DNA of 64,000 nt, taken from positions 124,001-188,000 of the forward strand of contig JAHHHY010000010.1 in NCBI GenBank assembly GCA_019359125.1, written 5' to 3'. This document shows, piece by piece, positions 1 to 64,000 of this stretch (within the stretch, counting starts at the first letter, position 1; the number at the start of each line of letters is the position of its first letter). The notes under the pieces were generated by a model. The model ran no database searches. It was not told the DNA's origin and saw only the letters and a list, made by a program, of their open reading frames with translations. The translations under genes and the position numbers were made by a program. This stretch comes from Pleurocapsa minor GSE-CHR-MK 17-07R (GTDB taxonomy: Bacteria; Chloroflexota; Anaerolineae; Aggregatilineales; Phototrophicaceae).

Positions 1-228
1 CATATCATCGCCCACCGGATAGTACACGCGCTCGCTGTCGTCATCGCCGTAAAAGAGCGACTGCCACACCTCATCGATGCGCGCCTGGATTTCTGCCTCT
101 GTCAGCCCAATTTCGCTCAACACGTTGGGATACTCACTGGTATAAAAGGCCCCGTCAGGCTGCGTGTCCTGCGCCATCACGCCCGTGGACAGAATGATGA
201 CGGCAACCGCAATCAACCATTTACGCAT
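1..228 (-). CDS. GH8 family glycosidase, N-terminal part (probable reducing-end xylose-releasing exo-oligoxylanase)
   Basis: Only the first 76 codons are inside the window; the gene runs off the left edge. The start ATG at 228 follows a GAGGAA-type ribosome site and opens a signal peptide (MRKWLIAVAVI..., cleavage near VMAQ). The mature start reads FYTSEYPNVLSEIGLTE and then YYPVGDD, which matches the N-terminus of GH8 Rex-type enzymes as I remember them. Those enzymes release xylose from the reducing end of xylo-oligosaccharides. The catalytic residues lie outside the window. It is co-directional with, and 33 bases downstream of, the GH3 gene in a locus that also has xylA, which supports a xylo-oligosaccharide role. 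Another GH8 activity (endoglucanase, chitosanase) cannot be excluded. Confidence 0.7.
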   Translation of the reverse strand, partial: MRKWLIAVAVIILSTGVMAQDTQPDGAFYTSEYPNVLSEIGLTEAEIQARIDEVWQSLFYGDDDSERVYYPVGDDM

Positions 229-261
229 CGCTATTCCTCACTTCGGCTGAACTACCGATGA

Positions 262-2607
262 CTACTCAATCCGTACGGGTGTGAAGAAGACTTGTTCCAC
301 CTCCGTGGACTGACCGACGATTTGCAACTCACCCTTCAGGTGAATGTCTTTCGATGAGCTGCCTGCTTCAACGATGACCGTGCCCGGCTCGACCTGGTAC
401 CGCATGTCCCGGTCGTAAAAGGCGAAATGGCGCACATCCAGCTCAAAAGTAACCGTCCTGCATTCTTTCGGTTGCAGCATCAGTCGCGTGAATCCCTTCA
501 GGGCGCGGACCGGGCGGGTGACCGTCGCGATTGGGTCGCCGATGTAGAGCTGCACCACTTCTTCACCTGCGCGGTCACCCGTGTTGGTCACATTCAGGCT
601 GACCTGCACGACGTCTTCGGCTGTCACACTGTGTGGCGAGATGCGCAGATCGCTGTATTCGAACTGGGTATAGCTCAATCCAAAGCCGAACGGATACAGC
701 GGGTCGGTGCCGATTTCGACATAGCTTCCCTGCCAGTGCGACCTGCCACCTGAGGGCTTGTGATTGTAGAAGACCGGAACCTGGCCCACATGGCGCGGGA
801 AGGATACCGGCAGCTTGCCACCAGGATTGATATCCCCGAAGAGCGCGTCGGCCACGGCCGCGCCACCCTGCTCGGCGGGCAGCCAGGCCACCAGCACCGC
901 CGGAATGTGCTCGGCAATCCAGGCCAGTGTGTACGGGCGGCCGTTGGTGAGCACGACGACGGTCGGTGTGCCGGTCGCATAAATGGCTTCTACCAGCTGC
1001 TGCTGCACGCCGGGCAGGTTGAGGTCGGCACGGTCAATCGATTCGCCGCTGGTGCAGCCCGGCGCCAGCCCGCTTTTGTCGCCCACCACGACAATCGCGA
1101 CATCAGCCTGTGCAGCCAGCGCGGTCGCTTCCGCAAAACCGCTTGTGTCCGTGCTGAGTATGTCGCAGCCCCGTGCATAGTCCACCTGCGTGTGCACCGA
1201 AACCATCTGCCGCACCCCCTGCAGGACGGTCACGGTTGGCGGGAAATGCTCCGTCCAGTCGATGACATCCTCGCGTGCCGCAGTTGGCGCGTCCGGGCTG
1301 ACATCCGGGTTAAACATGTGCTCGAAGTGTGACGGGTAGTGATAATCGCCCTGCATCAGACGGGCGCTGTCTGCGCTGGGGCCAATCACGGCGATTTTGC
1401 CCAAAGTTTTTGAGAGCGGCAGCAGGGCGCCGTCGTTCTTGAGCAGGACCAGCGACTGCTGCGCAATCTGACGCGACAGGTCGACCGTTTCCGGCTTCGA
1501 AAAGACTTCCAGCACGCGGCCTTCGTCCACATACGGCTGATCGAACAGCCCCCAGTCGAATTTGGCCGTGAGCACGCGCTCGACGCAGGCGTCCACCAGC
1601 GACATTTTGATCTGACCGCTTTCCAGCCCGGCAAGCAGCGGGTCGCCGTAGCCATTCGGGGTGGGGAGCTCAATATCGAGCCCGACTTCCAGCGCCATGC
1701 GCGCCGCCTCGCTGCGGTCGGTGGTCAGATGATGGTAATCGACAATCTGCGCTATCGTGAAGTAATCGGACACGATCAGCCCTGTGAAGCCCATCTCGCC
1801 GCGCAGCAGATCGACCAGCAGTTCTTTGGATACGCCGCAGGGAATGCCATCCATTTCCTGGTAGGCATTCATGATGGTGGCGATTTTGCCTTCTTTGATG
1901 ACCGCCTTGAAAGGCGTCACATAGATTTCGCGCAGTTCACGGGCTGGAATGTGCGAGGGTGCCCAGTTCATGCCGCCTTCGCTGGCCGCGTACCCCACGA
2001 AATGCTTGGCGGTCGCGGCGATCCCGGTCTTGAGGTTGTCACCCTGCAAACCGCGCACGTAGGCCGTGCCCAGCGCGCTGACGAGGAATGGGTCTTCGCC
2101 ATACGTTTCTTCCACGCGCCCCCAGCGGGCGTCGCGCACCACATCCAGCACGGGCGCAAGCGCATGATGCGCGCCGACCGCGCGCATCTGATGGCGCATC
2201 GCGATGGTCATTTCTTCGATCAGGGCCGGATTCCAGGTAGCGGCCTGGCCGATCGACTGTGGAAAGGTCGTCGCCCCGCGCATCAGGATACCGGCGCAGG
2301 TTTCCTCGTGGATCATCGCCGGGATGCCGAGGCGCGTGTTTTCGATGATATAGCGCTGAATCTGGTTGGCGAGGGCGGCCACCTGTGGCGGATTGACCAG
2401 CGCATTGGCGCCCAGGCGGGAAATCTGGCCGACCCCGTTCTTCAGGACTTCCGGCTGGCGCTCCGGCACGAAGCGCCGGTGTTCGTCCAGCAGGGCGATC
2501 GCCCAGATGCCCCACAACTGTGCCGCTTTTTCCGCGGGCGTCATCTCCGCCATAAGTGCAGAGACACGCTCACTAATGCTGTGCGTCTGAATCTGATAGT
2601 TCGTCAT
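262..2607 (-). CDS. GH3 family beta-xylosidase/beta-glucosidase
   Basis: A 781-residue GH3 enzyme of full typical length without a signal peptide, so probably cytoplasmic. It has the N-terminal TIM barrel (about 40-350) with KHF and the segment EETYGEDP. The nucleophile is Asp281 in LIVSDYF. The alpha/beta sandwich (about 395-640) carries TSGESIDRADLNLPG, whose Glu is the likely acid/base. A fibronectin III-like domain ends the protein (about 680-760). The EGGMNWAP segment is typical of GH3 members that act on xylo- or gluco-oligosaccharides. It lies in the ABC-transporter operon behind a LacI regulator and opposite xylA, so imported xylo-oligosaccharides are the most likely substrates. Beta-glucosidase or arabinofuranosidase activity is possible. 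Confidence 0.85.
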   Translation of the reverse strand: MTNYQIQTHSISERVSALMAEMTPAEKAAQLWGIWAIALLDEHRRFVPERQPEVLKNGVGQISRLGANALVNPPQVAALANQIQRYIIENTRLGIPAMIHEETCAGILMRGATTFPQSIGQAATWNPALIEEMTIAMRHQMRAVGAHHALAPVLDVVRDARWGRVEETYGEDPFLVSALGTAYVRGLQGDNLKTGIAATAKHFVGYAASEGGMNWAPSHIPARELREIYVTPFKAVIKEGKIATIMNAYQEMDGIPCGVSKELLVDLLRGEMGFTGLIVSDYFTIAQIVDYHHLTTDRSEAARMALEVGLDIELPTPNGYGDPLLAGLESGQIKMSLVDACVERVLTAKFDWGLFDQPYVDEGRVLEVFSKPETVDLSRQIAQQSLVLLKNDGALLPLSKTLGKIAVIGPSADSARLMQGDYHYPSHFEHMFNPDVSPDAPTAAREDVIDWTEHFPPTVTVLQGVRQMVSVHTQVDYARGCDILSTDTSGFAEATALAAQADVAIVVVGDKSGLAPGCTSGESIDRADLNLPGVQQQLVEAIYATGTPTVVVLTNGRPYTLAWIAEHIPAVLVAWLPAEQGGAAVADALFGDINPGGKLPVSFPRHVGQVPVFYNHKPSGGRSHWQGSYVEIGTDPLYPFGFGLSYTQFEYSDLRISPHSVTAEDVVQVSLNVTNTGDRAGEEVVQLYIGDPIATVTRPVRALKGFTRLMLQPKECRTVTFELDVRHFAFYDRDMRYQVEPGTVIVEAGSSSKDIHLKGELQIVGQSTEVEQVFFTPVRIE

Positions 2608-2619
2608 GACGTGAAACCT

Positions 2620-3489
2620 TTACCCTTTGAGTTCGCCACCCGTTAAGCCGGTGACGATATAGCGCTGTGTGACGATGTAAAACAGAACCGCGGGGACGAT
2701 CAGCAGCGACACGAAGGCCATCACGCGCCCCCAATCCGTGCCGAACTGTCCCTGAAACTGCATGATGCCCAGGGTGAGCGGCCATTTGGAATCGTCCGTC
2801 AGCACCAGTAGCGGCAGAAAATACTCGTTCCACGAGACGATGGTTTGCAGCACCACGATGGCGCCCAGGGCAGGGCGGGCCAGCGGCAGCAGCACATACC
2901 AGAAGAATCCCAGCGTGCCGCAGCCATCGATGTAGGCCGCATCTTCCAGCTCGGACGGGATGGCACGGAAGAAACCGCGCAGAATCAGCGTGCTGCCAGG
3001 GATGCCAAAGGCGACCAGCGGCAGAATCACGCCGAAGTAGCTGTCGATCAGGCTGAACTGGCGCACCTGGATGAAGACCGGCAGAAACGCGATGGTGACC
3101 GGGAACAGCAGCCCCAGGGTGAAGAAATTGAAGATCAGCTCGCGCCCCCGGAAGACCAGTCGGCTGAAGACAAAGGCCAGCAGCGCGGAAGATGAAACCG
3201 TGAGCGTGACCGTGCCGAACACGATAATCAGGCTGTTTCCAAGCTGCCGCCAGAATGTGTCGCTGGCGATGATGCCGGTGTAGTTTTCCCAGCGGGGTAT
3301 GGCAGGCAGGCCGAAGGGTTCGCTGTATAACTCGCCGGTCGTCTTGAGCCCCCCCAGCACAGCGGTCACAATCGGGCCGAGGATGATGAGCGCCAGCGCA
3401 ATCAGCACGAGATACTGGCCTGCACGGGCAATCACGAAGCGCAGGGGAGGCATGCGCCTGTTGAATGGTTTTGTCATCGAGGCTGACAT
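2620..3489 (-). CDS. Sugar ABC transporter permease, MalG-like (CUT1)
   Basis: A polytopic inner membrane protein of 289 residues with about six membrane segments. The cytoplasmic EAA loop reads EDAAYIDGCG...LLP, the contact site for the ATPase. The start at 3489 is preferred because GGAGGG stands just upstream; a longer reading frame has no such site. It follows the MalF-like permease by 13 bases and precedes the GH3 gene by 12, so the three are co-transcribed. Together with the binding protein at 4539-5831 it would import xylo-oligosaccharides. No ATPase gene is nearby, so a shared MsmK/UgpC-type ATPase encoded elsewhere is expected. Confidence 0.88.
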   Translation of the reverse strand: MSASMTKPFNRRMPPLRFVIARAGQYLVLIALALIILGPIVTAVLGGLKTTGELYSEPFGLPAIPRWENYTGIIASDTFWRQLGNSLIIVFGTVTLTVSSSALLAFVFSRLVFRGRELIFNFFTLGLLFPVTIAFLPVFIQVRQFSLIDSYFGVILPLVAFGIPGSTLILRGFFRAIPSELEDAAYIDGCGTLGFFWYVLLPLARPALGAIVVLQTIVSWNEYFLPLLVLTDDSKWPLTLGIMQFQGQFGTDWGRVMAFVSLLIVPAVLFYIVTQRYIVTGLTGGELKG

Positions 3490-3502
3490 CTGGTGTCCCT
3501 CC

Positions 3503-4459
3503 CTACACTGTGCCGGCATAGTCGCGCCGCATGACCGCGCGCTGATAGCCGACCGAGAAAATCAACGAGATGACGAAGATGAGCACAGCGACGGCGCTGC
3601 CGAAGCCCAGATTGAAACTCTTGATGCCGAAGCGATACATGTATGTCGCCATCACCTGCGTCGCATTGGCAGGCCCGCCGGACGTCAGAATCCAGATCAG
3701 CACGAACTGGTTGAGCGAGCCGAGCACGGACAGGTAAATGGTCAGGCGGATGGTGGGTGCCAGCAGGGGCAGGGTCATATAGCGGATGACCTGAAGCTCG
3801 CTTGCGCCGTCGATGCGGGCGGCTTCTTCAATTTCGGTGTTGATCGATTGCAGGCCGGCCATGTACAGAATCATGTGCAGGCCAAAGTATTTCCAGGTGA
3901 TGACAAAGAAGACGGCCACCAGCGCGATATCGCGGTTGGCCAGCCATCCCTGCGGCACATAGCCCGGAATGAGTGTGCCCAGCACCGTGTTCAGCAAACC
4001 ACCGCCGGGATTGTAAACAAAGGTCCAGATAATGGCGGTGATAATTTCGGAAAAAACATAGGGCATAAAAAAGATGCTGCGGAAGATCGACCGTCCCGGC
4101 AGTTTTCGCCCCACCATGAGGGCCAGCGTCATCGCCAGCGGAAGCTGAATCAGCAGCGACAGCGACGTGATAATCAGGCTGTTGACGACTGAGCTTTGGA
4201 ACACGCTGTGTTCGATCGCGCGCTGGTAGTTTCCGAGCGCGAAAAAATCGCTCACCGGGCCAAGGCCATTCCAGTCGAACAAACTATAGTAGGCCGCCTG
4301 GATGATGGGAATAATCAGGAACAGCGTATAGATGATCGCCCCAGGGATGATGAACATCCCGACGGTGAGAAGCTGATCGTTTCTGGCGCGTGGACGTTCG
4401 GAAGTGCCCGGGCGTTCACGCGAGGTAAAGCGAAAGCGCGGTGTCGAACGGCTTCCCAT
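3503..4459 (-). CDS. Sugar ABC transporter permease, MalF-like (CUT1)
   Basis: A 318-residue membrane protein with a basic N-terminus, about six membrane segments and the EAA loop EEAARIDGASELQ...LPLL. The ATG at 4459 is chosen because AAAGGA precedes it at a suitable distance; an upstream in-frame ATG at 4507 would lie inside the stem-loop at 4494-4521. It is the partner of the MalG-like permease directly downstream. The upstream neighbour is the matching solute-binding protein. Confidence 0.88.
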   Translation of the reverse strand: MGSRSTPRFRFTSRERPGTSERPRARNDQLLTVGMFIIPGAIIYTLFLIIPIIQAAYYSLFDWNGLGPVSDFFALGNYQRAIEHSVFQSSVVNSLIITSLSLLIQLPLAMTLALMVGRKLPGRSIFRSIFFMPYVFSEIITAIIWTFVYNPGGGLLNTVLGTLIPGYVPQGWLANRDIALVAVFFVITWKYFGLHMILYMAGLQSINTEIEEAARIDGASELQVIRYMTLPLLAPTIRLTIYLSVLGSLNQFVLIWILTSGGPANATQVMATYMYRFGIKSFNLGFGSAVAVLIFVISLIFSVGYQRAVMRRDYAGTV

Positions 4460-4493
4460 CTGATTATCCTTTCTGATTGGACGGCTGGTGGAC

Positions 4494-4521
4494 ATGGGGG
4501 ATGCCATGTGACATCCCCCAT
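4494..4521 (-). terminator. Intercistronic stem-loop between binding protein and permease genes
   Basis: Perfect 10-bp inverted repeat ATGGGGGATG / CATCCCCCAT with an 8-base loop and no U-tract. It lies between the binding-protein gene and the permease genes. A structure here usually stabilises or attenuates the transcript so that binding protein exceeds permease; this role is inferred. Confidence 0.6.
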
Positions 4522-4538
4522 ATGATGATCAGTATCGC

Positions 4539-5831
4539 TTATTCCAGCTCGAACGAGGCGACATCTTCAATGGCCTGGGCCGCATCCGCCGGGGCGAGCG
4601 TCCCGACAAACAGTCCTTCGACACCGTCCAGGACGGCCTGCGCGACTGCCGGCGGCAGGAACTGGTCGTAGTAAAGCTGATAGTAGCCAGCTTCATTGCG
4701 CGCTGCGGTAACCGCCTGAAGCAGCGGGTCGGTGACTGCGCCTTCCGCATCCGTGACGGTCGGGATGAAGCCAGTGTTCAGTTCGACAAACCGGGTCTGA
4801 ACTTCGGGGCTGGTCAGGAAGCGGAGGAAGTCAACCGCTGCATCCGGGGCGTTCACACCGACTGCGAAGCCGTCGCCACCACCGAGCACGTCGGTTGGGT
4901 TGCCCGCGCCGCCTTCAACCGTGGGGAAGGGGAACCAGCCGAGTTCACCAGGGGGCAGGCCTTCACCGCTGGTGCTGTTACCCTGCTGAACGCCGGGGGC
5001 CCACTGGCCCATCAGCTCCATCGCTGCTTCGCCATTGCCAACCAGGCCTGCTTCCTGCCCGTAGCCCATCGCCATAAAGTCGGTCTGGAAGGGTTGCAGG
5101 GTGGTCAGTTCCATCAGCCGCTCACCAGCAGCCACGAACGCCGGGTCTGCGAACGAACCTTCACGGGTATATGCGCTTTCAAAAGCCGCCTGGCCGCCTT
5201 CACGGATAGCCAGATACACCCACCAGAAGTGACCGGGCCACTTGTCACGGCCGCCCAGCGCGATCGGGGTGATGCCAGCGTCCTTCAGCAGCTGCACGTC
5301 GGCCAGGAATTCGTCCCATGTTTCCGGGGTGCCTTCGATGCCTGCTTCAGCAAACAGACGGGTGTTGTACCAGAAGCCCACCGCGCCAAAGTTCATCGGG
5401 ATGCCGTAGTAGGCGCCTTCATAGCTGTACAGATTGAGTGCTGCCTGGGTGCTGAAGGAATTCTGCCACGCGCTGTCATCAGCAGTCAGATCAGCGGTGA
5501 TGTCGCGCAGCAGGCCGGCTTCCGCATAATTCCACATCACGCCGCCGCCCCAGCTCTGGAAGATGTCCGGCGGGTCGCCCGACTGCATGACGGTGGCGAG
5601 GCGCTCTTTGAAGGCCTCGTTTTCCAGGTGCGTGATTTCGATCGTCACGCCAGGATTGTCATCCATAAATTCCTGGGCAAGTGTCTCTGACAGGGCGGTG
5701 AGTTCCGGCGGGGTGGTGTAAATCGTCCACCAATCAATCGTGACGGGGTCCTGCGCGGCGACAACTCCTACTGAAAAGAGCCCCAATGTGCCGATAATTA
5801 CGGCAATCAACAGAAATCTACGAGCGTTCAT
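4539..5831 (-). CDS. Extracellular solute-binding protein, family 1 (CUT1 sugar importer)
   Basis: A secreted 430-residue binding protein with a signal peptide (MNARRFLLIAVIIGTL..., cleavage near VVAAQ) and no lipobox cysteine. The mature part has the family 1 pattern: TIDWWTIYT at the start, EITHLENEAFKERLATVM, and DPPDIFQSWGGG. The ATG at 5831 follows a good AAGGAG site. It is the first gene of the operon, with a LacI-type palindrome about 30 bases upstream of the start. Context (GH8, GH3, xylA) points to xylo-oligosaccharides, which is an inference. Confidence 0.88.
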   Translation of the reverse strand: MNARRFLLIAVIIGTLGLFSVGVVAAQDPVTIDWWTIYTTPPELTALSETLAQEFMDDNPGVTIEITHLENEAFKERLATVMQSGDPPDIFQSWGGGVMWNYAEAGLLRDITADLTADDSAWQNSFSTQAALNLYSYEGAYYGIPMNFGAVGFWYNTRLFAEAGIEGTPETWDEFLADVQLLKDAGITPIALGGRDKWPGHFWWVYLAIREGGQAAFESAYTREGSFADPAFVAAGERLMELTTLQPFQTDFMAMGYGQEAGLVGNGEAAMELMGQWAPGVQQGNSTSGEGLPPGELGWFPFPTVEGGAGNPTDVLGGGDGFAVGVNAPDAAVDFLRFLTSPEVQTRFVELNTGFIPTVTDAEGAVTDPLLQAVTAARNEAGYYQLYYDQFLPPAVAQAVLDGVEGLFVGTLAPADAAQAIEDVASFELE

Positions 5832-5860
5832 ACTGACTCCTTAAAAATACTATAGACTAC

Positions 5861-5876
5861 TTGCAAGCCTTTGCAA
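5861..5876. promoter_or_regulatory. LacI-type operator upstream of the transporter operon
   Basis: The palindrome TTGCAAGCCTTTGCAA has TTGCAA half-sites with the same 4-base centre as the sites at 7022 and 7161. On the minus strand it overlaps a possible -35/-10 pair (TTGCAA, 16 bases, TATAGT). Binding by the adjacent LacI protein would block transcription of the binding-protein operon. Confidence 0.6.
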
Positions 5877-5917
5877 AACTGGCGCAAAAAATGGATGCCT
5901 GGGTCCCTCCCTTCTGT

Positions 5918-6946
5918 TTATCCCCTTGGGGCGCTCGAATCTCGCACGATCAGCTCAGTGGCGAGGGTCACACGGCGCGCTTCTCTTTCGGGGTTCTCTA
6001 GTTTCTCAAGCAGGAGTCGAACAGCGACCTGTCCAATCTGGACAAGCGGTTGACGGACTGTCGTCAGTTTGGGGTATGCCAGTGACGCAAGCGGAATGTC
6101 GTCGAAACCGACGACTGAGATATCTTCGGGAATGCGCAGGCCGGTCTCGTGAATGGCATCGAGCACGCCGAACGCGGTGAGGTCATTGGAGGCAAAAATA
6201 GCGGTGGGTGGCTGCTCCAGGCTCAGCAAACGTTTTGCGCCGGAATAGCCGCTTTTGGTCATGTAATCACCCTCGATCACCAGGGATTCATCGTAGGCAA
6301 TCCGATGGTGCTGCAGGGCGGCACGATAGCCGTCAAAACGTTCGCGGGCGCTGTTCAGCTGGGGCGCACCCATGATAAAGCCAATGCGCTGATGCCCCAG
6401 CTTGATCAGGTACGCAGTGGCGTCGTAGGCACCCTGCCAGTTGGTCGCGTCGACGGTGGTGCTGTTATACATGTTGTCGATCTGGTCGACGAGGACATAG
6501 GGGAAATCCTGCCTCGGCAGCGCCTGCAGGTAATTCTGCGCGTTGTGCGGCACAAGCAGAATCAGGCCGTCAGCCAGGCCGTTGGCAATTGTTTTGACGT
6601 AAAGCGACTCTTTGCCCTGATAGCGATGCGTGGTGTAGAGCATCATGTCGTAATCAGAGTGGGCAAGTTCCTGGTCGATGCCGCTGACGATTTCGGTGAT
6701 GTAGCCGTTATCCAGCCCTGGCACGAGCAGTCCAATAATCTGGGTTTTGCCGCCGGCCAGGCTGCGCGCCTGAATATTGGCGACATATCCCATGCGCTCG
6801 GCGGTCTTGAGGACTTTTTCGCGGGTGGATCCTTTGACAAAGTCAAAACCGTTCAATACCCGCGACACCGTCGAGTATGAGACGCCGGATTCCCGTGCGA
6901 CATCCAGAATGGTGATTTGCGAAATCTTTTTGCGACTGGTCTGCAA
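5918..6946 (-). CDS. LacI family transcriptional regulator (probable xylose/xylo-oligosaccharide repressor)
   Basis: A 342-residue LacI-family protein. The N-terminal helix-turn-helix reads ITILDVARESGVSYSTVSRV, followed by the hinge helix near ARSLAGGKT. A periplasmic-binding-protein-like effector domain fills the rest (IGLLVPG, AIFASNDLTAFGVLDA, VVGFDDIPLA). The start is a TTG at 6946 with GGGAA upstream. It is divergent from xylA and sits upstream of the transporter operon. Palindromes at 5861, 7022 and 7161 mark operon, own and xylA promoters. The effector is probably a xylose-type sugar, inferred from the target genes. Confidence 0.88.
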   Translation of the reverse strand: MQTSRKKISQITILDVARESGVSYSTVSRVLNGFDFVKGSTREKVLKTAERMGYVANIQARSLAGGKTQIIGLLVPGLDNGYITEIVSGIDQELAHSDYDMMLYTTHRYQGKESLYVKTIANGLADGLILLVPHNAQNYLQALPRQDFPYVLVDQIDNMYNSTTVDATNWQGAYDATAYLIKLGHQRIGFIMGAPQLNSARERFDGYRAALQHHRIAYDESLVIEGDYMTKSGYSGAKRLLSLEQPPTAIFASNDLTAFGVLDAIHETGLRIPEDISVVGFDDIPLASLAYPKLTTVRQPLVQIGQVAVRLLLEKLENPEREARRVTLATELIVRDSSAPRG

Positions 6947-7021
6947 GACGTTAAATTCCCAAAGACAGAGTTCGTATTCAGCAAAAGTTTCTCATATTGG
7001 TCACGTTTACGCCAATCGATA

Positions 7022-7037
7022 CTGCAAACGCTTGCGA
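7022..7037. promoter_or_regulatory. LacI-type operator upstream of the regulator gene
   Basis: CTGCAAACGCTTGCGA is an imperfect copy of the perfect site at 7161 (shared core TGCAAACGCTTGC). It lies about 75 bases upstream of the regulator start, consistent with autoregulation. Confidence 0.6.
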
Positions 7038-7126
7038 AAACAGTAGCACCGTCTGAAAAGTCTGTCAAGCATTTCATGCAGATGGGCAGGCTGGTCTCGT
7101 GATTCCTGCGGATGACGGGGAAGATG

Positions 7127-7156
7127 TTGACATAATCGGCTGGTTTACGTTACATT
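7127..7156 (+). promoter_or_regulatory. Putative sigma-70 promoter of xylA
   Basis: TTGACA at 7127-7132 and TACATT at 7151-7156 are separated by 18 bases. The LacI-type operator starts 5 bases further on, at the expected transcription start, which is the classic arrangement for repression by steric block. Confidence 0.5.
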
Positions 7157-7160
7157 TCAA

Positions 7161-7176
7161 CTGCAAACGCTTGCAG
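7161..7176. promoter_or_regulatory. LacI-type operator at the xylA promoter
   Basis: CTGCAAACGCTTGCAG has perfect CTGCAA/TTGCAG half-sites around a CpG-containing centre, the general form of LacI/GalR operators. It is placed directly after the putative xylA -10 element. Confidence 0.7.
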
Positions 7177-7270
7177 ATATTGGTCGGAGCTGGCAGCTTT
7201 TGCGTCAGGCGCGGGCCCGGCAGGACAGGGCGACCGAAACGTGATGCCAGCCCCTCAAAAGGAGTTTTTG

Positions 7271-8434
7271 ATGTCATACGATGCAAAACCGGAACATAAA
7301 TTTACGTTTGGACTTTGGACCGTGGGCAACACCGGGCGCGATCCGTTTGGCTCGCCCACGCGTGAGACCCTGACACCGGTGCAGCTGGTGCGCATGCTGG
7401 CCGAGCAGGGCGTGTATGGGGTCAATTTTCATGACAATGACCTGGTGCCCATTGATGCGTCGCCAGCCGAACGCGACCGGATCGTGACAGATTTTCGCCA
7501 GGCCCTGAACGATACCGGCCTGGTGGTGCCGATGGCGACGACCAATCTGTTTTCAGATCCCGTCTTCAAAGATGGCGCGTTCACGGCGAATGACCCTAAA
7601 GTGCGCGCGTATGCCTTGCAGAAGACCATCCGTGCGATTGAACTGGGTGTCGAGCTGGGCGCAACAGTCTACGTTTTCTGGGGTGGGCGCGAGGGCACCG
7701 AGACTGACAGCAGCAAGAATCCGCTCGACAGCGCGAAGCGGTTCCGCGACGCGCTCAATTTCCTGTGCGCCTATGTGAAGGCCCAGGGCTATGACCTCAG
7801 GTTCGCATTGGAGCCGAAGCCCAATGAGCCACGCAGCGATATTTATCTGCCCACCGTGGGCAGCATGCTTGGTTTCATCACCACGCTCGATCATCCGGAA
7901 ATGGTCGGCCTGAATCCTGAAGTCGCGCACGAGCACATGGCCGGGCTGAACTTCATGCACGCGGTGGCGCAGGCGTGGGATGCCGGAAAGCTCTTTCACA
8001 TTGACCTGAACGATCAGTTGTTTGGCCGCTATGACCAGGATTTTCGCTTTGGCAGCGTGATGCCCAAGCAGGCCTTTTATCTGGTGCGCTTTCTGGAAAG
8101 CGTGGGATACAGCGGTTCGCGCCATTTTGACGCGCATGCCTATCGCACGGCGGACTATGACGACGTGAAGGAATTTGTGCGCGGATGCACGCGTACCTAT
8201 CTGATCCTGAAAGAAAAGGCCGAGCGCTTCAATCAGGACAGCGAAATTCAGTCGCTCTTGTCTGAAATTCAGGCCGATCAGGGCGACTATGCCTACCTGA
8301 GCAGCGGGTATTCGCCTGAGGCGGTGAATCGGCTGAATGCTGAAGCTTTTGACCGCGCCGCCATGAACCGTCGCCGTCTGCCGTATGAGCGGCTGGATCA
8401 GCTCACGATTGAGCTGATGCTGGGCGCGCGCTAG
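7271..8434 (+). CDS. xylA: Xylose isomerase
   Basis: A 387-residue cytoplasmic enzyme of the short, actinobacterial-type (class I) xylose isomerases, converting D-xylose to D-xylulose. Active-site residues fall at the canonical numbers: His54 (GVNFHDND), Glu181 (LEPKPNEP), Glu217 and His220 (NPEVAHEH), and Asp245 (HIDLND), with further metal ligands in YDQDFRFG and FDAHAY. The ATG at 7271 is chosen because AAGGAG precedes it; an upstream in-frame ATG at 7241 has no such site. The promoter and a LacI operator lie upstream. No xylulokinase is adjacent; the FGGY kinase at 35653 is one candidate, others may lie outside the window. Confidence 0.95.
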
Positions 8435-8636
8435 CTGACTTTATTCGCGGGTCAGGGGGGATGCTGTTTCCTTGCTATGGGCAACCCCTGGCCCGTTAAC
8501 CTGCCTGCGAGGGCCGTCCATCTCCTCCCTCATTCCTGTAAACACTACGGCCAGACAGTACATCCCTGGCTGTGGTGTAGCGCGATAAATCCTTCCGCAT
8601 TACAATCGATCGTAATATCGGGATAAACCTGAATTC

Positions 8637-8642
8637 TATAAT
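8637..8642 (+). promoter_or_regulatory. Possible -10 element for the secreted-protein pair
   Basis: A consensus TATAAT stands 75 bases before the TTG start of the next gene. No convincing -35 hexamer is seen at 16-18 bases. The rest of 8435-8717 holds no gene or repeat that I can see. Confidence 0.25.
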
Positions 8643-8717
8643 ACATTCAGAGTCACGATGCCCCTGTGCATCCAGGGTTTCGAGGAATGATGCGCCTATG
8701 CGTCTAAGGAAAGTATC

Positions 8718-9362
8718 TTGAAAAATTACTCAGTGGTGGTGTGGCGTCTTGTCTTGATTTTGCTGATGGTGGTTCTGCCGCAGGCAGCCTTTGCACAAAG
8801 TGGTTCAGAGGACGACGGTGAGTATATTCCGCTTGTCTTTGGTGACAATGTCTTTTCTATGCTCTATCCCTCGGCCTGGATTTTCAATGAGGAGTTGCAG
8901 GACTCCCTGAACTTTGCCAGCGACGATGCTCTCTTTGATATTTCGACCGGAAGTGCTTTTGAGGCGGGCGACGTGCGTGTTTCGCTCAGCTTGATTCCTT
9001 CGGCTGAAGCTTACGATCCGGAGACGCCCTTGTTGACCACCTTCGCCCAGGTGATCAGCGATACCCTGCTGGAACAATTTGACGGTGAGTTCCCCCCGAC
9101 TCTGTTTCCTTCGCTTCCTGAAATCCTCCCCGGCAGCGAAGACACGAACGAAGTTGCCCGGTTGATACTGGATTTTGGTGAGACTGCTGAAGGAAGAATG
9201 TATTTCTGGCAGCTGACCGATCACGTGTACGGCCTGATGAATGTGACATCGGCGGTGGGCGAAATGGCAGATCACGAACCTGCTGTCCTCATCATGATTG
9301 CGAGCTCGACGCTCACGATCGATTACACCATTGAATCCCTTGCTGCCGGCTCTGGCCAGTAA
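8718..9362 (+). CDS. Secreted protein of unknown function
   Basis: A 214-residue protein with a clear signal peptide (MKNYSVVVWRLVLILLMVVL..., cleavage after AFAQ). The start codon is TTG at 8718, with TAAGGA eight bases upstream. The mature part (IPLVFGDNVFSMLYPSAW, then an acidic alpha/beta region ending in STLTIDYTIES) is reminiscent of PsbP-like lipases or uptake accessory folds, but I do not recognise the family. It ends six bases before the next secreted protein, so the two are probably co-transcribed and both act outside the membrane. Confidence 0.6.
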   Translation: MKNYSVVVWRLVLILLMVVLPQAAFAQSGSEDDGEYIPLVFGDNVFSMLYPSAWIFNEELQDSLNFASDDALFDISTGSAFEAGDVRVSLSLIPSAEAYDPETPLLTTFAQVISDTLLEQFDGEFPPTLFPSLPEILPGSEDTNEVARLILDFGETAEGRMYFWQLTDHVYGLMNVTSAVGEMADHEPAVLIMIASSTLTIDYTIESLAAGSGQ

Positions 9363-9368
9363 AAGAGA

Positions 9369-11090
9369 ATGACGATGAGAAAAATAACGATGGCGCTGGC
9401 GCTGGTAATGCTTCTGGTGGCCGCGCTCCTTCTCCCGCTGATCCGTCCTGTGCAGGCGGCCAGCGCAGGGTGTTCGGCAGTCAGTTCGCTGAGTGCCGAT
9501 TATCCTGCCAGTGAGGCTTTCAACATTGGTTCCAGCGAGTTCTTTGCGGGCGATCAGATCAACCTCTCGGTGACCATTGATGGCCCTTCAGACCTGCGCC
9601 TGCTGATTGAAGGTCCGTCTACGTATGACGTGACCAGTGGCGATCCGCAGAGCTACACGATTCCTACGACTGGTTTCTATAATGTGACCGTTGAGAATAC
9701 ACTGGCCCAGGCGATCCCCGGCGTCAGTGTCTCGTGTATACCCAGTGGCGCGGAAGTGACCGAAGATCCGGGTGCGCAGACGGCAACACAGGGGTTCTTT
9801 CTCACGCAGAATGCCGTGTTGACCATCGTCGCTGAAACACAATCCGCCGCTGGCACGATTGCAGCCCAGACACAGATTGCCGGCGCCACCCAGACGACAA
9901 TCTGGAATCTGCTCACGCAGACGGCGGTGACAGGCCAAACCCTGACGGCGCAAGTCACGCCAACGCCTTCGCCATGGCCGGGTCTCACAGATGGTCGTCT
10001 CAATGCGCAAATCGACGAACCATTCTCCCTTTGGTGCGCGAACAACCTGCTGAGCATCTATCGCTCTGTCAATGGACAAGGACAGCTTCTCGCCACTTAC
10101 CCACTGACTGCACTGCTTTCTCGCTTTGTGGGATCTGTGACGAACATCACCACGGGCAGCGGCCCGTTGACGCTCACGCGTTTAACCAACGAGTTCTTCA
10201 CCATCTCCGGCTCCATCGGCACGAATGCACCGGCTTTTGGCGTGAAACAGTTTTCGCTGGAGGCATGTATCAGGGCAAATGGCGGCTACAGTGTGCCGAC
10301 GCAAACGCCGAGTCCAGCACCGACACTAACGCCGTCGTTGGTTCCCTCGGCAACGCCGGTTGGATTCCCGACAGCGACAGCTACCCCGAATAATAGTATC
10401 GCCAGTCTGTTGTTTGGACAGCCGGTCACGTCTTCAAATGACAGAGATGGTGACGGCGTCCGTAATACGCTTGACCTGTGTCCAGAGGTTTTTGCGCCGC
10501 CTCCGCTGCTGCAATTTGGTTGCCCGGACTCGGACAGTGATGGACTGAGCGACCCGCTCGATAGCTGTCCGCGTGAACCCGGCCTGCCCGGTTCGTTAGT
10601 CGGCTGTCCGGATTATGACGGGGATGGCTTTGTCGGTCAGAACGACTACTGCCCCTTCTTCGCGCCACCAGCGGGTGCAGGAATTGCCTTTGGCTGCAGT
10701 GACGGCGATCTGGACGGATACCCGAACGCTGCACTGCCGAATGGCCAGATGCTGGATTGGTGTCCGCTGCGCGGTATTCAGCTAGGTGTGACGCATTGGA
10801 TGGGCTGCCCTGATATCGATAACGACGGATTGATCCCGACGGGTCCTCTGGTGCCAATCGCCTGGCGCGATGAGTGTCCGGCGTCGCCGTTCCCTCCCTT
10901 TGCAGATGGTTCGTGCCAGGCTGAGAACCTGGCAGCCCCGGTAATAGTGGTGAATACCTCGCTGACCTTGTTTCAGTTTGCCAGTTCCGTTGGGGCATTT
11001 GATGATCTGGTGATCGAGACGAGCAACGGCAATTCGTCGTGCACCAGGCTCCAGCTTTACTCAGGCGGGTGTGTCAGCAGTAGCAATTGA
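9369..11090 (+). CDS. Secreted protein with calcium-binding TSP3-like repeats
   Basis: A 573-residue protein with a signal peptide (cleavage near VQAAS). A beta-rich domain (about 35-130) is followed by a Thr/Gln/Ala-rich stalk with repeated TQT units and a PTPSPWPG linker. A second folded domain follows (about 205-310), then another Pro/Thr linker. From about 355 there are four to five thrombospondin type 3-like motifs (DRDGDGVRNTLDLCP, DSDSDGLSDPLDSCP, DYDGDGFVGQNDYCP, DIDNDGLIPTG) with paired cysteines, which bind calcium in known proteins. A second ATG at 9375 has slightly better ribosome-site spacing. The architecture suggests a cell-surface or matrix protein; its ligand is unknown. Confidence 0.75.
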   Translation: MTMRKITMALALVMLLVAALLLPLIRPVQAASAGCSAVSSLSADYPASEAFNIGSSEFFAGDQINLSVTIDGPSDLRLLIEGPSTYDVTSGDPQSYTIPTTGFYNVTVENTLAQAIPGVSVSCIPSGAEVTEDPGAQTATQGFFLTQNAVLTIVAETQSAAGTIAAQTQIAGATQTTIWNLLTQTAVTGQTLTAQVTPTPSPWPGLTDGRLNAQIDEPFSLWCANNLLSIYRSVNGQGQLLATYPLTALLSRFVGSVTNITTGSGPLTLTRLTNEFFTISGSIGTNAPAFGVKQFSLEACIRANGGYSVPTQTPSPAPTLTPSLVPSATPVGFPTATATPNNSIASLLFGQPVTSSNDRDGDGVRNTLDLCPEVFAPPPLLQFGCPDSDSDGLSDPLDSCPREPGLPGSLVGCPDYDGDGFVGQNDYCPFFAPPAGAGIAFGCSDGDLDGYPNAALPNGQMLDWCPLRGIQLGVTHWMGCPDIDNDGLIPTGPLVPIAWRDECPASPFPPFADGSCQAENLAAPVIVVNTSLTLFQFASSVGAFDDLVIETSNGNSSCTRLQLYSGGCVSSSN

Positions 11091-11140
11091 CGCTTGACGA
11101 ATGATGAATCGGTAATGGTGTGTAACCAGCAGTGATCGCT

Positions 11141-11184
11141 CCTTCCAGATGTACGGTTGATTGACGAATCGTACGTCTGGAAGG
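11141..11184. terminator. Stem-loop between convergent genes
   Basis: CCTTCCAGATGTACG pairs with CGTACGTCTGGAAGG (15 bp, one G-T wobble) around a 14-base loop. It lies between the converging ends of the TSP3-repeat gene and the glucoamylase-like gene, so a bidirectional terminator is likely although a U-tract is lacking. Confidence 0.55.
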
Positions 11185-11212
11185 GGATGAACAAACAGTG
11201 TCTTGCAGCAGA

Positions 11213-13054
11213 TTATCCGCCGCGCAGGCGCGCCATGAAGCCAGGTGTCACGGCATAGTCGCCCGTGCTTTCGACGAAGCCCATGGCGTCGAGCGCGCGC
11301 GATATATGCGCGTTTCCTGCCAACAGGCGCCAGACAAGCCCGTCCTGCGCGTTGGCCAGCATGAGCAGGATGTCGCCCTGGTCGATGCCGATGAAATCGG
11401 TCGAATACCAGTCTGCCTCGGCATTGATGGCGCTGACGAACCCGTACTCGCGCCAGACGCGCGCGCCATACTCACGCAGCAGCGCACGCATCCCTTCCAG
11501 CGCAATATCTGGTGCAAGCGGCAGGCAGGACGCCGAGGCATGCGGTGCAATGGTGCCATCGTGGTTGCCCGGTGCAGCCCCGTAGGCGCGATAGCCACGC
11601 GGCCCGTCTGACGCGCTGATGCCCCAGGCGCCGTCACGATAAGTGCTGTAGCGGTCGGCGATGTTTGTGCTGAACTGGCGGTTGCGCACGCAGGCGCGCG
11701 CGGCATTGTTCCAGTAGTTGACAAACGCATCTTCGCGGTCGCGCAGCCCCAGAAACGCCAGCGGATACTGATAGACAAACAGCGGCTCGCCAGTCAGATA
11801 CACGTATTCGCCGCGCAGATTGACCGGTCGCAGCCAGTCATCCCAGATGTCGGCGGGCAGCGGGTGTGTGGGTGAGCCGATGGCCAGCACATACAGGATC
11901 AGGCTTTCATCGAAGTGATCCCAGGCGGCGTTCAGGAAGCCGTTTTCGGGCGTCCAGCCCATGGCGACGAATTCACGCCCGTCGCGCATCCATTCCCAGT
12001 CGACAGCCGCATACAACTCCTCAGCCAGCAACTGCACATCCGTGTCGGCAAAGTATTCGCCTGCCGCCAGCGCGCCGGCCAGCAGCAGTGCGGTATCGAT
12101 GGATGACAGCTCGCTTTGCCAGACGCGGCGCCCGGTCTGCATGTCGACAAAGTGATAATAGAAGCCATTTTCGCCCTGAACACGGCCGTCCGCGAAGCTT
12201 TGCAGGGTGGTGAGCGCACGCGCATAGCCCTCGTCGGCGCTGATCCAGCCGCGCTCCACGCCGATTGGGATGGCTGCCAGGCCAAAGCCCGTGGCCGCGA
12301 TGCTGGACGGGGAATCTGGCGTGCTGCGGTCGCGGATTAGCCCGTTATCCGGATTCGCTTCCAGCCAGAAATAGTCGAATGTCGCGCGCGCGACGGCATC
12401 GATGAGCGCCGCATCGTCCAGCGCCAGCAGCGCGTCGGCTTCCTGCCCCCATGCTGTACTTTCGTCACAGTCGGCCAATGAGGACCCAACCACAGAAGCG
12501 CCGCCCACGTAGAAAATTTCGGTCAGCGGAATTTTCGCCCCGTTCGCATCGCTGTGGAAAAACGACAGGAACAGCGTGTACTCGCGCTCTGGCATGAAGT
12601 TTCGCATCGACGCGTCCAGCGTGAACACGACGCGGTTCCAGCCTGGCGCAGCATCCGCCTGACCGAAGACCCCGCCCATCCAGGCGAATCCGTCGGTCAT
12701 ATCGGCCAGCCCCAGAAAGAAGCTGTTCGGGTTGAGCGCGTTCGTTTCTGGCAGGTAGACATCAAGCATAAGCTGGCTGGCAGACGCCCATGCCTCAAGA
12801 TCGGTGCCCGCGAAGCTCACGGCCAGCTTGGTCTCGTCGGAGGTGCCGCTGGGCAGCACCTGCCAGGCCGGCATGCCATTGGGCGAAGTCAGACTGTCGC
12901 TGAGCGTGGTCACTGAGCCGGAATTGTCGTCATCGATGGCCGACACATCCACGGCGGCCCATGAGTCCCACGGCGCGGTCTCATCCTGCGCGACAGCCGT
13001 CAGGCTGATGCTGAGGGTGATGAGCAGCATAATCAGGACAATTTTCTTCAGCAT
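11213..13054 (-). CDS. Secreted glucoamylase-family / GH144-like glucanase
   Basis: A 613-residue protein with a signal peptide starting MLKKIVLIMLLITLSI (cleavage after AVAQ). The ATG at 13054 has AGGGAG upstream; an upstream extension would put the signal peptide in mid-protein. Residues about 25-200 look like a jelly-roll carbohydrate-binding domain. Residues about 210-610 form an (alpha/alpha)6 barrel of the glycoamylase-like/COG5368 family, seen in FDYFWLE, SELSSIDTALL, WDHFDESL, GPRGYRAYG, DGTIAPHA and GIDQGDILLM. Characterised members are GH144 endo-beta-1,2-glucanases. The cell location and the GH94 phosphorylase nearby fit extracellular glucan cleavage; the exact linkage is unproven. 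Confidence 0.75.
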   Translation of the reverse strand: MLKKIVLIMLLITLSISLTAVAQDETAPWDSWAAVDVSAIDDDNSGSVTTLSDSLTSPNGMPAWQVLPSGTSDETKLAVSFAGTDLEAWASASQLMLDVYLPETNALNPNSFFLGLADMTDGFAWMGGVFGQADAAPGWNRVVFTLDASMRNFMPEREYTLFLSFFHSDANGAKIPLTEIFYVGGASVVGSSLADCDESTAWGQEADALLALDDAALIDAVARATFDYFWLEANPDNGLIRDRSTPDSPSSIAATGFGLAAIPIGVERGWISADEGYARALTTLQSFADGRVQGENGFYYHFVDMQTGRRVWQSELSSIDTALLLAGALAAGEYFADTDVQLLAEELYAAVDWEWMRDGREFVAMGWTPENGFLNAAWDHFDESLILYVLAIGSPTHPLPADIWDDWLRPVNLRGEYVYLTGEPLFVYQYPLAFLGLRDREDAFVNYWNNAARACVRNRQFSTNIADRYSTYRDGAWGISASDGPRGYRAYGAAPGNHDGTIAPHASASCLPLAPDIALEGMRALLREYGARVWREYGFVSAINAEADWYSTDFIGIDQGDILLMLANAQDGLVWRLLAGNAHISRALDAMGFVESTGDYAVTPGFMARLRGG

Positions 13055-13384
13055 GAGGGCTCCCTGTGAATCACTTCTGGCAAGCGGTATCTGAAAATCA
13101 GGCAGCGGGGCACTGGCGGAAACAGCGGGTAAGTCGCAGATACACTGTATATGACCAGTATGGAGATCAAACAGCAGGAAAACAACCTGTGACCTGAATG
13201 TGATGGCCGGATATGAGCCGCATCCTGTGCCGGGGATCAGGCGAGGATAACCAGCGCAGGTATGTCCATCGGGACACCCCTTGTGCCCCATATTCGCGGT
13301 ATACTTTAGGCCGTTGTCGCCCGTGAAATGATGCCGATTTTTCGATTGTTTATGACCCTGTGAACGTCTCAAAAGGATAGACAG
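13055..13384. other. Divergent intergenic region without a gene
   Basis: These 330 bases separate the minus-strand glucanase and the plus-strand isomerase and should hold both promoters. A TATACT at 13300-13305 could be a -10 element for the isomerase but has no -35 at proper spacing. I see no LacI-type palindrome of either kind found elsewhere in the window. Confidence 0.4.
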
Positions 13385-14140
13385 ATGTCCAAACCCGCAG
13401 CATTACAACTGTACTCTATTCGGGACGCGCTGAGCGCCGATTTTGAAGGCTCCATGCGGCGTGTGGCTGCGCTGGGCTTTGCCGGCGTCGAGTTTGCAGG
13501 AAATTATGGCGGCTCGCCGCAGAGCGCCCGCGCCCTGTGTGATGAGCTTGGCCTGCAAATCTGCTCGGCGCATATGGGCATACCCACGGCGGACAACCGC
13601 GCCGAGACCATCGACGTGGCGCAGGCGCTGGGCATCACGACCATTCTTTGCCCGTGGATGCCGCCGGGGCGCTTCACCAGCGCCGATGACATCGCCCGGG
13701 TATGTGACGAACTGAACGCTGCCGCCGATATCGCGCGCGCCAGCGGCCTGCGCTTTGGCTATCACAACCACGATGCTGAATTCACGCCGCTGGCCGATGG
13801 GTCGCTGCCCTATGACCACATGCGCCGGCTGCTGGCCCCGGACATTGTGTTTGAGATCGATATCTACTGGGTGCGCTTTGCGCAGGGCGATCCGGCGGCG
13901 GTGCTGGCCCAAGCGGGTGCGCGTGCGCCGCTGGTGCATGTGAAAGATGGTTCCGGCATACCCGGCGCGCCGATGCTGGCCGCGGGCGAAGGCATCGTCG
14001 ATATCCCGGCGGCGGTGAAGGCTGCCAGCAGCGCCGAATGGCTGATCGTGGAGCTGGACAATTGTGCCACCGACATGTTTGAAGCGGTGGAAAAGAGCCT
14101 GAACTATCTGACAAGCAAAGGGCTGGCGCATGGTCGCTAA
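13385..14140 (+). CDS. Sugar phosphate isomerase/epimerase (TIM barrel, AP endonuclease 2-like)
   Basis: A 251-residue cytoplasmic protein. The pattern LQLYSIRDAL...GFAGVEFAG at the start, FGYHNHDAEF in the middle and FEIDIYWV then LVHVKDG later matches the xylose-isomerase-like TIM-barrel superfamily, with metal ligands from those His, Asp and Glu residues. ATG 13385 follows AAAAGGA. It overlaps the oxidoreductase gene by 11 bases, so the two are translationally coupled. Such pairs occur in inositol catabolism and in pathways that go through 3-keto-sugars. The substrate here is unknown. Confidence 0.8.
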   Translation: MSKPAALQLYSIRDALSADFEGSMRRVAALGFAGVEFAGNYGGSPQSARALCDELGLQICSAHMGIPTADNRAETIDVAQALGITTILCPWMPPGRFTSADDIARVCDELNAAADIARASGLRFGYHNHDAEFTPLADGSLPYDHMRRLLAPDIVFEIDIYWVRFAQGDPAAVLAQAGARAPLVHVKDGSGIPGAPMLAAGEGIVDIPAAVKAASSAEWLIVELDNCATDMFEAVEKSLNYLTSKGLAHGR

Positions 14141-15221
14141 ATTACGCGTGGGCATTATCGGCGTCGGCAATATCAGCCCGGCCTATATTCAGGGCTGCCG
14201 CGCCTTCGATGTACTGGAACTGATGGCCTGCGCCGATATCAATATGGAGCGGGCACGCGCCGTCGCTGAGGAACATGCTATCCCGCGCGCGCTCAGCGTG
14301 GAGGCGCTGCTGGCTGACCCCGATATCGACGTGGTGGTGAATCTCACCGTTCCGGCGGTCCATGCCGAGGTCAGCCTGAGCGTGCTGCGCGCTGGCAAGC
14401 ATGTGTACAGCGAGAAGCCACTCGCGCTCACACTGGCCGATGGCCGCGCCATCCTGGATGAGGCGGCTGCACGCGGCCTGCGCGTGGGCTGCGCGCCCGA
14501 CACCTTCCTGTTTGGTCAGCATCAGACGGCGCGCCGCGTCCTGGACGAAGGGACCATCGGCACGCCGGTGGCGGCGGTCGCGTTTATGGCCGGGCACGGG
14601 CCGGAAAGCTGGCACCCCAATCCGGGATTCTTCTATGCGCCCGGCGGCGGCCCGATGCTGGACATGGGCCCGTATTACGTGACCTGTCTGGTCAATCTGT
14701 TTGGCCCGGCGGTGCGCGTGAGCGGCGCGGCGCGCGCTTCGTTCCCGGAGCGGCTGGCGCACACGGGCGAGCGCATCCCCGTGCGCGTGCCCACGCATTA
14801 TGCCGGCACGATCGAGTTTGCGTCTGGCGCGATTGCCACGCTCATCACCAGTTTCGATGTCTGGGGGCATCATCTGCCGGTGATGGAGGTGTATGGTGAA
14901 CTGGGCACGCTGACCATCCCCGACCCGAACGGTTTTGACCCACGCGAGGTGCGCCTGATGCAGCCGGGCACAGAAGGCTGGGCGTCCCTGCCGCTGGCCT
15001 ATCCTGACGCCTGGAAGCGCGGCATCGGGCTGGCCGATATGGCCTATGCCATCGAGGCGAATCGCCCGCATCGCGCCAGCGGTGACCTGGCCTATCATGT
15101 GCTGGAAATCATGAGTGCGTTTGCGACTGCCTATGAATCCGGGCAGTATGTCACCATGGCCAGCACCGTGGCCCAGCCTGAGCTGTTGCCGCTGGGCCTG
15201 GGCGAGCGCGTGCTGTCCTAG
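14130..15221 (+). CDS. Gfo/Idh/MocA family NAD(P)-dependent oxidoreductase
   Basis: A 363-residue protein. The Rossmann motif GIIGVGNISPAY opens the protein, the catalytic-type Lys lies in YSEKPLAL (about residue 93), and the C-terminal alpha/beta domain includes DMGPYYVTCLVNLFG. These proteins oxidise or reduce sugars and cyclitols. The start ATG lies inside the end of the isomerase gene. The partner isomerase and the neighbouring glucanase and importer suggest a step in oligosaccharide conversion, possibly C3 oxidation of glucosides, which is a guess. Confidence 0.85.
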   Translation: MVAKLRVGIIGVGNISPAYIQGCRAFDVLELMACADINMERARAVAEEHAIPRALSVEALLADPDIDVVVNLTVPAVHAEVSLSVLRAGKHVYSEKPLALTLADGRAILDEAAARGLRVGCAPDTFLFGQHQTARRVLDEGTIGTPVAAVAFMAGHGPESWHPNPGFFYAPGGGPMLDMGPYYVTCLVNLFGPAVRVSGAARASFPERLAHTGERIPVRVPTHYAGTIEFASGAIATLITSFDVWGHHLPVMEVYGELGTLTIPDPNGFDPREVRLMQPGTEGWASLPLAYPDAWKRGIGLADMAYAIEANRPHRASGDLAYHVLEIMSAFATAYESGQYVTMASTVAQPELLPLGLGERVLS

Positions 15222-15237
15222 CGTGAGTTAAAAGCAG

Positions 15238-15262
15238 GGGGCAGGGCGTCATGCCTTGCCCC
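15238..15262. terminator. Bidirectional stem-loop terminator
   Basis: GGGGCAGGGC and GCCTTGCCCC pair with one wobble around a 5-base loop and are followed on the plus strand by TTATT. The element fills the gap between the converging oxidoreductase and permease genes. Confidence 0.6.
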
Positions 15263-16204
15263 TTATTCGCCCGTGATGCCCGTCATCTCCACCGATTCCA
15301 CGAACCAGTGCTGAAGTACAAAATACATCACCAGCAGCGGCAGGATGTTCAGGAACGTGCCGCTCATCTTGACCGCCTCGTTCAGGCGCTCGAAGATATT
15401 CACCGTGCCCGCCGGATACAGGTTCTCGTAGGCCTGGGCGAAGCTGGAAAGCTGCATCGGCAGCGTGGTCACGCCGCCTTCCAGAAAGATGACGGTGAGG
15501 AAGGTCTCGTTCCAGTACCATACGGTCGAGAAGATGAACGAGACGATGTAGGCCGGGATGGCCGACGGCACGGCGATCGTGAAAAAGATGCGCAGGTCGG
15601 TGGCGCCGTCCAGTCGGGCCGATTCTTCCAGCACCTTGGGCAGCGAGACGAAGGTCTGATAAAAAATCAGCACGAAGATGGCGCTGCGATAGCCCTGACC
15701 GAGCAAGGCGGGCAGGATGAGCGCCAGCGGATTGCCCAGCAGGTTGAGGTCGCGATACATCAGCATCTGCGGGATGACGGTGTTCTGCGGCGGGATGATG
15801 AAGGTGGCCAGCAGCAGCACGAAAATCAGCCGTTTGCCGCGAAACTGGTAACGCGCCAGCCCGTACCCCACCAGCGAGGTCACAAATGCCTGAATGAGCG
15901 ACGGCACCACGCTGATGAAGATCGATGCCATCAGCGTATTTGGATAGTCGAGCACCCGATAGGCGCGCTCGTAGTTGCCTGCGTAAAGCTGGGTGGGGAC
16001 CCATTGCACCATCGGGTTGAGCAGGTCAGACGGGTCTTTGATGCTGTTGATAAACATGAACAGCAGCGGCTGCAAGTAGACAAAGCCGATGGCGATCAGC
16101 AGCGCATACAGCACGATGGTGAAGGTGATGCCGCGATGCGCTCGGTTGCCAAACAGGATGCCCCGTGCGCGTTCTGCGGCAGGATGGCGAAGGATGTTCA
16201 TCAT
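15263..16204 (-). CDS. Sugar ABC transporter permease, MalG-like (CUT1)
   Basis: A 313-residue membrane protein with about six membrane segments and the EAA loop EESARLDGATDLR...VPSA. The start overlaps the previous stop (ATGATGA) and has AGGAG upstream, so it is translationally coupled to the MalF-like partner. It is the last gene of the nine-gene minus-strand run. The cognate binding protein is probably one of the two at 23144-27649. Confidence 0.87.
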   Translation of the reverse strand: MMNILRHPAAERARGILFGNRAHRGITFTIVLYALLIAIGFVYLQPLLFMFINSIKDPSDLLNPMVQWVPTQLYAGNYERAYRVLDYPNTLMASIFISVVPSLIQAFVTSLVGYGLARYQFRGKRLIFVLLLATFIIPPQNTVIPQMLMYRDLNLLGNPLALILPALLGQGYRSAIFVLIFYQTFVSLPKVLEESARLDGATDLRIFFTIAVPSAIPAYIVSFIFSTVWYWNETFLTVIFLEGGVTTLPMQLSSFAQAYENLYPAGTVNIFERLNEAVKMSGTFLNILPLLVMYFVLQHWFVESVEMTGITGE

Positions 16205-17091
16205 CGAGAGCTTCTCCTGGCCCAGCGCAGCAGGGCGAAGCAGATCACTGCCAGAATCACCACCATCACGCCGAAGTAGATGAAGGACATGGCGCTGGCA
16301 TAGCCGATGCCCCCCTGCACGTTATAGGTCTGGTCGTAGATATAGCGGATGACCTTGTTTTCAGAAAAGTGCGACAGGATGATGATGGTATAGATGGCAT
16401 TGACCACCGTCACCGTGGACAGCGACGGCAGGACAATTTTCCAGAACGTTTCCCAGCCCGATGCGCCGTCGATGGCTGCCGCGTCGTACACGCTGCGGTC
16501 GATTTTTTGCAGGCCCGCCAGATAAATCATGATCTGCACGCCGGAAAACCACAGGATCAGCACAAACGAGGTGAGCAGGTATTCTACCGGGCTGCGCAGC
16601 GCACGCGGAAGCTCCTCCAGGAACGCGATCACAGCAGGGTTATTGGCGATGCCAGGGGCCGATGCCGCACCCTGTTCGGTCAGCTCGCGGATAACAGGCC
16701 CGCTGGTGATGACGATGGGCAGGAAGAAGATGACCCGAAACAGCCCCTTGAAGCGGAACTTGAGGTTGAGAAACATGGCCACGATCATGGCGAAGATGAG
16801 CACTATCGGCACCGAGACCAGTGTTTCGACCGAGAAACCGATCAGCAGCTCGATGAAATTCGGGTCGGTGAACAGCGCGCGCGAGTAATTGGCCCATTCC
16901 ACGAAGTCCAGGTTGATGCTGGTGGCTGTCACCGACACGGTGTTCAGGCTGTAGAGAAAGGTCTGGGCCAGCGGCAGCGCCGTAAACACGCAGAAGCCAA
17001 TCACCCACAGCAGGATGAAGCCGTAGCCATACAGGCTTTCGCGGGTGGCAAGGCTGACTTCGCGGCGCGCAGGCTTACGAACCGTCGTCAT
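16201..17091 (-). CDS. Sugar ABC transporter permease, MalF-like (CUT1)
   Basis: A 296-residue membrane protein with six or so membrane segments and the EAA loop YDAAAIDGASGWE...LPSL. ATG 17091 shares bases with the TGA of the DUF5696-like gene (ATGA), and GGAG stands eight bases upstream; a GTG at 17094 is the alternative. It is the first gene of the second permease pair in this locus. Confidence 0.87.
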   Translation of the reverse strand: MTTVRKPARREVSLATRESLYGYGFILLWVIGFCVFTALPLAQTFLYSLNTVSVTATSINLDFVEWANYSRALFTDPNFIELLIGFSVETLVSVPIVLIFAMIVAMFLNLKFRFKGLFRVIFFLPIVITSGPVIRELTEQGAASAPGIANNPAVIAFLEELPRALRSPVEYLLTSFVLILWFSGVQIMIYLAGLQKIDRSVYDAAAIDGASGWETFWKIVLPSLSTVTVVNAIYTIIILSHFSENKVIRYIYDQTYNVQGGIGYASAMSFIYFGVMVVILAVICFALLRWARRSSR

Positions 17092-19265
17092 CACTCATTC
17101 TCCACAAGCAGCGCATCTTTGGCCTCAACGGTAATTCCTTCCTCCGAATACGGCGCGTCGGTGTAATTCACGATGACCTGCGCGCCGCCCGCATAGGTGG
17201 TGGCATACACGCCGCGGGCCAGCGCCTCGTGCGCCACGATCTCCTGGCCACGCACCGGGCCGAGCAGCGCATCCATCCGGGCATAGGTCTCGCGAATATG
17301 GTCGCCCCACTGCGCGAACGACGAGGTGTAAATCCAGTTCGACGGCGTGTTGATCATGTTGGCTGTCGCTTCCTGCGTGAGGAAATACGACGGGTAGATG
17401 CCGTATTCGATATGGCGCAGCAGATCCTCCTGCTGGTTGGACGAAAAATTGAGCGCGCTGCCGAAGTATGGCATGTGTCCGGCCAGCACGATGGGCAGGA
17501 AGGGCACCGGCTCGGTCGTGTAGATATAGCCGTTGTCGCCCAGCGGCATGTCGTAATAGGCGCGCGCGGCGTTCAGCAGATAGTCATTCGGGCGGTAAAT
17601 GCCCAGCAGCACGGGTGATGCAGCCAACAGCGCCTGATACGCGTCGATGCTCTGCTCACGGGTGATGGGCGAGTCCTCGCGAAAGTCGCTGTACAGCGTC
17701 CATCCGATGCCATCAAGCGCCAGACCCGCCGCAAGCTGTCCGGGTAAATCCCCCGAAAGCGCCTCGAAGCGATGTCGCAGCACGTCAAACGTGAAGTAGT
17801 TGCTGAAATAGCGCGCATAGCCCCGAAGCTGCTGGTTGGTGATCGACATCGCCAGATCGGTGCGCGCCGAATAGCCGGGCTCGCCCCACAGGGCCGCCTG
17901 CGGATCAAAGTAAAGCGACAGATTCCCGCCGTCGGCCGCGATGCGCTCGGCCAGCGCGTTCAGGTCTGCTGTGCTGCCCAGCCCACCTTCCAGCGCCAGC
18001 CAGGTCGGCGCGACGCTGGTGGCCCCAAACGGCTGCCAGCCATAGTAGATCACTTCGGTGTTTGGAAGCTGAAGCGCCGCGAGAATGTCGCTCATCTGGC
18101 TGATGGTGGTCATGGGGATGAAGCGATTCCACAGCAGCACATCCTCTTTGTCCCCGCCCAGAAATTCCAGGCGGATGGGGATTTCGGTGCTGGTCGCCGC
18201 TTCCTGGCCCAGGATGCCGCGCTCCAGCAGGTAATCGCGATAGCTGTGCGCCATGCCTACATAGCTGGCTTCGGGGCCTTTGAGGAAGCGGTAATGGATC
18301 ACCACATCGAAGGTATTCGGCTGCTGCTGCACGGTGGTGACACCCGCACCAGAGCGATTGGTGGCCTGAAAATACGGCTGATTGTAGATGAAGGCATGGT
18401 GCAGAAAGTTGAAATTGGTGATGACGTGGGCGGGATGCACATGCAGCTCGCCGTAGGATGCGCCGCTTTCAACGACCGAGATGAATGCGCTCTGTGCGTC
18501 GGTGTGGGCGATGCCGAACACGGGCATGGAGATGGGCGCGGGCTGGCTGATGAACGGATCGTAGGGCAGCTCTGAAATAATGCCCAGATCGTCACCGTAA
18601 TAGCGTCCGATGAACATGTTGTCAGCGCGGGTGGTATCGGCAAAGCGGATCACGCTGCCGGTGCCGTCGGGCATCATCATGTATCCGGGTATGCTGCCGC
18701 CCCGCACCGCGCCCATGAACGGATAGAGGTACACCCGTCCCAGCCGGAATTCCGGATTGTCCTCGCGAATGGACGCAAAAGGCACCTCGACGCGCACGCC
18801 ATCCGCCTCAAGCTGCACCAGCATGCCCACCGTGATGCCATATTCAGTGAACGTAACCGAGGCCGACACACCCCCGTCGGCCTCGGACACGGCCAGCGTG
18901 TGCTCGGCATTGGCGATCGAGACGCGCCGGTTTACGCCGCGGCTGTCCAGATATTCGATGCTCAGGCCGCTGCGCGCATACGCCTGCCACGAGTTATTGA
19001 GGTCATCGTCCTCCTGCACGTCGTCCAGCCCGGAGTGCCACAGGTAGCGAGTGCGCTGATCCAGCAGCTTGAAGGCCAGCGTGGTCTCGTCGAAGTACAG
19101 TTGGAACAGGTCGTTTTCGGCGGCCAGCGTATACGACTCCGGGATAGCTGCGTCTGGGGCATCCTGCCAGGCTGCATGACTGCCCGTCAGCGGCAGCAGC
19201 AGCCCGATGCACACGATCATCAGCCCGGTCCAGCGCAGGGCAGGGCGCGCCAGCAGCCTACACAC
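17091..19265 (-). CDS. Secreted DUF5696-like protein (candidate TIM-barrel glycoside hydrolase)
   Basis: A 724-residue protein, exported by its N-terminal hydrophobic segment ([16 protein letters not shown]). The start is GTG at 19265 with AGGAGG upstream, overlapping the previous gene by 8 bases. I recognise the DUF5696 type found beside CUT1 importers and Yip1 proteins in Firmicutes such as Paenibacillus. By eye there is an N-terminal beta-rich half (about 40-320). A barrel-like half follows (about 340-650: [36 protein letters not shown]), with a small C-terminal beta domain. Asp518 in LALDGIGW sits like a nucleophile of retaining glycosidases. Enzymatic function is inferred, not known. Confidence 0.65.
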
Positions 19266-21270
19266 GGAGACTTGCCTCCTGAATCACAGCCTGGACGAAT
19301 TCGGCCAGCTGGTTGAACAGCACGTACAGAATATAGGCCGACAGCAGCAGGATGGCTGCGGTGAACAGCGTGGTGACGATGTTGCGCACTGTCTCTGAAA
19401 GCGAGTAGTTGTGAATCTCGCGGACCATGATGATGAGCAGGATGCCGCACCACAGCACGATGAGCTGGCTCGAGAAGGTATACAGAAAGACTTCGTTCAG
19501 CGTGAGCACGTTGGAGAGCAGCATCAGCGGAAGCGCAAACAGCGCATACGGGAACAGGCTGTAGGCCGTGCCGATGATCACATGGCGCAGGCTGCCTTCG
19601 CCGTCGGTGATGGTGGCGACCAGATAATTGGCACCCACCCACAGCCCCAGCGGCAGCAGGGTATACACCACGTCCGTCTCCAGGTCGATTTCCCATGCCG
19701 CGACATACGGGCTGAAGACGAAGCCGGTCAGGTACGCCCCCAGCACGCGCACAATCACAATCCAGGCGAAGATGAGCAGGGCAAAAATCAGGCTGCCACG
19801 CTCGTTCTGCTTGATGTAGTAGAAGCTGTCGACGGGCTTGCGGATGAAGCGAAACATGAAGACCAAATCATCGACCAATCGGAATCGACGCAGCCCACGC
19901 AGGAACCCCCGCAGCGGATCAAGCCAACCATGCCGCTTCTCCAGCCGGCCGAAGATGCTCAGCCCAGCCCATGCGACGACCAGCCCGAGCAGGGCCGTGC
20001 CCAGATAGCGCTGAATGACCGCATTGCGCAGCTCCCAGAATGCTTCTGAGTAGCCCCCGCGGCTGCCCGCATAGCGGTAATACTGGAGCGCATTGTTGTA
20101 ATCGCGGTCGCTGTAATCGGCATCGGCCAGGCCGTAATAGGCCATCAGCACCAGGCCGTTGTAATCCATCACTGTTTCAAAGTATGGCCGCGCTTCCTCG
20201 TAGAAACCTTCCATATACAGCCCGACGCCATCGTGCAGCGTGCGCGCAAAATCGGTCACGCGGTAGGTGACGATGGCATTCTTGTTGCGGTCGAGCACGT
20301 ACAAATCACCGCGCACGCGCTCGATAGCGGTGGGATAGCTAAGCAGCCCCAGCCGCTGAACGCCTGTGTCCAGCCCGCTGAACACGAACAGGAGAAGGCC
20401 ATTCAGGTCATACTCGTAAATCTGACCTGCTCCGTCGATCGCGACCATCAGGCCGTCCGGGCTGACGTGGATATCGCGGAAGGTGTCTGAGCCGAATACC
20501 CAGTTCATCAGGTTATTGCCCGACACAGTGAATTTGCGGATGCTCTCGTTATCGTCTGTGCCGGCTGTGACTGTGTACACCAGTGACTGGCTGTCGACAG
20601 CGATATTGGTGGGCGAGGCTGCCTCGTTGCGGATGAACTGATCGAGCTGTTCATCGGTCAGGAAGATGCGCTGCAGGATCATCGTCAGCGACATCTGGGC
20701 CTGATTGGCGCCAAAATAGCCGATGAATTCGCCAGCAGCGTTCATCATCACCAGGCCGTTGACCGAGCCTTCGCTGACGATGTACAGATTGCCACGGGCA
20801 TCCACCGCGATCTTGCGCGGCCGAAACTGTCGGTTCTGACCGAACAGCGGCTCAGTCGGCTGGCCAAATTCGCTGACCAGCGTCCCGCTGGCATCCAGGA
20901 TGACGACCATGTTGCGGCCAGCGTCGGCGATATACAGCGTGCCTGCGTCGTCCACGAACAGGCCGGTGGGAGAATCAAGGATATCTGCGCCGTATTCGCC
21001 AACGATCTGGAACTCCTCGTCCAGCTTGAGAATCCGGCCGTTGCCGGTATCAGCCACGTACAGGAAGCCATCTGGCGCGAAAAACATATCTTCCGGGCCA
21101 TTCACCGGCAGGTCGATCTGATCGAGCGGCGTGTAGGCATCCTGCGTGGGCACAAAATATGAACCAGGCCCCAGCGTCCAGGTGGTGTATGGCGAATCGG
21201 ACTGCGCCGATGCATCGACAGCCAGCGTTGCCAGCGCGATCACCAGCAGGGCAAGCGCGGCGCGTCTCAT
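19258..21270 (-). CDS. NHL-repeat propeller, TPR-like and Yip1-domain membrane protein
   Basis: A 670-residue protein starting at ATG 21270, which overlaps the previous stop (ATGA) and opens a signal peptide ([18 protein letters not shown]). Residues about 35-370 carry NHL-type propeller repeats ([47 protein letters not shown]). About 390-460 look like tetratricopeptide helices. From about 480 there are one membrane helix, a basic linker and then about five membrane segments of the Yip1 type. It would anchor an extracytoplasmic sensor or docking propeller in the membrane beside the importer. The role is unknown. Confidence 0.75.
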
Positions 21271-22178
21271 TTCAGCCCCGAGCGCGACATTGTGCTCATG
21301 ACCTGGCGCTGCAGGACGATGAAAATAATCAGGTTGGGCAGAAACATGATGAGCGCGGCTGCGGCAGCGATGCCCTGGCCGGCGACAGCATTGGCCGTGG
21401 TAGTCGCGGATGTCAGCGTGGTCAGGTAAAAGGCGAGCGTGCGCTGGCTTTCGGTGTTGATGTAGAGCGTGGAAATCTCGGCATTGTTCCACGCCGCCTG
21501 AAAGGTGAGGATGGCGATGGTGGCGATGGCGGGTTTGATCATCGGCATGATGATGCGCCAGTACAGCCGCCAGTCGCTGGCGCCATCAATCTGCGCCGCC
21601 TCGATCACCTCATCCGGGATGCCATCGACAAATTGCTTGAGCAGAAACACGCCAACGGGCAGGGCCAGCACGGGCAGGATGTGCACCAGAAAACTGTCGA
21701 GCAGATTCAGATTCTCGATGACCAGAAAGCGCGGAATCGTGACGGCCACTGGCACGAACATGAGCGCCACGGTATTGATGGCAAACAGCGCCTGCTTCAG
21801 CCGGAAACGCTTCTTGGAGAGCGCATAAGCCGCAGTGCTGGACACCAGAATCGAGGCCGCCACGGTGATGGCCGTAATCATGATGCTGTTGAACAGATAA
21901 CGCGTGATCGGCACGCCGGAGGTGGACAAGCGCGAGAACAGATCGCGGAAGTTATCCAGCGTTGGGTTCGTCACCAGCAGACGCGGCGGAAAGGCAAACA
22001 GCTCGTCGGGCGGTTTGAAGGCGCTGGAGATGATATACACGACCGGCAGCAGCATCAGCACCGACAGCGGGATCAGCACGACATAAAACTTCAGCTGGCT
22101 GACATGAAATCCCTGTGGGTTCATGCCCCGGTTGCGCAGCCCGGTATAGCGGTTCCACCATGGGCGTCTGGCGATCAT
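21267..22178 (-). CDS. Sugar ABC transporter permease, MalG-like (CUT1)
   Basis: A 303-residue membrane protein with about six membrane segments and the EAA loop [13 protein letters not shown]...MPMI. ATG 22178 is chosen over a TTG at 22199 because GAGG lies at suitable distance and the overlap with the upstream gene disappears. It is the partner of the MalF-like permease ending four bases upstream, and its own stop overlaps the start of the NHL/Yip1 gene. Confidence 0.87.
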
Positions 22179-22182
22179 AAGG

Positions 22183-23154
22183 TTACGCCTCGCTTCCAAA
22201 CAGGCGATTGGCCAGGCGGGAGAAAAACAACACCATCACCAGCAGCACCACCGAGACAGCAGCCGCATAACCCATCTCGTAGCGCAGAAAGCCGTAGTCC
22301 TCGATGTGATTGACGATCAGCTGGCCGGCATACTGCGGCGTCGGGTTGCTGCCCGACAGCGTGACGCCGATGGCCCCGGCCTGGAACGTGCCCACGATCG
22401 CCATGACCGCGCCGAACAGCATCTGAGGTCGCATGGATGGTATGGTGATGAGGAAAATTTCCTGCACGCGGCTGTTCAGCCCGTCGATGGCCGCGGCCTC
22501 ATACAGATCCGGGCTGACCTCCAGGATGCCGGCCAGCATGGCCAGAAAGCCGATGCCCATGCTGCTCCACAGCGTCACCACGATCATGATGGTCATGAGA
22601 TACTGCGGCGATTGCAGCCACTGAATCGGCTCGCGCAGCAGCCCTATCGCCATCAGGAAGCTGTTCAGATAGCCTGTCTGGTCGCCGCTGAAGAGCGTTT
22701 TCCACACCACGGCCATCGCCACGGCAGCAGTCATTGAGGGCGAATACAGGATAATCGCGAAGATCGCGCGCGGCAGGCGCGGCAGCTGCGCCAGCATCCA
22801 TGCCAGCAGGAACGCCAGGACATAGCCGCCCGGCCCGACGATCACGGCGAACTGGATGGTATTGGGCAGCACGTTCCGCATGAACGTGGCATCCTGCGTC
22901 AGCAGTGCGATGTAATTGTCCAGCCCGACGAAGCGCGGCTGCTGGATGGCATCGAAGAAGGTGAACGAAAGCAGGATGGCCGTGGCCACCGGGATGACGA
23001 TGAACACGATGAAAAGCAGGCCGTAAGGCGCCAGAAAGAGATACGCGCTCCCCTCACGGTTTGCCCAACCCTGAAAGACTGACCGGGCCTGCGCCCGCCA
23101 GTCGTGCTTCGTCCCCTCGCGGGGTTGTCCCTCGGCCGTGGTTCTAATCTGCAT
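22183..23154 (-). CDS. Sugar ABC transporter permease, MalF-like (CUT1)
   Basis: A 323-residue membrane protein with a polar N-terminal tail ([11 protein letters not shown]) and six membrane segments. The EAA loop is [14 protein letters not shown]...IPSM. The ATG at 23154 overlaps the end of the giant binding-protein gene by 11 bases, so these two are translationally coupled. That coupling makes the giant binding protein its most likely partner. Confidence 0.87.
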
Positions 23155-26119
23155 TTTCCATCCATGAAAGCACGGTGTCGATGGTGGGCACGCGATATTC
23201 GCGCACAGGCACACCATCCACCAGATAGCCGAATTCCTCCATCTTGCGCGTAATCTCGCGGTTGATGGTGGTCACGGAGCGGTCGATGGCCACGCGCGGG
23301 CTGGCGCCCTGAAACACGATTCGATTCCAGATATTGCTGATTTCACGCTCCTGCATATAGCTGCCGGGCAGGCGCGCAGGCTCTTGCAGCCATCCCCACT
23401 GCGCCAGGATGACGTCACGGTGTTCATCGGGGATATCGAGGCTGGCAAATGCGTCCAGATTGGCCGAAAACCAGAGGTATTCGCGGCCATAGTTGCTGAT
23501 GAGTTCGTCCTGAAAGCGCGACTGCGTCTCGGTGGACAGCCACCACTGCATGAATGCCCAGCCCTGGTCTGGCATATTGGTATTGCTGAACATGATGCTG
23601 GTCTGCGCCGAGCCGGTGGCAAAGCGGTTCTCGCTGCCGTCGGCCAGCACCGTTGCCGGATACAGATCGATGCCCCAGCGCCCGGTCAGCTCGGCAGCGG
23701 CGGTCGTGAGGCGCATATACGTCTCGCTGTTGCTGATGCCCACGGGGAGGGTGCCATTGCGGAACGACTGATAGAAGCTGGCCGTGTCGAGCGGCATGTC
23801 ATAAATGGTGAAGATGTCTGCCATGAACTCGATGCCCGCCACCGCCTCGTTGCTCTCCAGGCCTGTCGAGAAGCCGTCGGCGCTGTAAAGCTGCGCTCCC
23901 TGGTTAAACAGGAACGGCGTGGTGACCAGATAGCCGCGCTGCCCGGTGCCGGAAGACAGCGGCGTCTGGTAGTTCATGCCAAAGCGCTGTAATTCAGGCA
24001 GAATCTCCAGGACTTCGTCCCAGGTGTCGGGGACGGCCAGGTTCAGCGAATCCATGATGTCCTCGCGGTAAAAAGTCACCCAGAAGTCCTGCGTTTCGGG
24101 CAGCGCATAGACCGAATCGTTGATGATGTAGCCCAGCAGCGAACCGGGCGAGAAATGGCGAATGAACGTGTCAAAGTCGGGAAAGGTGCGCAGGTCGTAC
24201 AGCGCATTGCGGATGGCCAGCTCATAGGGGCGGTCGGTGCTGACGCCCAGCGCCACATCCGGCTGATTGCCCGCGGCGTTGGCCAGAATCAGCTTGGACT
24301 CGTCGGGCATGATGGAGAAGCGGACCGGGATGCCTGTCTGCGGTGTAAACGAGGTGTCGGCCAGAAGCTGGAGCAGGTCGACATACTGGCGTGGCCTGTT
24401 CACCCACACTTCCAGTTCACCTGCGTCGGCAGACAGCGAGCGGTACGGGTCGGGCTGGAACGACTGCACGAAGCGGCGCACATCTTCCCAGATGGCCGTG
24501 GTGAACGGCACAGACGGCGTCTGCGGGACGATATCCGGTGAATGCACGATGATGCGATCGAGCGCCAGCGGCTGATTTTGCAGCAGCGGCAGCAGCGAGG
24601 CAAGCTGCTGGGCGGCCGAGCCTGTGCCCTCCGAGAAGCGGTTCATCGAAATTGGGATGTTGTTGGGGTCAGCGGCCAGGAAGCGCAGATTGTCCACGGC
24701 GATGCGATAGGTCAGGATTTCCGGCGATGCGGCGCTGGGGTCGATGGCCAGCAGCGTCGCCTGATCGTCGATCAGATTCTGGGCCATCGCATTCAGGCGC
24801 GCTTCAATGTCGGGGATGTAATCGCCAATTTCCCACTCGCGGAAGGGATCCTGCTGATTGCCTGTCAGGCGGTTGATTTCCAGCGCCAGCGCGTTGATAT
24901 CTTCCAGCGCGGCCTGAATTGTCTCGATGGCGGGCGTATAGGGCGCGCTGTTGGCCTCGATGCCGATGATATTCGCGCCGCGCCGCAGAAACACCATGTA
25001 AGGCGTTTCGCCGCCCAGATGCATATCCACCCAGTCGGTCGAATACGGGAAAGGTACGGCGTTGAATTCAGCGAAGGGCACGACGCCATTCACGGTGATG
25101 CGGCGGAACACGGTGAAATTACTGCGCACGTTTTGCATGGCGCGCAGCGTGATGGCATACAGCCCGTCCTGCGGCACCACGACTTCGTAATACACGCCGG
25201 TGCCGCTGCGAATCCAGCCTTCGCCACCCATCGTGTTCATCAGTAGGCAGTAGGTGTCGTATGGCGTCACGGTCAGGCTGCGGCTGCTGGCCGGGCGCAC
25301 AGCCGTGTCATTTTTGTAGGCGGGAAGCTCGGCCTCCAGCGACAGCTGGAATCCGGCGGCCGCGGATGCCGTCTGCGCCGCCAGATAGTCTTGATAGGCG
25401 GGGTAGGGCGTGAACGGGACCAGATAAAATGTCCCCATATACAGCGCGCCTTCGTTCAGCGTGAACTCGAATGCGTGCTCTCCGGCGGACAGTGCTACCC
25501 GGATTGGATAGGGCAGGCTGACATCGACATCGCGGGCCTGCACGGTCGTCCAGCGCACGGCGCGCTGCTGCGGAATGAGCGCGTCGTTGCCATAACGGTC
25601 GCGTGGGAATGTGTCGCTCGCACCCTCGTATAACACCGGAAACGCGATCTGTCGCATGTCGGCGCTGGGGAAACCCCCATCGACGCGTAGTTGTCCTTCC
25701 GGCGCATCAGCTTCGGCCGGGATCAATGCGTCAAAGGCGAACGTGTATTCGCCCTGTGCGGGCGCAGTAACCTCAATGGTGAAGCTGTCGCCCGCCTGCA
25801 TCACGACGCTGGGCGCGGCATACTGGCTTGCTATAGCGTCATCGGCCAGCGGCAGGCCCAGCGCATCGGCGGTGATGGCGATGGCGCCGGTGTCGCGCAT
25901 GTCGGTCAGGCCGCCAGCGTCACCATCGCCGCTGGCTGTCATATTCGCCGCTGTTGCGCTGTTTGCGGCTGTGGTAATCAGGGTTTGCGGGGCGCAGTTT
26001 GCGGCAGACGCGCTTTCCTGGCTGACCTGCGCGGGCGCGCAGGTCGTCAGCGCCAGCAGGAGCAGCGTGCACAGAAAGGGGGTGGACAGCCTGTCAACGT
26101 GCTTCGTTTTTAAGCGCAT
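23144..26119 (-). CDS. Giant extracellular solute-binding protein with jelly-roll-like N-terminal region
   Basis: A 991-residue probable lipoprotein: basic start, hydrophobic stretch, and Cys27 in ALTTC as candidate anchor (the -1 Thr is atypical). Residues about 90-240 and 265-415 look like two beta-sandwich, carbohydrate-binding-type domains ([39 protein letters not shown]). An alpha-helical spacer follows (about 415-490). The family 1 binding-protein fold occupies about 560-960 ([40 protein letters not shown]). Usual family 1 proteins are 400-450 residues, so over 500 residues are extra. A GTG at 26125 is an alternative start. It may capture polymeric or long ligands before transfer to the permeases. 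Confidence 0.75.
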
Positions 26120-26242
26120 GGCCACATCTGCCCGTCATAAAATAAAAAGCGTTCTTTTTACGAAAGCGATAGCCTGTATTTTTAGCTGTTGAAACAAATA
26201 CTATACCCGCGATGCGATCCCCAGGGCAGGGGTGCATCGACT

Positions 26243-26286
26243 ACGAGGGGAACAGGCGCCATATGACAGGCACCCATTCCCCTCGT
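26243..26286 (-). terminator. Intercistronic stem-loop after a binding-protein gene
   Basis: ACGAGGGGAA and TTCCCCTCGT form a perfect 10-bp outer stem. Inside, GGCGCC and GGCACC form a second, slightly imperfect stem. It sits 10 bases after the stop of the 450-residue binding-protein gene and before the giant binding-protein gene. Attenuation or 3' end protection of the first transcript part is inferred. Confidence 0.6.
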
Positions 26287-26296
26287 GTCACACGCT

Positions 26297-27649
26297 TTAG
26301 CCTGCCGTTTCGGCGCGGGCATCGTCCAGAATATTGTTGGCGAATTCCTCAAGCTGTGCCGAGTAGTCCTCGAACTTGTAAGCGCCGGTCATGATGTTGT
26401 CGAAGATAAAGCCGAGGCTGACATCCGGGTTTTCGCCGATGTCGATGCCGGGACGGCCTTCCCAGCGGGCATTGATATAGCCGGGCACGATCTTCGCCAG
26501 CGATTCAACCAGGCTGTTGTCCAGGTTCTCAAGCGCCATGCGCAGGCCGGGTAGATCACCCACGAAGGACATGTACAGGTCGATGCTCTCCGGGCTGATG
26601 GTGACGGGCATACGGCTGGGCACCACGCCAGCGGCCGAGGCCAGCTCGGCTTCCATGGCGTAGCCTTCGCTGGAGAAGCTCATCCAGCGGGCGAAGTCAT
26701 AGGCTGCTGCGCTGTCTGCTGCCGTGCTGGAGACGACCAGAATGTCGGCCACGATGGCCTGATTGCCGCCCGGTACGCCCAGGAAGTCCCAGTTAAACGT
26801 GGCGTTCTGCACGTAAGAAGGAACGGCCCAGCCGCCTTCCCACACAGCGCCCGATTCCTGATTGACGAACAGCTCCCACGGGCCCTGCGAGGTAAATGTC
26901 GCGCGCTGTGCTTCGCTCAGTCCCTGCCAGGTATTCGGCAGCATCTCGATGGCCTGTTCCACGCCTGCGCGGAAGGCATCCGAGTTGTAGTTCATATGCG
27001 TGCCGTCATAGCTGAACCAGCCGAGATTGCTGTCCTGCGAGCTGGCATACCAGCCGAGGATCGGGAAGAACTCGTGCAGGCCCAGCACGCCCTGCTGCAC
27101 ATTGGTCAGCTCGCTGGCGGCTGCGAAGAAGTCCTCTGCCGAAGTGCCATATGTCGGCGCGTCCAGGTTGGCGGCCTCAAACAGGTCCTGATTGATGAAA
27201 TAGCCCATGATGAACTGTGCGCTGGGAAGCCCAAGCACGGCTCCGTCATAGGTCACGGCATCGCGCAGCACCTGCGGCACTGCCTGCCAGTCGGCATCCT
27301 CAGCGACCAGCGCGGTCAGGTCTGCCGCCCAGCCGTTTTCCACATAGTAGGGCGTGTTATTGGCCATAAACACATCGGGCAGCGCGCCGCGTGCGGCCAG
27401 ATTGGTCAGCTTTTCTTCCCAGCCGCCATCGCCAGACATATCGACGAATTCAATGGTCACATCGGGGTTGGCTTCCATATAGGCGGCCACAAGCTGGCGG
27501 GCGAGGTTGTTTTCTTCTTCGGTGCCCACGTTCCAGTTGGCATAGCGGATGGTGACGCCCTGGGCGCTGGCGGGAATGCTCATGAACAGCGCCAGCATGG
27601 CTGCCAGCATCAAAAGGGTTGTGCGGAAGGGTCTGTTAAAAGCTTTCAT
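26297..27649 (-). CDS. Extracellular solute-binding protein, family 1
   Basis: A 450-residue secreted protein with a signal peptide (cleavage after ASAQ) and no lipobox. The mature part shows family 1 features: [50 protein letters not shown], and EGGWAVPSY. The ATG at 27649 (MKAFNRP) gives a normal signal peptide; an upstream start would add six residues. It lies between the GH94 gene and the giant binding-protein gene. With two permease pairs downstream, this operon may encode two importers, or one importer with two receptors. Confidence 0.87.
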
Positions 27650-27703
27650 CTCGTCATCTCTTCTCATAAAACCATGCCGATAGGGAAGTGCCGTGCTGAT
27701 GAT

Positions 27704-27734
27704 GGCAGAAGCGGATGTGCCCGCGTTTTCTGCC
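27704..27734 (-). terminator. Weak stem-loop between GH94 and binding-protein genes
   Basis: GGCAGAA and TTCTGCC (7 bp) enclose a GC-rich loop with a further GCG/CGC pairing. It is in the 136-base gap between the phosphorylase gene and the binding-protein gene. A separate promoter could also sit in this gap. Confidence 0.3.
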
Positions 27735-27785
27735 CCTGTGTTTTGTATCGTGCTGTCGTGTCATCCTTTCCGGAGCAAACAATCA

Positions 27786-30167
27786 TTACCCCATCACGAT
27801 ATGGATCTTGTGTGTCCTGCCGTCTGCAAATACGGGTAGCAGTGCACCCTCGTGCGGCCTGTCATCCACCGTCACCGAGCGGATGCCGCTGCTTACGCCG
27901 TTCGGGTTGTCGACCTCAATCTGGTAAGTGGCGCCCCGGAATGCCCGCGTGATGCGGAAGCCGGGCCAGTCCGCCGGAATGGCGGGGTCCACCAGCAGTC
28001 CATCTTCCTGCGGCCGGATGCCCAGGATCCAGTGTGTTGCCACGCGATGCAGCCACTGTGCCGAGCCGGTGTACCAGGTCCAGCCGCCGCGACCATAATA
28101 CTCGGACAGCGGCCCGTCGATGTTGCCCGGCGTGACATACGGCTCCGCCTTGTAGGTGTCGATATCGGCGCTGCGGTTTGGCGGGCAGATGCGCTGATAA
28201 GCCTCCCACGCACGTTCCGGCTGGCCCGCTTTCGCATACGCCCACACGGACCAGGTGGCCGCGTGGGTATACACGCCGCCGTTCTCGCGCAGGCCGGGCG
28301 CATAGCGCGTCACATAGCCGACATCCGGGCGCGGGTGCGTGAACGCAGGATAGTTGAGCAGCGTGCCGTAGTCTTTGAGCAGATGCTCGGTCACGGCGGC
28401 CATCGCCGTTTGCGCCCGATCGTCATCCGCTGCGCCGCTCATCACCGCCCAGATATTGGGCATCAGGAAAATTTTGCCTTCCTCGTTTTGATGCGAGCCC
28501 AGCAGCAGGCCGTCGTCGGTGGTCGCCTGCAGGTACCACGCGCCGTCCCAGCCGTGCTGGTTGAGGGCTGTCTTCAGGCTGTCGCGCACGACGAGGCAGC
28601 GTTCAGCGAAGCGGTCATCGCCACGCCGCTGCGCCAGCCCGGCGAAGTCGCCCAGAATCATGTACAGGAATTCGGCCACCCAGAAGCTTTCGCCCCGAAG
28701 CAGCGTGCCCACGGCGCTGAGGCCATCATTCCAGTCGTGATCGCCCATCAGCGGCACGCCGCGTGGCGAAAAGCGCGAAAACGAGCGTTCGATGGCGCGC
28801 TTGCAATGGTCATACAGCGGCTCTGCCGGCCCGTTGAGGTAGGGCGCCGGTTCATCGAGGATGGCGTAGTCGGCCGTCTCCAGCAGATAGGCATTCAGGA
28901 TGAAGGGCAGCCAGAGCAGATCATCGGAACAGTTCGTGCGCGGTCCGCCGCCGCGAATGGAAAACCACCAGTGCAGCACATCGCCCTCGATAAACTGATG
29001 CTCGGCGTGCATGAGCAATTGTTTACGCGCATAGGCCGGGTCGCCCACCAGGAAAATCTGGCTGTCCTGAAGCTGGTCGCGGAAGCCGTACCCGGCCGAG
29101 ACCTGATACAGCGCCGATTTTCCCCACAGCCTGCACGAGATGGCCTGATATTTCAGCCAGTAGTTGGTCATCAGGTTCAGCGCGTCGTCGGGCGTCTCCA
29201 CGCGCTCACCATCCACGAAGCGCGACCAGAATACATGCACCGCTTGCAGCGCATCTGCGCTCGCTTGCGGGCTGGTGAATCGGGCGATCAGCGCATGGAC
29301 GTCTTCTGTGCCGTTTTCTGCCGCGCCCAGCGTGAACACAATTGTCCGCGACGCGCCTGGCGCCAGCGTGACGCCCACCTGAAGCGCCGCGATCGCGTCA
29401 CCGAAGCGACCGGTGCGGCCTGCCAGCGCAGGCAGCGTCATCGCGGCGGGGCGATCATCGTTGTTATACATCCCGATGAAGGTTTCTTTATCGCAGTCGA
29501 ACGATTTGAGCGGTTCGCTGACGGCCATAAACGCCGTGTACGGCCAGTCGACGTTGTTGTGTCGCCCCTTGTCGTCGGGGAAGCCCCACAGGCATTTGCG
29601 CGCAAATACGGCCTGCGACGGCACGTCGGCGCTGGTTTCGATGAACAGCTTGTGAAACTCGCGGTGTTCGTCTGGCGAGAAGCCGAGCAGCCATTCGGCG
29701 TATGAGGTCACATCCAGCTCGCGCGTCTCGCTGCTGTGGTTGGTCAGCACGAGCTGGAAGACTTCCACCGGCGCGTCCGCGGCCACAAACACGGTCAGCA
29801 CGCTTTCGATGTCTTCTACCTGATGCGTGAAGCGCGAATAGCCGATGCCATGCGCCACTTCGTAGCGCTGGTACGGGCGCATGACCGGCTTGTAAGTCGC
29901 TGACCAGGTTGCGTTACGCTTCAGGTCGCGGATGTAGAAATACTTGCCCCAGTTATCTTTGATGAGGTCCTGAAACGAGCGCGTGATGCGGTTCTGACCC
30001 GCATTGCCGCGCCAGCTGTAGCCGGATCCTGTCTGCGACACCATCAGGCTGTAATCACCATTGCTGATGATATTGCCCCACGGGCGCGGCGTGAACGGGG
30101 TCGTGATGATATATTCACGCCCGTCCGCGGCAAAATGACCGTACTTGCTCTCGAAGATGTTTTTCAT
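27786..30167 (-). CDS. GH94-type glycoside phosphorylase
   Basis: A 793-residue cytoplasmic protein without signal peptide. The N-terminal beta-sandwich has the GH94 pattern YGHFAADGREYIITTP...PWGN and SGYSWRGNAGQNRITR. The (alpha/alpha)6 barrel has SAGYGFRDQLQD and HDWNDGLSA, where the Asp of WND (about residue 477) is the general acid in cellobiose phosphorylases. It would cleave a beta-glucoside with phosphate to give a sugar 1-phosphate. Length fits cellobiose, chitobiose or cellobionate phosphorylases; known 1,2-beta-oligoglucan phosphorylases are longer. The specificity is therefore open. It is the first gene of the importer operon, behind a LacI-type operator. Confidence 0.82.
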   Translation of the reverse strand: MKNIFESKYGHFAADGREYIITTPFTPRPWGNIISNGDYSLMVSQTGSGYSWRGNAGQNRITRSFQDLIKDNWGKYFYIRDLKRNATWSATYKPVMRPYQRYEVAHGIGYSRFTHQVEDIESVLTVFVAADAPVEVFQLVLTNHSSETRELDVTSYAEWLLGFSPDEHREFHKLFIETSADVPSQAVFARKCLWGFPDDKGRHNNVDWPYTAFMAVSEPLKSFDCDKETFIGMYNNDDRPAAMTLPALAGRTGRFGDAIAALQVGVTLAPGASRTIVFTLGAAENGTEDVHALIARFTSPQASADALQAVHVFWSRFVDGERVETPDDALNLMTNYWLKYQAISCRLWGKSALYQVSAGYGFRDQLQDSQIFLVGDPAYARKQLLMHAEHQFIEGDVLHWWFSIRGGGPRTNCSDDLLWLPFILNAYLLETADYAILDEPAPYLNGPAEPLYDHCKRAIERSFSRFSPRGVPLMGDHDWNDGLSAVGTLLRGESFWVAEFLYMILGDFAGLAQRRGDDRFAERCLVVRDSLKTALNQHGWDGAWYLQATTDDGLLLGSHQNEEGKIFLMPNIWAVMSGAADDDRAQTAMAAVTEHLLKDYGTLLNYPAFTHPRPDVGYVTRYAPGLRENGGVYTHAATWSVWAYAKAGQPERAWEAYQRICPPNRSADIDTYKAEPYVTPGNIDGPLSEYYGRGGWTWYTGSAQWLHRVATHWILGIRPQEDGLLVDPAIPADWPGFRITRAFRGATYQIEVDNPNGVSSGIRSVTVDDRPHEGALLPVFADGRTHKIHIVMG

Positions 30168-30230
30168 TTATCGTCTCAAAAAAGACATTACTTTGCTTTT
30201 TGCCAACTGCGCTGTAAGCTATCATTGATG

Positions 30231-30248
30231 AAGTGAAACGGTTCACTT
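30231..30248. promoter_or_regulatory. LacI-type operator between GH94 operon and its regulator
   Basis: AAGTGAAACGGTTCACTT has perfect 7-base arms around a 4-base centre. It lies between the divergent GH94 and LacI genes. Its half-site differs from the TTGCAA sites of the first locus, matching a different LacI protein. Confidence 0.65.
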
Positions 30249-30366
30249 TCTCTTTGAATGTAACATGCTTTTTTACACTGTCAACAAATTTAAGATTTTT
30301 TCAGAGAAAGCGCACAAAATGACGCAGGGTTTGCTGACGAAAGTCGTTGACGACTAAGGCCCCGTG

Positions 30367-31356
30367 ATGACCACCATCCGCGATGTAGCCAGACATGCCG
30401 GCGTGAGCGTGACCACCGCATCGTATGCGCTCAATGAGACAGGGACGATCGGCGATGCCACGCGCAAGCGTGTGCTGGCGGCCGCCGCAGAGCTGAACTA
30501 TCACCCGAATGCGTTTGCGCGCCACCTGAAATACCGCAAGACGCAGACCATCGGCGTGTTCATCGCCCGGTTCGGCGGGGCATTCTACGAAGAAGTGCTG
30601 GAAGGCATCCACAGCGTCATCATGGAGACCGACTACGAGCTGCTGGTGTGCCCGGAAAGCCGCACCGACCGCCATATCCTGCTGCACAGGCAGGTGGACG
30701 GCGCGATTGTGTTTGACACCAAGATCGACAGTCGGTCGCTGCTGAATCTGGCCTCGCAGCACTTTCCCATTGTGGTGCTCGACCGCGATTTGCGCAGTGA
30801 TTTCATCCTGCCGTTGCTGCTGGACAATGCGCAGGGCGTGCGCGAGGCTTTCGTGCATCTGTACGGGCAGGGCTTTCGGCGTTTGGCCTATGTCGCTGGT
30901 GCTGCCGATTCGTTCGACAATGCCGAGCGCATGGCCACGTTTATGGCCGAGGCCAGCGCACATGGGCTGAGTGTGCCAGTGTATCAGGGGAATTTTACCG
31001 AGGTGTCCGGCTATGACATCGCGGCCCACATCCTGCAATCCGACGAGCGCCCGGAGGCCGTCTTCTGCGCCAACGATCAGATGGCGATTGGCTTCCTGCG
31101 CGCCATGCGCGAGCGCGGCCTGCACGCGCCGGAGGACATCGCCGTGGTCGGCTTTGACGATATTCCGCTGACGCGCTACATGCAGCCGACCCTGAGCACG
31201 ATCGGCGCATCGCGCTATGACTGGGGCCGGTCCGCCGTGCGCCAGCTCATCGACTTTTTGGAAGACGAGACGCCGTTTCGCCCGCACTGGATTCCGACGC
31301 GTCTGCTGGCGCGCCAGTCGTCTTCGCTGCCCGGCACGTCTGCTGATTCAGGCTGA
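30367..31356 (+). CDS. LacI family transcriptional regulator of the glycan locus
   Basis: A 329-residue protein. The helix-turn-helix reads TTIRDVARHAGVSVTTASYAL, and the hinge YHPNAFARHLKYRKT precedes the effector-binding domain (IGVFIARFG, AVFCANDQMAIGFLRA, VVGFDDIPLTRYM). ATG 30367 has AAGG seven bases upstream; a GTG at 30364 is the alternative. It is divergent from the GH94 operon and followed by the glucoamylase-like and GH35 genes on its own strand. It is therefore the likely repressor of both arms through the palindrome at 30231. The effector is unknown. Confidence 0.87.
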   Translation: MTTIRDVARHAGVSVTTASYALNETGTIGDATRKRVLAAAAELNYHPNAFARHLKYRKTQTIGVFIARFGGAFYEEVLEGIHSVIMETDYELLVCPESRTDRHILLHRQVDGAIVFDTKIDSRSLLNLASQHFPIVVLDRDLRSDFILPLLLDNAQGVREAFVHLYGQGFRRLAYVAGAADSFDNAERMATFMAEASAHGLSVPVYQGNFTEVSGYDIAAHILQSDERPEAVFCANDQMAIGFLRAMRERGLHAPEDIAVVGFDDIPLTRYMQPTLSTIGASRYDWGRSAVRQLIDFLEDETPFRPHWIPTRLLARQSSSLPGTSADSG

Positions 31357-31367
31357 AAGGGGCCTTG

Positions 31368-32597
31368 ATGGATACACATGAAATCCTGCTGCGCGAGATC
31401 GCGGGATCGGTCGACTTTTTCCTTGACTGTACCAATCTCGATACGGCCAGCGCGGGCTACGGCCTGACAGTCGACTCGACCAAAAACGCGGTCTTCGCGT
31501 CTATTGCGGCGACCGGCTTCGCCCTCACGGCCTGGGTGATCGCTGCCGAGCGCGGGCTGCTGCCGCATGCCCAGGCGCGCGACATCGTGCGCGGCACGCT
31601 GCACACGCTGCTGCATAACGTCCCGCATCATCGCGGCTTTTTCGCCCATTTCCTGCATATGCGCACGGCCCAGCGTTGGGGGAAGTGCGAGTATTCCACC
31701 ATCGATACTGCGTTGTGCCTGAACGGGGTCATCACGGCGGCAGCGTACTTCGATGATGCGGCTATCGGCGAGATGGCGTCTGCACTGCTGGCGCGGATGG
31801 ACTGGAATTTTCTGGTCTTCGAGGATGAAGGAAACGCGCTGTTTCACATGGCCTATAACCCCGACCGGGGCGGCGATTATGTGCATGGCGATCCCGGTTT
31901 CATCAGCCGCTGGGATATGGCCGCCGAACAGAAGATGATGTACTTGCAGGCGGCCGGGCACCTCGACCCGGCGCTGGCCCGACGGCTGTATGCCGGGTTC
32001 AGGCGCGACCGTGCGACTTATGCGGGCTACGAGGTCATCGTCAATCCTGGTGGCGCGCTGTTCGCCTATCAGTTCAGCGAGGCGTGGCTGGACTGCGCCG
32101 CTTATCTTGACCCGGATGGCATCGACTGGTTTGAGAATACGCGCCGTGCCGTGCTGGCCAACCGCACCTACTGCATCGCCAGGGCGCCTGACTTCGCCAC
32201 CTTTCATGCCAACAGCTGGGGCATCAGCGCTGGTGACAGCCCGACAGGGTACGAGGTGTCGGGTGCGCTGCCGGCGCTGGAAACGCCGAGGCTGAGCGGC
32301 ACGGTCTCGATCTATGGTGCGCTGTCATCATTGCCTTTCGCGCCCGAACAGGCGCTGGCCATGATCGACCACCTGGTTCAGCACCATCCGCAGACATGGG
32401 GCAGGTATGGTTTTTATGACGCCTATAACCTGGCCGTGCAGCCTGCCTGGTACAGCAGCGCGCTGTATGGCATCGACAAGGGCTGTTCGCTGCTGATGAT
32501 CGAGAATTATCTCAGCGGTCTGGTGTGGCGCACATACACCGAAAGTGCCACTGTACAGCGCGCACTGGGTATTCTGGGTTTCAGTCGCCGGGGCTAG
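31368..32597 (+). CDS. Cytoplasmic glucoamylase-family / GH144-like glycosidase
   Basis: A 409-residue protein lacking a signal peptide, with the same (alpha/alpha)6 family as the secreted enzyme at 11213-13054. Shared segments are CEYSTIDTALC, RWDMAAEQKMM, NSWGISAGDSPTGYEVSG, YGFYDAYN and YGIDKGCSLLMIENY. The segment that reads DGTIAPHAS in the secreted paralogue is SGTVSIYGA here, so specificity or activity may differ. ATG 31368 follows AAAGGGG, 11 bases after the regulator's stop. It would act on imported oligosaccharides alongside the GH94 phosphorylase. The linkage it cleaves is not known. Confidence 0.75.
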   Translation: MDTHEILLREIAGSVDFFLDCTNLDTASAGYGLTVDSTKNAVFASIAATGFALTAWVIAAERGLLPHAQARDIVRGTLHTLLHNVPHHRGFFAHFLHMRTAQRWGKCEYSTIDTALCLNGVITAAAYFDDAAIGEMASALLARMDWNFLVFEDEGNALFHMAYNPDRGGDYVHGDPGFISRWDMAAEQKMMYLQAAGHLDPALARRLYAGFRRDRATYAGYEVIVNPGGALFAYQFSEAWLDCAAYLDPDGIDWFENTRRAVLANRTYCIARAPDFATFHANSWGISAGDSPTGYEVSGALPALETPRLSGTVSIYGALSSLPFAPEQALAMIDHLVQHHPQTWGRYGFYDAYNLAVQPAWYSSALYGIDKGCSLLMIENYLSGLVWRTYTESATVQRALGILGFSRRG

Positions 32598-32647
32598 TGC
32601 CTCACTGCAACACTTTTTGAAAAACAGTTTCATGTGGAGAAAAACTG

Positions 32648-34966
32648 ATGGGGACGTTTGTCGCAAAAGACGGCCAGTTCTGGCTGAACGGACAGCCGGT
32701 ATTCATTCATGCCGGTGAGTTTCATTACTTTCGTACCCCGGTGGCGCAGTGGGAACACAGCCTGAACCTGCTTCGGCAGGCGGGACTCAACACGCTGGCC
32801 GCTTATATTCCGTGGCTGTGGCATCAGCCGCAGGTCGGCGTGACCGATCTGGATGGCCACACGCACCCGCTGCGCGATCTGGCAGGTTTCCTCGATCTGG
32901 CGGCGGATATGGGCTTCTGGCTGATTCCCCGTCCGGGCCCCTACATCATGGCCGAGACGATTAACGAAGGCGTGCCACCCTGGGTGTTCAGCCAGCATCC
33001 GGATGCAGCGTTCATCGACCAGACGGGTACCAGACAGAATATCGTCAGCTATCTGCATCCTGACTTCCTGCGCTGCGTGGATAGCTGGTATGAGGCTGTG
33101 TTCGGCGTGCTGGCGCCCCGTCAGGTCACGCGCGGCGGCAAAATCCTGATGGTGCAGCTCGATAACGAGATGGGCATGATCCACTGGGTGCGCAATATCG
33201 TGGACACCAACCCGGATACGCTGGCGCGCTTTGCGGCCTGGCTTCAGGCGACGTATGGGGCAGGGCTGGCGGCGCGCTATCCGGCTGGCGATCTGGCGGG
33301 CTTTCTGCGGGCGCAAATCAGCACGCCGACAGGTGAGTATGGCGCGCGCATGCTGGAGGACTACCGCCACTTTTTCCGGGGATATCTGCGCGAATATACA
33401 GGACAATTATGGTCGCGTGCCCGGGCGCATGGCCTGGAAGTGCCGCCCGTTATCAATGTTCACGGCTTCACCAACACCATGGGCGGGCGGTCGTTCCCGA
33501 TCGGCCTGTCCCAGCTGACCGACGCGATGGCCCTCGACGGCATGATCAGCGCCACTGACGTGTATCCCATTTACATCGGGGAGGGCAACTACACCCAGAT
33601 CGTGCTGCTCAACGCCATGACGCGGGCACTGCACAACCCGCAGCAGCCGTTGTTCTCGATCGAGTTTCAGTCGGGCGGCTATCAGGATCATGGCAGCGCG
33701 CAGTCTTCCATGTATGACCTGCACAGCCGCCTCAGCATTGCCTGCGGCATGCGCGCCATCAACCACTACCTGTTCTTCGCAGGCGAGAATGACCCGGTGC
33801 TCAGCCCGGTCAAACGGCACGACTGGGGCCCGCCTGTGCGCGTTGATGGCACGGTGCGGCGGCATTATCACCGCTACGGCAAGCTGTCGGCCACGCTGAC
33901 GGCGTATGGGACTGCGCTGGTGACAGCCCTGCCGAAAACCGTCGCCAGCATCGGCTTCCAGATCGACGATTTCATGACCGAAGTGGGCAATGTGGCCACG
34001 CGCCCGGCGGACGATGTGCTGGTGCACCAGCGTAACGACATTCTGTTCGATTTCATCGGGCGCGGGCTGTCGCTGACGCATCGGCCGTATGACGCGCTGG
34101 AGCTGGCCCGTCAGCCGCTGGATGCTGCGCACACGCCGGTGCTGTTCACCATGCTGGACAAACGCTGCGACGCTTCTGTTCAGCACAAGCTGGTCGAATA
34201 TGTGCGCGCGGGCGGGCGACTGGTCATCGCCGGGCGCATGCCCGATGCCGAGCGGAACGGGGCGCCCTGTGCTGTGTTACGGGATGCCGTCGGCGTGCAG
34301 ATTGCCCGAACCGACCCGCCATTCACGCAGGCGCATCTTCGCGTCTTCGATCAGACGGATGTTCCCGTGTCGTTTCTGGAGACGTACCGGGGCGATTTTG
34401 ACGAGGTCTTGGCCTCGACCGCAAACGGCGAAACGGTCGGCTTCCTCCAGCGCGTCGGGGCAGGGCAGGTGCTGATGTTTGGCGCGGCTATGACCGCCGA
34501 TGTGCCGGAAGACCTGCATATCTTCGATCAGATGGCGGCACGCATCGGCTGCCAGCCGCTGTTTGTCATGGACGAGTGGGCCGATGTGCACCTGTCTGAG
34601 GGCGACGAGGGCAGCTTCCTGTTCGTCAATAATTATCAGGACGACCCGATTGCATCGGCCATCTCGAAAGAGGGCACGGCGCTGCTGGGTGGGCATCCGG
34701 TGGCGCTGCCCGCGCGCCGCGGCGTCATACTGCCGCTGGACTGGCAGGTCAGGCCGGGCGTGCTGGTGCATTACTGCACCGCGGAGATCAACGGGGTGGT
34801 TGAAGACGGCGCTGATCTCACGCTGAAAACTGACCCGTTGGCCTGTTATGCCGAAATCAGCCTGACCGGGTATCGCCCGGTGGATGCGCTCGGCGCACAC
34901 GAGGTGGGGGCAGGGCGCTTTAGGATGCATGTGCAGGACGGCATCATCGCGCTGAAGCGGGTTTAG
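32648..34966 (+). CDS. GH35-type beta-galactosidase-like glycosidase
   Basis: A 772-residue protein without signal peptide. The N-terminal third is a clear GH35 TIM barrel: FIHAGEFHYFRTP, GLNTLAAYIPWLWHQP, IPRPGPYIMAE. Glu174 in QLDNEMG is the likely acid/base and Glu339 in FSIEFQSGG the likely nucleophile. Their 165-residue distance is longer than the usual 100 or so, leaving a GH42-like reading possible. The C-terminal part includes a glutaminase-like alpha/beta domain and a beta domain. ATG 32648 follows GGAG. It is third in the LacI-led plus-strand group, so it probably trims side chains or related beta-galactosides. Confidence 0.75.
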   Translation: MGTFVAKDGQFWLNGQPVFIHAGEFHYFRTPVAQWEHSLNLLRQAGLNTLAAYIPWLWHQPQVGVTDLDGHTHPLRDLAGFLDLAADMGFWLIPRPGPYIMAETINEGVPPWVFSQHPDAAFIDQTGTRQNIVSYLHPDFLRCVDSWYEAVFGVLAPRQVTRGGKILMVQLDNEMGMIHWVRNIVDTNPDTLARFAAWLQATYGAGLAARYPAGDLAGFLRAQISTPTGEYGARMLEDYRHFFRGYLREYTGQLWSRARAHGLEVPPVINVHGFTNTMGGRSFPIGLSQLTDAMALDGMISATDVYPIYIGEGNYTQIVLLNAMTRALHNPQQPLFSIEFQSGGYQDHGSAQSSMYDLHSRLSIACGMRAINHYLFFAGENDPVLSPVKRHDWGPPVRVDGTVRRHYHRYGKLSATLTAYGTALVTALPKTVASIGFQIDDFMTEVGNVATRPADDVLVHQRNDILFDFIGRGLSLTHRPYDALELARQPLDAAHTPVLFTMLDKRCDASVQHKLVEYVRAGGRLVIAGRMPDAERNGAPCAVLRDAVGVQIARTDPPFTQAHLRVFDQTDVPVSFLETYRGDFDEVLASTANGETVGFLQRVGAGQVLMFGAAMTADVPEDLHIFDQMAARIGCQPLFVMDEWADVHLSEGDEGSFLFVNNYQDDPIASAISKEGTALLGGHPVALPARRGVILPLDWQVRPGVLVHYCTAEINGVVEDGADLTLKTDPLACYAEISLTGYRPVDALGAHEVGAGRFRMHVQDGIIALKRV

Positions 34967-34998
34967 TTCCCCGACGCGACCCAGCGCACCGACTGCCT

Positions 34999-35649
34999 CT
35001 ACTGGCCGTATACATTCTGGTAGCGGTTGTACAGACGGTCGATGTCGGCCGGTGCGATGGTCAGGGGCGCCCCGATTTGCAGGGCTGTCCACACGATGGC
35101 GGCATTGTCTTCCGTCATCACCGCGGCCTTGACCGCTGATTCGGCGCTTGCCCCTGTTGCAAACACCCCGTGACTTTGCAGCAGGCACGACGGACTGCGG
35201 CTGCCGGCCAGGGTCGCAACGACCACCTGGCCGATTTCCTCGCCACCGATCAGCGCGAAGCCGCCGCACGGGATGGGTCCGCCAAACTCATCGGCCATGG
35301 CCGTGGTGACACACGGTATTTCTCGCCCCAGCACGGCGAACGCCGTCGCATAACGCGAATGTGTGTGTACGATGCCATGCACCTGCGGCATCTGCCGGTA
35401 GATGTAGCAGTGAGAGGCGGTATCCGACGAGGCTTTGTGTGACCCCTCGACGACAGCGCCATTCGCATCCACGACCACCATATTGTCGGCCGTCAGATGC
35501 TCAAACAACACGCCGCTCGGCTTGATGACGATCAGGCCGGTGGCGGGATCGCGCCCGCTGATGTTCCCGCTCGTCCAGGCGACCAGGTGGTTTTTCGGCA
35601 GTTCCGCATGCAGATCGCAGACCTTACGCCGCAGTTCCGGCAGTAGCAT
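34999..35649 (-). CDS. araD: L-ribulose-5-phosphate 4-epimerase / class II aldolase family protein
   Basis: A 216-residue class II aldolase-fold protein. Zinc ligands are the histidines of VHTHSR and of LQSHGVF. The substrate loops TSGNISGRD, KPSGV and KASSDTASH match AraD, and the C-terminal YNRYQNVYGQ matches the end of L-ribulose-5-phosphate 4-epimerases. It is translated from ATG 35649 with GGGGGAG upstream, immediately behind an FGGY kinase, which fits a kinase-epimerase pair feeding xylulose 5-phosphate. No arabinose isomerase is in the window. L-fuculose-phosphate aldolase is the alternative. Confidence 0.78.
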   Translation of the reverse strand: MLLPELRRKVCDLHAELPKNHLVAWTSGNISGRDPATGLIVIKPSGVLFEHLTADNMVVVDANGAVVEGSHKASSDTASHCYIYRQMPQVHGIVHTHSRYATAFAVLGREIPCVTTAMADEFGGPIPCGGFALIGGEEIGQVVVATLAGSRSPSCLLQSHGVFATGASAESAVKAAVMTEDNAAIVWTALQIGAPLTIAPADIDRLYNRYQNVYGQ

Positions 35650-35652
35650 GGT

Positions 35653-37284
<1,632 letters not shown>

Positions 37285-37372
37285 AGTCGTTCTCCCATGT
37301 GACTTTCATCGACGGCACGAGCGCCGCTGTGCTGGAAATCGTGAGGCTGTGTATTTTGGCATACACAGGCCA

Positions 37373-37430
37373 ATCCGTGCCAGAAGCTCGGGAGTATCCG
37401 TGCCAGAAGCTCGGGAGTATCCGTGCCAGA
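37373..37430. repeat. 23-bp tandem direct repeat, 2.5 copies
   Basis: Two identical 23-base units (37373-37395 and 37396-37418, each starting ATCCGTGCCAGA) and a 12-base third start. They lie about 90-145 bases upstream of the kinase start. A period near two helix turns would place repeated binding sites on one DNA face. An inverted pair TTGGC/GCCAA directly abuts the first copy (37356-37373). Confidence 0.85.
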
Positions 37431-37474
37431 TGCGCCGGGTAGGACGCGGCCGTTGTCGCTTTGACAAGCTGAAA

Positions 37475-37529
37475 AAACCCCACAACCGATTCATGCTGAG
37501 GGCAGGGGCATGAACGGCATGTGGGGTTT
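37475..37529 (-). terminator. Two-tier stem-loop terminator with U-tract
   Basis: The outer stem AAACCCCACA/TGTGGGGTTT (10 bp) encloses an inner stem TTCATGC/GCATGAA. Read on the minus strand it ends in a run of six T, so it should terminate the phosphatase-permease operon ending at 37572. The sequence beyond the T-run is shared with the element at 57912-57975. Confidence 0.7.
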
Positions 37530-37571
37530 GATTATGTCTGGTCTTAGTGAGGGTGCGGTCACAAAGCGTGT

Positions 37572-38339
37572 TCAGGCGAGGTGTGATGCCACCTGCGACG
37601 CGATCAGGCGCTCGCGTAATCGTGCAATGTGCTCATCGGTGAGCCCGATCTCGCGGGCATAGTGCGCGGCATCCCCGTAACGCTCGTGCAAATACGCCAT
37701 GAAGCCCAGCATATCCTCACGATGGCTGGAGAGCAGGCGATCCATCTGCTCGACACTGCCGCCTTCTTCGCGCACACGCTCCAGCAGCCGGGGGCGAATA
37801 TGCGCCATGGCGGCTGTCGTCAGGGCGTAATCATCGGCGATAGTCTCGGCATCCACACCGGCCATATCCAGCAGCAGTGCCGCGATGATGCCCGTGCGGT
37901 CTTTCCCCGCCGTGCAGTGAAACAGGACGCCGCCCGCTTCAGCATCGGCGATCGTGGTCAGCACTTCGGTGACTCCGGCGCGGCATTCTTCGACAATGTA
38001 GCGATAGATTGCTGGCAGATCCGGCGTCTGGCCGCTCGAATTGCCGGCGACGGATGCCCGGAAGATCGGGATGTTGTGATAGCGGATATCATCGGCCTGG
38101 GCGAAGACGTTGGGCTGCGTTTCGACCTCGGCGCCGTGACGCAGATCGATCACCGTCTTTACGCCGCGCGTGCGCAGGTTGTGCTGATCGTCTGCGCTGA
38201 GATGGTGAAGGGCATCGGCACGGAAGAGCGTGCCCCAGCGTGTTTCCCCGGTTCCGGCAGGATACCCGCCGAGATCGCGCACGTTGTAAGCGCCTTGCAG
38301 CGCAATAAAGCGGTTGGCAGACGCAGAAGGGAGTGTCAT
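37572..38339 (-). CDS. Tyrosine/dual-specificity protein phosphatase-like protein
   Basis: A 255-residue cytoplasmic protein with the cysteine phosphatase signature HCTAGKDRTG (nucleophile Cys, Arg six residues later) and the upstream general-acid region IDLRHGAEVE. It matches the bacterial tyrosine/serine phosphatase group that often dephosphorylates small molecules or phosphoinositides. ATG 38339 overlaps the TAA of the permease gene (TAATG), so it belongs to the importer operon. Together with the phosphoesterase at the operon head, it suggests release of phosphate from an imported compound. Confidence 0.82.
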   Translation of the reverse strand: MTLPSASANRFIALQGAYNVRDLGGYPAGTGETRWGTLFRADALHHLSADDQHNLRTRGVKTVIDLRHGAEVETQPNVFAQADDIRYHNIPIFRASVAGNSSGQTPDLPAIYRYIVEECRAGVTEVLTTIADAEAGGVLFHCTAGKDRTGIIAALLLDMAGVDAETIADDYALTTAAMAHIRPRLLERVREEGGSVEQMDRLLSSHREDMLGFMAYLHERYGDAAHYAREIGLTDEHIARLRERLIASQVASHLA

Positions 38340-39187
38340 TAGCGTAATCCTGACTTTACAAACGAATCGATCACCTGGCGTTGAAGCAACAGATACACGA
38401 GCAGCACGGGCAGGCTGGCGATGGTGGCGGCAGCCATCAGCGGGCCCCACAGATTCATGTCGCTGGACATAAAGGCCTGCAAGCCGATCTGTACGGTGGA
38501 GTTCTCCGGCCTGCTGGTCACCAGCAGCGGCCAGAAATAGTCATTCCACGAGGAGATAAACAGCAGCACGCCCAGCGATGCCACCGATGCGCGCAGATTC
38601 GGGAAGATGACGCGCCACAGGATGCCCCAGTTGCTGGCGCCATCGATGCGCGCGGCATCCATCAGGTCCTGCGGAAACGACTTGAATGATTGAAACAGCA
38701 GCAGGATGGCAAAGGCCGAGCCAATATTGGGCACGATCAGGCCCCACAGGGTATCGCGCCAGCCCATCTGCGTCAGCAGAATATAATTGGGGATCATGAT
38801 GGCCTGGAAGGGTACCAGCCAGGTGAGCGCCAGCAGCGCGTACAGAACGCTGCGCCCGCGGAAACTCCAGGCGGCAAACGCATAGGCCGCCAGGATGCTG
38901 GTCAGGAGTTGAAAAAATGTCTGTGACATCGCCGTGACGACGGTGTTGAGCATCATCCGCCCCAGCGGAATCGCCGTCCATGCGCGGATGTAGTGGTCCA
39001 GCGTAATTTCTGATGGAATCGGCGAGGGGGAGTAAATTTCACTCGCCGGGCGCAGAGACGTGATGATCATCCAGTAGATTGGAAAGACCGCCAGGAAACT
39101 CAGGAATATCAACAGCGCATGGCTGACATAGGGGATGCGGCGCGCTGACTTTGAAGCGGGTACAGGCGCATTCGAAATCGTCGTCAT
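38339..39187 (-). CDS. Sugar or glycerol-phosphate ABC transporter permease, MalG/UgpE-like
   Basis: A 282-residue membrane protein with about six membrane segments and the EAA loop MDAARIDGASNWG...FPNL. ATG 39187 follows GGGAA and is preferred over a longer reading that would run into the upstream gene's coding end. It is coupled to the phosphatase downstream. Confidence 0.86.
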   Translation of the reverse strand: MTTISNAPVPASKSARRIPYVSHALLIFLSFLAVFPIYWMIITSLRPASEIYSPSPIPSEITLDHYIRAWTAIPLGRMMLNTVVTAMSQTFFQLLTSILAAYAFAAWSFRGRSVLYALLALTWLVPFQAIMIPNYILLTQMGWRDTLWGLIVPNIGSAFAILLLFQSFKSFPQDLMDAARIDGASNWGILWRVIFPNLRASVASLGVLLFISSWNDYFWPLLVTSRPENSTVQIGLQAFMSSDMNLWGPLMAAATIASLPVLLVYLLLQRQVIDSFVKSGLR

Positions 39188-39213
39188 GAACAGGTTCCCA
39201 TACTCGACAATCG

Positions 39214-40188
39214 TTAGTTGTCGTAAAACGCGAGCCGGTTGCTGAGCTTGATGAACAGCAGCGCAATCACGCTGAAGCCGATGAAAAACACGGTCGCCGC
39301 GGCAGAACTCCACCCGACGGAGAACGTACGGAAGCCGTAATTCCAGAGCAGGAAATAGATATTGGTCGTCGCGTTCAGCGGACCGCCCTGCGTCAGGACA
39401 TTGATGTAGGCGAAAGTCCATTGTGATGCGAACAGCAGCGTCAGCATAATCATGAACAGAATCGTCGGGGAGAGCAGCGGCACCAGAATGAAGCGGATGA
39501 TCTGGATGCGCGACGCGCCGTCAATCTGTGCCGCCTCGATATAATCGCGGTTGATATTGGACAGCGCCGCCGAGAAGATCAGCGTGCTGAAGCCGATCAG
39601 CTTCCAGCCTGTGATAAAGATGATGACCCAGATCGCCAGGTTCGCATCCGAGAAGAAGCGCAGCGGGTTCTGAATCAGGTTCGTCAGTTCGAGCATCGTA
39701 TTGAGGATGCCGTTGGTCGGGTGGAAGATCCAGCGCCAGACGACAGCGACGACGACTGGCGCGATGATCATCGGCAGGAAAATCATCGCGCGATAGATGG
39801 TGCGCGCGCGCCTGCCAATATCATTGGTGACGATGGCGATGATCATCGGGATTAAAACGGACAGCGGCAGGATTCCCAGCATATACACGATGGTATTGGC
39901 GAACGCCCGGCCCATGTCCGGCAGCGAGAACAACTGCGCATAGTTTCGCAGCCCCACGAACGTGCGCGGCGCTGTCGGCAGCATATTCCACTCGAAAAAG
40001 CTGAGTTCAATCGTTTGCAGCAGCGGCCGGTAAATCCAGATGCCGATCGCCAGAATCGCTGGCAGCAGGTAAAGGTAGGGCTGGATGACCACCAGAAGCG
40101 GTTTGCGGGCTGCACGTCGACGCGCTTTCGGCGCCTCGACTGCGAGTGTCTTCGAATTCAGGCGCAGATCTCCCTGCATCTCAGCCAT
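39214..40188 (-). CDS. Sugar or glycerol-phosphate ABC transporter permease, MalF/UgpA-like
   Basis: A 324-residue membrane protein with a basic cytoplasmic N-terminus (KARRRAARK), about six membrane segments and the EAA loop [13 protein letters not shown]...VPLL. The start at 40188 has AGGA upstream. It stands between the binding protein and the second permease; a very stable hairpin separates it from the binding-protein gene. Confidence 0.86.
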   Translation of the reverse strand: MAEMQGDLRLNSKTLAVEAPKARRRAARKPLLVVIQPYLYLLPAILAIGIWIYRPLLQTIELSFFEWNMLPTAPRTFVGLRNYAQLFSLPDMGRAFANTIVYMLGILPLSVLIPMIIAIVTNDIGRRARTIYRAMIFLPMIIAPVVVAVVWRWIFHPTNGILNTMLELTNLIQNPLRFFSDANLAIWVIIFITGWKLIGFSTLIFSAALSNINRDYIEAAQIDGASRIQIIRFILVPLLSPTILFMIMLTLLFASQWTFAYINVLTQGGPLNATTNIYFLLWNYGFRTFSVGWSSAAATVFFIGFSVIALLFIKLSNRLAFYDN

Positions 40189-40219
40189 GTTGTGGTTGTC
40201 CTAATCCTGTATGACTAAA

Positions 40220-40245
40220 GCGGGGGCAGCCGAAGCTACCCCCGC
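40220..40245 (-). terminator. Intercistronic stem-loop with UUCG tetraloop
   Basis: GCGGGGGCAGC pairs with GCTACCCCCGC (one mismatch). On the transcribed minus strand the loop is TTCG closed by a C-G pair, the exceptionally stable UUCG form. It lies between the binding-protein gene and the permease genes and lacks a U-tract, so partial termination or 3' end protection is likely. Confidence 0.65.
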
Positions 40246-40271
40246 CAGCGAAGATTTTTATGACTGCGAAA

Positions 40272-41567
40272 TCAGGGCATCAGGGCCTGGGCACGTGCCG
40301 CGGCATCGGTCATGACCGTGGCCACATCTGCGTCGCTGGTCACGGCGACTTCGACAGCTTCCAGGAGGATGTTTTCGATCTGGCGCCAGTTCGAACCCGG
40401 GTATGAGTCCCAGGCATCCAGCCGGCTGAGCTGCTCCAGATTGATGTACACATACGGGTTGGCTTCCGCCCATTCCTGCAGGTATTCGGGCTGTTCAACG
40501 ATGGCCGGGCGCAGCGGCAGGTAACCAAGTTCCGTTGCGATGATGGTGTAGCCGCGTTCGCTGGTCACGAAGCGCAGGAATTCCCAGGCGGCGCGCTGGC
40601 GCGCAGGGTCGTTCGAGAAGATGTAAAGCGCGCTGCCGGAATTGACCGGCACCGTCGCCTTTTCGCCAAACTGCGGCATGGGCGCGGCGCGCAGATCCCA
40701 GCCATTGTCGCGGGCGGCGTTGCTCAGGCCGAAGTAGAGCGCGCTCGTCTGGAGGTACATGCCGACCTGACCCGTAAAGACCGCTTCCACCACGTCGCCA
40801 TCGGTCAGACGGCTGTGAGCGCCGCTCATCACCAGGTCCTGCCACATCCCGATCGCCTCGATCGCTTCCGGTTCGCCGAAGCGAATCGTCGAGCGGTCGT
40901 CGCTCAGCACGTCGCCGCCGTTGCTCTTGATCAGCGACTGGATGACCCAGTCAAAGCTGCTCAGGCCAGCGATGTGCACGCCTTCGTAATCGGTATTGTT
41001 GACGATCGTCAGCGCGGCTTCGCGAACTTCTTCCCAGGTGGTGGGAGGGTTTTCCGGGTCGAGGCCGGCGGCACGGAAAATATCCGCATTGTAGAAGAAG
41101 ACCGGGGTGCTGAAGGTGAATGCCAGCCCGTAGGTCTGGTCATTGAGCTGGCCGAGGCGCAGCCCGTTGGGCGAGAAGCCTTCGAAATGTGCGTTCAATT
41201 CTTCGGGCGGCGCAATGTTTTCCAGCGGTACCGCCTGGAAATTGTTGACGAAGAAATCGAGTCCGTCGAAGACCAACTGCGCCACGTCCGGCGGCGTCCC
41301 GGCAGCGATGTCCGCCTGAACCCGTGCGGTCATATCGGGCGAGGGAACCGCAACACCTTCAACGATGATGTTGGGGTGCGTCTCCATGAATTCGGCGATC
41401 AGGCGCTCGGTGCCGGGGCCAAAGGTGGCGTTGCCGAGGTTATAGCTGTAGAAACGGATGGTCACCGTCTCGCCTTCCGGGATGGACGGGAAATCCTGAG
41501 CCACGACGCTGCCAGTCAGCAGCAGCGCGAATACACTGATCACAACACCAATCAGCCTGCGCATCAT
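40272..41567 (-). CDS. Extracellular solute-binding protein, family 1 (UgpB-like)
   Basis: A 431-residue secreted protein with a signal peptide (cleavage near SVVAQ), no lipobox, and family 1 features (TIRFYSYNLG, GTPPDVAQLVFDGLDFFVNN, FTFSTPVFFYNADIFRAAGLDP). The general pattern resembles UgpB-type receptors for glycerol phosphate compounds. That fits the phosphoesterase and phosphatase in the same operon. Two adjacent ATG codons (41567, 41564) follow GAGGAG. A plain sugar ligand is the alternative. Confidence 0.82.
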   Translation of the reverse strand: MMRRLIGVVISVFALLLTGSVVAQDFPSIPEGETVTIRFYSYNLGNATFGPGTERLIAEFMETHPNIIVEGVAVPSPDMTARVQADIAAGTPPDVAQLVFDGLDFFVNNFQAVPLENIAPPEELNAHFEGFSPNGLRLGQLNDQTYGLAFTFSTPVFFYNADIFRAAGLDPENPPTTWEEVREAALTIVNNTDYEGVHIAGLSSFDWVIQSLIKSNGGDVLSDDRSTIRFGEPEAIEAIGMWQDLVMSGAHSRLTDGDVVEAVFTGQVGMYLQTSALYFGLSNAARDNGWDLRAAPMPQFGEKATVPVNSGSALYIFSNDPARQRAAWEFLRFVTSERGYTIIATELGYLPLRPAIVEQPEYLQEWAEANPYVYINLEQLSRLDAWDSYPGSNWRQIENILLEAVEVAVTSDADVATVMTDAAARAQALMP

Positions 41568-41612
41568 TGAAAGCTTCTCCTCGTGATTATGTGACTGCGA
41601 AATAGAAGAACG

Positions 41613-42488
41613 TTAGGCCTGTAATTCGTCTGGAATCGCGACTGGCTGTTCCGCAACGGGTTTCAGCGCGCTGTCAACCTCCCAGCGAAATACCTCACGG
41701 TGTTCACCGGGCAGCATCATCGGCTGCACGATCATGTGGTGATCGCGCACCATCCCCAGATTGAAACCGCTGCTGTCCATGAAGCGCATGCTTGTGGCGG
41801 TGGTGGGATCAAGATTGAAGGCGACACCGGCAAGTGCCGCGCTTGGCACGCCATGGAAGCTGCCAACGCTGCTGAAGTGGATGTGACCTGAGAGCAGGCC
41901 GATCACATCGGTATCGCGGATCGCCTCTGCAAGGTCATCCGGATTCGTCAGCAGATGATCGTCCAGCAGGCGCAGCGCATTGGGCAGGGCAGGGTGATGC
42001 AGGACGAGGATCGTGCCACGCTCCGCGGGCGTCGCCAGGACTGATTTCAGCCATGTGAGCTGTTCGGCATCGAGACGGCCTTCAACCTTTTCGCCTTCGC
42101 TGCTGATTTCGGTATCCAGCACGATCAGGCGCAGTCCGTCGATGGTCTGTTCGAAATAATAAGCAGTTTCTTCAGGTGTCTGGCCGAGGTAGCCCTCGCG
42201 GAACGGGCCGCGATGATCGTGATTGCCCAGTGCGACGAAGACAGGCGCGTTGAAGTCGGCCGTTTCTTCATCGAGCACCGCGCGCAGATGCTGATAGTCG
42301 GCGGTATCGCCCTCGTGCGCCAGGTCACCGCTGATGACGAAAAACGCAGGCTTCACGCTGAGCGTTTTCACCTGGGCGAAGACTGCACGCAGCTTGGCAG
42401 TCATATCAAGATTGAGAAGATTCTTCTGCCCCGGTGCCTTGATGTGGGTATCGGTCATGTGGATAAAGTAGAGATTATCCTGGCTCAC
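41613..42488 (-). CDS. Calcineurin-like metallophosphoesterase (GpdQ/Icc type)
   Basis: A 291-residue protein with all dinuclear metal motifs in order: HMTDTH, ISGDLAHEG, GNHDHRG, LHHPALP and LSGHIHFSS. This set is typical of class III phosphodiesterases such as GpdQ and cAMP phosphodiesterase. The start is GTG at 42488 with AAAGGA upstream. There is no signal peptide, so it acts in the cytoplasm. It heads the operon with the UgpB-like importer, so hydrolysis of an imported phosphodiester is a reasonable guess. Confidence 0.85.
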   Translation of the reverse strand: MSQDNLYFIHMTDTHIKAPGQKNLLNLDMTAKLRAVFAQVKTLSVKPAFFVISGDLAHEGDTADYQHLRAVLDEETADFNAPVFVALGNHDHRGPFREGYLGQTPEETAYYFEQTIDGLRLIVLDTEISSEGEKVEGRLDAEQLTWLKSVLATPAERGTILVLHHPALPNALRLLDDHLLTNPDDLAEAIRDTDVIGLLSGHIHFSSVGSFHGVPSAALAGVAFNLDPTTATSMRFMDSSGFNLGMVRDHHMIVQPMMLPGEHREVFRWEVDSALKPVAEQPVAIPDELQA

Positions 42489-42675
42489 TGGTTTTCCTTT
42501 CGGCTGCTAAGCGATATGGAGATTTACAGTCTTCACGAGATAACTCTAGTGAGCGCGGTTTAAGGATCAGACGAAACAGCTTTAGGGAATGACGTTAATA
42601 GGGTTAATAAGAGGTCAAATCCTGAACGACGCCCTTAATGGATGCTGTGCTCGAGGAACCATGGGGATGAAAAGG

Positions 42676-42705
42676 CATGAGGACTGGCGTCAGCCAATCC
42701 TCATG
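42676..42705. repeat. Stem-loop in intergenic region
   Basis: GCATGAGGACTGG pairs with CCAATCCTCATG(T)GC over 13 bp with one wobble and a small loop. It carries a GCATGA motif seen also in the stem-loops near 37500 and 56380. Confidence 0.5.
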
Positions 42706-42837
42706 TGCATGGATCGATTTGGAATAGAGGTTGAAATTCTGGCCTACGACTCAGATTTCGGCGCGGCCTCGTTTGGCACAGCGATCACCAATCCGCTGTG
42801 GGTGTATTCGGCCCCCTGAGTGCTTCATGGGTGCTGG

Positions 42838-42869
42838 TGCGCTGCGGGACAGGCTTGTCCCGCAGCGCA
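42838..42869 (-). terminator. Strong stem-loop downstream of the SH3-like gene
   Basis: A perfect 14-bp stem (TGCGCTGCGGGACA and its complement) with the 4-base loop GGCT. It lies about 90 bases beyond the stop of the gene ending at 42962 and probably ends that transcript; no long U-tract is seen. Confidence 0.55.
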
Positions 42870-42961
42870 GTGGCCAACGGTTGCTGTGGTCTACACCCAG
42901 TGTAGTGGCGTAACAGTGGGTTAGTCGGCCATAGTGACTGGGGAGCAGCCAATACGTGCGC

Positions 42962-44386
42962 TCAGGGCAGTTCCAGCAGTTCCGCCACTGTAGGCCTGGC
43001 CCTGTCAAACCAGTCCGCAGGCAGCAAAGTGTAAGCCAGGCCCCCGGAGGTGTCCGATACCCAGCCAGTCACACCATCGACTGTGCTGACTGGCCACCAG
43101 TTGCCGCCTTCGGCACAGGTCAGGCTGCCAGTCACCGTGAATGTGCCGCTATCGATCTGAGCGATGACTTCACTGGAGACGCCGGGTGCAGCATACAACG
43201 TCGTGGACATCCAGAATGGGTTGCTGATGACCTCCATACCTTCCTCCAGCAGCGCATAGGCACCGCCGGGGCAGGTCACCGCTAGCCGCGGATCATTCAC
43301 CCCTTCAGGCAGCAGCACCCCGAGGGTCTGCACGCCCGCCTCGGAATACATAATATCTTCTTCGATCTCAAGATAGTCCCCGCCGATGGTAATACGCACT
43401 ATACTGCCTGCCGGGCTGAGACCCAGAAACGACTGCTGAAGCGACAGCGTGCGCGTGCACACGGCATCAGTGCAGGTGAAAAATAGAACATCGGGGATCG
43501 GCATCTCGAAGCTGGCGGGGGTAAGCCCCTGTACGGCCAGGGTCGTTTCGTCTGTACTCAGACTCATCGTAACCGGGACGGCTGGCGCATCAAAGGTATA
43601 CGCGACGAATTCCCCTCCCGGGCTGAAGCCATAGCTGGCGATTGGATACAGCACGAACGCCTCTGCATCAGGCAGCACCTCGTCTGCCGTCACCGCCGGC
43701 ACCGACAGCCCGTAGCGCACTGGCGCATCCTCGCCCTGAAGCGCCGCAAACGTATAGAAATCCTGGCTTGCCATGTCGTCCTGGCCGTGGGCGGCATGCA
43801 GATAGCCGCGGCTGTAAAAGGCCAGCGGCGTATTGAATTGTGTGTTGACAGCTTCCGCAAAATGCGCCAGAGCCAGATCACCGGAGCCAAACTGCGCGTG
43901 GCCCAGGCCGGCTACATAGGGTAGCAGGCGGTGCGGGTAAGATGCGTAAGCATTGGTAGTATGCGTGCTGAGCAGACTGGCATCGGCAGCGCGGAATGCA
44001 GCGCTGATATCTATCAGCGCTGCATGGAAATTCTCTGGTTCGTACCCGTCGAAGATGTTATCAGCCGCCATCTGCGTCATGGCGGCGCTGAACAGGATAT
44101 CCGCCGCGCACTCCCCAGTTGCCGCGCAGCCAGCCAGCAGCGTGCCGTACAGCGACTGGTCGCAGGCCTGCGGCACCAGATATGCGTTTGGATCTGCTGC
44201 AATACACGCGAAATAGTCTGCGCACACTTCAGCAGCACCAGATGCCGGCAGGACTGCGCACAGCGCATCGGACACAGGGATACGCTCCTGCGCCATTCCC
44301 GTCGGCGCCAGACCCGCCACAATGGCGGACAGCACCACCATCATCATCAGCCCGCGCGCGGCCCGCGCTATAACCCCGTTGCCCAT
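42962..44386 (-). CDS. Secreted repeat protein with C-terminal SH3-like domain
   Basis: A 474-residue protein with a signal peptide (RAARGLMMMVVLSAIVAG, cleavage after GMAQ). ATG 44386 is chosen because AGGAGG precedes it. A cysteine-containing N-terminal part (about 25-130) is followed by tetratricopeptide-like helices (about 140-230: LGHAQFGSGDLALAHF, FYSRGYLHAAHGQDDMA). A beta-rich middle follows. The end (about 400-465) resembles a bacterial SH3 domain (LYAAPGVSSEVIAQID, GVTGWVSD). SH3b domains often bind cell wall. The function is unknown; it has its own intergenic borders on both sides. Confidence 0.65.
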   Translation of the reverse strand: MGNGVIARAARGLMMMVVLSAIVAGLAPTGMAQERIPVSDALCAVLPASGAAEVCADYFACIAADPNAYLVPQACDQSLYGTLLAGCAATGECAADILFSAAMTQMAADNIFDGYEPENFHAALIDISAAFRAADASLLSTHTTNAYASYPHRLLPYVAGLGHAQFGSGDLALAHFAEAVNTQFNTPLAFYSRGYLHAAHGQDDMASQDFYTFAALQGEDAPVRYGLSVPAVTADEVLPDAEAFVLYPIASYGFSPGGEFVAYTFDAPAVPVTMSLSTDETTLAVQGLTPASFEMPIPDVLFFTCTDAVCTRTLSLQQSFLGLSPAGSIVRITIGGDYLEIEEDIMYSEAGVQTLGVLLPEGVNDPRLAVTCPGGAYALLEEGMEVISNPFWMSTTLYAAPGVSSEVIAQIDSGTFTVTGSLTCAEGGNWWPVSTVDGVTGWVSDTSGGLAYTLLPADWFDRARPTVAELLELP

Positions 44387-44525
44387 CGGCTCGCCCTCCT
44401 GCATTTTCACCTGTCACGATAATCTTTATATACCGTACAAGCTTTGTCGCAGAGAAACCGTTGATGGTGACTGACAGTCTGCTTATCGCATGGTATCAGG
44501 CAGCCTGGCGTCGAAAAGCCCAAAC

Positions 44526-45530
44526 TCAGTAGATGAAGCGGCCGTCCTGCATGATCTGCACGCCATCCACCCACACGCTGGTCTGTTCCATCACCACATC
44601 GACATGCACCGGGCTGTCCCAGGTCGCGCCGGTATAGGCTGCATACGGATTGCCAAAGGCGACATGTACGCCGGGATACTTTTCATCCTGCAGCAGATTA
44701 CCGATCAGATGGCCGAGAAATTCATTGGTGCCCACGGCGAATTCGCCGATACGGCGGCCGTTCTCTACGCCATCGAGATAACTCCAGAACTCATCGACCA
44801 TCGCCTGGTCGGGGTGGGTGCAGCCTGTCAGCCAGCCATCGCGGATTTCCAGGCGTAAAGGCTCCTTCAGCAGGCCATACTTCTTGCTGAAGAAGTCACC
44901 CATGATCGAGGCTGTCAGTACGCCGTCCACCGTCACCGGCGAGGTAAACGTCTCGCCTTCGGGCAGATTGCCCCAGATGCCCTGGCGGGTGTAATCGCCG
45001 TCCCAGATCACCCAGCGCAGAACGGAGGGGTCGAAGCGCCCGGTGCAGTCGGTGCCGCTTGGATTGGTCAGGCGGATTTCGCGCGCGTTCTTCACCAGCT
45101 CGTAGACCTCCCGCGTGCGCCTGCCCACCGCCGCGTAATCGGCGCGCATGCCGGTGGCCATGATTTCTGGCGTGATGCCGATCATGTGGCCGTGGCGCAC
45201 ATTGTATTTCTCGCGCAGCGTCTCGATCAGCGGGATGCGGAAGCGAATTTCGCCTTTCTGGCCGGACGCCGCATACAGGGTCGCTGTCGGGCGGTACTCG
45301 TCGAGGAAGGCCCACAGCGCGGCGGGCACTTCCATCAGCGGGCGGGGGCCGATATCTTCCAGCATCTTCAGCACGACCTGGGCGCCCAGGTCGTGCGCCA
45401 CACGAACCAGCGCCTGGCCAATGTCGTGCGTGGCCGCGTCGCTGAACACGATCACGCGGTCTGACGGGCCGATGCCCAGGCAGACTGCCACGGCGTTGCG
45501 CGCGCCGGGCATCAGATCAACTTCGGTCAT
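44526..45530 (-). CDS. M29-type aminopeptidase / leucyl aminopeptidase-like metalloenzyme
   Basis: A 334-residue cytoplasmic protein. The C-terminal half has the metal-ligand pattern of family M29 aminopeptidases and the related NicX dioxygenase: GNLPEGETF, IGEFAVGTN, GVHVAFGNPY and SPVHVDVVMEQ. Length is a little under the 370-410 of classical M29 enzymes. The ATG at 45530 follows GGAGAG. It is the last gene of the cluster with the peptide importer, three amidohydrolases and a Rid protein, consistent with peptide or amide breakdown. Confidence 0.75.
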   Translation of the reverse strand: MTEVDLMPGARNAVAVCLGIGPSDRVIVFSDAATHDIGQALVRVAHDLGAQVVLKMLEDIGPRPLMEVPAALWAFLDEYRPTATLYAASGQKGEIRFRIPLIETLREKYNVRHGHMIGITPEIMATGMRADYAAVGRRTREVYELVKNAREIRLTNPSGTDCTGRFDPSVLRWVIWDGDYTRQGIWGNLPEGETFTSPVTVDGVLTASIMGDFFSKKYGLLKEPLRLEIRDGWLTGCTHPDQAMVDEFWSYLDGVENGRRIGEFAVGTNEFLGHLIGNLLQDEKYPGVHVAFGNPYAAYTGATWDSPVHVDVVMEQTSVWVDGVQIMQDGRFIY

Positions 45531-45548
45531 GCTCGTTTCTCTCCAGAC

Positions 45549-46316
45549 TTATACAGGTGCCAGCGCCACCGCATCCACCACAATACGCGCCTGGCCCGTC
45601 ACCTGCGGAGACACCAGCACGGAACGCGTGGGCGGCACAAGGCCCGCAAAATGTTCCTTGCTGGCCTCGTTGAACTGCGGATATGGGTCAAAGGCATACA
45701 GATAGACGGTCATCTTCACCAGATGTTCCAGACCGCCGCCAGCAGATTCCAGCTTCGCACGCAGATCATTCAGCAGCGCGTGCGAGGCTTCGCCCAGGTC
45801 GGCGCCATGCCCCGCCAGCCGGTTCCAGATGAGGAAGGGCCCGCTGCGAATTGTCTGGCCTTCGATGCCGTGCCCCAGCGGGCGCATCCATTCGGCCGCC
45901 TGTGCTGCGGAGACACTGGCGTCCGCCGTCGCCATCCAGTCCATTTCGATCAGCGCATGGGCGGCCACATCGTGGACTTCCAGATACGTGAACAGGGCAG
46001 GGCTGAAGCCGAGGAAATTCACCACTTCCCGCTGAATCAGGTCTTTCTTTCCCGCCACTTTGGGAAAGCCGGAAACTTCGAACACGCGGCTGCGATCCAG
46101 CCCGGCCGCCAGCGTCACCTGGTCCAGGTGCCCCAGTGTGAGCTGCACGGCCTCGGCCATATCGGTCGACGGCTCGCGCAGCACGCCCGGCTGGGGCATG
46201 GCCGCGCCAATTTGACCCGCCCCAAAGAAGATACCGCCCGCCACCAGCCCCTGCGACCGGAATCCGGTCGACGCAGGGGCGTTTTCTGTCTCGATGCGTC
46301 GTTTTTCGGCGAGCAT
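45549..46316 (-). CDS. Rid family protein, double-domain (RidA/YjgF-like)
   Basis: A 255-residue protein, about twice the usual 125-130, that reads as two Rid-like halves. The second half shows LGEASHALLNDLRAKLESAGGGLEHLVKMTVYL and SVLVSPQVTGQARIVVDAVAL, typical of YjgF/RidA proteins that hydrolyse enamines or imines. The first half has GIFFGAGQIGAA and LTLGHLDQV. ATG 46316 overlaps the previous TGA, so it is coupled to the amidohydrolase. It may remove reactive imines formed during catabolism of the cluster's substrate. Confidence 0.75.
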   Translation of the reverse strand: MLAEKRRIETENAPASTGFRSQGLVAGGIFFGAGQIGAAMPQPGVLREPSTDMAEAVQLTLGHLDQVTLAAGLDRSRVFEVSGFPKVAGKKDLIQREVVNFLGFSPALFTYLEVHDVAAHALIEMDWMATADASVSAAQAAEWMRPLGHGIEGQTIRSGPFLIWNRLAGHGADLGEASHALLNDLRAKLESAGGGLEHLVKMTVYLYAFDPYPQFNEASKEHFAGLVPPTRSVLVSPQVTGQARIVVDAVALAPV

Positions 46317-47566
46317 CAGTTGACCTTTTCGTAGAAGCTGGTCAGGTCGTATAGCGGCAGCACCACTTCCTTGCCCGACTGGAAGATGCGTGAGACCGTC
46401 GTCAGGTTGCGAATATCCTGGGCGGGGTCCTTATCAAGCAGGATCAGGTCGGCCAGCTTGCCCACTTCGACCGTGCCAATGTCGCGGTCCAGGCGCAGGA
46501 TTTCCGCCGCGCTCTTGGTGGCTGCCAGTACGGCTTCCATGTTCGACATGCCGATCTCGACCAGCAGCTCGCATTCTTTCGCCAGCGAGGCATGCGGATT
46601 GTCCGCGTCTGTGCCCGCGCCGATGCGCACGCCCTGGCGATAGGCATCGGCCAGGCATTTCATCGACTTCTCGCTCACTTCACCGCTCACGCGGGCGATA
46701 TGCGCGCCAAAGCCCATCTTCACGCCATATTTCTCCAGGCTCCAGGCGATGGCCTGCGTGGGCACGATCGGGGTGTTGGTCTCCAGCAGCATGTCGATGC
46801 ATTCCTGGTCCATAAAGGTGGCATGGTCGATGAAGTCCACGCCGGCCAGCACCGCATTCTTGATCGATTGTTCGCTGCCGGTGTGGCATGACGTCAGGCG
46901 CTTCGGCTTGTGTGCTTCCTCGACGATGGCGCGCATTTCTTCCACCGTGAACTGCGTCCAGCCTGGGTCTGAAATCAGGCGACCGCCGCCGCCGCCAATC
47001 GTGGACGCACCGTAGATTTTCACCACGTCGACGCCGGCCTTCAGGTGCAGGCGAGCTTCGCGGCGCGCCTCGTCCACGCCTGTCACTTCGACGCCGTGGC
47101 CGCCGCTGCCGGGGCGGAAGCCGCCGGTCTGGGCGATCAGCGGGCCGCTGGCGATCACGCGTGCGCCGGGCGTGTAGCCATCGCGGATGGCTTCCTTGAT
47201 GGCGACAGCCAGAAACTGCCCTGCGCCGGCATCGCGCACGGTGGTCACACCGCTTTGCAGCCACACCTTAGCGGCGTTCGCGCCCTTGAAAATCTTCGTG
47301 GCTATCAACTCGTCAGTGCTGGTTGAAACGTCGTAGGCCCCGCCAATCGGGCTGAGCAGCAGCAAGAAGTGATGGAAGTGCAGGTCGATCAAACCCGGCA
47401 TCAGCGTCTTGTTCGGTTCGTCGATGACCGTCGCACCGGCAGCCTCGATGGTCCCCTGTGCGCCAATCTGTGTGATGCGGCCATCTTCCACCAGAACCGA
47501 CATGTTTTCGCGCACTGGCGCGCCCGTCGCATCGAGCAGCCTGCCAACATTAAACAGAATTTTCAC
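46316..47566 (-). CDS. Amidohydrolase, prolidase/imidodipeptidase-like
   Basis: A 416-residue metal-dependent amidohydrolase with the full ligand set: HxH in GLIDLHFHH, the carboxylated Lys in VDVVKIYG, His in LTSCHT, His in FIDHATF, and Asp in GAGTDADN. The N- and C-terminal strands form the usual beta-sandwich (GKLADLILLDKDP). The start is GTG at 47566 with AAGGAG upstream. It follows the peptide permeases by 58 bases. Substrates of close relatives include Xaa-Pro dipeptides and cyclic amides, so the exact one is open. Confidence 0.87.
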   Translation of the reverse strand: MKILFNVGRLLDATGAPVRENMSVLVEDGRITQIGAQGTIEAAGATVIDEPNKTLMPGLIDLHFHHFLLLLSPIGGAYDVSTSTDELIATKIFKGANAAKVWLQSGVTTVRDAGAGQFLAVAIKEAIRDGYTPGARVIASGPLIAQTGGFRPGSGGHGVEVTGVDEARREARLHLKAGVDVVKIYGASTIGGGGGRLISDPGWTQFTVEEMRAIVEEAHKPKRLTSCHTGSEQSIKNAVLAGVDFIDHATFMDQECIDMLLETNTPIVPTQAIAWSLEKYGVKMGFGAHIARVSGEVSEKSMKCLADAYRQGVRIGAGTDADNPHASLAKECELLVEIGMSNMEAVLAATKSAAEILRLDRDIGTVEVGKLADLILLDKDPAQDIRNLTTVSRIFQSGKEVVLPLYDLTSFYEKVN

Positions 47567-47624
47567 AGTGCCTTCTCCTTAATAGAGTCGAGAATAAAAA
47601 TAGTGATTCGTACCGGCATGTGCC

Positions 47625-48596
47625 TCACTCGTTGCGCAGCGATGGATCGAGCGCCTGGCGGATGCCGTCCCCCAGATAGTTAAACGCCAGCAGCGTAATG
47701 GCCAGCGCCAGCCCCGGCGAAATCAGCAGATGCGGGAATGAACGAAACGTCTTGACGCCCTCGGAAATCATCAGGCCCCAAGAGGGTACAGGCGGGCGCG
47801 TGCCCAGCCCCAGATACGACAATCCTGCCTCCAGCATGATGACGTTGGGGATGCCGAAAGCGATCGCCACCAGCACCGGCGCCAGGATGTTGGGCAGGAT
47901 ATGCCGAAACATGAGCTGGAGGTCCGTCGCGCCGATGGCCCGCGCCGCTGTGATGAATTCTTTCTCGCGCAGCGCCAGCACTTCGCCGCGCACGATACGC
48001 GAGACGGTCAGCCAGAACACCAGGCCCAGCGCGATCAGCACGCCCAGCAGGCCGCCGGTGCTGTCATTAATGCCGGCCAGCGCCGCCGCGAACGGTCCTT
48101 CCGTGTCGCTTAGCGCGCCCTGGATATAGGTCATGATGATGATGATGAACAGCAGCGATGGAAAGGCATACAGGGTATCGACGACGCGCTGGATGGCGAT
48201 ATCCACCCAACCGCCATAAAAGCCGGAAATCAGGCCGATGGGCACGCCCACCAGGATGATGACGAACTGGGCGATCAGGCTGACGAACAGCGACACGCGC
48301 GCGCCGTAAATCAGGCGCGAGAGCATGTCGCGGCCCAGCTCGTCCGTGCCCAGCAGAAACTCGCTGGAGGGGCCCACGGTAATCGCGGCGAAGTTAGTCT
48401 TTTCATAGGGATACGGCGCGATCACCGGCGCCAGAATAGCCACCAGCACCAGCAGCACGATAAAAATGGCGCTGACGAGTGCAGCCCGGTTACGCGCAAA
48501 ACGCCTGAGAAACTTTCTCAGCGCATGCGTCTTTGGCGGGCGCTGCACCTGCACAGATACGATCGGAGGGGATGCCTGAAGGGTTGTCATCGTCAT
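47625..48596 (-). CDS. Peptide ABC transporter permease, DppC/OppC-like
   Basis: A 323-residue membrane protein with the OppC N-terminal signature region (LRKFLRRFARNRAALVSAIFIV) and the permease loop FITAARAIGATDLQ...LPNI. It has about six membrane segments. ATG 48596 overlaps the TGA of the DppB-like gene (ATGA). No DppD/DppF ATPase genes follow; the next gene is an amidohydrolase. Confidence 0.88.
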   Translation of the reverse strand: MTMTTLQASPPIVSVQVQRPPKTHALRKFLRRFARNRAALVSAIFIVLLVLVAILAPVIAPYPYEKTNFAAITVGPSSEFLLGTDELGRDMLSRLIYGARVSLFVSLIAQFVIILVGVPIGLISGFYGGWVDIAIQRVVDTLYAFPSLLFIIIIMTYIQGALSDTEGPFAAALAGINDSTGGLLGVLIALGLVFWLTVSRIVRGEVLALREKEFITAARAIGATDLQLMFRHILPNILAPVLVAIAFGIPNVIMLEAGLSYLGLGTRPPVPSWGLMISEGVKTFRSFPHLLISPGLALAITLLAFNYLGDGIRQALDPSLRNE

Positions 48597-49522
48597 TCAT
48601 ACCTGATGCGCGGGTCAAGCGCGGTGTAGGCCAGGTCAATGACCAGATTCATCACCATCACCAGCGTGGCATACAGCAGTGTGGTGCCGATGATGACCGG
48701 ATAATCGCGCGCGGAGACCGAGGTGACAAAGTAGCGGCCGATGCCCGGTATATTCAGGATCGATTCAACGAAGAATGAGCCAGTGACCACGCTCACCAGG
48801 CTGACGCCGGAGACAGTCACGACCGAGATGAGCGCGTTGGGCAGCACATGCCGCAGGTTGACGCCGCGCCGCGACACGCCCTTGGCGTGGGCCGTGCGCA
48901 CATATTCCTGCGAGGATGCCTCAACGACGGCCGAACGCGTATAGCGGGCAATCGTCGCCATCGGCCCTAGCCCTAGCGCAATGACAGGAATGACGGCGCG
49001 TTCAGAAAAGATGCCGTCCCAGCCGCCCGTAGGCACCCAGTTCAGCCACAGCGCAAATACGATCACGCCCAGCGTGGCGACCACGTAACTGGGTGTGGAG
49101 ATGCCAATCACGGATAAAAATGTTGTCAGGTAGTCCACCGGGGAATTTGGCTGGATGCCGCCGATCAGCCCCAGCGTCAGCCCGCCTGCCACGGCAAATA
49201 CCATGGCCACCAGCCCAAGCTGAAGCGAGATCGGGAAATGCTGCATCAGCAGGTCGGTCACGCTTTGCCCGGCGCGCGTATACGAATCGCCCAGGTCACC
49301 GCGCGAAATGATGCCCCACAGGAAGATGAAATACTGCTCCAGCACCGGCTTGTCCAGCCCATATTTCTCGTTCAGGCTTTCGATGACATGCAGCGGCAGC
49401 GGGCGCCCGGTCGAGTCCCACGGGCTGCCAGGCGTGGCATGCATCAGAAAAAACGTGATCGTGAAAATGGCCAGCATCGTCGGGATCATGAGCAGCACCC
49501 GACGCAGGATGTACGTTCTCAA
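48593..49522 (-). CDS. Peptide ABC transporter permease, DppB/OppB-like
   Basis: A 309-residue membrane protein with the typical OppB beginning (YILRRVLLMIPTMLAIFTITFFLMHATPGSP) and the loop YVRTAHAKGVSRRG...LPNA. The start is TTG at 49522 with GGGGA upstream. It is separated from the binding-protein gene by 239 bases that hold a perfect palindrome. Confidence 0.88.
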   Translation of the reverse strand: MRTYILRRVLLMIPTMLAIFTITFFLMHATPGSPWDSTGRPLPLHVIESLNEKYGLDKPVLEQYFIFLWGIISRGDLGDSYTRAGQSVTDLLMQHFPISLQLGLVAMVFAVAGGLTLGLIGGIQPNSPVDYLTTFLSVIGISTPSYVVATLGVIVFALWLNWVPTGGWDGIFSERAVIPVIALGLGPMATIARYTRSAVVEASSQEYVRTAHAKGVSRRGVNLRHVLPNALISVVTVSGVSLVSVVTGSFFVESILNIPGIGRYFVTSVSARDYPVIIGTTLLYATLVMVMNLVIDLAYTALDPRIRYE

Positions 49523-49681
49523 GGGTATGTCCCCTTTTGTGCAACCTCACCCCGCTCGTTTCGCGGGATGCCAGTGCGCCCCAAAATGCTAATCGGCGAA
49601 AGTCGTAAGGGCGCGTCGAGATGCGACCGGTTAAATCAACCTCACATCGCCTGCCTGCCTGCAAATACAAATCGGCCAGCT

Positions 49682-49709
49682 GTAGGGGCATGGCATGCCA
49701 TGCCCCTAC
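49682..49709. repeat. Perfect 28-base palindrome (REP-like element)
   Basis: Two 14-base arms, GTAGGGGCATGGCA and its complement, meet without a loop; AGCTGT/ACAGCT pairs flank them. It lies between the binding-protein and permease genes of the peptide importer. Sequences of the TAGGGGC...GCCCCTA type recur as dispersed intergenic repeats in Chloroflexota, as far as I recall. Confidence 0.65.
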
Positions 49710-49761
49710 GACAGCTTTCCGGTGCGCTGCAGGGTTACGTTGCGGCGCGTCCGTTACATCG

Positions 49762-51393
49762 TTACTGGTTAACGATCAGTCCCGGCGGCTGGGCATAACG
49801 GAAGATCGTGCCCACGGCAGTGGTGACGTCGATGAAATTCTCGACATTCGGGCGGATCAGCCATGTCTGGCTTTCGTAGACGAGCGAGATGATCGGCACC
49901 TGTTCGTTGATCACGGCTTCGGCTTCCAGATACATCTCGGTGCGGCGGGCCGGGTCCAGCTCGACCAGCGCAGAGCGGATCAGGTCGACATAGGCCGGGT
50001 CATCGAAGCGCGAACGACGCAGCGAGTTGGCCGGGTCAAACATGGCGTTGGCGAACTGGCTGGCGTCGGGGATGCCCGCCCACTGCAGACCGTAATACGC
50101 GTTGAAGGGCTGCTCGTTGCGGGAGATGCGCCATTCACGCATGGCTGCCGGTTCCAGCGGGTTGAGCGTCACATTGATGCCCAGGTTTTCGGACCACATG
50201 GCCTGCACGGCCTGCATGGCCAGGCGGGCATTGTCCAGGCTCCAGAAGGTCAGCTCGAATTCGGGGAAGCCTTCGCCACCCGGATAGCCTGCCTCGGCCA
50301 GCAGCTCGGCGGCCAGGGCCGGATCATACTGGTAGCCAAAGCCCGCATCGGGGTTGTGGCTGCCGATGGTCGGCGGTGAGAAGCTGGTGGCGGGCGGGTT
50401 GGCGCCGCGCAGCACGCCAGCGGACAGCGTCTGACGGTCGATAGCCAGCGACAGCGCCTGGCGCACGAGCACGTTATCGGTCGGCGGATTCTGGGTGTCC
50501 ATCACCATGATCACCGAGCCGGCGATCGGCACAGGGGTGAGCATCGCGGCATATTCGGGATCGGCCATCAGGCGGGGCAGTTCGCTGGCCGGGGCAATCG
50601 CCACGTCCACTTCACCGGCCTCGAATGCGGGCACAGCCAGATTCCACGCGTCGGCCATAATCACAAACTCGATGCGATCGACAAAGCGCGTGTCTTTCCA
50701 GATGCCGTTGTAATACGGGTTCTGCTCGAAGACCATGCGCTGGTCGTGCACCCATTCGGTCAGCATGTAGGGGCCATTGCCGACGTGGTTGCCCGCTTCC
50801 ATCCATTCGGGGCCGTACTGCTCGATCAGGTCGACGCGCACGGGCAGGTAGCTGGTGTTGCCCAGATAAGACAGGAAGTAGGGCGTCGGTTGCTCAAGCT
50901 GAATGACCAGCGTGCGCTCGTCCGGCGCGGAAATGCCGACTTCGTTCGGGTCGGTAATTTCGCCTGAGTTGTAAGCCTGGCCGTTGAGGATGGGGAAGAA
51001 CTCCTCGACCGCGTAGGCAGCGGTAGCCGGGTCCAGCTGGCGTAGGAACGACTGGCGATACTGCTCGGCCGTCACTGGCGTGTTGTCGCTCCACATCAGG
51101 CCTTCGCGCAGCGTGAAGGTGTAGGTGGTGCCATCTTCAGACAGCGTCCAGCCTTCGGCGGCCAGCGGCGTGACTTCGGTGCCGGAGTACGCGTCCACCA
51201 GCGGCTCATACAGGCTGAACATCTCCTGATAGCCGAAGCCGCCCTGGGCCGGATCGAGGCCGGTCGGCTCGTTGGCGGGCTGGCGGAATACGACAAGGTC
51301 ATCCTGCGCCAGCGAGAGCGCCGGCGTGATGCACAAAGCGAGGCTGACCAGCAGGATCAGCACGATACGGGACGAATGCGACAGTCTTTTCAT
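49762..51393 (-). CDS. Peptide ABC transporter substrate-binding protein, family 5 (DppA/OppA-like)
   Basis: A 543-residue secreted protein with a signal peptide (cleavage after LSLAQ) and no lipobox. Family 5 hallmarks are LDPAQGGFGYQEMFSLYEPL, WTLSEDGTTYTFTLREGLMWSDNTPVTAEQY (in parts), VGNGPYMLTEW, and VRQALSLAIDR. ATG 51393 follows AGGAG; a start seven residues earlier is possible. Neighbouring hydrolases suggest di- or cyclic peptides or other amides as ligands. Confidence 0.88.
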   Translation of the reverse strand: MKRLSHSSRIVLILLVSLALCITPALSLAQDDLVVFRQPANEPTGLDPAQGGFGYQEMFSLYEPLVDAYSGTEVTPLAAEGWTLSEDGTTYTFTLREGLMWSDNTPVTAEQYRQSFLRQLDPATAAYAVEEFFPILNGQAYNSGEITDPNEVGISAPDERTLVIQLEQPTPYFLSYLGNTSYLPVRVDLIEQYGPEWMEAGNHVGNGPYMLTEWVHDQRMVFEQNPYYNGIWKDTRFVDRIEFVIMADAWNLAVPAFEAGEVDVAIAPASELPRLMADPEYAAMLTPVPIAGSVIMVMDTQNPPTDNVLVRQALSLAIDRQTLSAGVLRGANPPATSFSPPTIGSHNPDAGFGYQYDPALAAELLAEAGYPGGEGFPEFELTFWSLDNARLAMQAVQAMWSENLGINVTLNPLEPAAMREWRISRNEQPFNAYYGLQWAGIPDASQFANAMFDPANSLRRSRFDDPAYVDLIRSALVELDPARRTEMYLEAEAVINEQVPIISLVYESQTWLIRPNVENFIDVTTAVGTIFRYAQPPGLIVNQ

Positions 51394-51462
51394 GAAAAAC
51401 GTTCTCCTACGCAAACTTCAAACAAGTACGATGTGGATGACCCCTTTGCGCTCCTCTATCGC

Positions 51463-52653
51463 CTACCCCCTTATGACTTCGCCCCCTGACACAACTGCGT
51501 GAACCTCGCCGATACCCTCAACATGTTCCAGCGGGTTCCGCCTCGTAATCACCATATCTGCTGCCCAGCCCCGGCGGAATGCGCCGAAGTCTGGGGAAGG
51601 GCGCAGCGCGTGCGCCGCATGCCCTGTCGCCGCCCGCAGCACATCTGCCGGCCCCAGCCCGGCACGATGCAATTCCAGGCACTCGCGGGCGACATCGCCG
51701 GCCAGAAATGCTGTATTGGTGCCGCAGATGATCTGTACACCTGCCTCGTGCGCCTGCAACAGCAGGTCGGGGCGGATGCGCTGCGCGGCCACCATGCTCA
51801 CCGCGCCTGCGGGGAATCCTGCCCCCGGACCCAACTCGCTGATGGTGGCTCCCAGCGCCAGATTGGGCGCCAGTGCGATGCCTTTTTGGGCCAGCAGCGG
51901 TAGGTGCGCCTCGCTCAGGCCGAAAGCGCAGCCCATTGAGCGAACGCCAGCGGTGATACACACGTCGATGGCCTTAGACGAAATGGCCTGCGCATGCACG
52001 AACAGGCCAGCCTGCGCCGCCTGCATGACGATCTCTGCCAGTTCGTCAGCGGAGAACGCCAGGCGATGCCGGCTCGTTTCAAACGGATCAGGATGGAACT
52101 CCAGCGGCACATCGGCATACACCACGATGCGGTCCGCACCCTGCTTGATCAGTTCTCGGGCAACACGGCGCGCATCATCACGCCCGCTGACCTCGCGCAC
52201 GCCATACAGCCTGTGGAATTTTGCTGCGCCGGTGGGAACCAGTGGCGACAGCGCAGGCACGATGCGCGGGCCGGACAGCTTCCTGGCCAGCACGCAGCGG
52301 CTCAGGTCAAAGTCGAGCCTTTCTGCGCCGCCCATACTTGCGGCGGTGGTCACGCCCGATGACAGCCAGCGATCTGCGGCGCCTTTGGCGGCCCATGCAC
52401 TCTGGCCATAGGTCTCCGGTCGCGCGCCCGTCTCGCTGACAATCAGGCCGGGCAGGAAGGCCGTGTCCACCAGGCCGGGCAGGCAGAAGGCATCCGGAAA
52501 GGCGATGCGCGTAATCTCGTCGGGCAGGTCGCGCTCGGCCACAAAGCCGGCGATGCGCCCGCCGTCCAGCAGCAGGGCTTCCCCGCAGTGTATATTCACG
52601 CCCTCAGGCGTCAGGTCGATAAATCCGGCCGCGAGGACCGCTGTCTCAGCCAT
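51463..52653 (-). CDS. Amidohydrolase-like protein lacking most metal ligands (probable pseudoenzyme)
   Basis: A 396-residue protein aligned by eye with its two neighbours. At the HxH position it reads LPGLVDTAFLPG. At the carboxylated-Lys position it reads GADRIVVYAD (Lys to Val). One His is kept in FVHAQA. The next His region reads SMGCAFG, and the catalytic Asp position reads GTNTAF (Asp to Asn). So five of six ligands seem lost while the fold segments and length are normal, and the reading frame is open. ATG 52653 overlaps the active paralogue by 8 bases. It may be a subunit, a regulator, or use another chemistry. Confidence 0.75.
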   Translation of the reverse strand: MAETAVLAAGFIDLTPEGVNIHCGEALLLDGGRIAGFVAERDLPDEITRIAFPDAFCLPGLVDTAFLPGLIVSETGARPETYGQSAWAAKGAADRWLSSGVTTAASMGGAERLDFDLSRCVLARKLSGPRIVPALSPLVPTGAAKFHRLYGVREVSGRDDARRVARELIKQGADRIVVYADVPLEFHPDPFETSRHRLAFSADELAEIVMQAAQAGLFVHAQAISSKAIDVCITAGVRSMGCAFGLSEAHLPLLAQKGIALAPNLALGATISELGPGAGFPAGAVSMVAAQRIRPDLLLQAHEAGVQIICGTNTAFLAGDVARECLELHRAGLGPADVLRAATGHAAHALRPSPDFGAFRRGWAADMVITRRNPLEHVEGIGEVHAVVSGGEVIRG

Positions 52654-53923
52654 GATGCCCCCGATGCCCCCTGCCACTGGCGCGGTCTGGCACGGCAGCG
52701 ACGCGTCCGCCCTGGACCACGGTCATGATGTCTCGGATGTGATGGATATCAGCCAGCGGGTCGCCGTTAAGCTGCACCAGGTCAGCGAACTTGCCCGGTT
52801 CCAGCGTGCCGGCTTTTTCCCCGGCCATGCCCAGCGCACCGGCGCCGTTGCGTGTGGCTGCCAGCAGTGCGTCCATCGGGGCAAGCCCGACGGCATCCAC
52901 CAGCAGTTCGACCTCATCGTAATACTGCATGCCGTCGATGATGGCGTCAGTGCCGGTGGCGATTTTCACGCCTGCGTCGGCGGCGCGGCGCAGCATGCTC
53001 ACCTGGCTGTCCCAACGGCGGCGGGCAAATTCGGTGAAGACGGGCGGCAGCCCCAGCGCGTCACCGTGCGTCATCTGGTAGTGCATCACGCTGAGCGTGG
53101 GCACCAGCGTCGCGCCAGTTTGCAGGAACAGCTCGATGCACTCGTCGTCCAGCACGGTGCCATGCTCGATCGTGTCCACGCCACCGCGCAGCGCCAGCTT
53201 GATGCCGAAGGTTGGCGCGACATGGGCCGCCACCGTACGCCCGACCTTGTGTGCTTCATCACACACTGCGCGGATTTCTTCCACGGTCAGGGAGCTCCAG
53301 CGACCGGGATCTGGTGCGTCGTCGGGCAGGGCCAGGGCACGCGCCAGGTAGTCGGCGACATTTTCTTCAAGCAGCGTGGTGCAGTACAGTTTCACCAGGT
53401 CTGCGCCGCGCCCCAGATGCGCGCGTGTCCAGCGGCGGGCTTCATCCGCGCCGTTGATTTCTTCCTTCATGAAGTCCCAGGCATTACGCCGCCCGCCGAC
53501 CATGGTCATCATCCGGCCAGCGCAGGCCATGCGCGGCGCAGGCAGCTTTTCCCCGCGCACCACCGACCGCAGCTCGATGTCCATATCAAACGGCGTGCCT
53601 ACCAGTCGCGTGCTTGTCACGCCCTGATGCAGCCATTCCGCGGCATTGTCGGCCCCCGCCAGCAGCATGGCAGCCCGGTTGGGATGCTGCGCACTTTGCT
53701 GAAAACCAGCCTCGTGGATGTAACAGAAATGGGTATGTACGTCGAGGAAACCGGGCACGATGACGCCGGTCGTCAGGTCGATGACCGCTGCTTCGGCGCC
53801 GGCAAAGTCGGCATCGGGGCCGATCTGATGAATCAGCCCATCGCGCACCAGCAGCGACCAGCCGTGTCGAGCAGGGGCGCCTGTGCCATCGATGAGCGTG
53901 CTGGTGCGAATCAGTGTGTCCAC
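52646..53923 (-). CDS. Amidohydrolase, prolidase/imidodipeptidase-like
   Basis: A 425-residue cytoplasmic enzyme with an intact metal site: GFLDVHTHF, ADLVKLY, VAAHVAP, DTIEHGT and IATGTDAI. It begins with GTG at 53923, ten bases after the TetR stop. Its end carries a Gly/His/Arg-rich tail (ASGRGHRGHHG) that could be a by-product of overlapping the next gene. It heads the catabolic cluster under TetR control. Confidence 0.87.
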   Translation of the reverse strand: MDTLIRTSTLIDGTGAPARHGWSLLVRDGLIHQIGPDADFAGAEAAVIDLTTGVIVPGFLDVHTHFCYIHEAGFQQSAQHPNRAAMLLAGADNAAEWLHQGVTSTRLVGTPFDMDIELRSVVRGEKLPAPRMACAGRMMTMVGGRRNAWDFMKEEINGADEARRWTRAHLGRGADLVKLYCTTLLEENVADYLARALALPDDAPDPGRWSSLTVEEIRAVCDEAHKVGRTVAAHVAPTFGIKLALRGGVDTIEHGTVLDDECIELFLQTGATLVPTLSVMHYQMTHGDALGLPPVFTEFARRRWDSQVSMLRRAADAGVKIATGTDAIIDGMQYYDEVELLVDAVGLAPMDALLAATRNGAGALGMAGEKAGTLEPGKFADLVQLNGDPLADIHHIRDIMTVVQGGRVAAVPDRASGRGHRGHHG

Positions 53924-53932
53924 GGAGTCTGC

Positions 53933-54571
53933 TTATCCCTCGCTTTGCTGCGCATCATCGGGCTGGCGCATGGTCACCCATTGCTGCAAAAGCGGAGCCA
54001 GCCGCTCGACAAAATGTTCACGGCTAAACGCTTCCGGTTCCAGCCTGGCATGCATCAGCAGTCCGTCGATCAGGGCCATGATGCCCACCGCGATCACTTC
54101 CGGAGCGCCAGCCAGCCTGCCTTCCTGGTATTCATTCGACAGCATGACCATCTCGGTGATCTGGCCGCGCCACTCGGCGTGTATGTCAGCCACCAGCGCG
54201 GCAATCCGTTCGTTGCCGCGGCGCAGGCCCGCGAGTGTGATTTCCAGTGAAAATTGCTGCTGGGCGGGGTCGGCAAAGCTCATGATGGCCGAGAATGAAC
54301 GCTCGATCCACTGGGCCAGCGAGACATCGTCTTTGTCCAGCGCCCTGAAGGCGGCGATATTGCGCTCCGCACGTTCGCGCACAATCTCCAGCACGAAGTT
54401 TTCTTTTGAGCCGAAGTAGTAGTACACGGCACCCTTGGTGACCTGGGCGAGGGCTGCGATGTCGCCGATGCTGGCGCCGTCGTACCCGTGCTGGCCGATG
54501 AGCTGGATGCCCGCCGCAATCAGCGTATCCCGCGTATTCAGGTCGTGCTTGTGATCGAGATGCTGCTTCAT
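53933..54571 (-). CDS. TetR family transcriptional regulator
   Basis: A 212-residue protein. The N-terminal DNA-binding domain reads IQLIGQHGYDGASIGDIAALAQVTKGAVYYYFGSKENF (in parts), the standard TetR pattern. The C-terminal ligand domain is all-helical. It is the first gene of the minus-strand amidohydrolase and peptide-importer cluster. A 26-base palindrome 38 bases upstream of its start is the likely operator, so it represses its own cluster until a cluster substrate binds (inferred). Confidence 0.88.
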   Translation of the reverse strand: MKQHLDHKHDLNTRDTLIAAGIQLIGQHGYDGASIGDIAALAQVTKGAVYYYFGSKENFVLEIVRERAERNIAAFRALDKDDVSLAQWIERSFSAIMSFADPAQQQFSLEITLAGLRRGNERIAALVADIHAEWRGQITEMVMLSNEYQEGRLAGAPEVIAVGIMALIDGLLMHARLEPEAFSREHFVERLAPLLQQWVTMRQPDDAQQSEG

Positions 54572-54608
54572 TGCCTGCCGCCCAGCGTCTATATGGTAAT
54601 AATTAGCG

Positions 54609-54634
54609 TAACATACTGACCGTATAGTATGTTA
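54609..54634. promoter_or_regulatory. Probable TetR-family operator
   Basis: Two perfect 9-base arms, TAACATACT and AGTATGTTA, are separated by 8 bases. The element is in front of the TetR gene. The rest of 54572-54865 shows no convincing gene; a 63-codon frame at 54629-54820 has no ribosome site. Confidence 0.65.
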
Positions 54635-54865
54635 ACGTCATTTTATCTACCATTAATCTTTGATGCAAATATTGATTCTTTCAGTGGTTGTGAGAGAAGA
54701 AGAGATAAGCTGAAGCTAAATGCAGGCGGCTTTGATGGCCTTCTGAAGGATGGTTGGATTGTTCCGCAGCCTGCGATTGCTGTCATTCTGAAATTCCGCG
54801 AAGGCCTGTCCGGTGATTAGCCCGCCGCACATTCAGCGGGGAGAGAAAAGCTTTGTGCACTCCGA

Positions 54866-55825
54866 TTATTCAGGCGAAAACCTGGCCACGAACTGCTGCG
54901 CCTGAAGAAGCACCGCATTGCGCAGTGCGTCCGGCTCGATGATCTCCGCATCCGTGCCCAGTCCTAACACCAGCATCCGTGCTTCATCTAGGGAACTGAC
55001 CTGTAGATCGATTACCAGGTATGTCCCCTCGGGAGTGCTGTCGCGAACTGTGAATCGCCCCGATGCATACCAGTTCAGAAATTGCAGTCTGGCGGCAGGC
55101 AACCGCAGCGTGAACGCGAAGGTGGGCAGATTGGCGACGAATTCGCTGGAATGCGTGTGCCAGTACTGAGCCAGGTCAAACGTTTCGTCGCGCTCAAAAT
55201 GTGTGTCGAGCACCTCGACCGCGAGGAAGCGCGAGACGCGGTACGTGCGAAGTTCTTCATCACGCCGGGCGATGAGATACCACACGCTCGCTTTGGCGAC
55301 CAGACTGTAGGGTTCCAAAATGCGTTCGCTGACTTCCCCATCGCCACGGGCATAGCGCACCCGGACCCGATAATCCTCGAACACTGCTGCCTTGAGCGTC
55401 TCCAGATGGGGCAGCGGTTCGCCCTTGTGCCACCACCACGCCGGATCCAGATGGATGCGCTGCTGCATCCGTCTGGCTTCCTGGCGGTGCAGGGAGGGTA
55501 AGGCTGCGAATAGTTTGAGCAGCGTCGCGTCGGCGGCCTGACCCAGGCCCACATCCCCCAGCGGTCCGGGACGCGTGGAGACAAACAGAGCGCGCACCTC
55601 GGCTTCCTTCAATCCGGTCAGCGAGACCCGATAGCCTTCGTCCAGATAGACGCCACCGCCATGTCCCGCCTCGGCATGGACAGGCACGCCGGCAATGCTG
55701 AGTGCTTCAATGTCGCGCAGAATGGTGCGCCGCGATACTTCCAGCGTTTCTGCCAGCGCAAGGGTCGTCGTTTTCCCCTGGGCCTGAAGGATAAGCATGA
55801 TGGACAACAGGCGATCTGCGCGCAT
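54866..55825 (-). CDS. YafY-type HTH/WYL domain transcriptional regulator
   Basis: A 319-residue protein with an N-terminal winged helix (RADRLLSIMLILQAQGKTT...LAETLEVSRRTILRDIEAL) and a central WYL domain (PYSLVAKASVWYLIARRDEELRTYRVSRF). A WCX-type C-terminal extension follows. Such proteins respond to nucleotide or other ligands. ATG 55825 follows AGGTG; a longer N-terminal reading starts in the divergent promoter region. It faces away from the VOC gene, which may be its target. Confidence 0.85.
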   Translation of the reverse strand: MRADRLLSIMLILQAQGKTTTLALAETLEVSRRTILRDIEALSIAGVPVHAEAGHGGGVYLDEGYRVSLTGLKEAEVRALFVSTRPGPLGDVGLGQAADATLLKLFAALPSLHRQEARRMQQRIHLDPAWWWHKGEPLPHLETLKAAVFEDYRVRVRYARGDGEVSERILEPYSLVAKASVWYLIARRDEELRTYRVSRFLAVEVLDTHFERDETFDLAQYWHTHSSEFVANLPTFAFTLRLPAARLQFLNWYASGRFTVRDSTPEGTYLVIDLQVSSLDEARMLVLGLGTDAEIIEPDALRNAVLLQAQQFVARFSPE

Positions 55826-55932
55826 CTTTAGCACCTGACTTTCTAAACTGGATTTTCTGGTGACAGAGGATGTCACCAGAGCCATTTTATGCTGACTACA
55901 TCGAATGGTTCAACTCAGGGAGTAGTGACGTC

Positions 55933-56304
55933 GTGAACAAAGTATTTTCGTGGATTGAGATTCCGGTGCAGGACATCGAACGCGCCGCCAGATTCTACGG
56001 ACAGCTGTTGGGCCGGGAAGTGACCATCACCGATGTGCCGCCGCGCCGGATGGCGACGCTGTACTTCGAGCCCAATGAAGTCGGTGGATCATTGTTGCAG
56101 TCGCCGGGAGTCGAGCCGGGTAATCAGGGCGCGCATGTGTATCTGAATGCCGGGCGCGGGAGCGATCTGGAGGCGATGATCGAGCGCGTGCGCACGCTGG
56201 GTGCCGAGATTGTCGTCCCCGTAACCCCGATGGGCAATGACGGACGCTTTGCATCGTTCAGGGACACCGAGGGCAACATCCTGTCGCTGTTTGCGGAACA
56301 CTGA
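55933..56304 (+). CDS. VOC (glyoxalase/bleomycin resistance-like) family protein
   Basis: A 123-residue protein of one VOC unit pair: VFSWIEIPVQDIERAARFYGQLLG at the start (in parts), GAHVYLNA in the middle and FRDTEGNILSLF at the end, with Glu/His residues able to bind metal. The GTG at 55933 is chosen since VOC proteins normally begin just before this segment and GGAG lies upstream; an ATG at 55870 would add 21 residues. The substrate is unknown. It is divergent from the WYL regulator. Confidence 0.82.
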   Translation: MNKVFSWIEIPVQDIERAARFYGQLLGREVTITDVPPRRMATLYFEPNEVGGSLLQSPGVEPGNQGAHVYLNAGRGSDLEAMIERVRTLGAEIVVPVTPMGNDGRFASFRDTEGNILSLFAEH

Positions 56305-56356
56305 TATCCGACGGTTAGAGCGGGCAGCATGCTTTCACACCAGTAGGTGAGTGGAA

Positions 56357-56405
56357 ATACCCCTGCATACCATCATGCGAAGGCATGAACAGTATGCAGG
56401 GGTAT
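56357..56405. repeat. Two-tier palindromic stem-loop
   Basis: The outer stem ATACCCCTGCATAC with its perfect 14-base complement encloses an inner stem TCATGC/GCATGA around GAAG. It follows the VOC gene and could end its transcript, though no U-tract follows on the plus strand. Its two-tier design resembles the element at 37475. Confidence 0.65.
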
Positions 56406-56473
56406 GAATAGTTGTTCGCGTGACAGCGACATTCAGATTGTGTCGGGTAATTAAGTGGGAGTACAGCAAAAGC

Positions 56474-56872
56474 ATGGCCATTCGCATTGTTCGCCTCGGC
56501 ACGCCTCGAACCCCGGATGAAGGACTGCGCCTGGGAACGGTGCGCCATCCGCCGCGCGGAGTGCGCAAGCAGGACTGGGGTGCGCGAGATTATTTTGATG
56601 TGTGGCTGCCGGAGCTGTCACCCAGTGAAGATCTGCGTGCGTGGGCACTGGCCGAACCTCTGACGCCACGCCGGTGGGCGTCCTATCAACGGCGTTATCT
56701 GGCGCAGATGCGGCGGCCGCAGGCACAGCGCCTGATTGCAATGCTGGCTGCACTTTCCCGGCAGACGAATTTCTCTGTGGGCTGTTACTGCGCAGATGAG
56801 CTGCTTTGCCACAGATCACTGCTGCGAATCCTGTTGGCCGAGCAGGGCGCTGCAATTGTGCAGAGTGAGTGA
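56474..56872 (+). CDS. DUF488 family protein
   Basis: A 132-residue cytoplasmic protein. IVRLGTPR near the start, the conserved region GVRKQDWGARDYFDVWLPELSPSEDL, and the ending FSVGCYCADELLCHRSLL match DUF488, a small family with conserved Cys/His near the C-terminus and no settled function. The ATG at 56474 is preferred because the sequence before it is poor coding; GGGAG lies 12 bases upstream. Confidence 0.75.
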   Translation: MAIRIVRLGTPRTPDEGLRLGTVRHPPRGVRKQDWGARDYFDVWLPELSPSEDLRAWALAEPLTPRRWASYQRRYLAQMRRPQAQRLIAMLAALSRQTNFSVGCYCADELLCHRSLLRILLAEQGAAIVQSE

Positions 56873-57095
56873 GGTTGCCGAATTCAGACGTGGAGCACCA
56901 CCACGCAGCAACCAAACGTCACAGTTCTAAGCCACCGTGTGCCTCGAAACTCCACCGCGCATCGCATCGCTGCGACATGGAGCGCGAACGTTTGCCACGG
57001 CAAAAACGCCCAACGCCGGGTATAGTTTTAAAAGTTGTCGCTCAATCCTCTCAGATGGATGATGAAATCCCTAATTTCATAAAAAGAGAACGCAG

Positions 57096-57542
57096 ATGCG
57101 CATACACCTGATAACCCATTTGACCATCACCGAGCTTCGCCCGCTGCTCGATGCGAGCCTGGCGGAAGGTTATACCTTTATCCAGAAACTCTGGGACGAG
57201 TATGACATGGGCGCGATGACGTTTTGTGAAAATGGCGCTGGGCTGCTGGGTATCACCGACGAAACGCAGTTGATCGGGATCGGCGGCGTGCATACCGACC
57301 CCTATTTGCAGATACCTACCATTGGGCGCATCCGGCATGTGTATGTGCTGGCAGCACATCGTCGCAAAGGTATTGGCAAACAATTGATTGAAGGCTTGAT
57401 TGCACACGCCGCGCCCCAATTTATGATCCTCACCCTGCGCACCCAAACCGAGGAGGGGCGTAATTTTTATACAGCGCTGGGCTTCTCGGAGGAGCCGCGT
57501 TTTGAAAACGCCACCCATTGGCTAGAGCTCAAAATCAGGTGA
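57096..57542 (+). CDS. GNAT family N-acetyltransferase
   Basis: A 148-residue protein with the acetyl-CoA binding motif AAHRRKGIGKQLIEGL after the strand IRHVYVL, and the GNAT C-terminal segment FYTALGFSEEPRFE. ATG 57096 follows AAGAGA. The acceptor is unknown. It is flanked by unrelated single genes. Confidence 0.87.
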   Translation: MRIHLITHLTITELRPLLDASLAEGYTFIQKLWDEYDMGAMTFCENGAGLLGITDETQLIGIGGVHTDPYLQIPTIGRIRHVYVLAAHRRKGIGKQLIEGLIAHAAPQFMILTLRTQTEEGRNFYTALGFSEEPRFENATHWLELKIR

Positions 57543-57966
57543 GAGCTGCTCGCGTTACGAAACAGCCCGATTATCCGGTGGCACATGCGGATCGGAGTAG
57601 ATGCCTTCGGTTACAATCTGCGCCTGGCGCATAAGCGTCTGCCTGCCGATCACACTGTCGACTAAGAGCTGCCGCAATCAGGCCATCGTCCAGACATCGC
57701 CATTCGGCGCGGCACTTCCGAGCTGGCGACCGGCTGAGTTGCAAAACCCGGCATGATCGCTTCCAGTGACTGTGCCCGGCCTGCCTGCACGTCTGCCGCG
57801 GGAACCAGGCTGGCTGGCAGTATATAGCCTTCATTTGCAGGAAACCGCAGCAAGGTGAACCTCGATTAGCAGACGTGCTCGACATTATGCGCCATCGATA
57901 CGACGCTGCAATTGTAGCTTCGACAAACTGAAAAACGGTTCATAATCGTTCATGCTGAGGGAAGAA
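57543..57966. other. Gene-poor 424-base region, possibly a decayed reading frame
   Basis: No intact gene is convincing. Minus-strand frames at 57662-57853 (RFPANEGYILPASLVPAAD) and in a second frame further on (IGRQTLMRQAQIVTEGIYSD) look protein-like but are broken by stops and a frame change. This may be the remnant of a gene I cannot name. The right end holds the terminator-like element at 57912. Confidence 0.3.
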
Positions 57967-57975
57967 TCATGAACG
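57912..57975 (-). terminator. Terminator-like element of the response-regulator gene
   Basis: CGTTCATG (57947-57954) and CATGAACG (57968-57975) form an 8-bp stem. Read on the minus strand it is followed within a dozen bases by five T. The last codons and the stop of the response regulator lie inside the right arm. Its layout and tail match the element at 37453-37516. Confidence 0.6.
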
Positions 57976-58638
57976 GGTTGCGCTATCCGCAGACCCACCC
58001 AGCCCGGCTTCGCGCGCGCGAATCGCAGCCTGGGCCCGATCAGCCACCTGCAGCTTGCTGAAGATATTCGAGACATGATTGCGCACTGTTTTCATGCTGA
58101 TGACTAACTTCTGGGCGATTTCGGCGTTCGTCTGCCCGTCAGCGATGTAAGACAGAATTTCCCGTTCGCGTTCTGTGAGCTCCGGAAAAAGCTCAGGCCT
58201 GGCGGCGGGGGCCAAACCGGCAAAGAACGCCATCAGCCGGGCTGCAATCTCTGGACTGAACAGGGATTCGCCGTTGGCTACCGCCCGCACAGCCCGCAGC
58301 AGAACATTCTGGTCCGCGCCTTTCAGCACATAGCCCCGTGCCCCGGCCCGCATCGCGGCGAAGACAGAATCATCGTCCTGGAACATGGTCAGCATGATGA
58401 TGCCGATATGCGGGCTGACATGCAGAATCTGGCGTGTCGCCTCAAAGCCATTCAGGTCTGGCATCTGAATATCCATCAGGATCACATCGGGCTGATGTTC
58501 TACTGCGAGGCGCAAGGCTTCCTTGCCGCTGGAGGCCACTCCTGCCACCTCAATATCAGGGATTGAGGCAAGCAGCGCCTGCAAACCATCGCGAAACAGG
58601 GTGTGGTCGTCGGCAATCAGGACACGGATAGCGTCCAT
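57967..58638 (-). CDS. NarL/FixJ-type response regulator
   Basis: A 223-residue regulator. The receiver domain has the acidic pair Asp10-Asp11, the phosphorylation site Asp56 in VILMDIQMPD, and Lys in YVLKGAD. The C-terminal LuxR-type helix-turn-helix reads LTEREREILSYIADGQTNAEIAQKL (in parts). Its start overlaps the end of the kinase gene by 22 bases, so the two form one two-component system. Targets are unknown; nearby co-directional genes are candidates. Confidence 0.92.
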   Translation of the reverse strand: MDAIRVLIADDHTLFRDGLQALLASIPDIEVAGVASSGKEALRLAVEHQPDVILMDIQMPDLNGFEATRQILHVSPHIGIIMLTMFQDDDSVFAAMRAGARGYVLKGADQNVLLRAVRAVANGESLFSPEIAARLMAFFAGLAPAARPELFPELTEREREILSYIADGQTNAEIAQKLVISMKTVRNHVSNIFSKLQVADRAQAAIRAREAGLGGSADSATRS

Positions 58639-60725
58639 GCGGATCCTCCATTCGCAGCACCGTAACCGGAGGACAAAGGCAACCGCGCCATCACTCCCGT
58701 CCCGCCCTGTGGCAGCACTTCAGCGACACACATCCCGCCCAGCTCCTCGGCACGTTCCCGCATGGAGGTCAGCCCCACGCCTGCCCGAACGCGATTTGGC
58801 AGGCCGCGCCCATCGTCGGTCACCTCCAGGCACAGGTCATCGGGAAGCGAGACCCGGACGTAACAGTGGCTCGCCCCTGCATGGCGGCTCACGTTGGTCA
58901 TCGCTTCCAGCGCGATGCGGTAGGCGGCCACTTCAACGGCAGCGGGCAGGGGTGGCGGATCCTCCGGCGCTTCCAGCGTGATGTGCAGCCCCTGTATCTG
59001 ATTGTGAGATGCAATGTGGGCTTTCAATGCGCCAATCAGCCCAAGTTCATCCAGGGCAGGCGGACGCAGGTCATAGGCAATCCGACGGATATCCGCCAGC
59101 GCCTCCTGCATCTGCGCCTTGAGTTCGATGGACATCCGCCTGACTGCGCTGGCATCACGATCCGCCAGATTGTGGACGGCATCCAGCTTGAACGACATCG
59201 CGGCAAGTACTGGCCCCAGCCCGTCATGCAGGTCACGACGCAGACGACGGCGCTCTTCTTCACGGGTCGTCACCAGCCGTTCGCGCGATCGCTGCAAATC
59301 CTGCGTCAGGCGCACATTGTAGGCGGCGACGCCTGCCTGCCGCGCAATGGTTTCCAGCAGTCGCCTGTCATTGGGGGAAAATGTCTCGCCCGGCGCACGC
59401 GGCGCAAGCATCAACTCACCAATGGTCTCCAGCTGATAGGTCAGCGGCAGGACTTCCAGACTGGCATTGCCCTGCGGCACAAATGCAGAGGAACGCGCAT
59501 ATTCAGCGGCGATAGCAAACGACTCTCCTTCCTTCAGCGCGATGGCCACGTATGGTAATTTGAGCGCCTCCGCGACCGTCTCCACAATCGTGGGAAGGAC
59601 AGACTGCACCGCCGCAACCACTTCGAGTCGCTCTGACAACCGGCCCAACAGGGCATAAGGGGCGTCACGCTCTCCGTACATCAGCCGATTCACGCTGCGC
59701 TGCAAACGCTCTCGCAGCGGCTGGAAAGAAATGGCGACGATGCCGGTCCCCAGCAGTGAGACGGGAAGGCTCGCGCCGATCTGAAGCAGCGTCCCCAATG
59801 CACCCACAATGACGACATACAGCGCGACAATCAGGGCTGTCAGCGAACCATATACCAGCGTCCGGTTCACAAGGATGTGAATGTCCCACAAGTGGTAGCG
59901 CAGAATGGCGATCCCTGTGGCGATGACAATCGTGACGATCGTGATGTCGGTAATAATGATGCTCAGCTCCTGGGTGACAGGACTGTCTCCCCAGATCAAC
60001 CAGGGAATACTGCCCAGAATGTTGCCCACAATCGCGGCAACGCCTGCCACAGCCAGCCACTTTATCTGCGTCCGTTCAATACCGGATGCCTTGCGCACGC
60101 GAACGACGATCGATGCGATGGAACCGATAATTCCTGCCAGAATGAGAGGCGTTGAGGCCGTAACCAGCAGCGTCAAAGCGGCCTCGGCACCATGAATTCC
60201 ATAAGGATTACTTTCTTGCAGCCCAAGACTTTTCAGCGGGCCGGGATGCAAAGCGATACTCAGTGAGAGACCGATAATTCCCAGTCCGGCTGCCCACGCT
60301 ACAGGGCGCCAGCGGGTGGACAGGAGTTTTCCATCCGGGAACAGGAGCAGGGTAAAGGTGAGGGGCAGCAGCACGTTCGGAATCCAGATCCACAGGCTCA
60401 GCCAGCGTGCCAGCGCCGCGCCGGCCAGTGGTGTGACCAGCTCGCCGTACAATGCATATCCCGCCGACAACATATTCAATGCACTTAGAAATCCGATCGC
60501 GCAGAATATCCAGCCGATGGGGTTGCGCGGGTGACGTGATGCGACCAGCGCCCCGACCACGCAGTAGGTCGCAGTCAGCAGAGGGGTGAAAAACTGATGG
60601 CTGAAGGTGACGCCCTGACCGCTGATCACCTGCGCGAGGATGCTGACCCCCAGCCCGATCATGACCAGGAGCGCTGAGAATATGGCGATTGACCAGGACA
60701 GGCGTCGGGCAGCTTGCTCGCTCAT
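58617..60725 (-). CDS. Membrane sensor histidine kinase, NarL-partner type (HisKA_3)
   Basis: A 702-residue kinase. The N-terminal half holds about eight to ten membrane segments including the RHPRNPIGWIFCAIGF loop common in actinobacterial and Chloroflexota kinases. A GAF domain follows (about 340-470). The dimerisation domain has the phospho-acceptor His500 in RRDLHDGLG, and the ATPase domain has NVSRHAGA, VTDDGRGLP and GVGLTSMRERAEELGG. The start ATG 60725 is tentative; 60737 is also possible. The signal sensed is unknown. Confidence 0.9.
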   Translation of the reverse strand: MSEQAARRLSWSIAIFSALLVMIGLGVSILAQVISGQGVTFSHQFFTPLLTATYCVVGALVASRHPRNPIGWIFCAIGFLSALNMLSAGYALYGELVTPLAGAALARWLSLWIWIPNVLLPLTFTLLLFPDGKLLSTRWRPVAWAAGLGIIGLSLSIALHPGPLKSLGLQESNPYGIHGAEAALTLLVTASTPLILAGIIGSIASIVVRVRKASGIERTQIKWLAVAGVAAIVGNILGSIPWLIWGDSPVTQELSIIITDITIVTIVIATGIAILRYHLWDIHILVNRTLVYGSLTALIVALYVVIVGALGTLLQIGASLPVSLLGTGIVAISFQPLRERLQRSVNRLMYGERDAPYALLGRLSERLEVVAAVQSVLPTIVETVAEALKLPYVAIALKEGESFAIAAEYARSSAFVPQGNASLEVLPLTYQLETIGELMLAPRAPGETFSPNDRRLLETIARQAGVAAYNVRLTQDLQRSRERLVTTREEERRRLRRDLHDGLGPVLAAMSFKLDAVHNLADRDASAVRRMSIELKAQMQEALADIRRIAYDLRPPALDELGLIGALKAHIASHNQIQGLHITLEAPEDPPPLPAAVEVAAYRIALEAMTNVSRHAGASHCYVRVSLPDDLCLEVTDDGRGLPNRVRAGVGLTSMRERAEELGGMCVAEVLPQGGTGVMARLPLSSGYGAANGGSAWTLSVS

Positions 60726-60809
60726 ATGAAGTCTCATTCTGAAAGTAGTTTTCTCACCCTGATGTCTCAGCGTATCACGAATTCCTGGTTGATCGCGCAC
60801 CTGTGAAAT

Positions 60810-61454
60810 TTATCGTCCAGCCAGCAGCGCGATACCAATCATGAGCGGGGCGACATGATGCAGCACGGGAAAATACATATTGCGCGGGCTGAAGATCAGC
60901 AGCACCGGCAGCCAGATTGCGTTCCACAGGATCGTGACCCATCCCACCCATCTGGAGACAAGTCCGCTGTGCAGCAGCGACGCCCCCAGCAGGGCCTGTC
61001 CCAGAAATGCCAGCACGACATACAGCACGATCTGCGGATAGTGCCAGTCTCGCTTGTCCAGATAGGCAGTTTCTGCGACCAGAGCCACCGCCGCGCCAAT
61101 CAGGTACGCGAGTATGCCCAGACGTGACAGGACGGTCTCGCCAGCAGCCCGCAGCAAGTCCTCCAGCAGGGCCAGCCCCAGCGCCGTGAACACAATGCCA
61201 CCGATGACGAAGCCCCGTTCCCAGAGCAGATGGGCAGACATATCGCCAATCTGCCAGTTCAGGAAGGCCCTGCCGGAGAAGAGAACTCCTCCGAAAGTAA
61301 ACACCACAAAACACAGCACCAGCAGGCAGGCAGTGATCGTACGTGCCGATATACCCTGTGTGACAAGCGCGCCGAGGAGCGCCAGACCAGTGCCTGCGGC
61401 AATGAGCGTCGTGACTGTGAGGGCGCCATTTCCGGATGTGATCCAGGTTCTCAT
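60810..61454 (-). CDS. Polytopic membrane protein of unknown function
   Basis: A 214-residue protein with about seven hydrophobic segments (LIAAGTGLALLGALV, ITACLLVLCFVVFTFGGVLF, IVLYVVLAFLGQALLGASLL, and others). It has conserved-looking charged spots such as ETAYLDKRDWHYPQ. The ATG at 61454 follows AAGGA. It lies between the BNR-repeat gene and the histidine kinase on the same strand. The length and topology recall small integral membrane sensors, but I do not recognise the family. Confidence 0.65.
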   Translation of the reverse strand: MRTWITSGNGALTVTTLIAAGTGLALLGALVTQGISARTITACLLVLCFVVFTFGGVLFSGRAFLNWQIGDMSAHLLWERGFVIGGIVFTALGLALLEDLLRAAGETVLSRLGILAYLIGAAVALVAETAYLDKRDWHYPQIVLYVVLAFLGQALLGASLLHSGLVSRWVGWVTILWNAIWLPVLLIFSPRNMYFPVLHHVAPLMIGIALLAGR

Positions 61455-61479
61455 GTGGTTAGTCCTTCGCATTAGGCCA

Positions 61480-62469
61480 TCAAAACATAATCATGGCGGT
61501 CCAGACCGTCCCCACATTGACGGGAAGCTGCTGCCAGTAGTCGCCGTAATCCGCTGAATGCCACACATCGCCGTTGCTCAGGCCCGCGTACACATGTCCG
61601 GGTGCTTCGTGGTCGGTCAGCAGCGCGTAGGGCATATCATTCAGCGGCTGGGGCAGTCCGCCCCCCAGTTTCTCCCACGCATCGCCCGTCGAGCGGAAGA
61701 TATAAGCATGGGCATTGCCTGCGCTGTGCGCCTTCATCGGGCCGGGCGAGACAGACACGTACATCACCTCCGGGCGCGCGGGGTCTGCTGCGGCCGCCCA
61801 GCCGTAATGACGGTCAAGGCCCTGCCGCGTTTGTGTCCAGGTGTTGCCAGCGTCGCGGCTGAATGCGGCCCCGGCTCCGGTGCCGCCTCCTTCGTACACC
61901 CAGTCGCCATTGCTGGCATGGAAGGTGATGGAATGACAATCTCTCAGCGCGCCGTCGCGATGTGGCTGCCAGGTTTTGCCGCCGTCGGTGCTGCGCACCA
62001 CTGCCCCAGCCTCAATCCCTGCAACGATCACATTGGAATCAGTGGGTGAGAGTGCTATCGCCTGCACATAGGCGGTGAAAGGCTTCTCGGCGGGCGAGCG
62101 CCAGAACCAGCGCCTCATCCGGCGAAAGGACTCCAGTTCCGACCACGTGTGGCCGCCATCACGCGAGACAAACACGCCCGGTGGCTTTGTGCCGGCGACG
62201 ATCAACCCGGGCTCGGCCGGACTGACCGCAATCGATTTCACGGTCTGGCCCTGCATACCCGATGGCTGCCACGTCTTTCCGCGATCCTCAGACCGCAGGA
62301 CACCGCTGCCCTGTGTTCCGGCAAAGACCTTGTTGGGATTATGGGGATCAGCAGCCATGCAGCGTACCGCGACACCGTCCAGCACGAGCTCGACGGCCCA
62401 GCGGCCGTTTTCTGCACATTCTGCGCGCGCCAGCCTGCTGCCATTGGTGGAGAGGAAGATTCTGTTCAT
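61480..62469 (-). CDS. BNR/sialidase-like beta-propeller protein
   Basis: A 329-residue protein with repeated Asp-box motifs (SEDRGKTWQPSG, SRDGGHTWSELE, STDGGKTWQPHR, SRDAGNTWTQTR), the mark of BNR propellers as in sialidases and photosystem assembly factor Ycf48. No signal peptide is seen, so it is probably cytoplasmic, which is unusual for the fold. ATG 62469 follows GAGG. Catalytic sialidase residues are not evident, so a binding role is more likely. Confidence 0.75.
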   Translation of the reverse strand: MNRIFLSTNGSRLARAECAENGRWAVELVLDGVAVRCMAADPHNPNKVFAGTQGSGVLRSEDRGKTWQPSGMQGQTVKSIAVSPAEPGLIVAGTKPPGVFVSRDGGHTWSELESFRRMRRWFWRSPAEKPFTAYVQAIALSPTDSNVIVAGIEAGAVVRSTDGGKTWQPHRDGALRDCHSITFHASNGDWVYEGGGTGAGAAFSRDAGNTWTQTRQGLDRHYGWAAAADPARPEVMYVSVSPGPMKAHSAGNAHAYIFRSTGDAWEKLGGGLPQPLNDMPYALLTDHEAPGHVYAGLSNGDVWHSADYGDYWQQLPVNVGTVWTAMIMF

Positions 62470-62498
62470 GGGTGCTGCCTCTTTCAAACCATGCACGA

Positions 62499-62888
62499 CT
62501 ACAGGGTGAGCAGATACGCGATCAGGTCCAGAATGTCCTGTTCCATAAGATGTGTGCTGTAATCGGGATACATGATGTTCCGATAGCCGGATACAACAAA
62601 GCGCTGGGGTTCGATGATGCTCTGGCGCAGATATTCCTGTGCTGATATTCCGGGAATTCGCGTTTCGGCCCGTTCAGCGATCCCGGCCAGGCCCGGCCCA
62701 ATCGTGAAGCCGACCTGGCCGCCGACCACGCGGTGGCAATTGACGCACGGAGGGGCTTCGTCGCGCCCCTGTGCAAACAGCTGGGCGCCCCGCTCCGCAT
62801 CGCCCGCCTGTGCGGCAGATACGGAAGGCGATGCCGCACATCCTGACAGCAGCAGTACAATCACGAAACCCATAGCCCAATGTGCCAT
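62499..62888 (-). CDS. Small c-type cytochrome, probable lipoprotein
   Basis: A 129-residue protein with one heme c site CVNCH and a likely distal Met in NIMYPDY. The hydrophobic start ends in a lipobox-like LLSGC, so it is probably anchored on the outer face of the cytoplasmic membrane. The ATG at 62888 has GGGGC upstream; in-frame ATGs at 62900 and 62909 lack a site. It would shuttle electrons; the partner oxidoreductase is not in the window. Confidence 0.82.
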   Translation of the reverse strand: MAHWAMGFVIVLLLSGCAASPSVSAAQAGDAERGAQLFAQGRDEAPPCVNCHRVVGGQVGFTIGPGLAGIAERAETRIPGISAQEYLRQSIIEPQRFVVSGYRNIMYPDYSTHLMEQDILDLIAYLLTL

Positions 62889-62909
62889 CGACAGCCCCAT
62901 AAAGTACAT

Positions 62910-62937
62910 GGATGCACCCGCTATTACAGGTGCATCC
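62910..62937 (-). terminator. Intercistronic stem-loop before the cytochrome gene
   Basis: GGATGCACC and GGTGCATCC form a perfect 9-bp stem with a 10-base loop. It lies between the ScyD-type gene and the cytochrome gene and supports a cytochrome start downstream of it. Confidence 0.5.
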
Positions 62938-62957
62938 AACCCTGACAACTGCCTGAC

Positions 62958-63989
62958 TTACATGTCCAGGCGGACGACACCGCCGGTCATGCCCGGAGCG
63001 AATGCGATCGTGCCGAAGGTGACATACAGCGCGCCGTCTGCGCCCTGGGCGATGCCGAATGGCGCGATCAGACCTTCGGCGACAGGCGTGATGCCTTCAG
63101 CAGAGACCGCCACCACGCTACCCGGTCCCGGCCCCTGTTCGGTGAACAGCGCCAGCTGGACAGCATACAGCGTGTCACCATCAAGCAGAATGTCGCTCAC
63201 CGTGTTCAGCCCGCTGAACGTCTCCACCAGTTCGCCGCCCGACCAGTGTTCAATTTTGCCCGCGCCGGGCGCCATGCCTGCGCCCAGGAAGCCGATATAC
63301 AGGTCGCCATTGTCAGCAACTTCAATTGACGTCGGGACAGGGTTATCCGGCCATGCATGAACGAGCTGCAAACCGTCGTCCGCCGTCCACGAGAGCAGAT
63401 CGTTCCCACCGGCGTTGACGATGTAGAGCGTGCCATCGGCGGCCCAGGCAATATCTGCCACGTTGGTATCGTAGCCATTGCCGTCCGGATCGTAGGTCGC
63501 CTCAAAGTTGTTCATGTTGATGACTGTTTTGACAACCAGCGTTTCGGCATCGTATTCGACGACCGAGTCGGCCCAGAATGCGCCGGTCGTGCCCGCGCCA
63601 GTCCCGCTGAACAACATCCAGAGTGACTCACCATGCGGGATAATGCGGTACACGCCGCCCGTTTCAAAGGGAAATGCGTAGCTGGGAAGGCCGATAATGC
63701 GATCAGTCGCGGTGCCATCTGGCGCAATTGAGACGATGCGCCCGCTCAGGCCTGCATTGACGGGTTGTTCCCCTTCCGGCCCCGCCATCATGAATGATGT
63801 TTCGCCGCCGCTGCCTGCCACGGCCACCAGCAGATTGCCATCCGCATCGAAGGCCAGTCCGCGCGGCGCACCCAGATCGCCCAGCACCAGTTCGCCAGGC
63901 AGAGGCGGCATTTCCTGTGCCGTCGCTGGCAGCAGGCCTGTCAGCATAAACATCAGTCCAAAGACAAACTTTGCGAGTCGCGTAATCAT
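62958..63989 (-). CDS. Secreted ScyD/ScyE-type (NHL-like) beta-propeller protein
   Basis: A 343-residue protein with a signal peptide (cleavage after ATAQ) and propeller repeats (APRGLAFDADGNLLVAVAG, VADIAWAADGTLYIVNAGG, SIEVADNGDLYIGFLGA, PFGIAQGADGALYVTFG). This spacing matches the ScyD/ScyE family, first named in cyanobacterial scytonemin clusters but widespread elsewhere. ATG 63989 follows GGGAGG. It is the first gene seen of the co-directional run down to 57967. A ligand or function is not known. Confidence 0.78.
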   Translation of the reverse strand: MITRLAKFVFGLMFMLTGLLPATAQEMPPLPGELVLGDLGAPRGLAFDADGNLLVAVAGSGGETSFMMAGPEGEQPVNAGLSGRIVSIAPDGTATDRIIGLPSYAFPFETGGVYRIIPHGESLWMLFSGTGAGTTGAFWADSVVEYDAETLVVKTVINMNNFEATYDPDGNGYDTNVADIAWAADGTLYIVNAGGNDLLSWTADDGLQLVHAWPDNPVPTSIEVADNGDLYIGFLGAGMAPGAGKIEHWSGGELVETFSGLNTVSDILLDGDTLYAVQLALFTEQGPGPGSVVAVSAEGITPVAEGLIAPFGIAQGADGALYVTFGTIAFAPGMTGGVVRLDM

Positions 63990-64000
63990 AGTTCCTCCCG

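Follow-up and report, generated by a model that had tools for sequence, protein, structure and literature searches.

Genes of the locus

The window, i.e. the whole stretch of 64,000 nucleotides that was analyzed, carries on its minus strand a gene (23144–26119) for a large solute-binding protein (SBP) of 991 residues, double the common length, hereafter BIG, identified from its ORF, Pfam matches, relatives and an AlphaFold2 model. The reading frame runs from an ATG at 26119 to a stop codon at 23144–23146 without internal stops; ORFs on the plus strand over the same gene were considered as genes and rejected. BIG stands first in a conserved cassette and is followed by two permeases, an NHL-TPR-YIP1 protein, a DUF5696 protein and two further permeases, all on the minus strand. 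The two permeases adjoining BIG are of the MalF type (permease 1, 22183–23217 as the ORF is listed, with the true start probably further downstream) and the MalG type (permease 2, 21267–22199 as listed), the pair that characterizes a CUT1-type importer. The membrane protein with NHL propeller, TPR and YIP1 parts occupies 19258–21492 as listed, its true start also probably lying further downstream. The DUF5696 protein (17091–19265), characterized by Pfam, hydropathy and profile comparison, has an N-terminal hydrophobic segment and a profile match to the alpha-N-acetylgalactosaminidase 5wzq (E 3.5e-15). Permeases 3 and 4 are encoded at 16201–17094 and 15263–16204, respectively, and a plus-strand frame at 15251–16279 was rejected as a gene, being the antisense shadow of permease 4.

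An SBP of ordinary type is encoded on the minus strand at 26297–27667, as indicated by Pfam and by a close solved relative (22hh, E 1.4e-182). Ordinary SBP genes directly follow permeases 3 and 4 in Butyrivibrio, and the ordinary SBP of the window probably serves these two permeases. With the SBP–permease pairing that we infer, the locus would therefore encode two linked importers.

Enzyme genes flank these importers. A GH94 phosphorylase (27786–30167, Pfam) and a GH144-type beta-1,2-glucanase homologue (PF10091, 11213–13372), whose ORF as listed has a hydrophobic segment close to the N-terminus, are encoded on the minus strand. The plus strand encodes a LacI-type regulator (30364–31356), a second GH144-type homologue (PF10091, 31365–32597) and a GH35 protein (32648–34966), whose best solved relatives are structures of the beta-1,2-glucosyltransferase IaSGT (7vkw and 7vkx). 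Both PF10091 genes match solved SGLs, indicating GH144-type endo-beta-1,2-glucanases. The hydropathy scan also flagged segments in the GH94 and second GH144-type proteins, and the placement of each enzyme inside or outside the cell, as used below, is putative. Minus-strand ORFs at 30301–31287 and 31215–32207 have no Pfam match, overlap the plus-strand LacI and GH144-type genes and are probably antisense. Other sugar genes were also seen nearby in the window.

Domain architecture of BIG

AlphaFold2, Pfam and structural alignment together gave the order of BIG as two beta-sandwiches, a helical region and then the SBP fold. The full-length AlphaFold2 model was built from 30 rows and reached a modest pLDDT of 62.6. 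Its fold search was crowded by SBP matches, and residues 78–532 were therefore modelled alone. This model had a mean pLDDT of 81, showed two beta-sandwiches and a helical region, and fell below 50 only at residues 264–306; neither disorder nor a non-binding fold, either of which would have spoken against the preliminary description, was predicted. AlphaFold2, the fold search, profile matches and hhalign thus agree with its proposal that two sandwiches of carbohydrate-binding type and a helical spacer precede the SBP.

Module 1 (residues 78–238, 25406–25888) is a beta-sandwich resembling carbohydrate-binding modules (CBMs) of families 35 and 6. Its pLDDT was mostly about 90, falling to about 70 at residues 148–187, and the predicted model aligned with the CBM35 structure 2w47 over 122 residues (VIA-align Z 14.8, rmsd 2.0). 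Across the best 50 matches listed in the fold search, Z ranged from 14.8 to 11.7; many of these are named CBM35 or CBM6, and a few, which share the broad fold, come from laminins or Cry toxins. The matches listed for residues 78–532 mostly cover module 1 and say nothing about whether module 2 or the helices resemble other folds, and a CBM35 beta-sandwich was recognized for module 1 only, on its predicted model. Module 2 (residues about 258–395, 24935–25348) is CBM35-like by profile matches to PDB chains, with 5x7g best (E 8e-4) and followed by 2vzp, 2w47 and 2w1w, and by hhalign, which aligned it with module 1 (P 93.7, E 1.8e-7), indicating at the sequence level that the two modules are homologous. 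Residues 264–306 have low model confidence, yet are conserved in close relatives. A relative of module 2 that is encoded on its own (L114:9437-10588) exceeds the Pfam CBM_35 cut-off (32.3 vs 28 bits). No Pfam CBM_35 match was obtained for either module of BIG at E up to 5, and the modules are for this reason named CBM35-like instead of CBM35. They share with family 35 and family 6 CBMs (2w47, 2w1w, 4qb2, 2vzp and 2cdp) the beta-sandwich of module 1 and the profile match of module 2, but stay below Pfam CBM_35 recognition and are fused to an SBP instead of an enzyme. A fold in common with CBMs is no proof of carbohydrate binding, which the N-terminal modules may nevertheless perform. The helical spacer (residues 396–515, 24575–24934, with helices from about residue 392) is followed in the AlphaFold2 model by a strand at residues 518–526.

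The SBP domain was assigned to residues 563–991 (23147–24433) from Pfam, sequence and fold matches. As proposed earlier, the SBP fold begins only near residue 560: the CUT1-type family SBP_bac_1 matches residues 609–866 (50.8 bits vs a cut-off of 26), and structural alignment to solved SBPs covers residues 563–967, where a two-lobed fold was found with Z of about 19–21 and modest model confidence. SBP_bac_1 was the sole Pfam match of BIG at E up to 0.1, and a SusD-type domain was absent from this search. The nearest solved SBP by sequence is the beta-1,2-glucooligosaccharide binder Lin1841 of Listeria innocua (5ysb, 5ysd and 5ysf; E 4.9e-10, the next being 1.8e-7), which also came first by fold (Z 20.9), nearly tied with other sugar SBPs. 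Lin1841 is of ordinary size (386–397 residues in its structures) and lacks the CBM-like N-terminal half of BIG. According to PMC8861115, a carbohydrate-binding subunit from the beta-1,2-glucan cluster of L. innocua binds beta-1,2-glucooligosaccharides, and PDB titles (5ysb, 5ysd, 5yse and 5ysf) name that subunit as Lin1841.

Hydropathy and a lipobox tally place a hydrophobic signal or anchor at residues 1–29 (26033–26119), with a possible atypical lipobox, LTTC27. A lipobox carries Ala, Gly or Ser before its Cys; in BIG, Thr precedes Cys27, so the pattern fits only if Thr is allowed. Among 32 close relatives, 17 have a strict lipobox, some only at positions 41–49, and 14 show no fit at all, which makes the lipid anchor of BIG doubtful. 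The suggested anchor at Cys27 was thus not established.

Conservation of BIG and its cassette

Full-length or near-full-length relatives of BIG occur in nine of 40 kin genomes, with 64–67% identity in the alignment, and a tenth (G004) contains only the last 76 residues. The relatives have a mean pairwise identity of 58% at residues 78–240 and 71% at residues 241–400, and a search of genome contigs found the N-terminal region encoded at 29 loci. Such relatives, N-terminal identity and number of encoding loci indicate that the long N-terminus is not a product of chance. In its own genome, BIG is the longest frame among 37 SBP_bac_1 matches (996, followed by 642, 565 and 526). The question raised earlier, whether further large binding proteins are built in this way, was answered positively, in that a whole family with the same layout exists in Chloroflexota and Bacillota; one Ruminococcaceae genome encodes seven large SBPs of this type. 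The cassette gene order also recurs in Bacillota, and permease 1 follows BIG in every locus compared (28/28 close loci, 11/11 distant-type loci of Chloroflexota and 13/13 loci of Bacillota).

The beta-1,2-glucan enzymes accompany one part of this family. In 10 genomes picked for close-type BIG, each of the 19 PF10091 genes is found no more than about 13 kb from BIG. Across 301 Chloroflexota genomes, a strong PF10091 match (> 100 bits) was present in 9/9 genomes with close-type and 0/16 with distant-type BIG, and also in three genomes in which the search found no BIG (G171, G251 and G095, the last of which does have DUF5696). Among the 24 close loci that extend far enough upstream, three lack GH94 there. 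Several Bacillota cassettes adjoin GH31, GH43, GH38 or arabinofuranosidase-like genes. These other glycosidases, together with the lack of strong PF10091 in the distant-type Chloroflexota genomes, led us to reject the view that large SBPs in general serve beta-1,2-glucan. No glycosidase was found among the nine ORFs scanned at five distant-type Chloroflexota cassettes, nor in an annotated Paenibacillus stretch, which speaks against glycosidase genes being constant neighbours of the cassette.

The enzyme set of the window is that of a cluster in Ignavibacterium album (including IALB_1177, 1179, 1185 and 1187), for which the available text of PMC8861115 reports two GH144 proteins, a GH94 with homology to the C-terminal part of the synthase, a GH35 and an SBP homologous to that of L. 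innocua. The I. album cluster differs in a possible TonB-dependent transporter, and a large SBP, DUF5696 and an NHL-TPR-YIP1 protein are not mentioned in that part of the source.

Proposed role in beta-1,2-glucan uptake

From the architecture, the predicted fold of module 1, the relatedness of the modules, the gene order and the enzyme homologies, all computed here, it seems reasonably probable that BIG is a membrane-tethered CUT1-type SBP with CBM35-like modules and a spacer, working in a beta-1,2-glucan uptake locus with the modules holding the chain. An exported GH144-type enzyme would cleave beta-1,2-glucan on the outer side of the membrane, both N-terminal modules would hold the glucan chain close to the importer, and the SBP domain would capture beta-1,2-glucooligosaccharides and dock to permeases 1 and 2. 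Inside the cell, GH94, the second GH144-type enzyme and GH35 would complete the breakdown. In Bacteroidota, SusD and surface glycan-binding proteins hold polysaccharide at the cell surface beside an importer. BIG resembles them in its proposed role and differs in having no SusD-type Pfam match and in being adjoined by ABC permeases. The earlier suggestion that BIG holds a polymer near the transporter, as surface glycan-binding proteins do, is kept as plausible, and sequence comparison adds beta-1,2-glucan as the candidate polymer and likely substrate.

The N-terminal half could instead be a structural adaptor that binds cassette proteins (NHL-TPR-YIP1 or DUF5696) and not sugar, which we consider unlikely. 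The N-terminal region was found in 25 of the 301 Chloroflexota genomes, and all 25 have a strong DUF5696 match (27 such genomes in all). The module layout is unchanged in loci with differing enzymes (GH31, GH43 and GH38), and the helical part is long and conserved among close relatives. Both sandwiches, however, resemble modules of known sugar-binding role, and in four genomes the N-terminal module is on a frame without an SBP, adjoining ROK (3/4) and pseudouridine-synthase (3/4) genes and not the cassette.

Alternatively, the locus may take up beta-1,2-glucan while the added half serves simply to raise the SBP domain above the membrane, without specific binding. A variable linker at residues 30–77, the helical spacer and the poor conservation of module 1 in distant members, where 22 sequences average 18% identity with BIG, are consistent with such a spacer, but D174, D197, E264, N295, W302, Q329, R339 and E351 are each retained by 24 or more of 25 divergent BIG members, beyond what a passive spacer needs, making this explanation quite improbable. 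Equally improbable is a substrate of another glucan or glycoside beside coincidental beta-1,2 enzymes: the cassette adjoins different glycosidases in other genomes, and the genome has many SBP_bac_1 proteins (the 37 matches) and further sugar genes nearby, but two GH144-type proteins, GH35, the SBP domain and, putatively, GH94 indicate one linkage, and the GH144 link is restricted to the close-type clade.

Beyond the role of BIG in beta-1,2-glucan uptake, it is possible, though short of probable, that BIG marks an undescribed glycan-uptake machine that is widespread in Chloroflexota and Bacillota, a single complex with a SusCD-like part in which glycosidase genes are swapped for each polysaccharide. 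Its components would be two linked ABC importers, a polymer-capturing CBM-bearing SBP, a surface GH129-like DUF5696 protein and the membrane NHL-propeller/TPR/YIP1 protein. In the open-licence PubMed Central literature searched, DUF5696 is not named, and neither the cassette nor CBM–SBP fusions were found among the literature matches listed. If the role proposed for BIG is correct, it would offer a route to predicting the substrates of many orphan sugar importers of Gram-positive bacteria and Chloroflexota and would hint at what DUF5696 and the NHL-TPR-YIP1 protein do.

In BIG, a module type associated with polymer binding is joined to an ABC importer receptor, and the protein labels a conserved cassette that includes DUF5696. 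Its orthologues in Chloroflexus can be put to the test and have a likely substrate. The endo-beta-1,2-glucanase Chy400_4164 of C. aurantiacus is in laboratory use, according to PMC12102758.

Architecture of the large solute-binding protein

The open gene at 23144–26119 (−) encodes a 991-residue solute-binding protein (SBP), termed BIG, in which SBP_bac_1 at residues 609–866 is the only Pfam match. Its frame (996) is the longest among the 37 SBP_bac_1 matches of the genome, followed by one of 642. Full-length or nearly full-length relatives were found in 9 of 40 kin genomes and align with the window protein at 64–67% identity. Mean pairwise identity climbs from the N- to the C-terminus (residues 30–77, 19%; 78–240, 58%; 241–400, 71%; 401–555, 73%; 556–991, 76%).

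The two beta-sandwiches and helical part that the preliminary description had placed ahead of the SBP fold were predicted, in that order, by AlphaFold2 on residues 78–532 (29 rows, mean pLDDT 81). VIA-align comparison of module 1 (residues 78–238) with solved structures ranked CBM35 modules and enzymes with related modules at the top, the best match being the CBM35 2w47 (Z 14.8, rmsd 2.0, 122 residues). The best 50 matches listed extend down to Z 11.7, and many bear CBM35 or CBM6 names. The matches listed also include a few laminin and Cry toxin domains, and because these share the same broad fold, fold alone is no proof of sugar binding by module 1. A profile of the N-terminal half searched against PDB sequences (E up to 10) gave seven matches: four at module 2 (residues ~258–395), namely 5x7g (E 8e-4), 2vzp (0.022), 2w47 (0.066) and 2w1w (0.068), and three at the helices, all designed coiled-coil proteins. 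The last three module 2 matches are CBM35 according to their structure titles, and the matched part of 5x7g is presumably CBM35 as well. The two modules also matched each other in hhalign (probability 93.7, E 1.8e-7). Neither BIG module was recognised directly in the Pfam CBM_35 search, which does match a separately encoded module 2 relative of 384 residues (L114:9437–10588; 32.3 versus 28 bits). The stretch L114:9437–16772 is a further locus for sugar import: it encodes two ABC ATPases and two permeases, together with free-standing CBM-like proteins, of which one exceeds Pfam's CBM_35 cut-off.

The N-terminal half was also found in SBP-less frames of four genomes (G348, G434, G468 and G395), at L113:9127–10809, L115:5154–6758, L116:980–2593 and L117:10127–11494, with lengths of 561, 535, 538 and 456 residues, respectively, the last frame being without a start. 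These frames stop where the SBP domain would start, indicating that residues 78 to ~555 form an independent unit. ROK-family genes lie nearby in three of the four cases, as do pseudouridine-synthase genes.

For the SBP part, the best PDB sequence match was Lin1841, the beta-1,2-glucooligosaccharide SBP of Listeria innocua (E 4.9e-10). Lin1841 again ranked first in fold searches with a predicted model of modest confidence, other sugar SBPs lying within 1–2 Z units of it. Regarding the lipid anchor suggested earlier, signal or membrane anchoring of BIG is likely and lipid attachment is doubtful: 14 of 32 close relatives match no version of the lipobox pattern, and the window protein fits the relaxed version only. 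The loose pattern fits 17/32, in some at positions 41–49, which is beyond a normal signal peptide. This tally omits L058 and L059 and was de-duplicated by identical sequence only, so that one gene may count twice with different starts.

Conserved cassette and permease pairing

The minus-strand order in the window is ordinary SBP, BIG, permease 1, permease 2, NHL-TPR-YIP1 protein, DUF5696 protein, permease 3 and permease 4. The domain layout of BIG, which the preliminary description had suggested looking for in other large binding proteins, is shared by a family in Chloroflexota and Bacillota. Permease 1 follows BIG in 52/52 loci counted: directly in all 28 close Chloroflexota loci, in 11/11 distant-type loci drawn from 16 genomes, and in 13/13 Bacillota loci whose large SBP is of the fused type. 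DUF5696 lies downstream in 24 of the 28 close loci (the remaining four end before that point), in 10/11 distant-type loci (one contig ending first) and in 12/13 Bacillota loci; these 12 are on a Butyrivibrio plasmid, on a Paenibacillus plasmid and in ten genomes from the phylum of L059. No DUF5696 was found downstream within the stretch covered at the L059 (Ruminococcaceae) locus; the L059 genome carries 7 large SBPs and 7 DUF5696 genes. Among 149 genomes of that phylum, 16 match the N-terminal profile, 12 of them in frames of ~950 residues or more; G348, G434, G468 and G395, with their SBP-less frames, belong to this sample.

In a sample of 301 Chloroflexota genomes, 25 matched the N-terminal profile; with an E-value limit of 0.001, DUF5696 matched 40, of which 30 exceeded its cut-off and 27 matched strongly (E < 1e-50). 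All 25 fall among the 27 with strong DUF5696 (Fisher P value 1.6e-34, descriptive only as the genomes are related); in G213, G313 and G314 the N-terminal region and DUF5696 are encoded on separate contigs, and adjacency is not visible there.

Gene order is the sole basis of the proposed pairing. BIG would pair with permeases 1 and 2, because permease 1 follows it in every locus counted, and the ordinary SBP (26297–27667, −) would pair with permeases 3 and 4, because the Butyrivibrio ordinary SBP genes come after the second pair. In the window and close relatives the ordinary SBP sits upstream of BIG, which by itself gives no support for this pairing. Among solved structures, 22hh and four sister entries are closely related to the ordinary SBP (E 1.4e-182).

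Neighbouring enzymes and beta-1,2-glucan as the proposed substrate

GH94 lies upstream of BIG in 21 of the 24 close loci with enough room. XCC2207, described in PMC12102758 as a GH144 beta-1,2-glucanase, was the top match of both window PF10091 genes, and PMC8861115 describes an Ignavibacterium album cluster with enzymes as in the window locus. Ten genomes were selected because they carry close-type BIG, and all 19 of their PF10091 genes lie within ~13 kb of BIG (distances calculated by hand). PF10091 matched 51 of the 301 Chloroflexota genomes, 12 strongly (> 100 bits). Strong matches occur in 9/9 genomes with close-type BIG (N-terminal profile E under 1e-150 in this sample) and 0/16 with distant-type BIG; the other strong genomes are G095, G171 and G251. 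Weak matches occur in three distant-type genomes (G193, G249 and G269), and many weaker matches lie in frames of ~2,900 residues, which are probably cyclic glucan synthases. In G158, both PF10091 genes are ~9–11 kb from BIG. The Chloroflexus aurantiacus endo-beta-1,2-glucanase Chy400_4164 is in use as a reagent enzyme (PMC12102758) and would correspond to one of these two genes. We infer the cellular locations of the locus enzymes; GH94 and the second GH144-type protein, too, each have a segment flagged by the hydropathy scan.

Glycosidases adjoining Bacillota cassettes were GH31 (twice, L059), GH43 (Butyrivibrio, L118 and L127), GH38 (L123) and an arabinofuranosidase-like protein (L120). A general rule of a glycosidase beside the cassette is disfavoured by five distant-type Chloroflexota cassettes, where none of nine ORFs scanned is a glycosidase, and by the Paenibacillus stretch, with none among its annotated genes. 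Near the window locus, a 573-residue ORF (9369–11090, +) has a thrombospondin type 3 repeat match.

DUF5696 and NHL-TPR-YIP1 proteins

A 12-sequence profile of the DUF5696 protein (17091–19265, −) searched against the PDB matched the alpha-N-acetylgalactosaminidase 5wzq (E 3.5e-15), which we take to be GH129, and the 3,6-anhydro-D-galactosidase 5opq (E 7e-12). By sequence, DUF5696 seems remotely related to both enzymes. Chains 5wzn and 5wzq differ at some of the aligned positions, and there the DUF5696 profile retains neither the histidines nor the aspartate of 5wzn, the wild-type chain being assigned by our reading. No mention of DUF5696 was found in the open-licence literature searched. The adjoining protein (19258–21492, −) combines an NHL propeller, TPR and a YIP1 membrane domain, and its C-terminal part has membrane segments predicted by hydropathy scan. 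In Butyrivibrio, the YIP1 part is encoded as its own gene, unlike the fused window protein.
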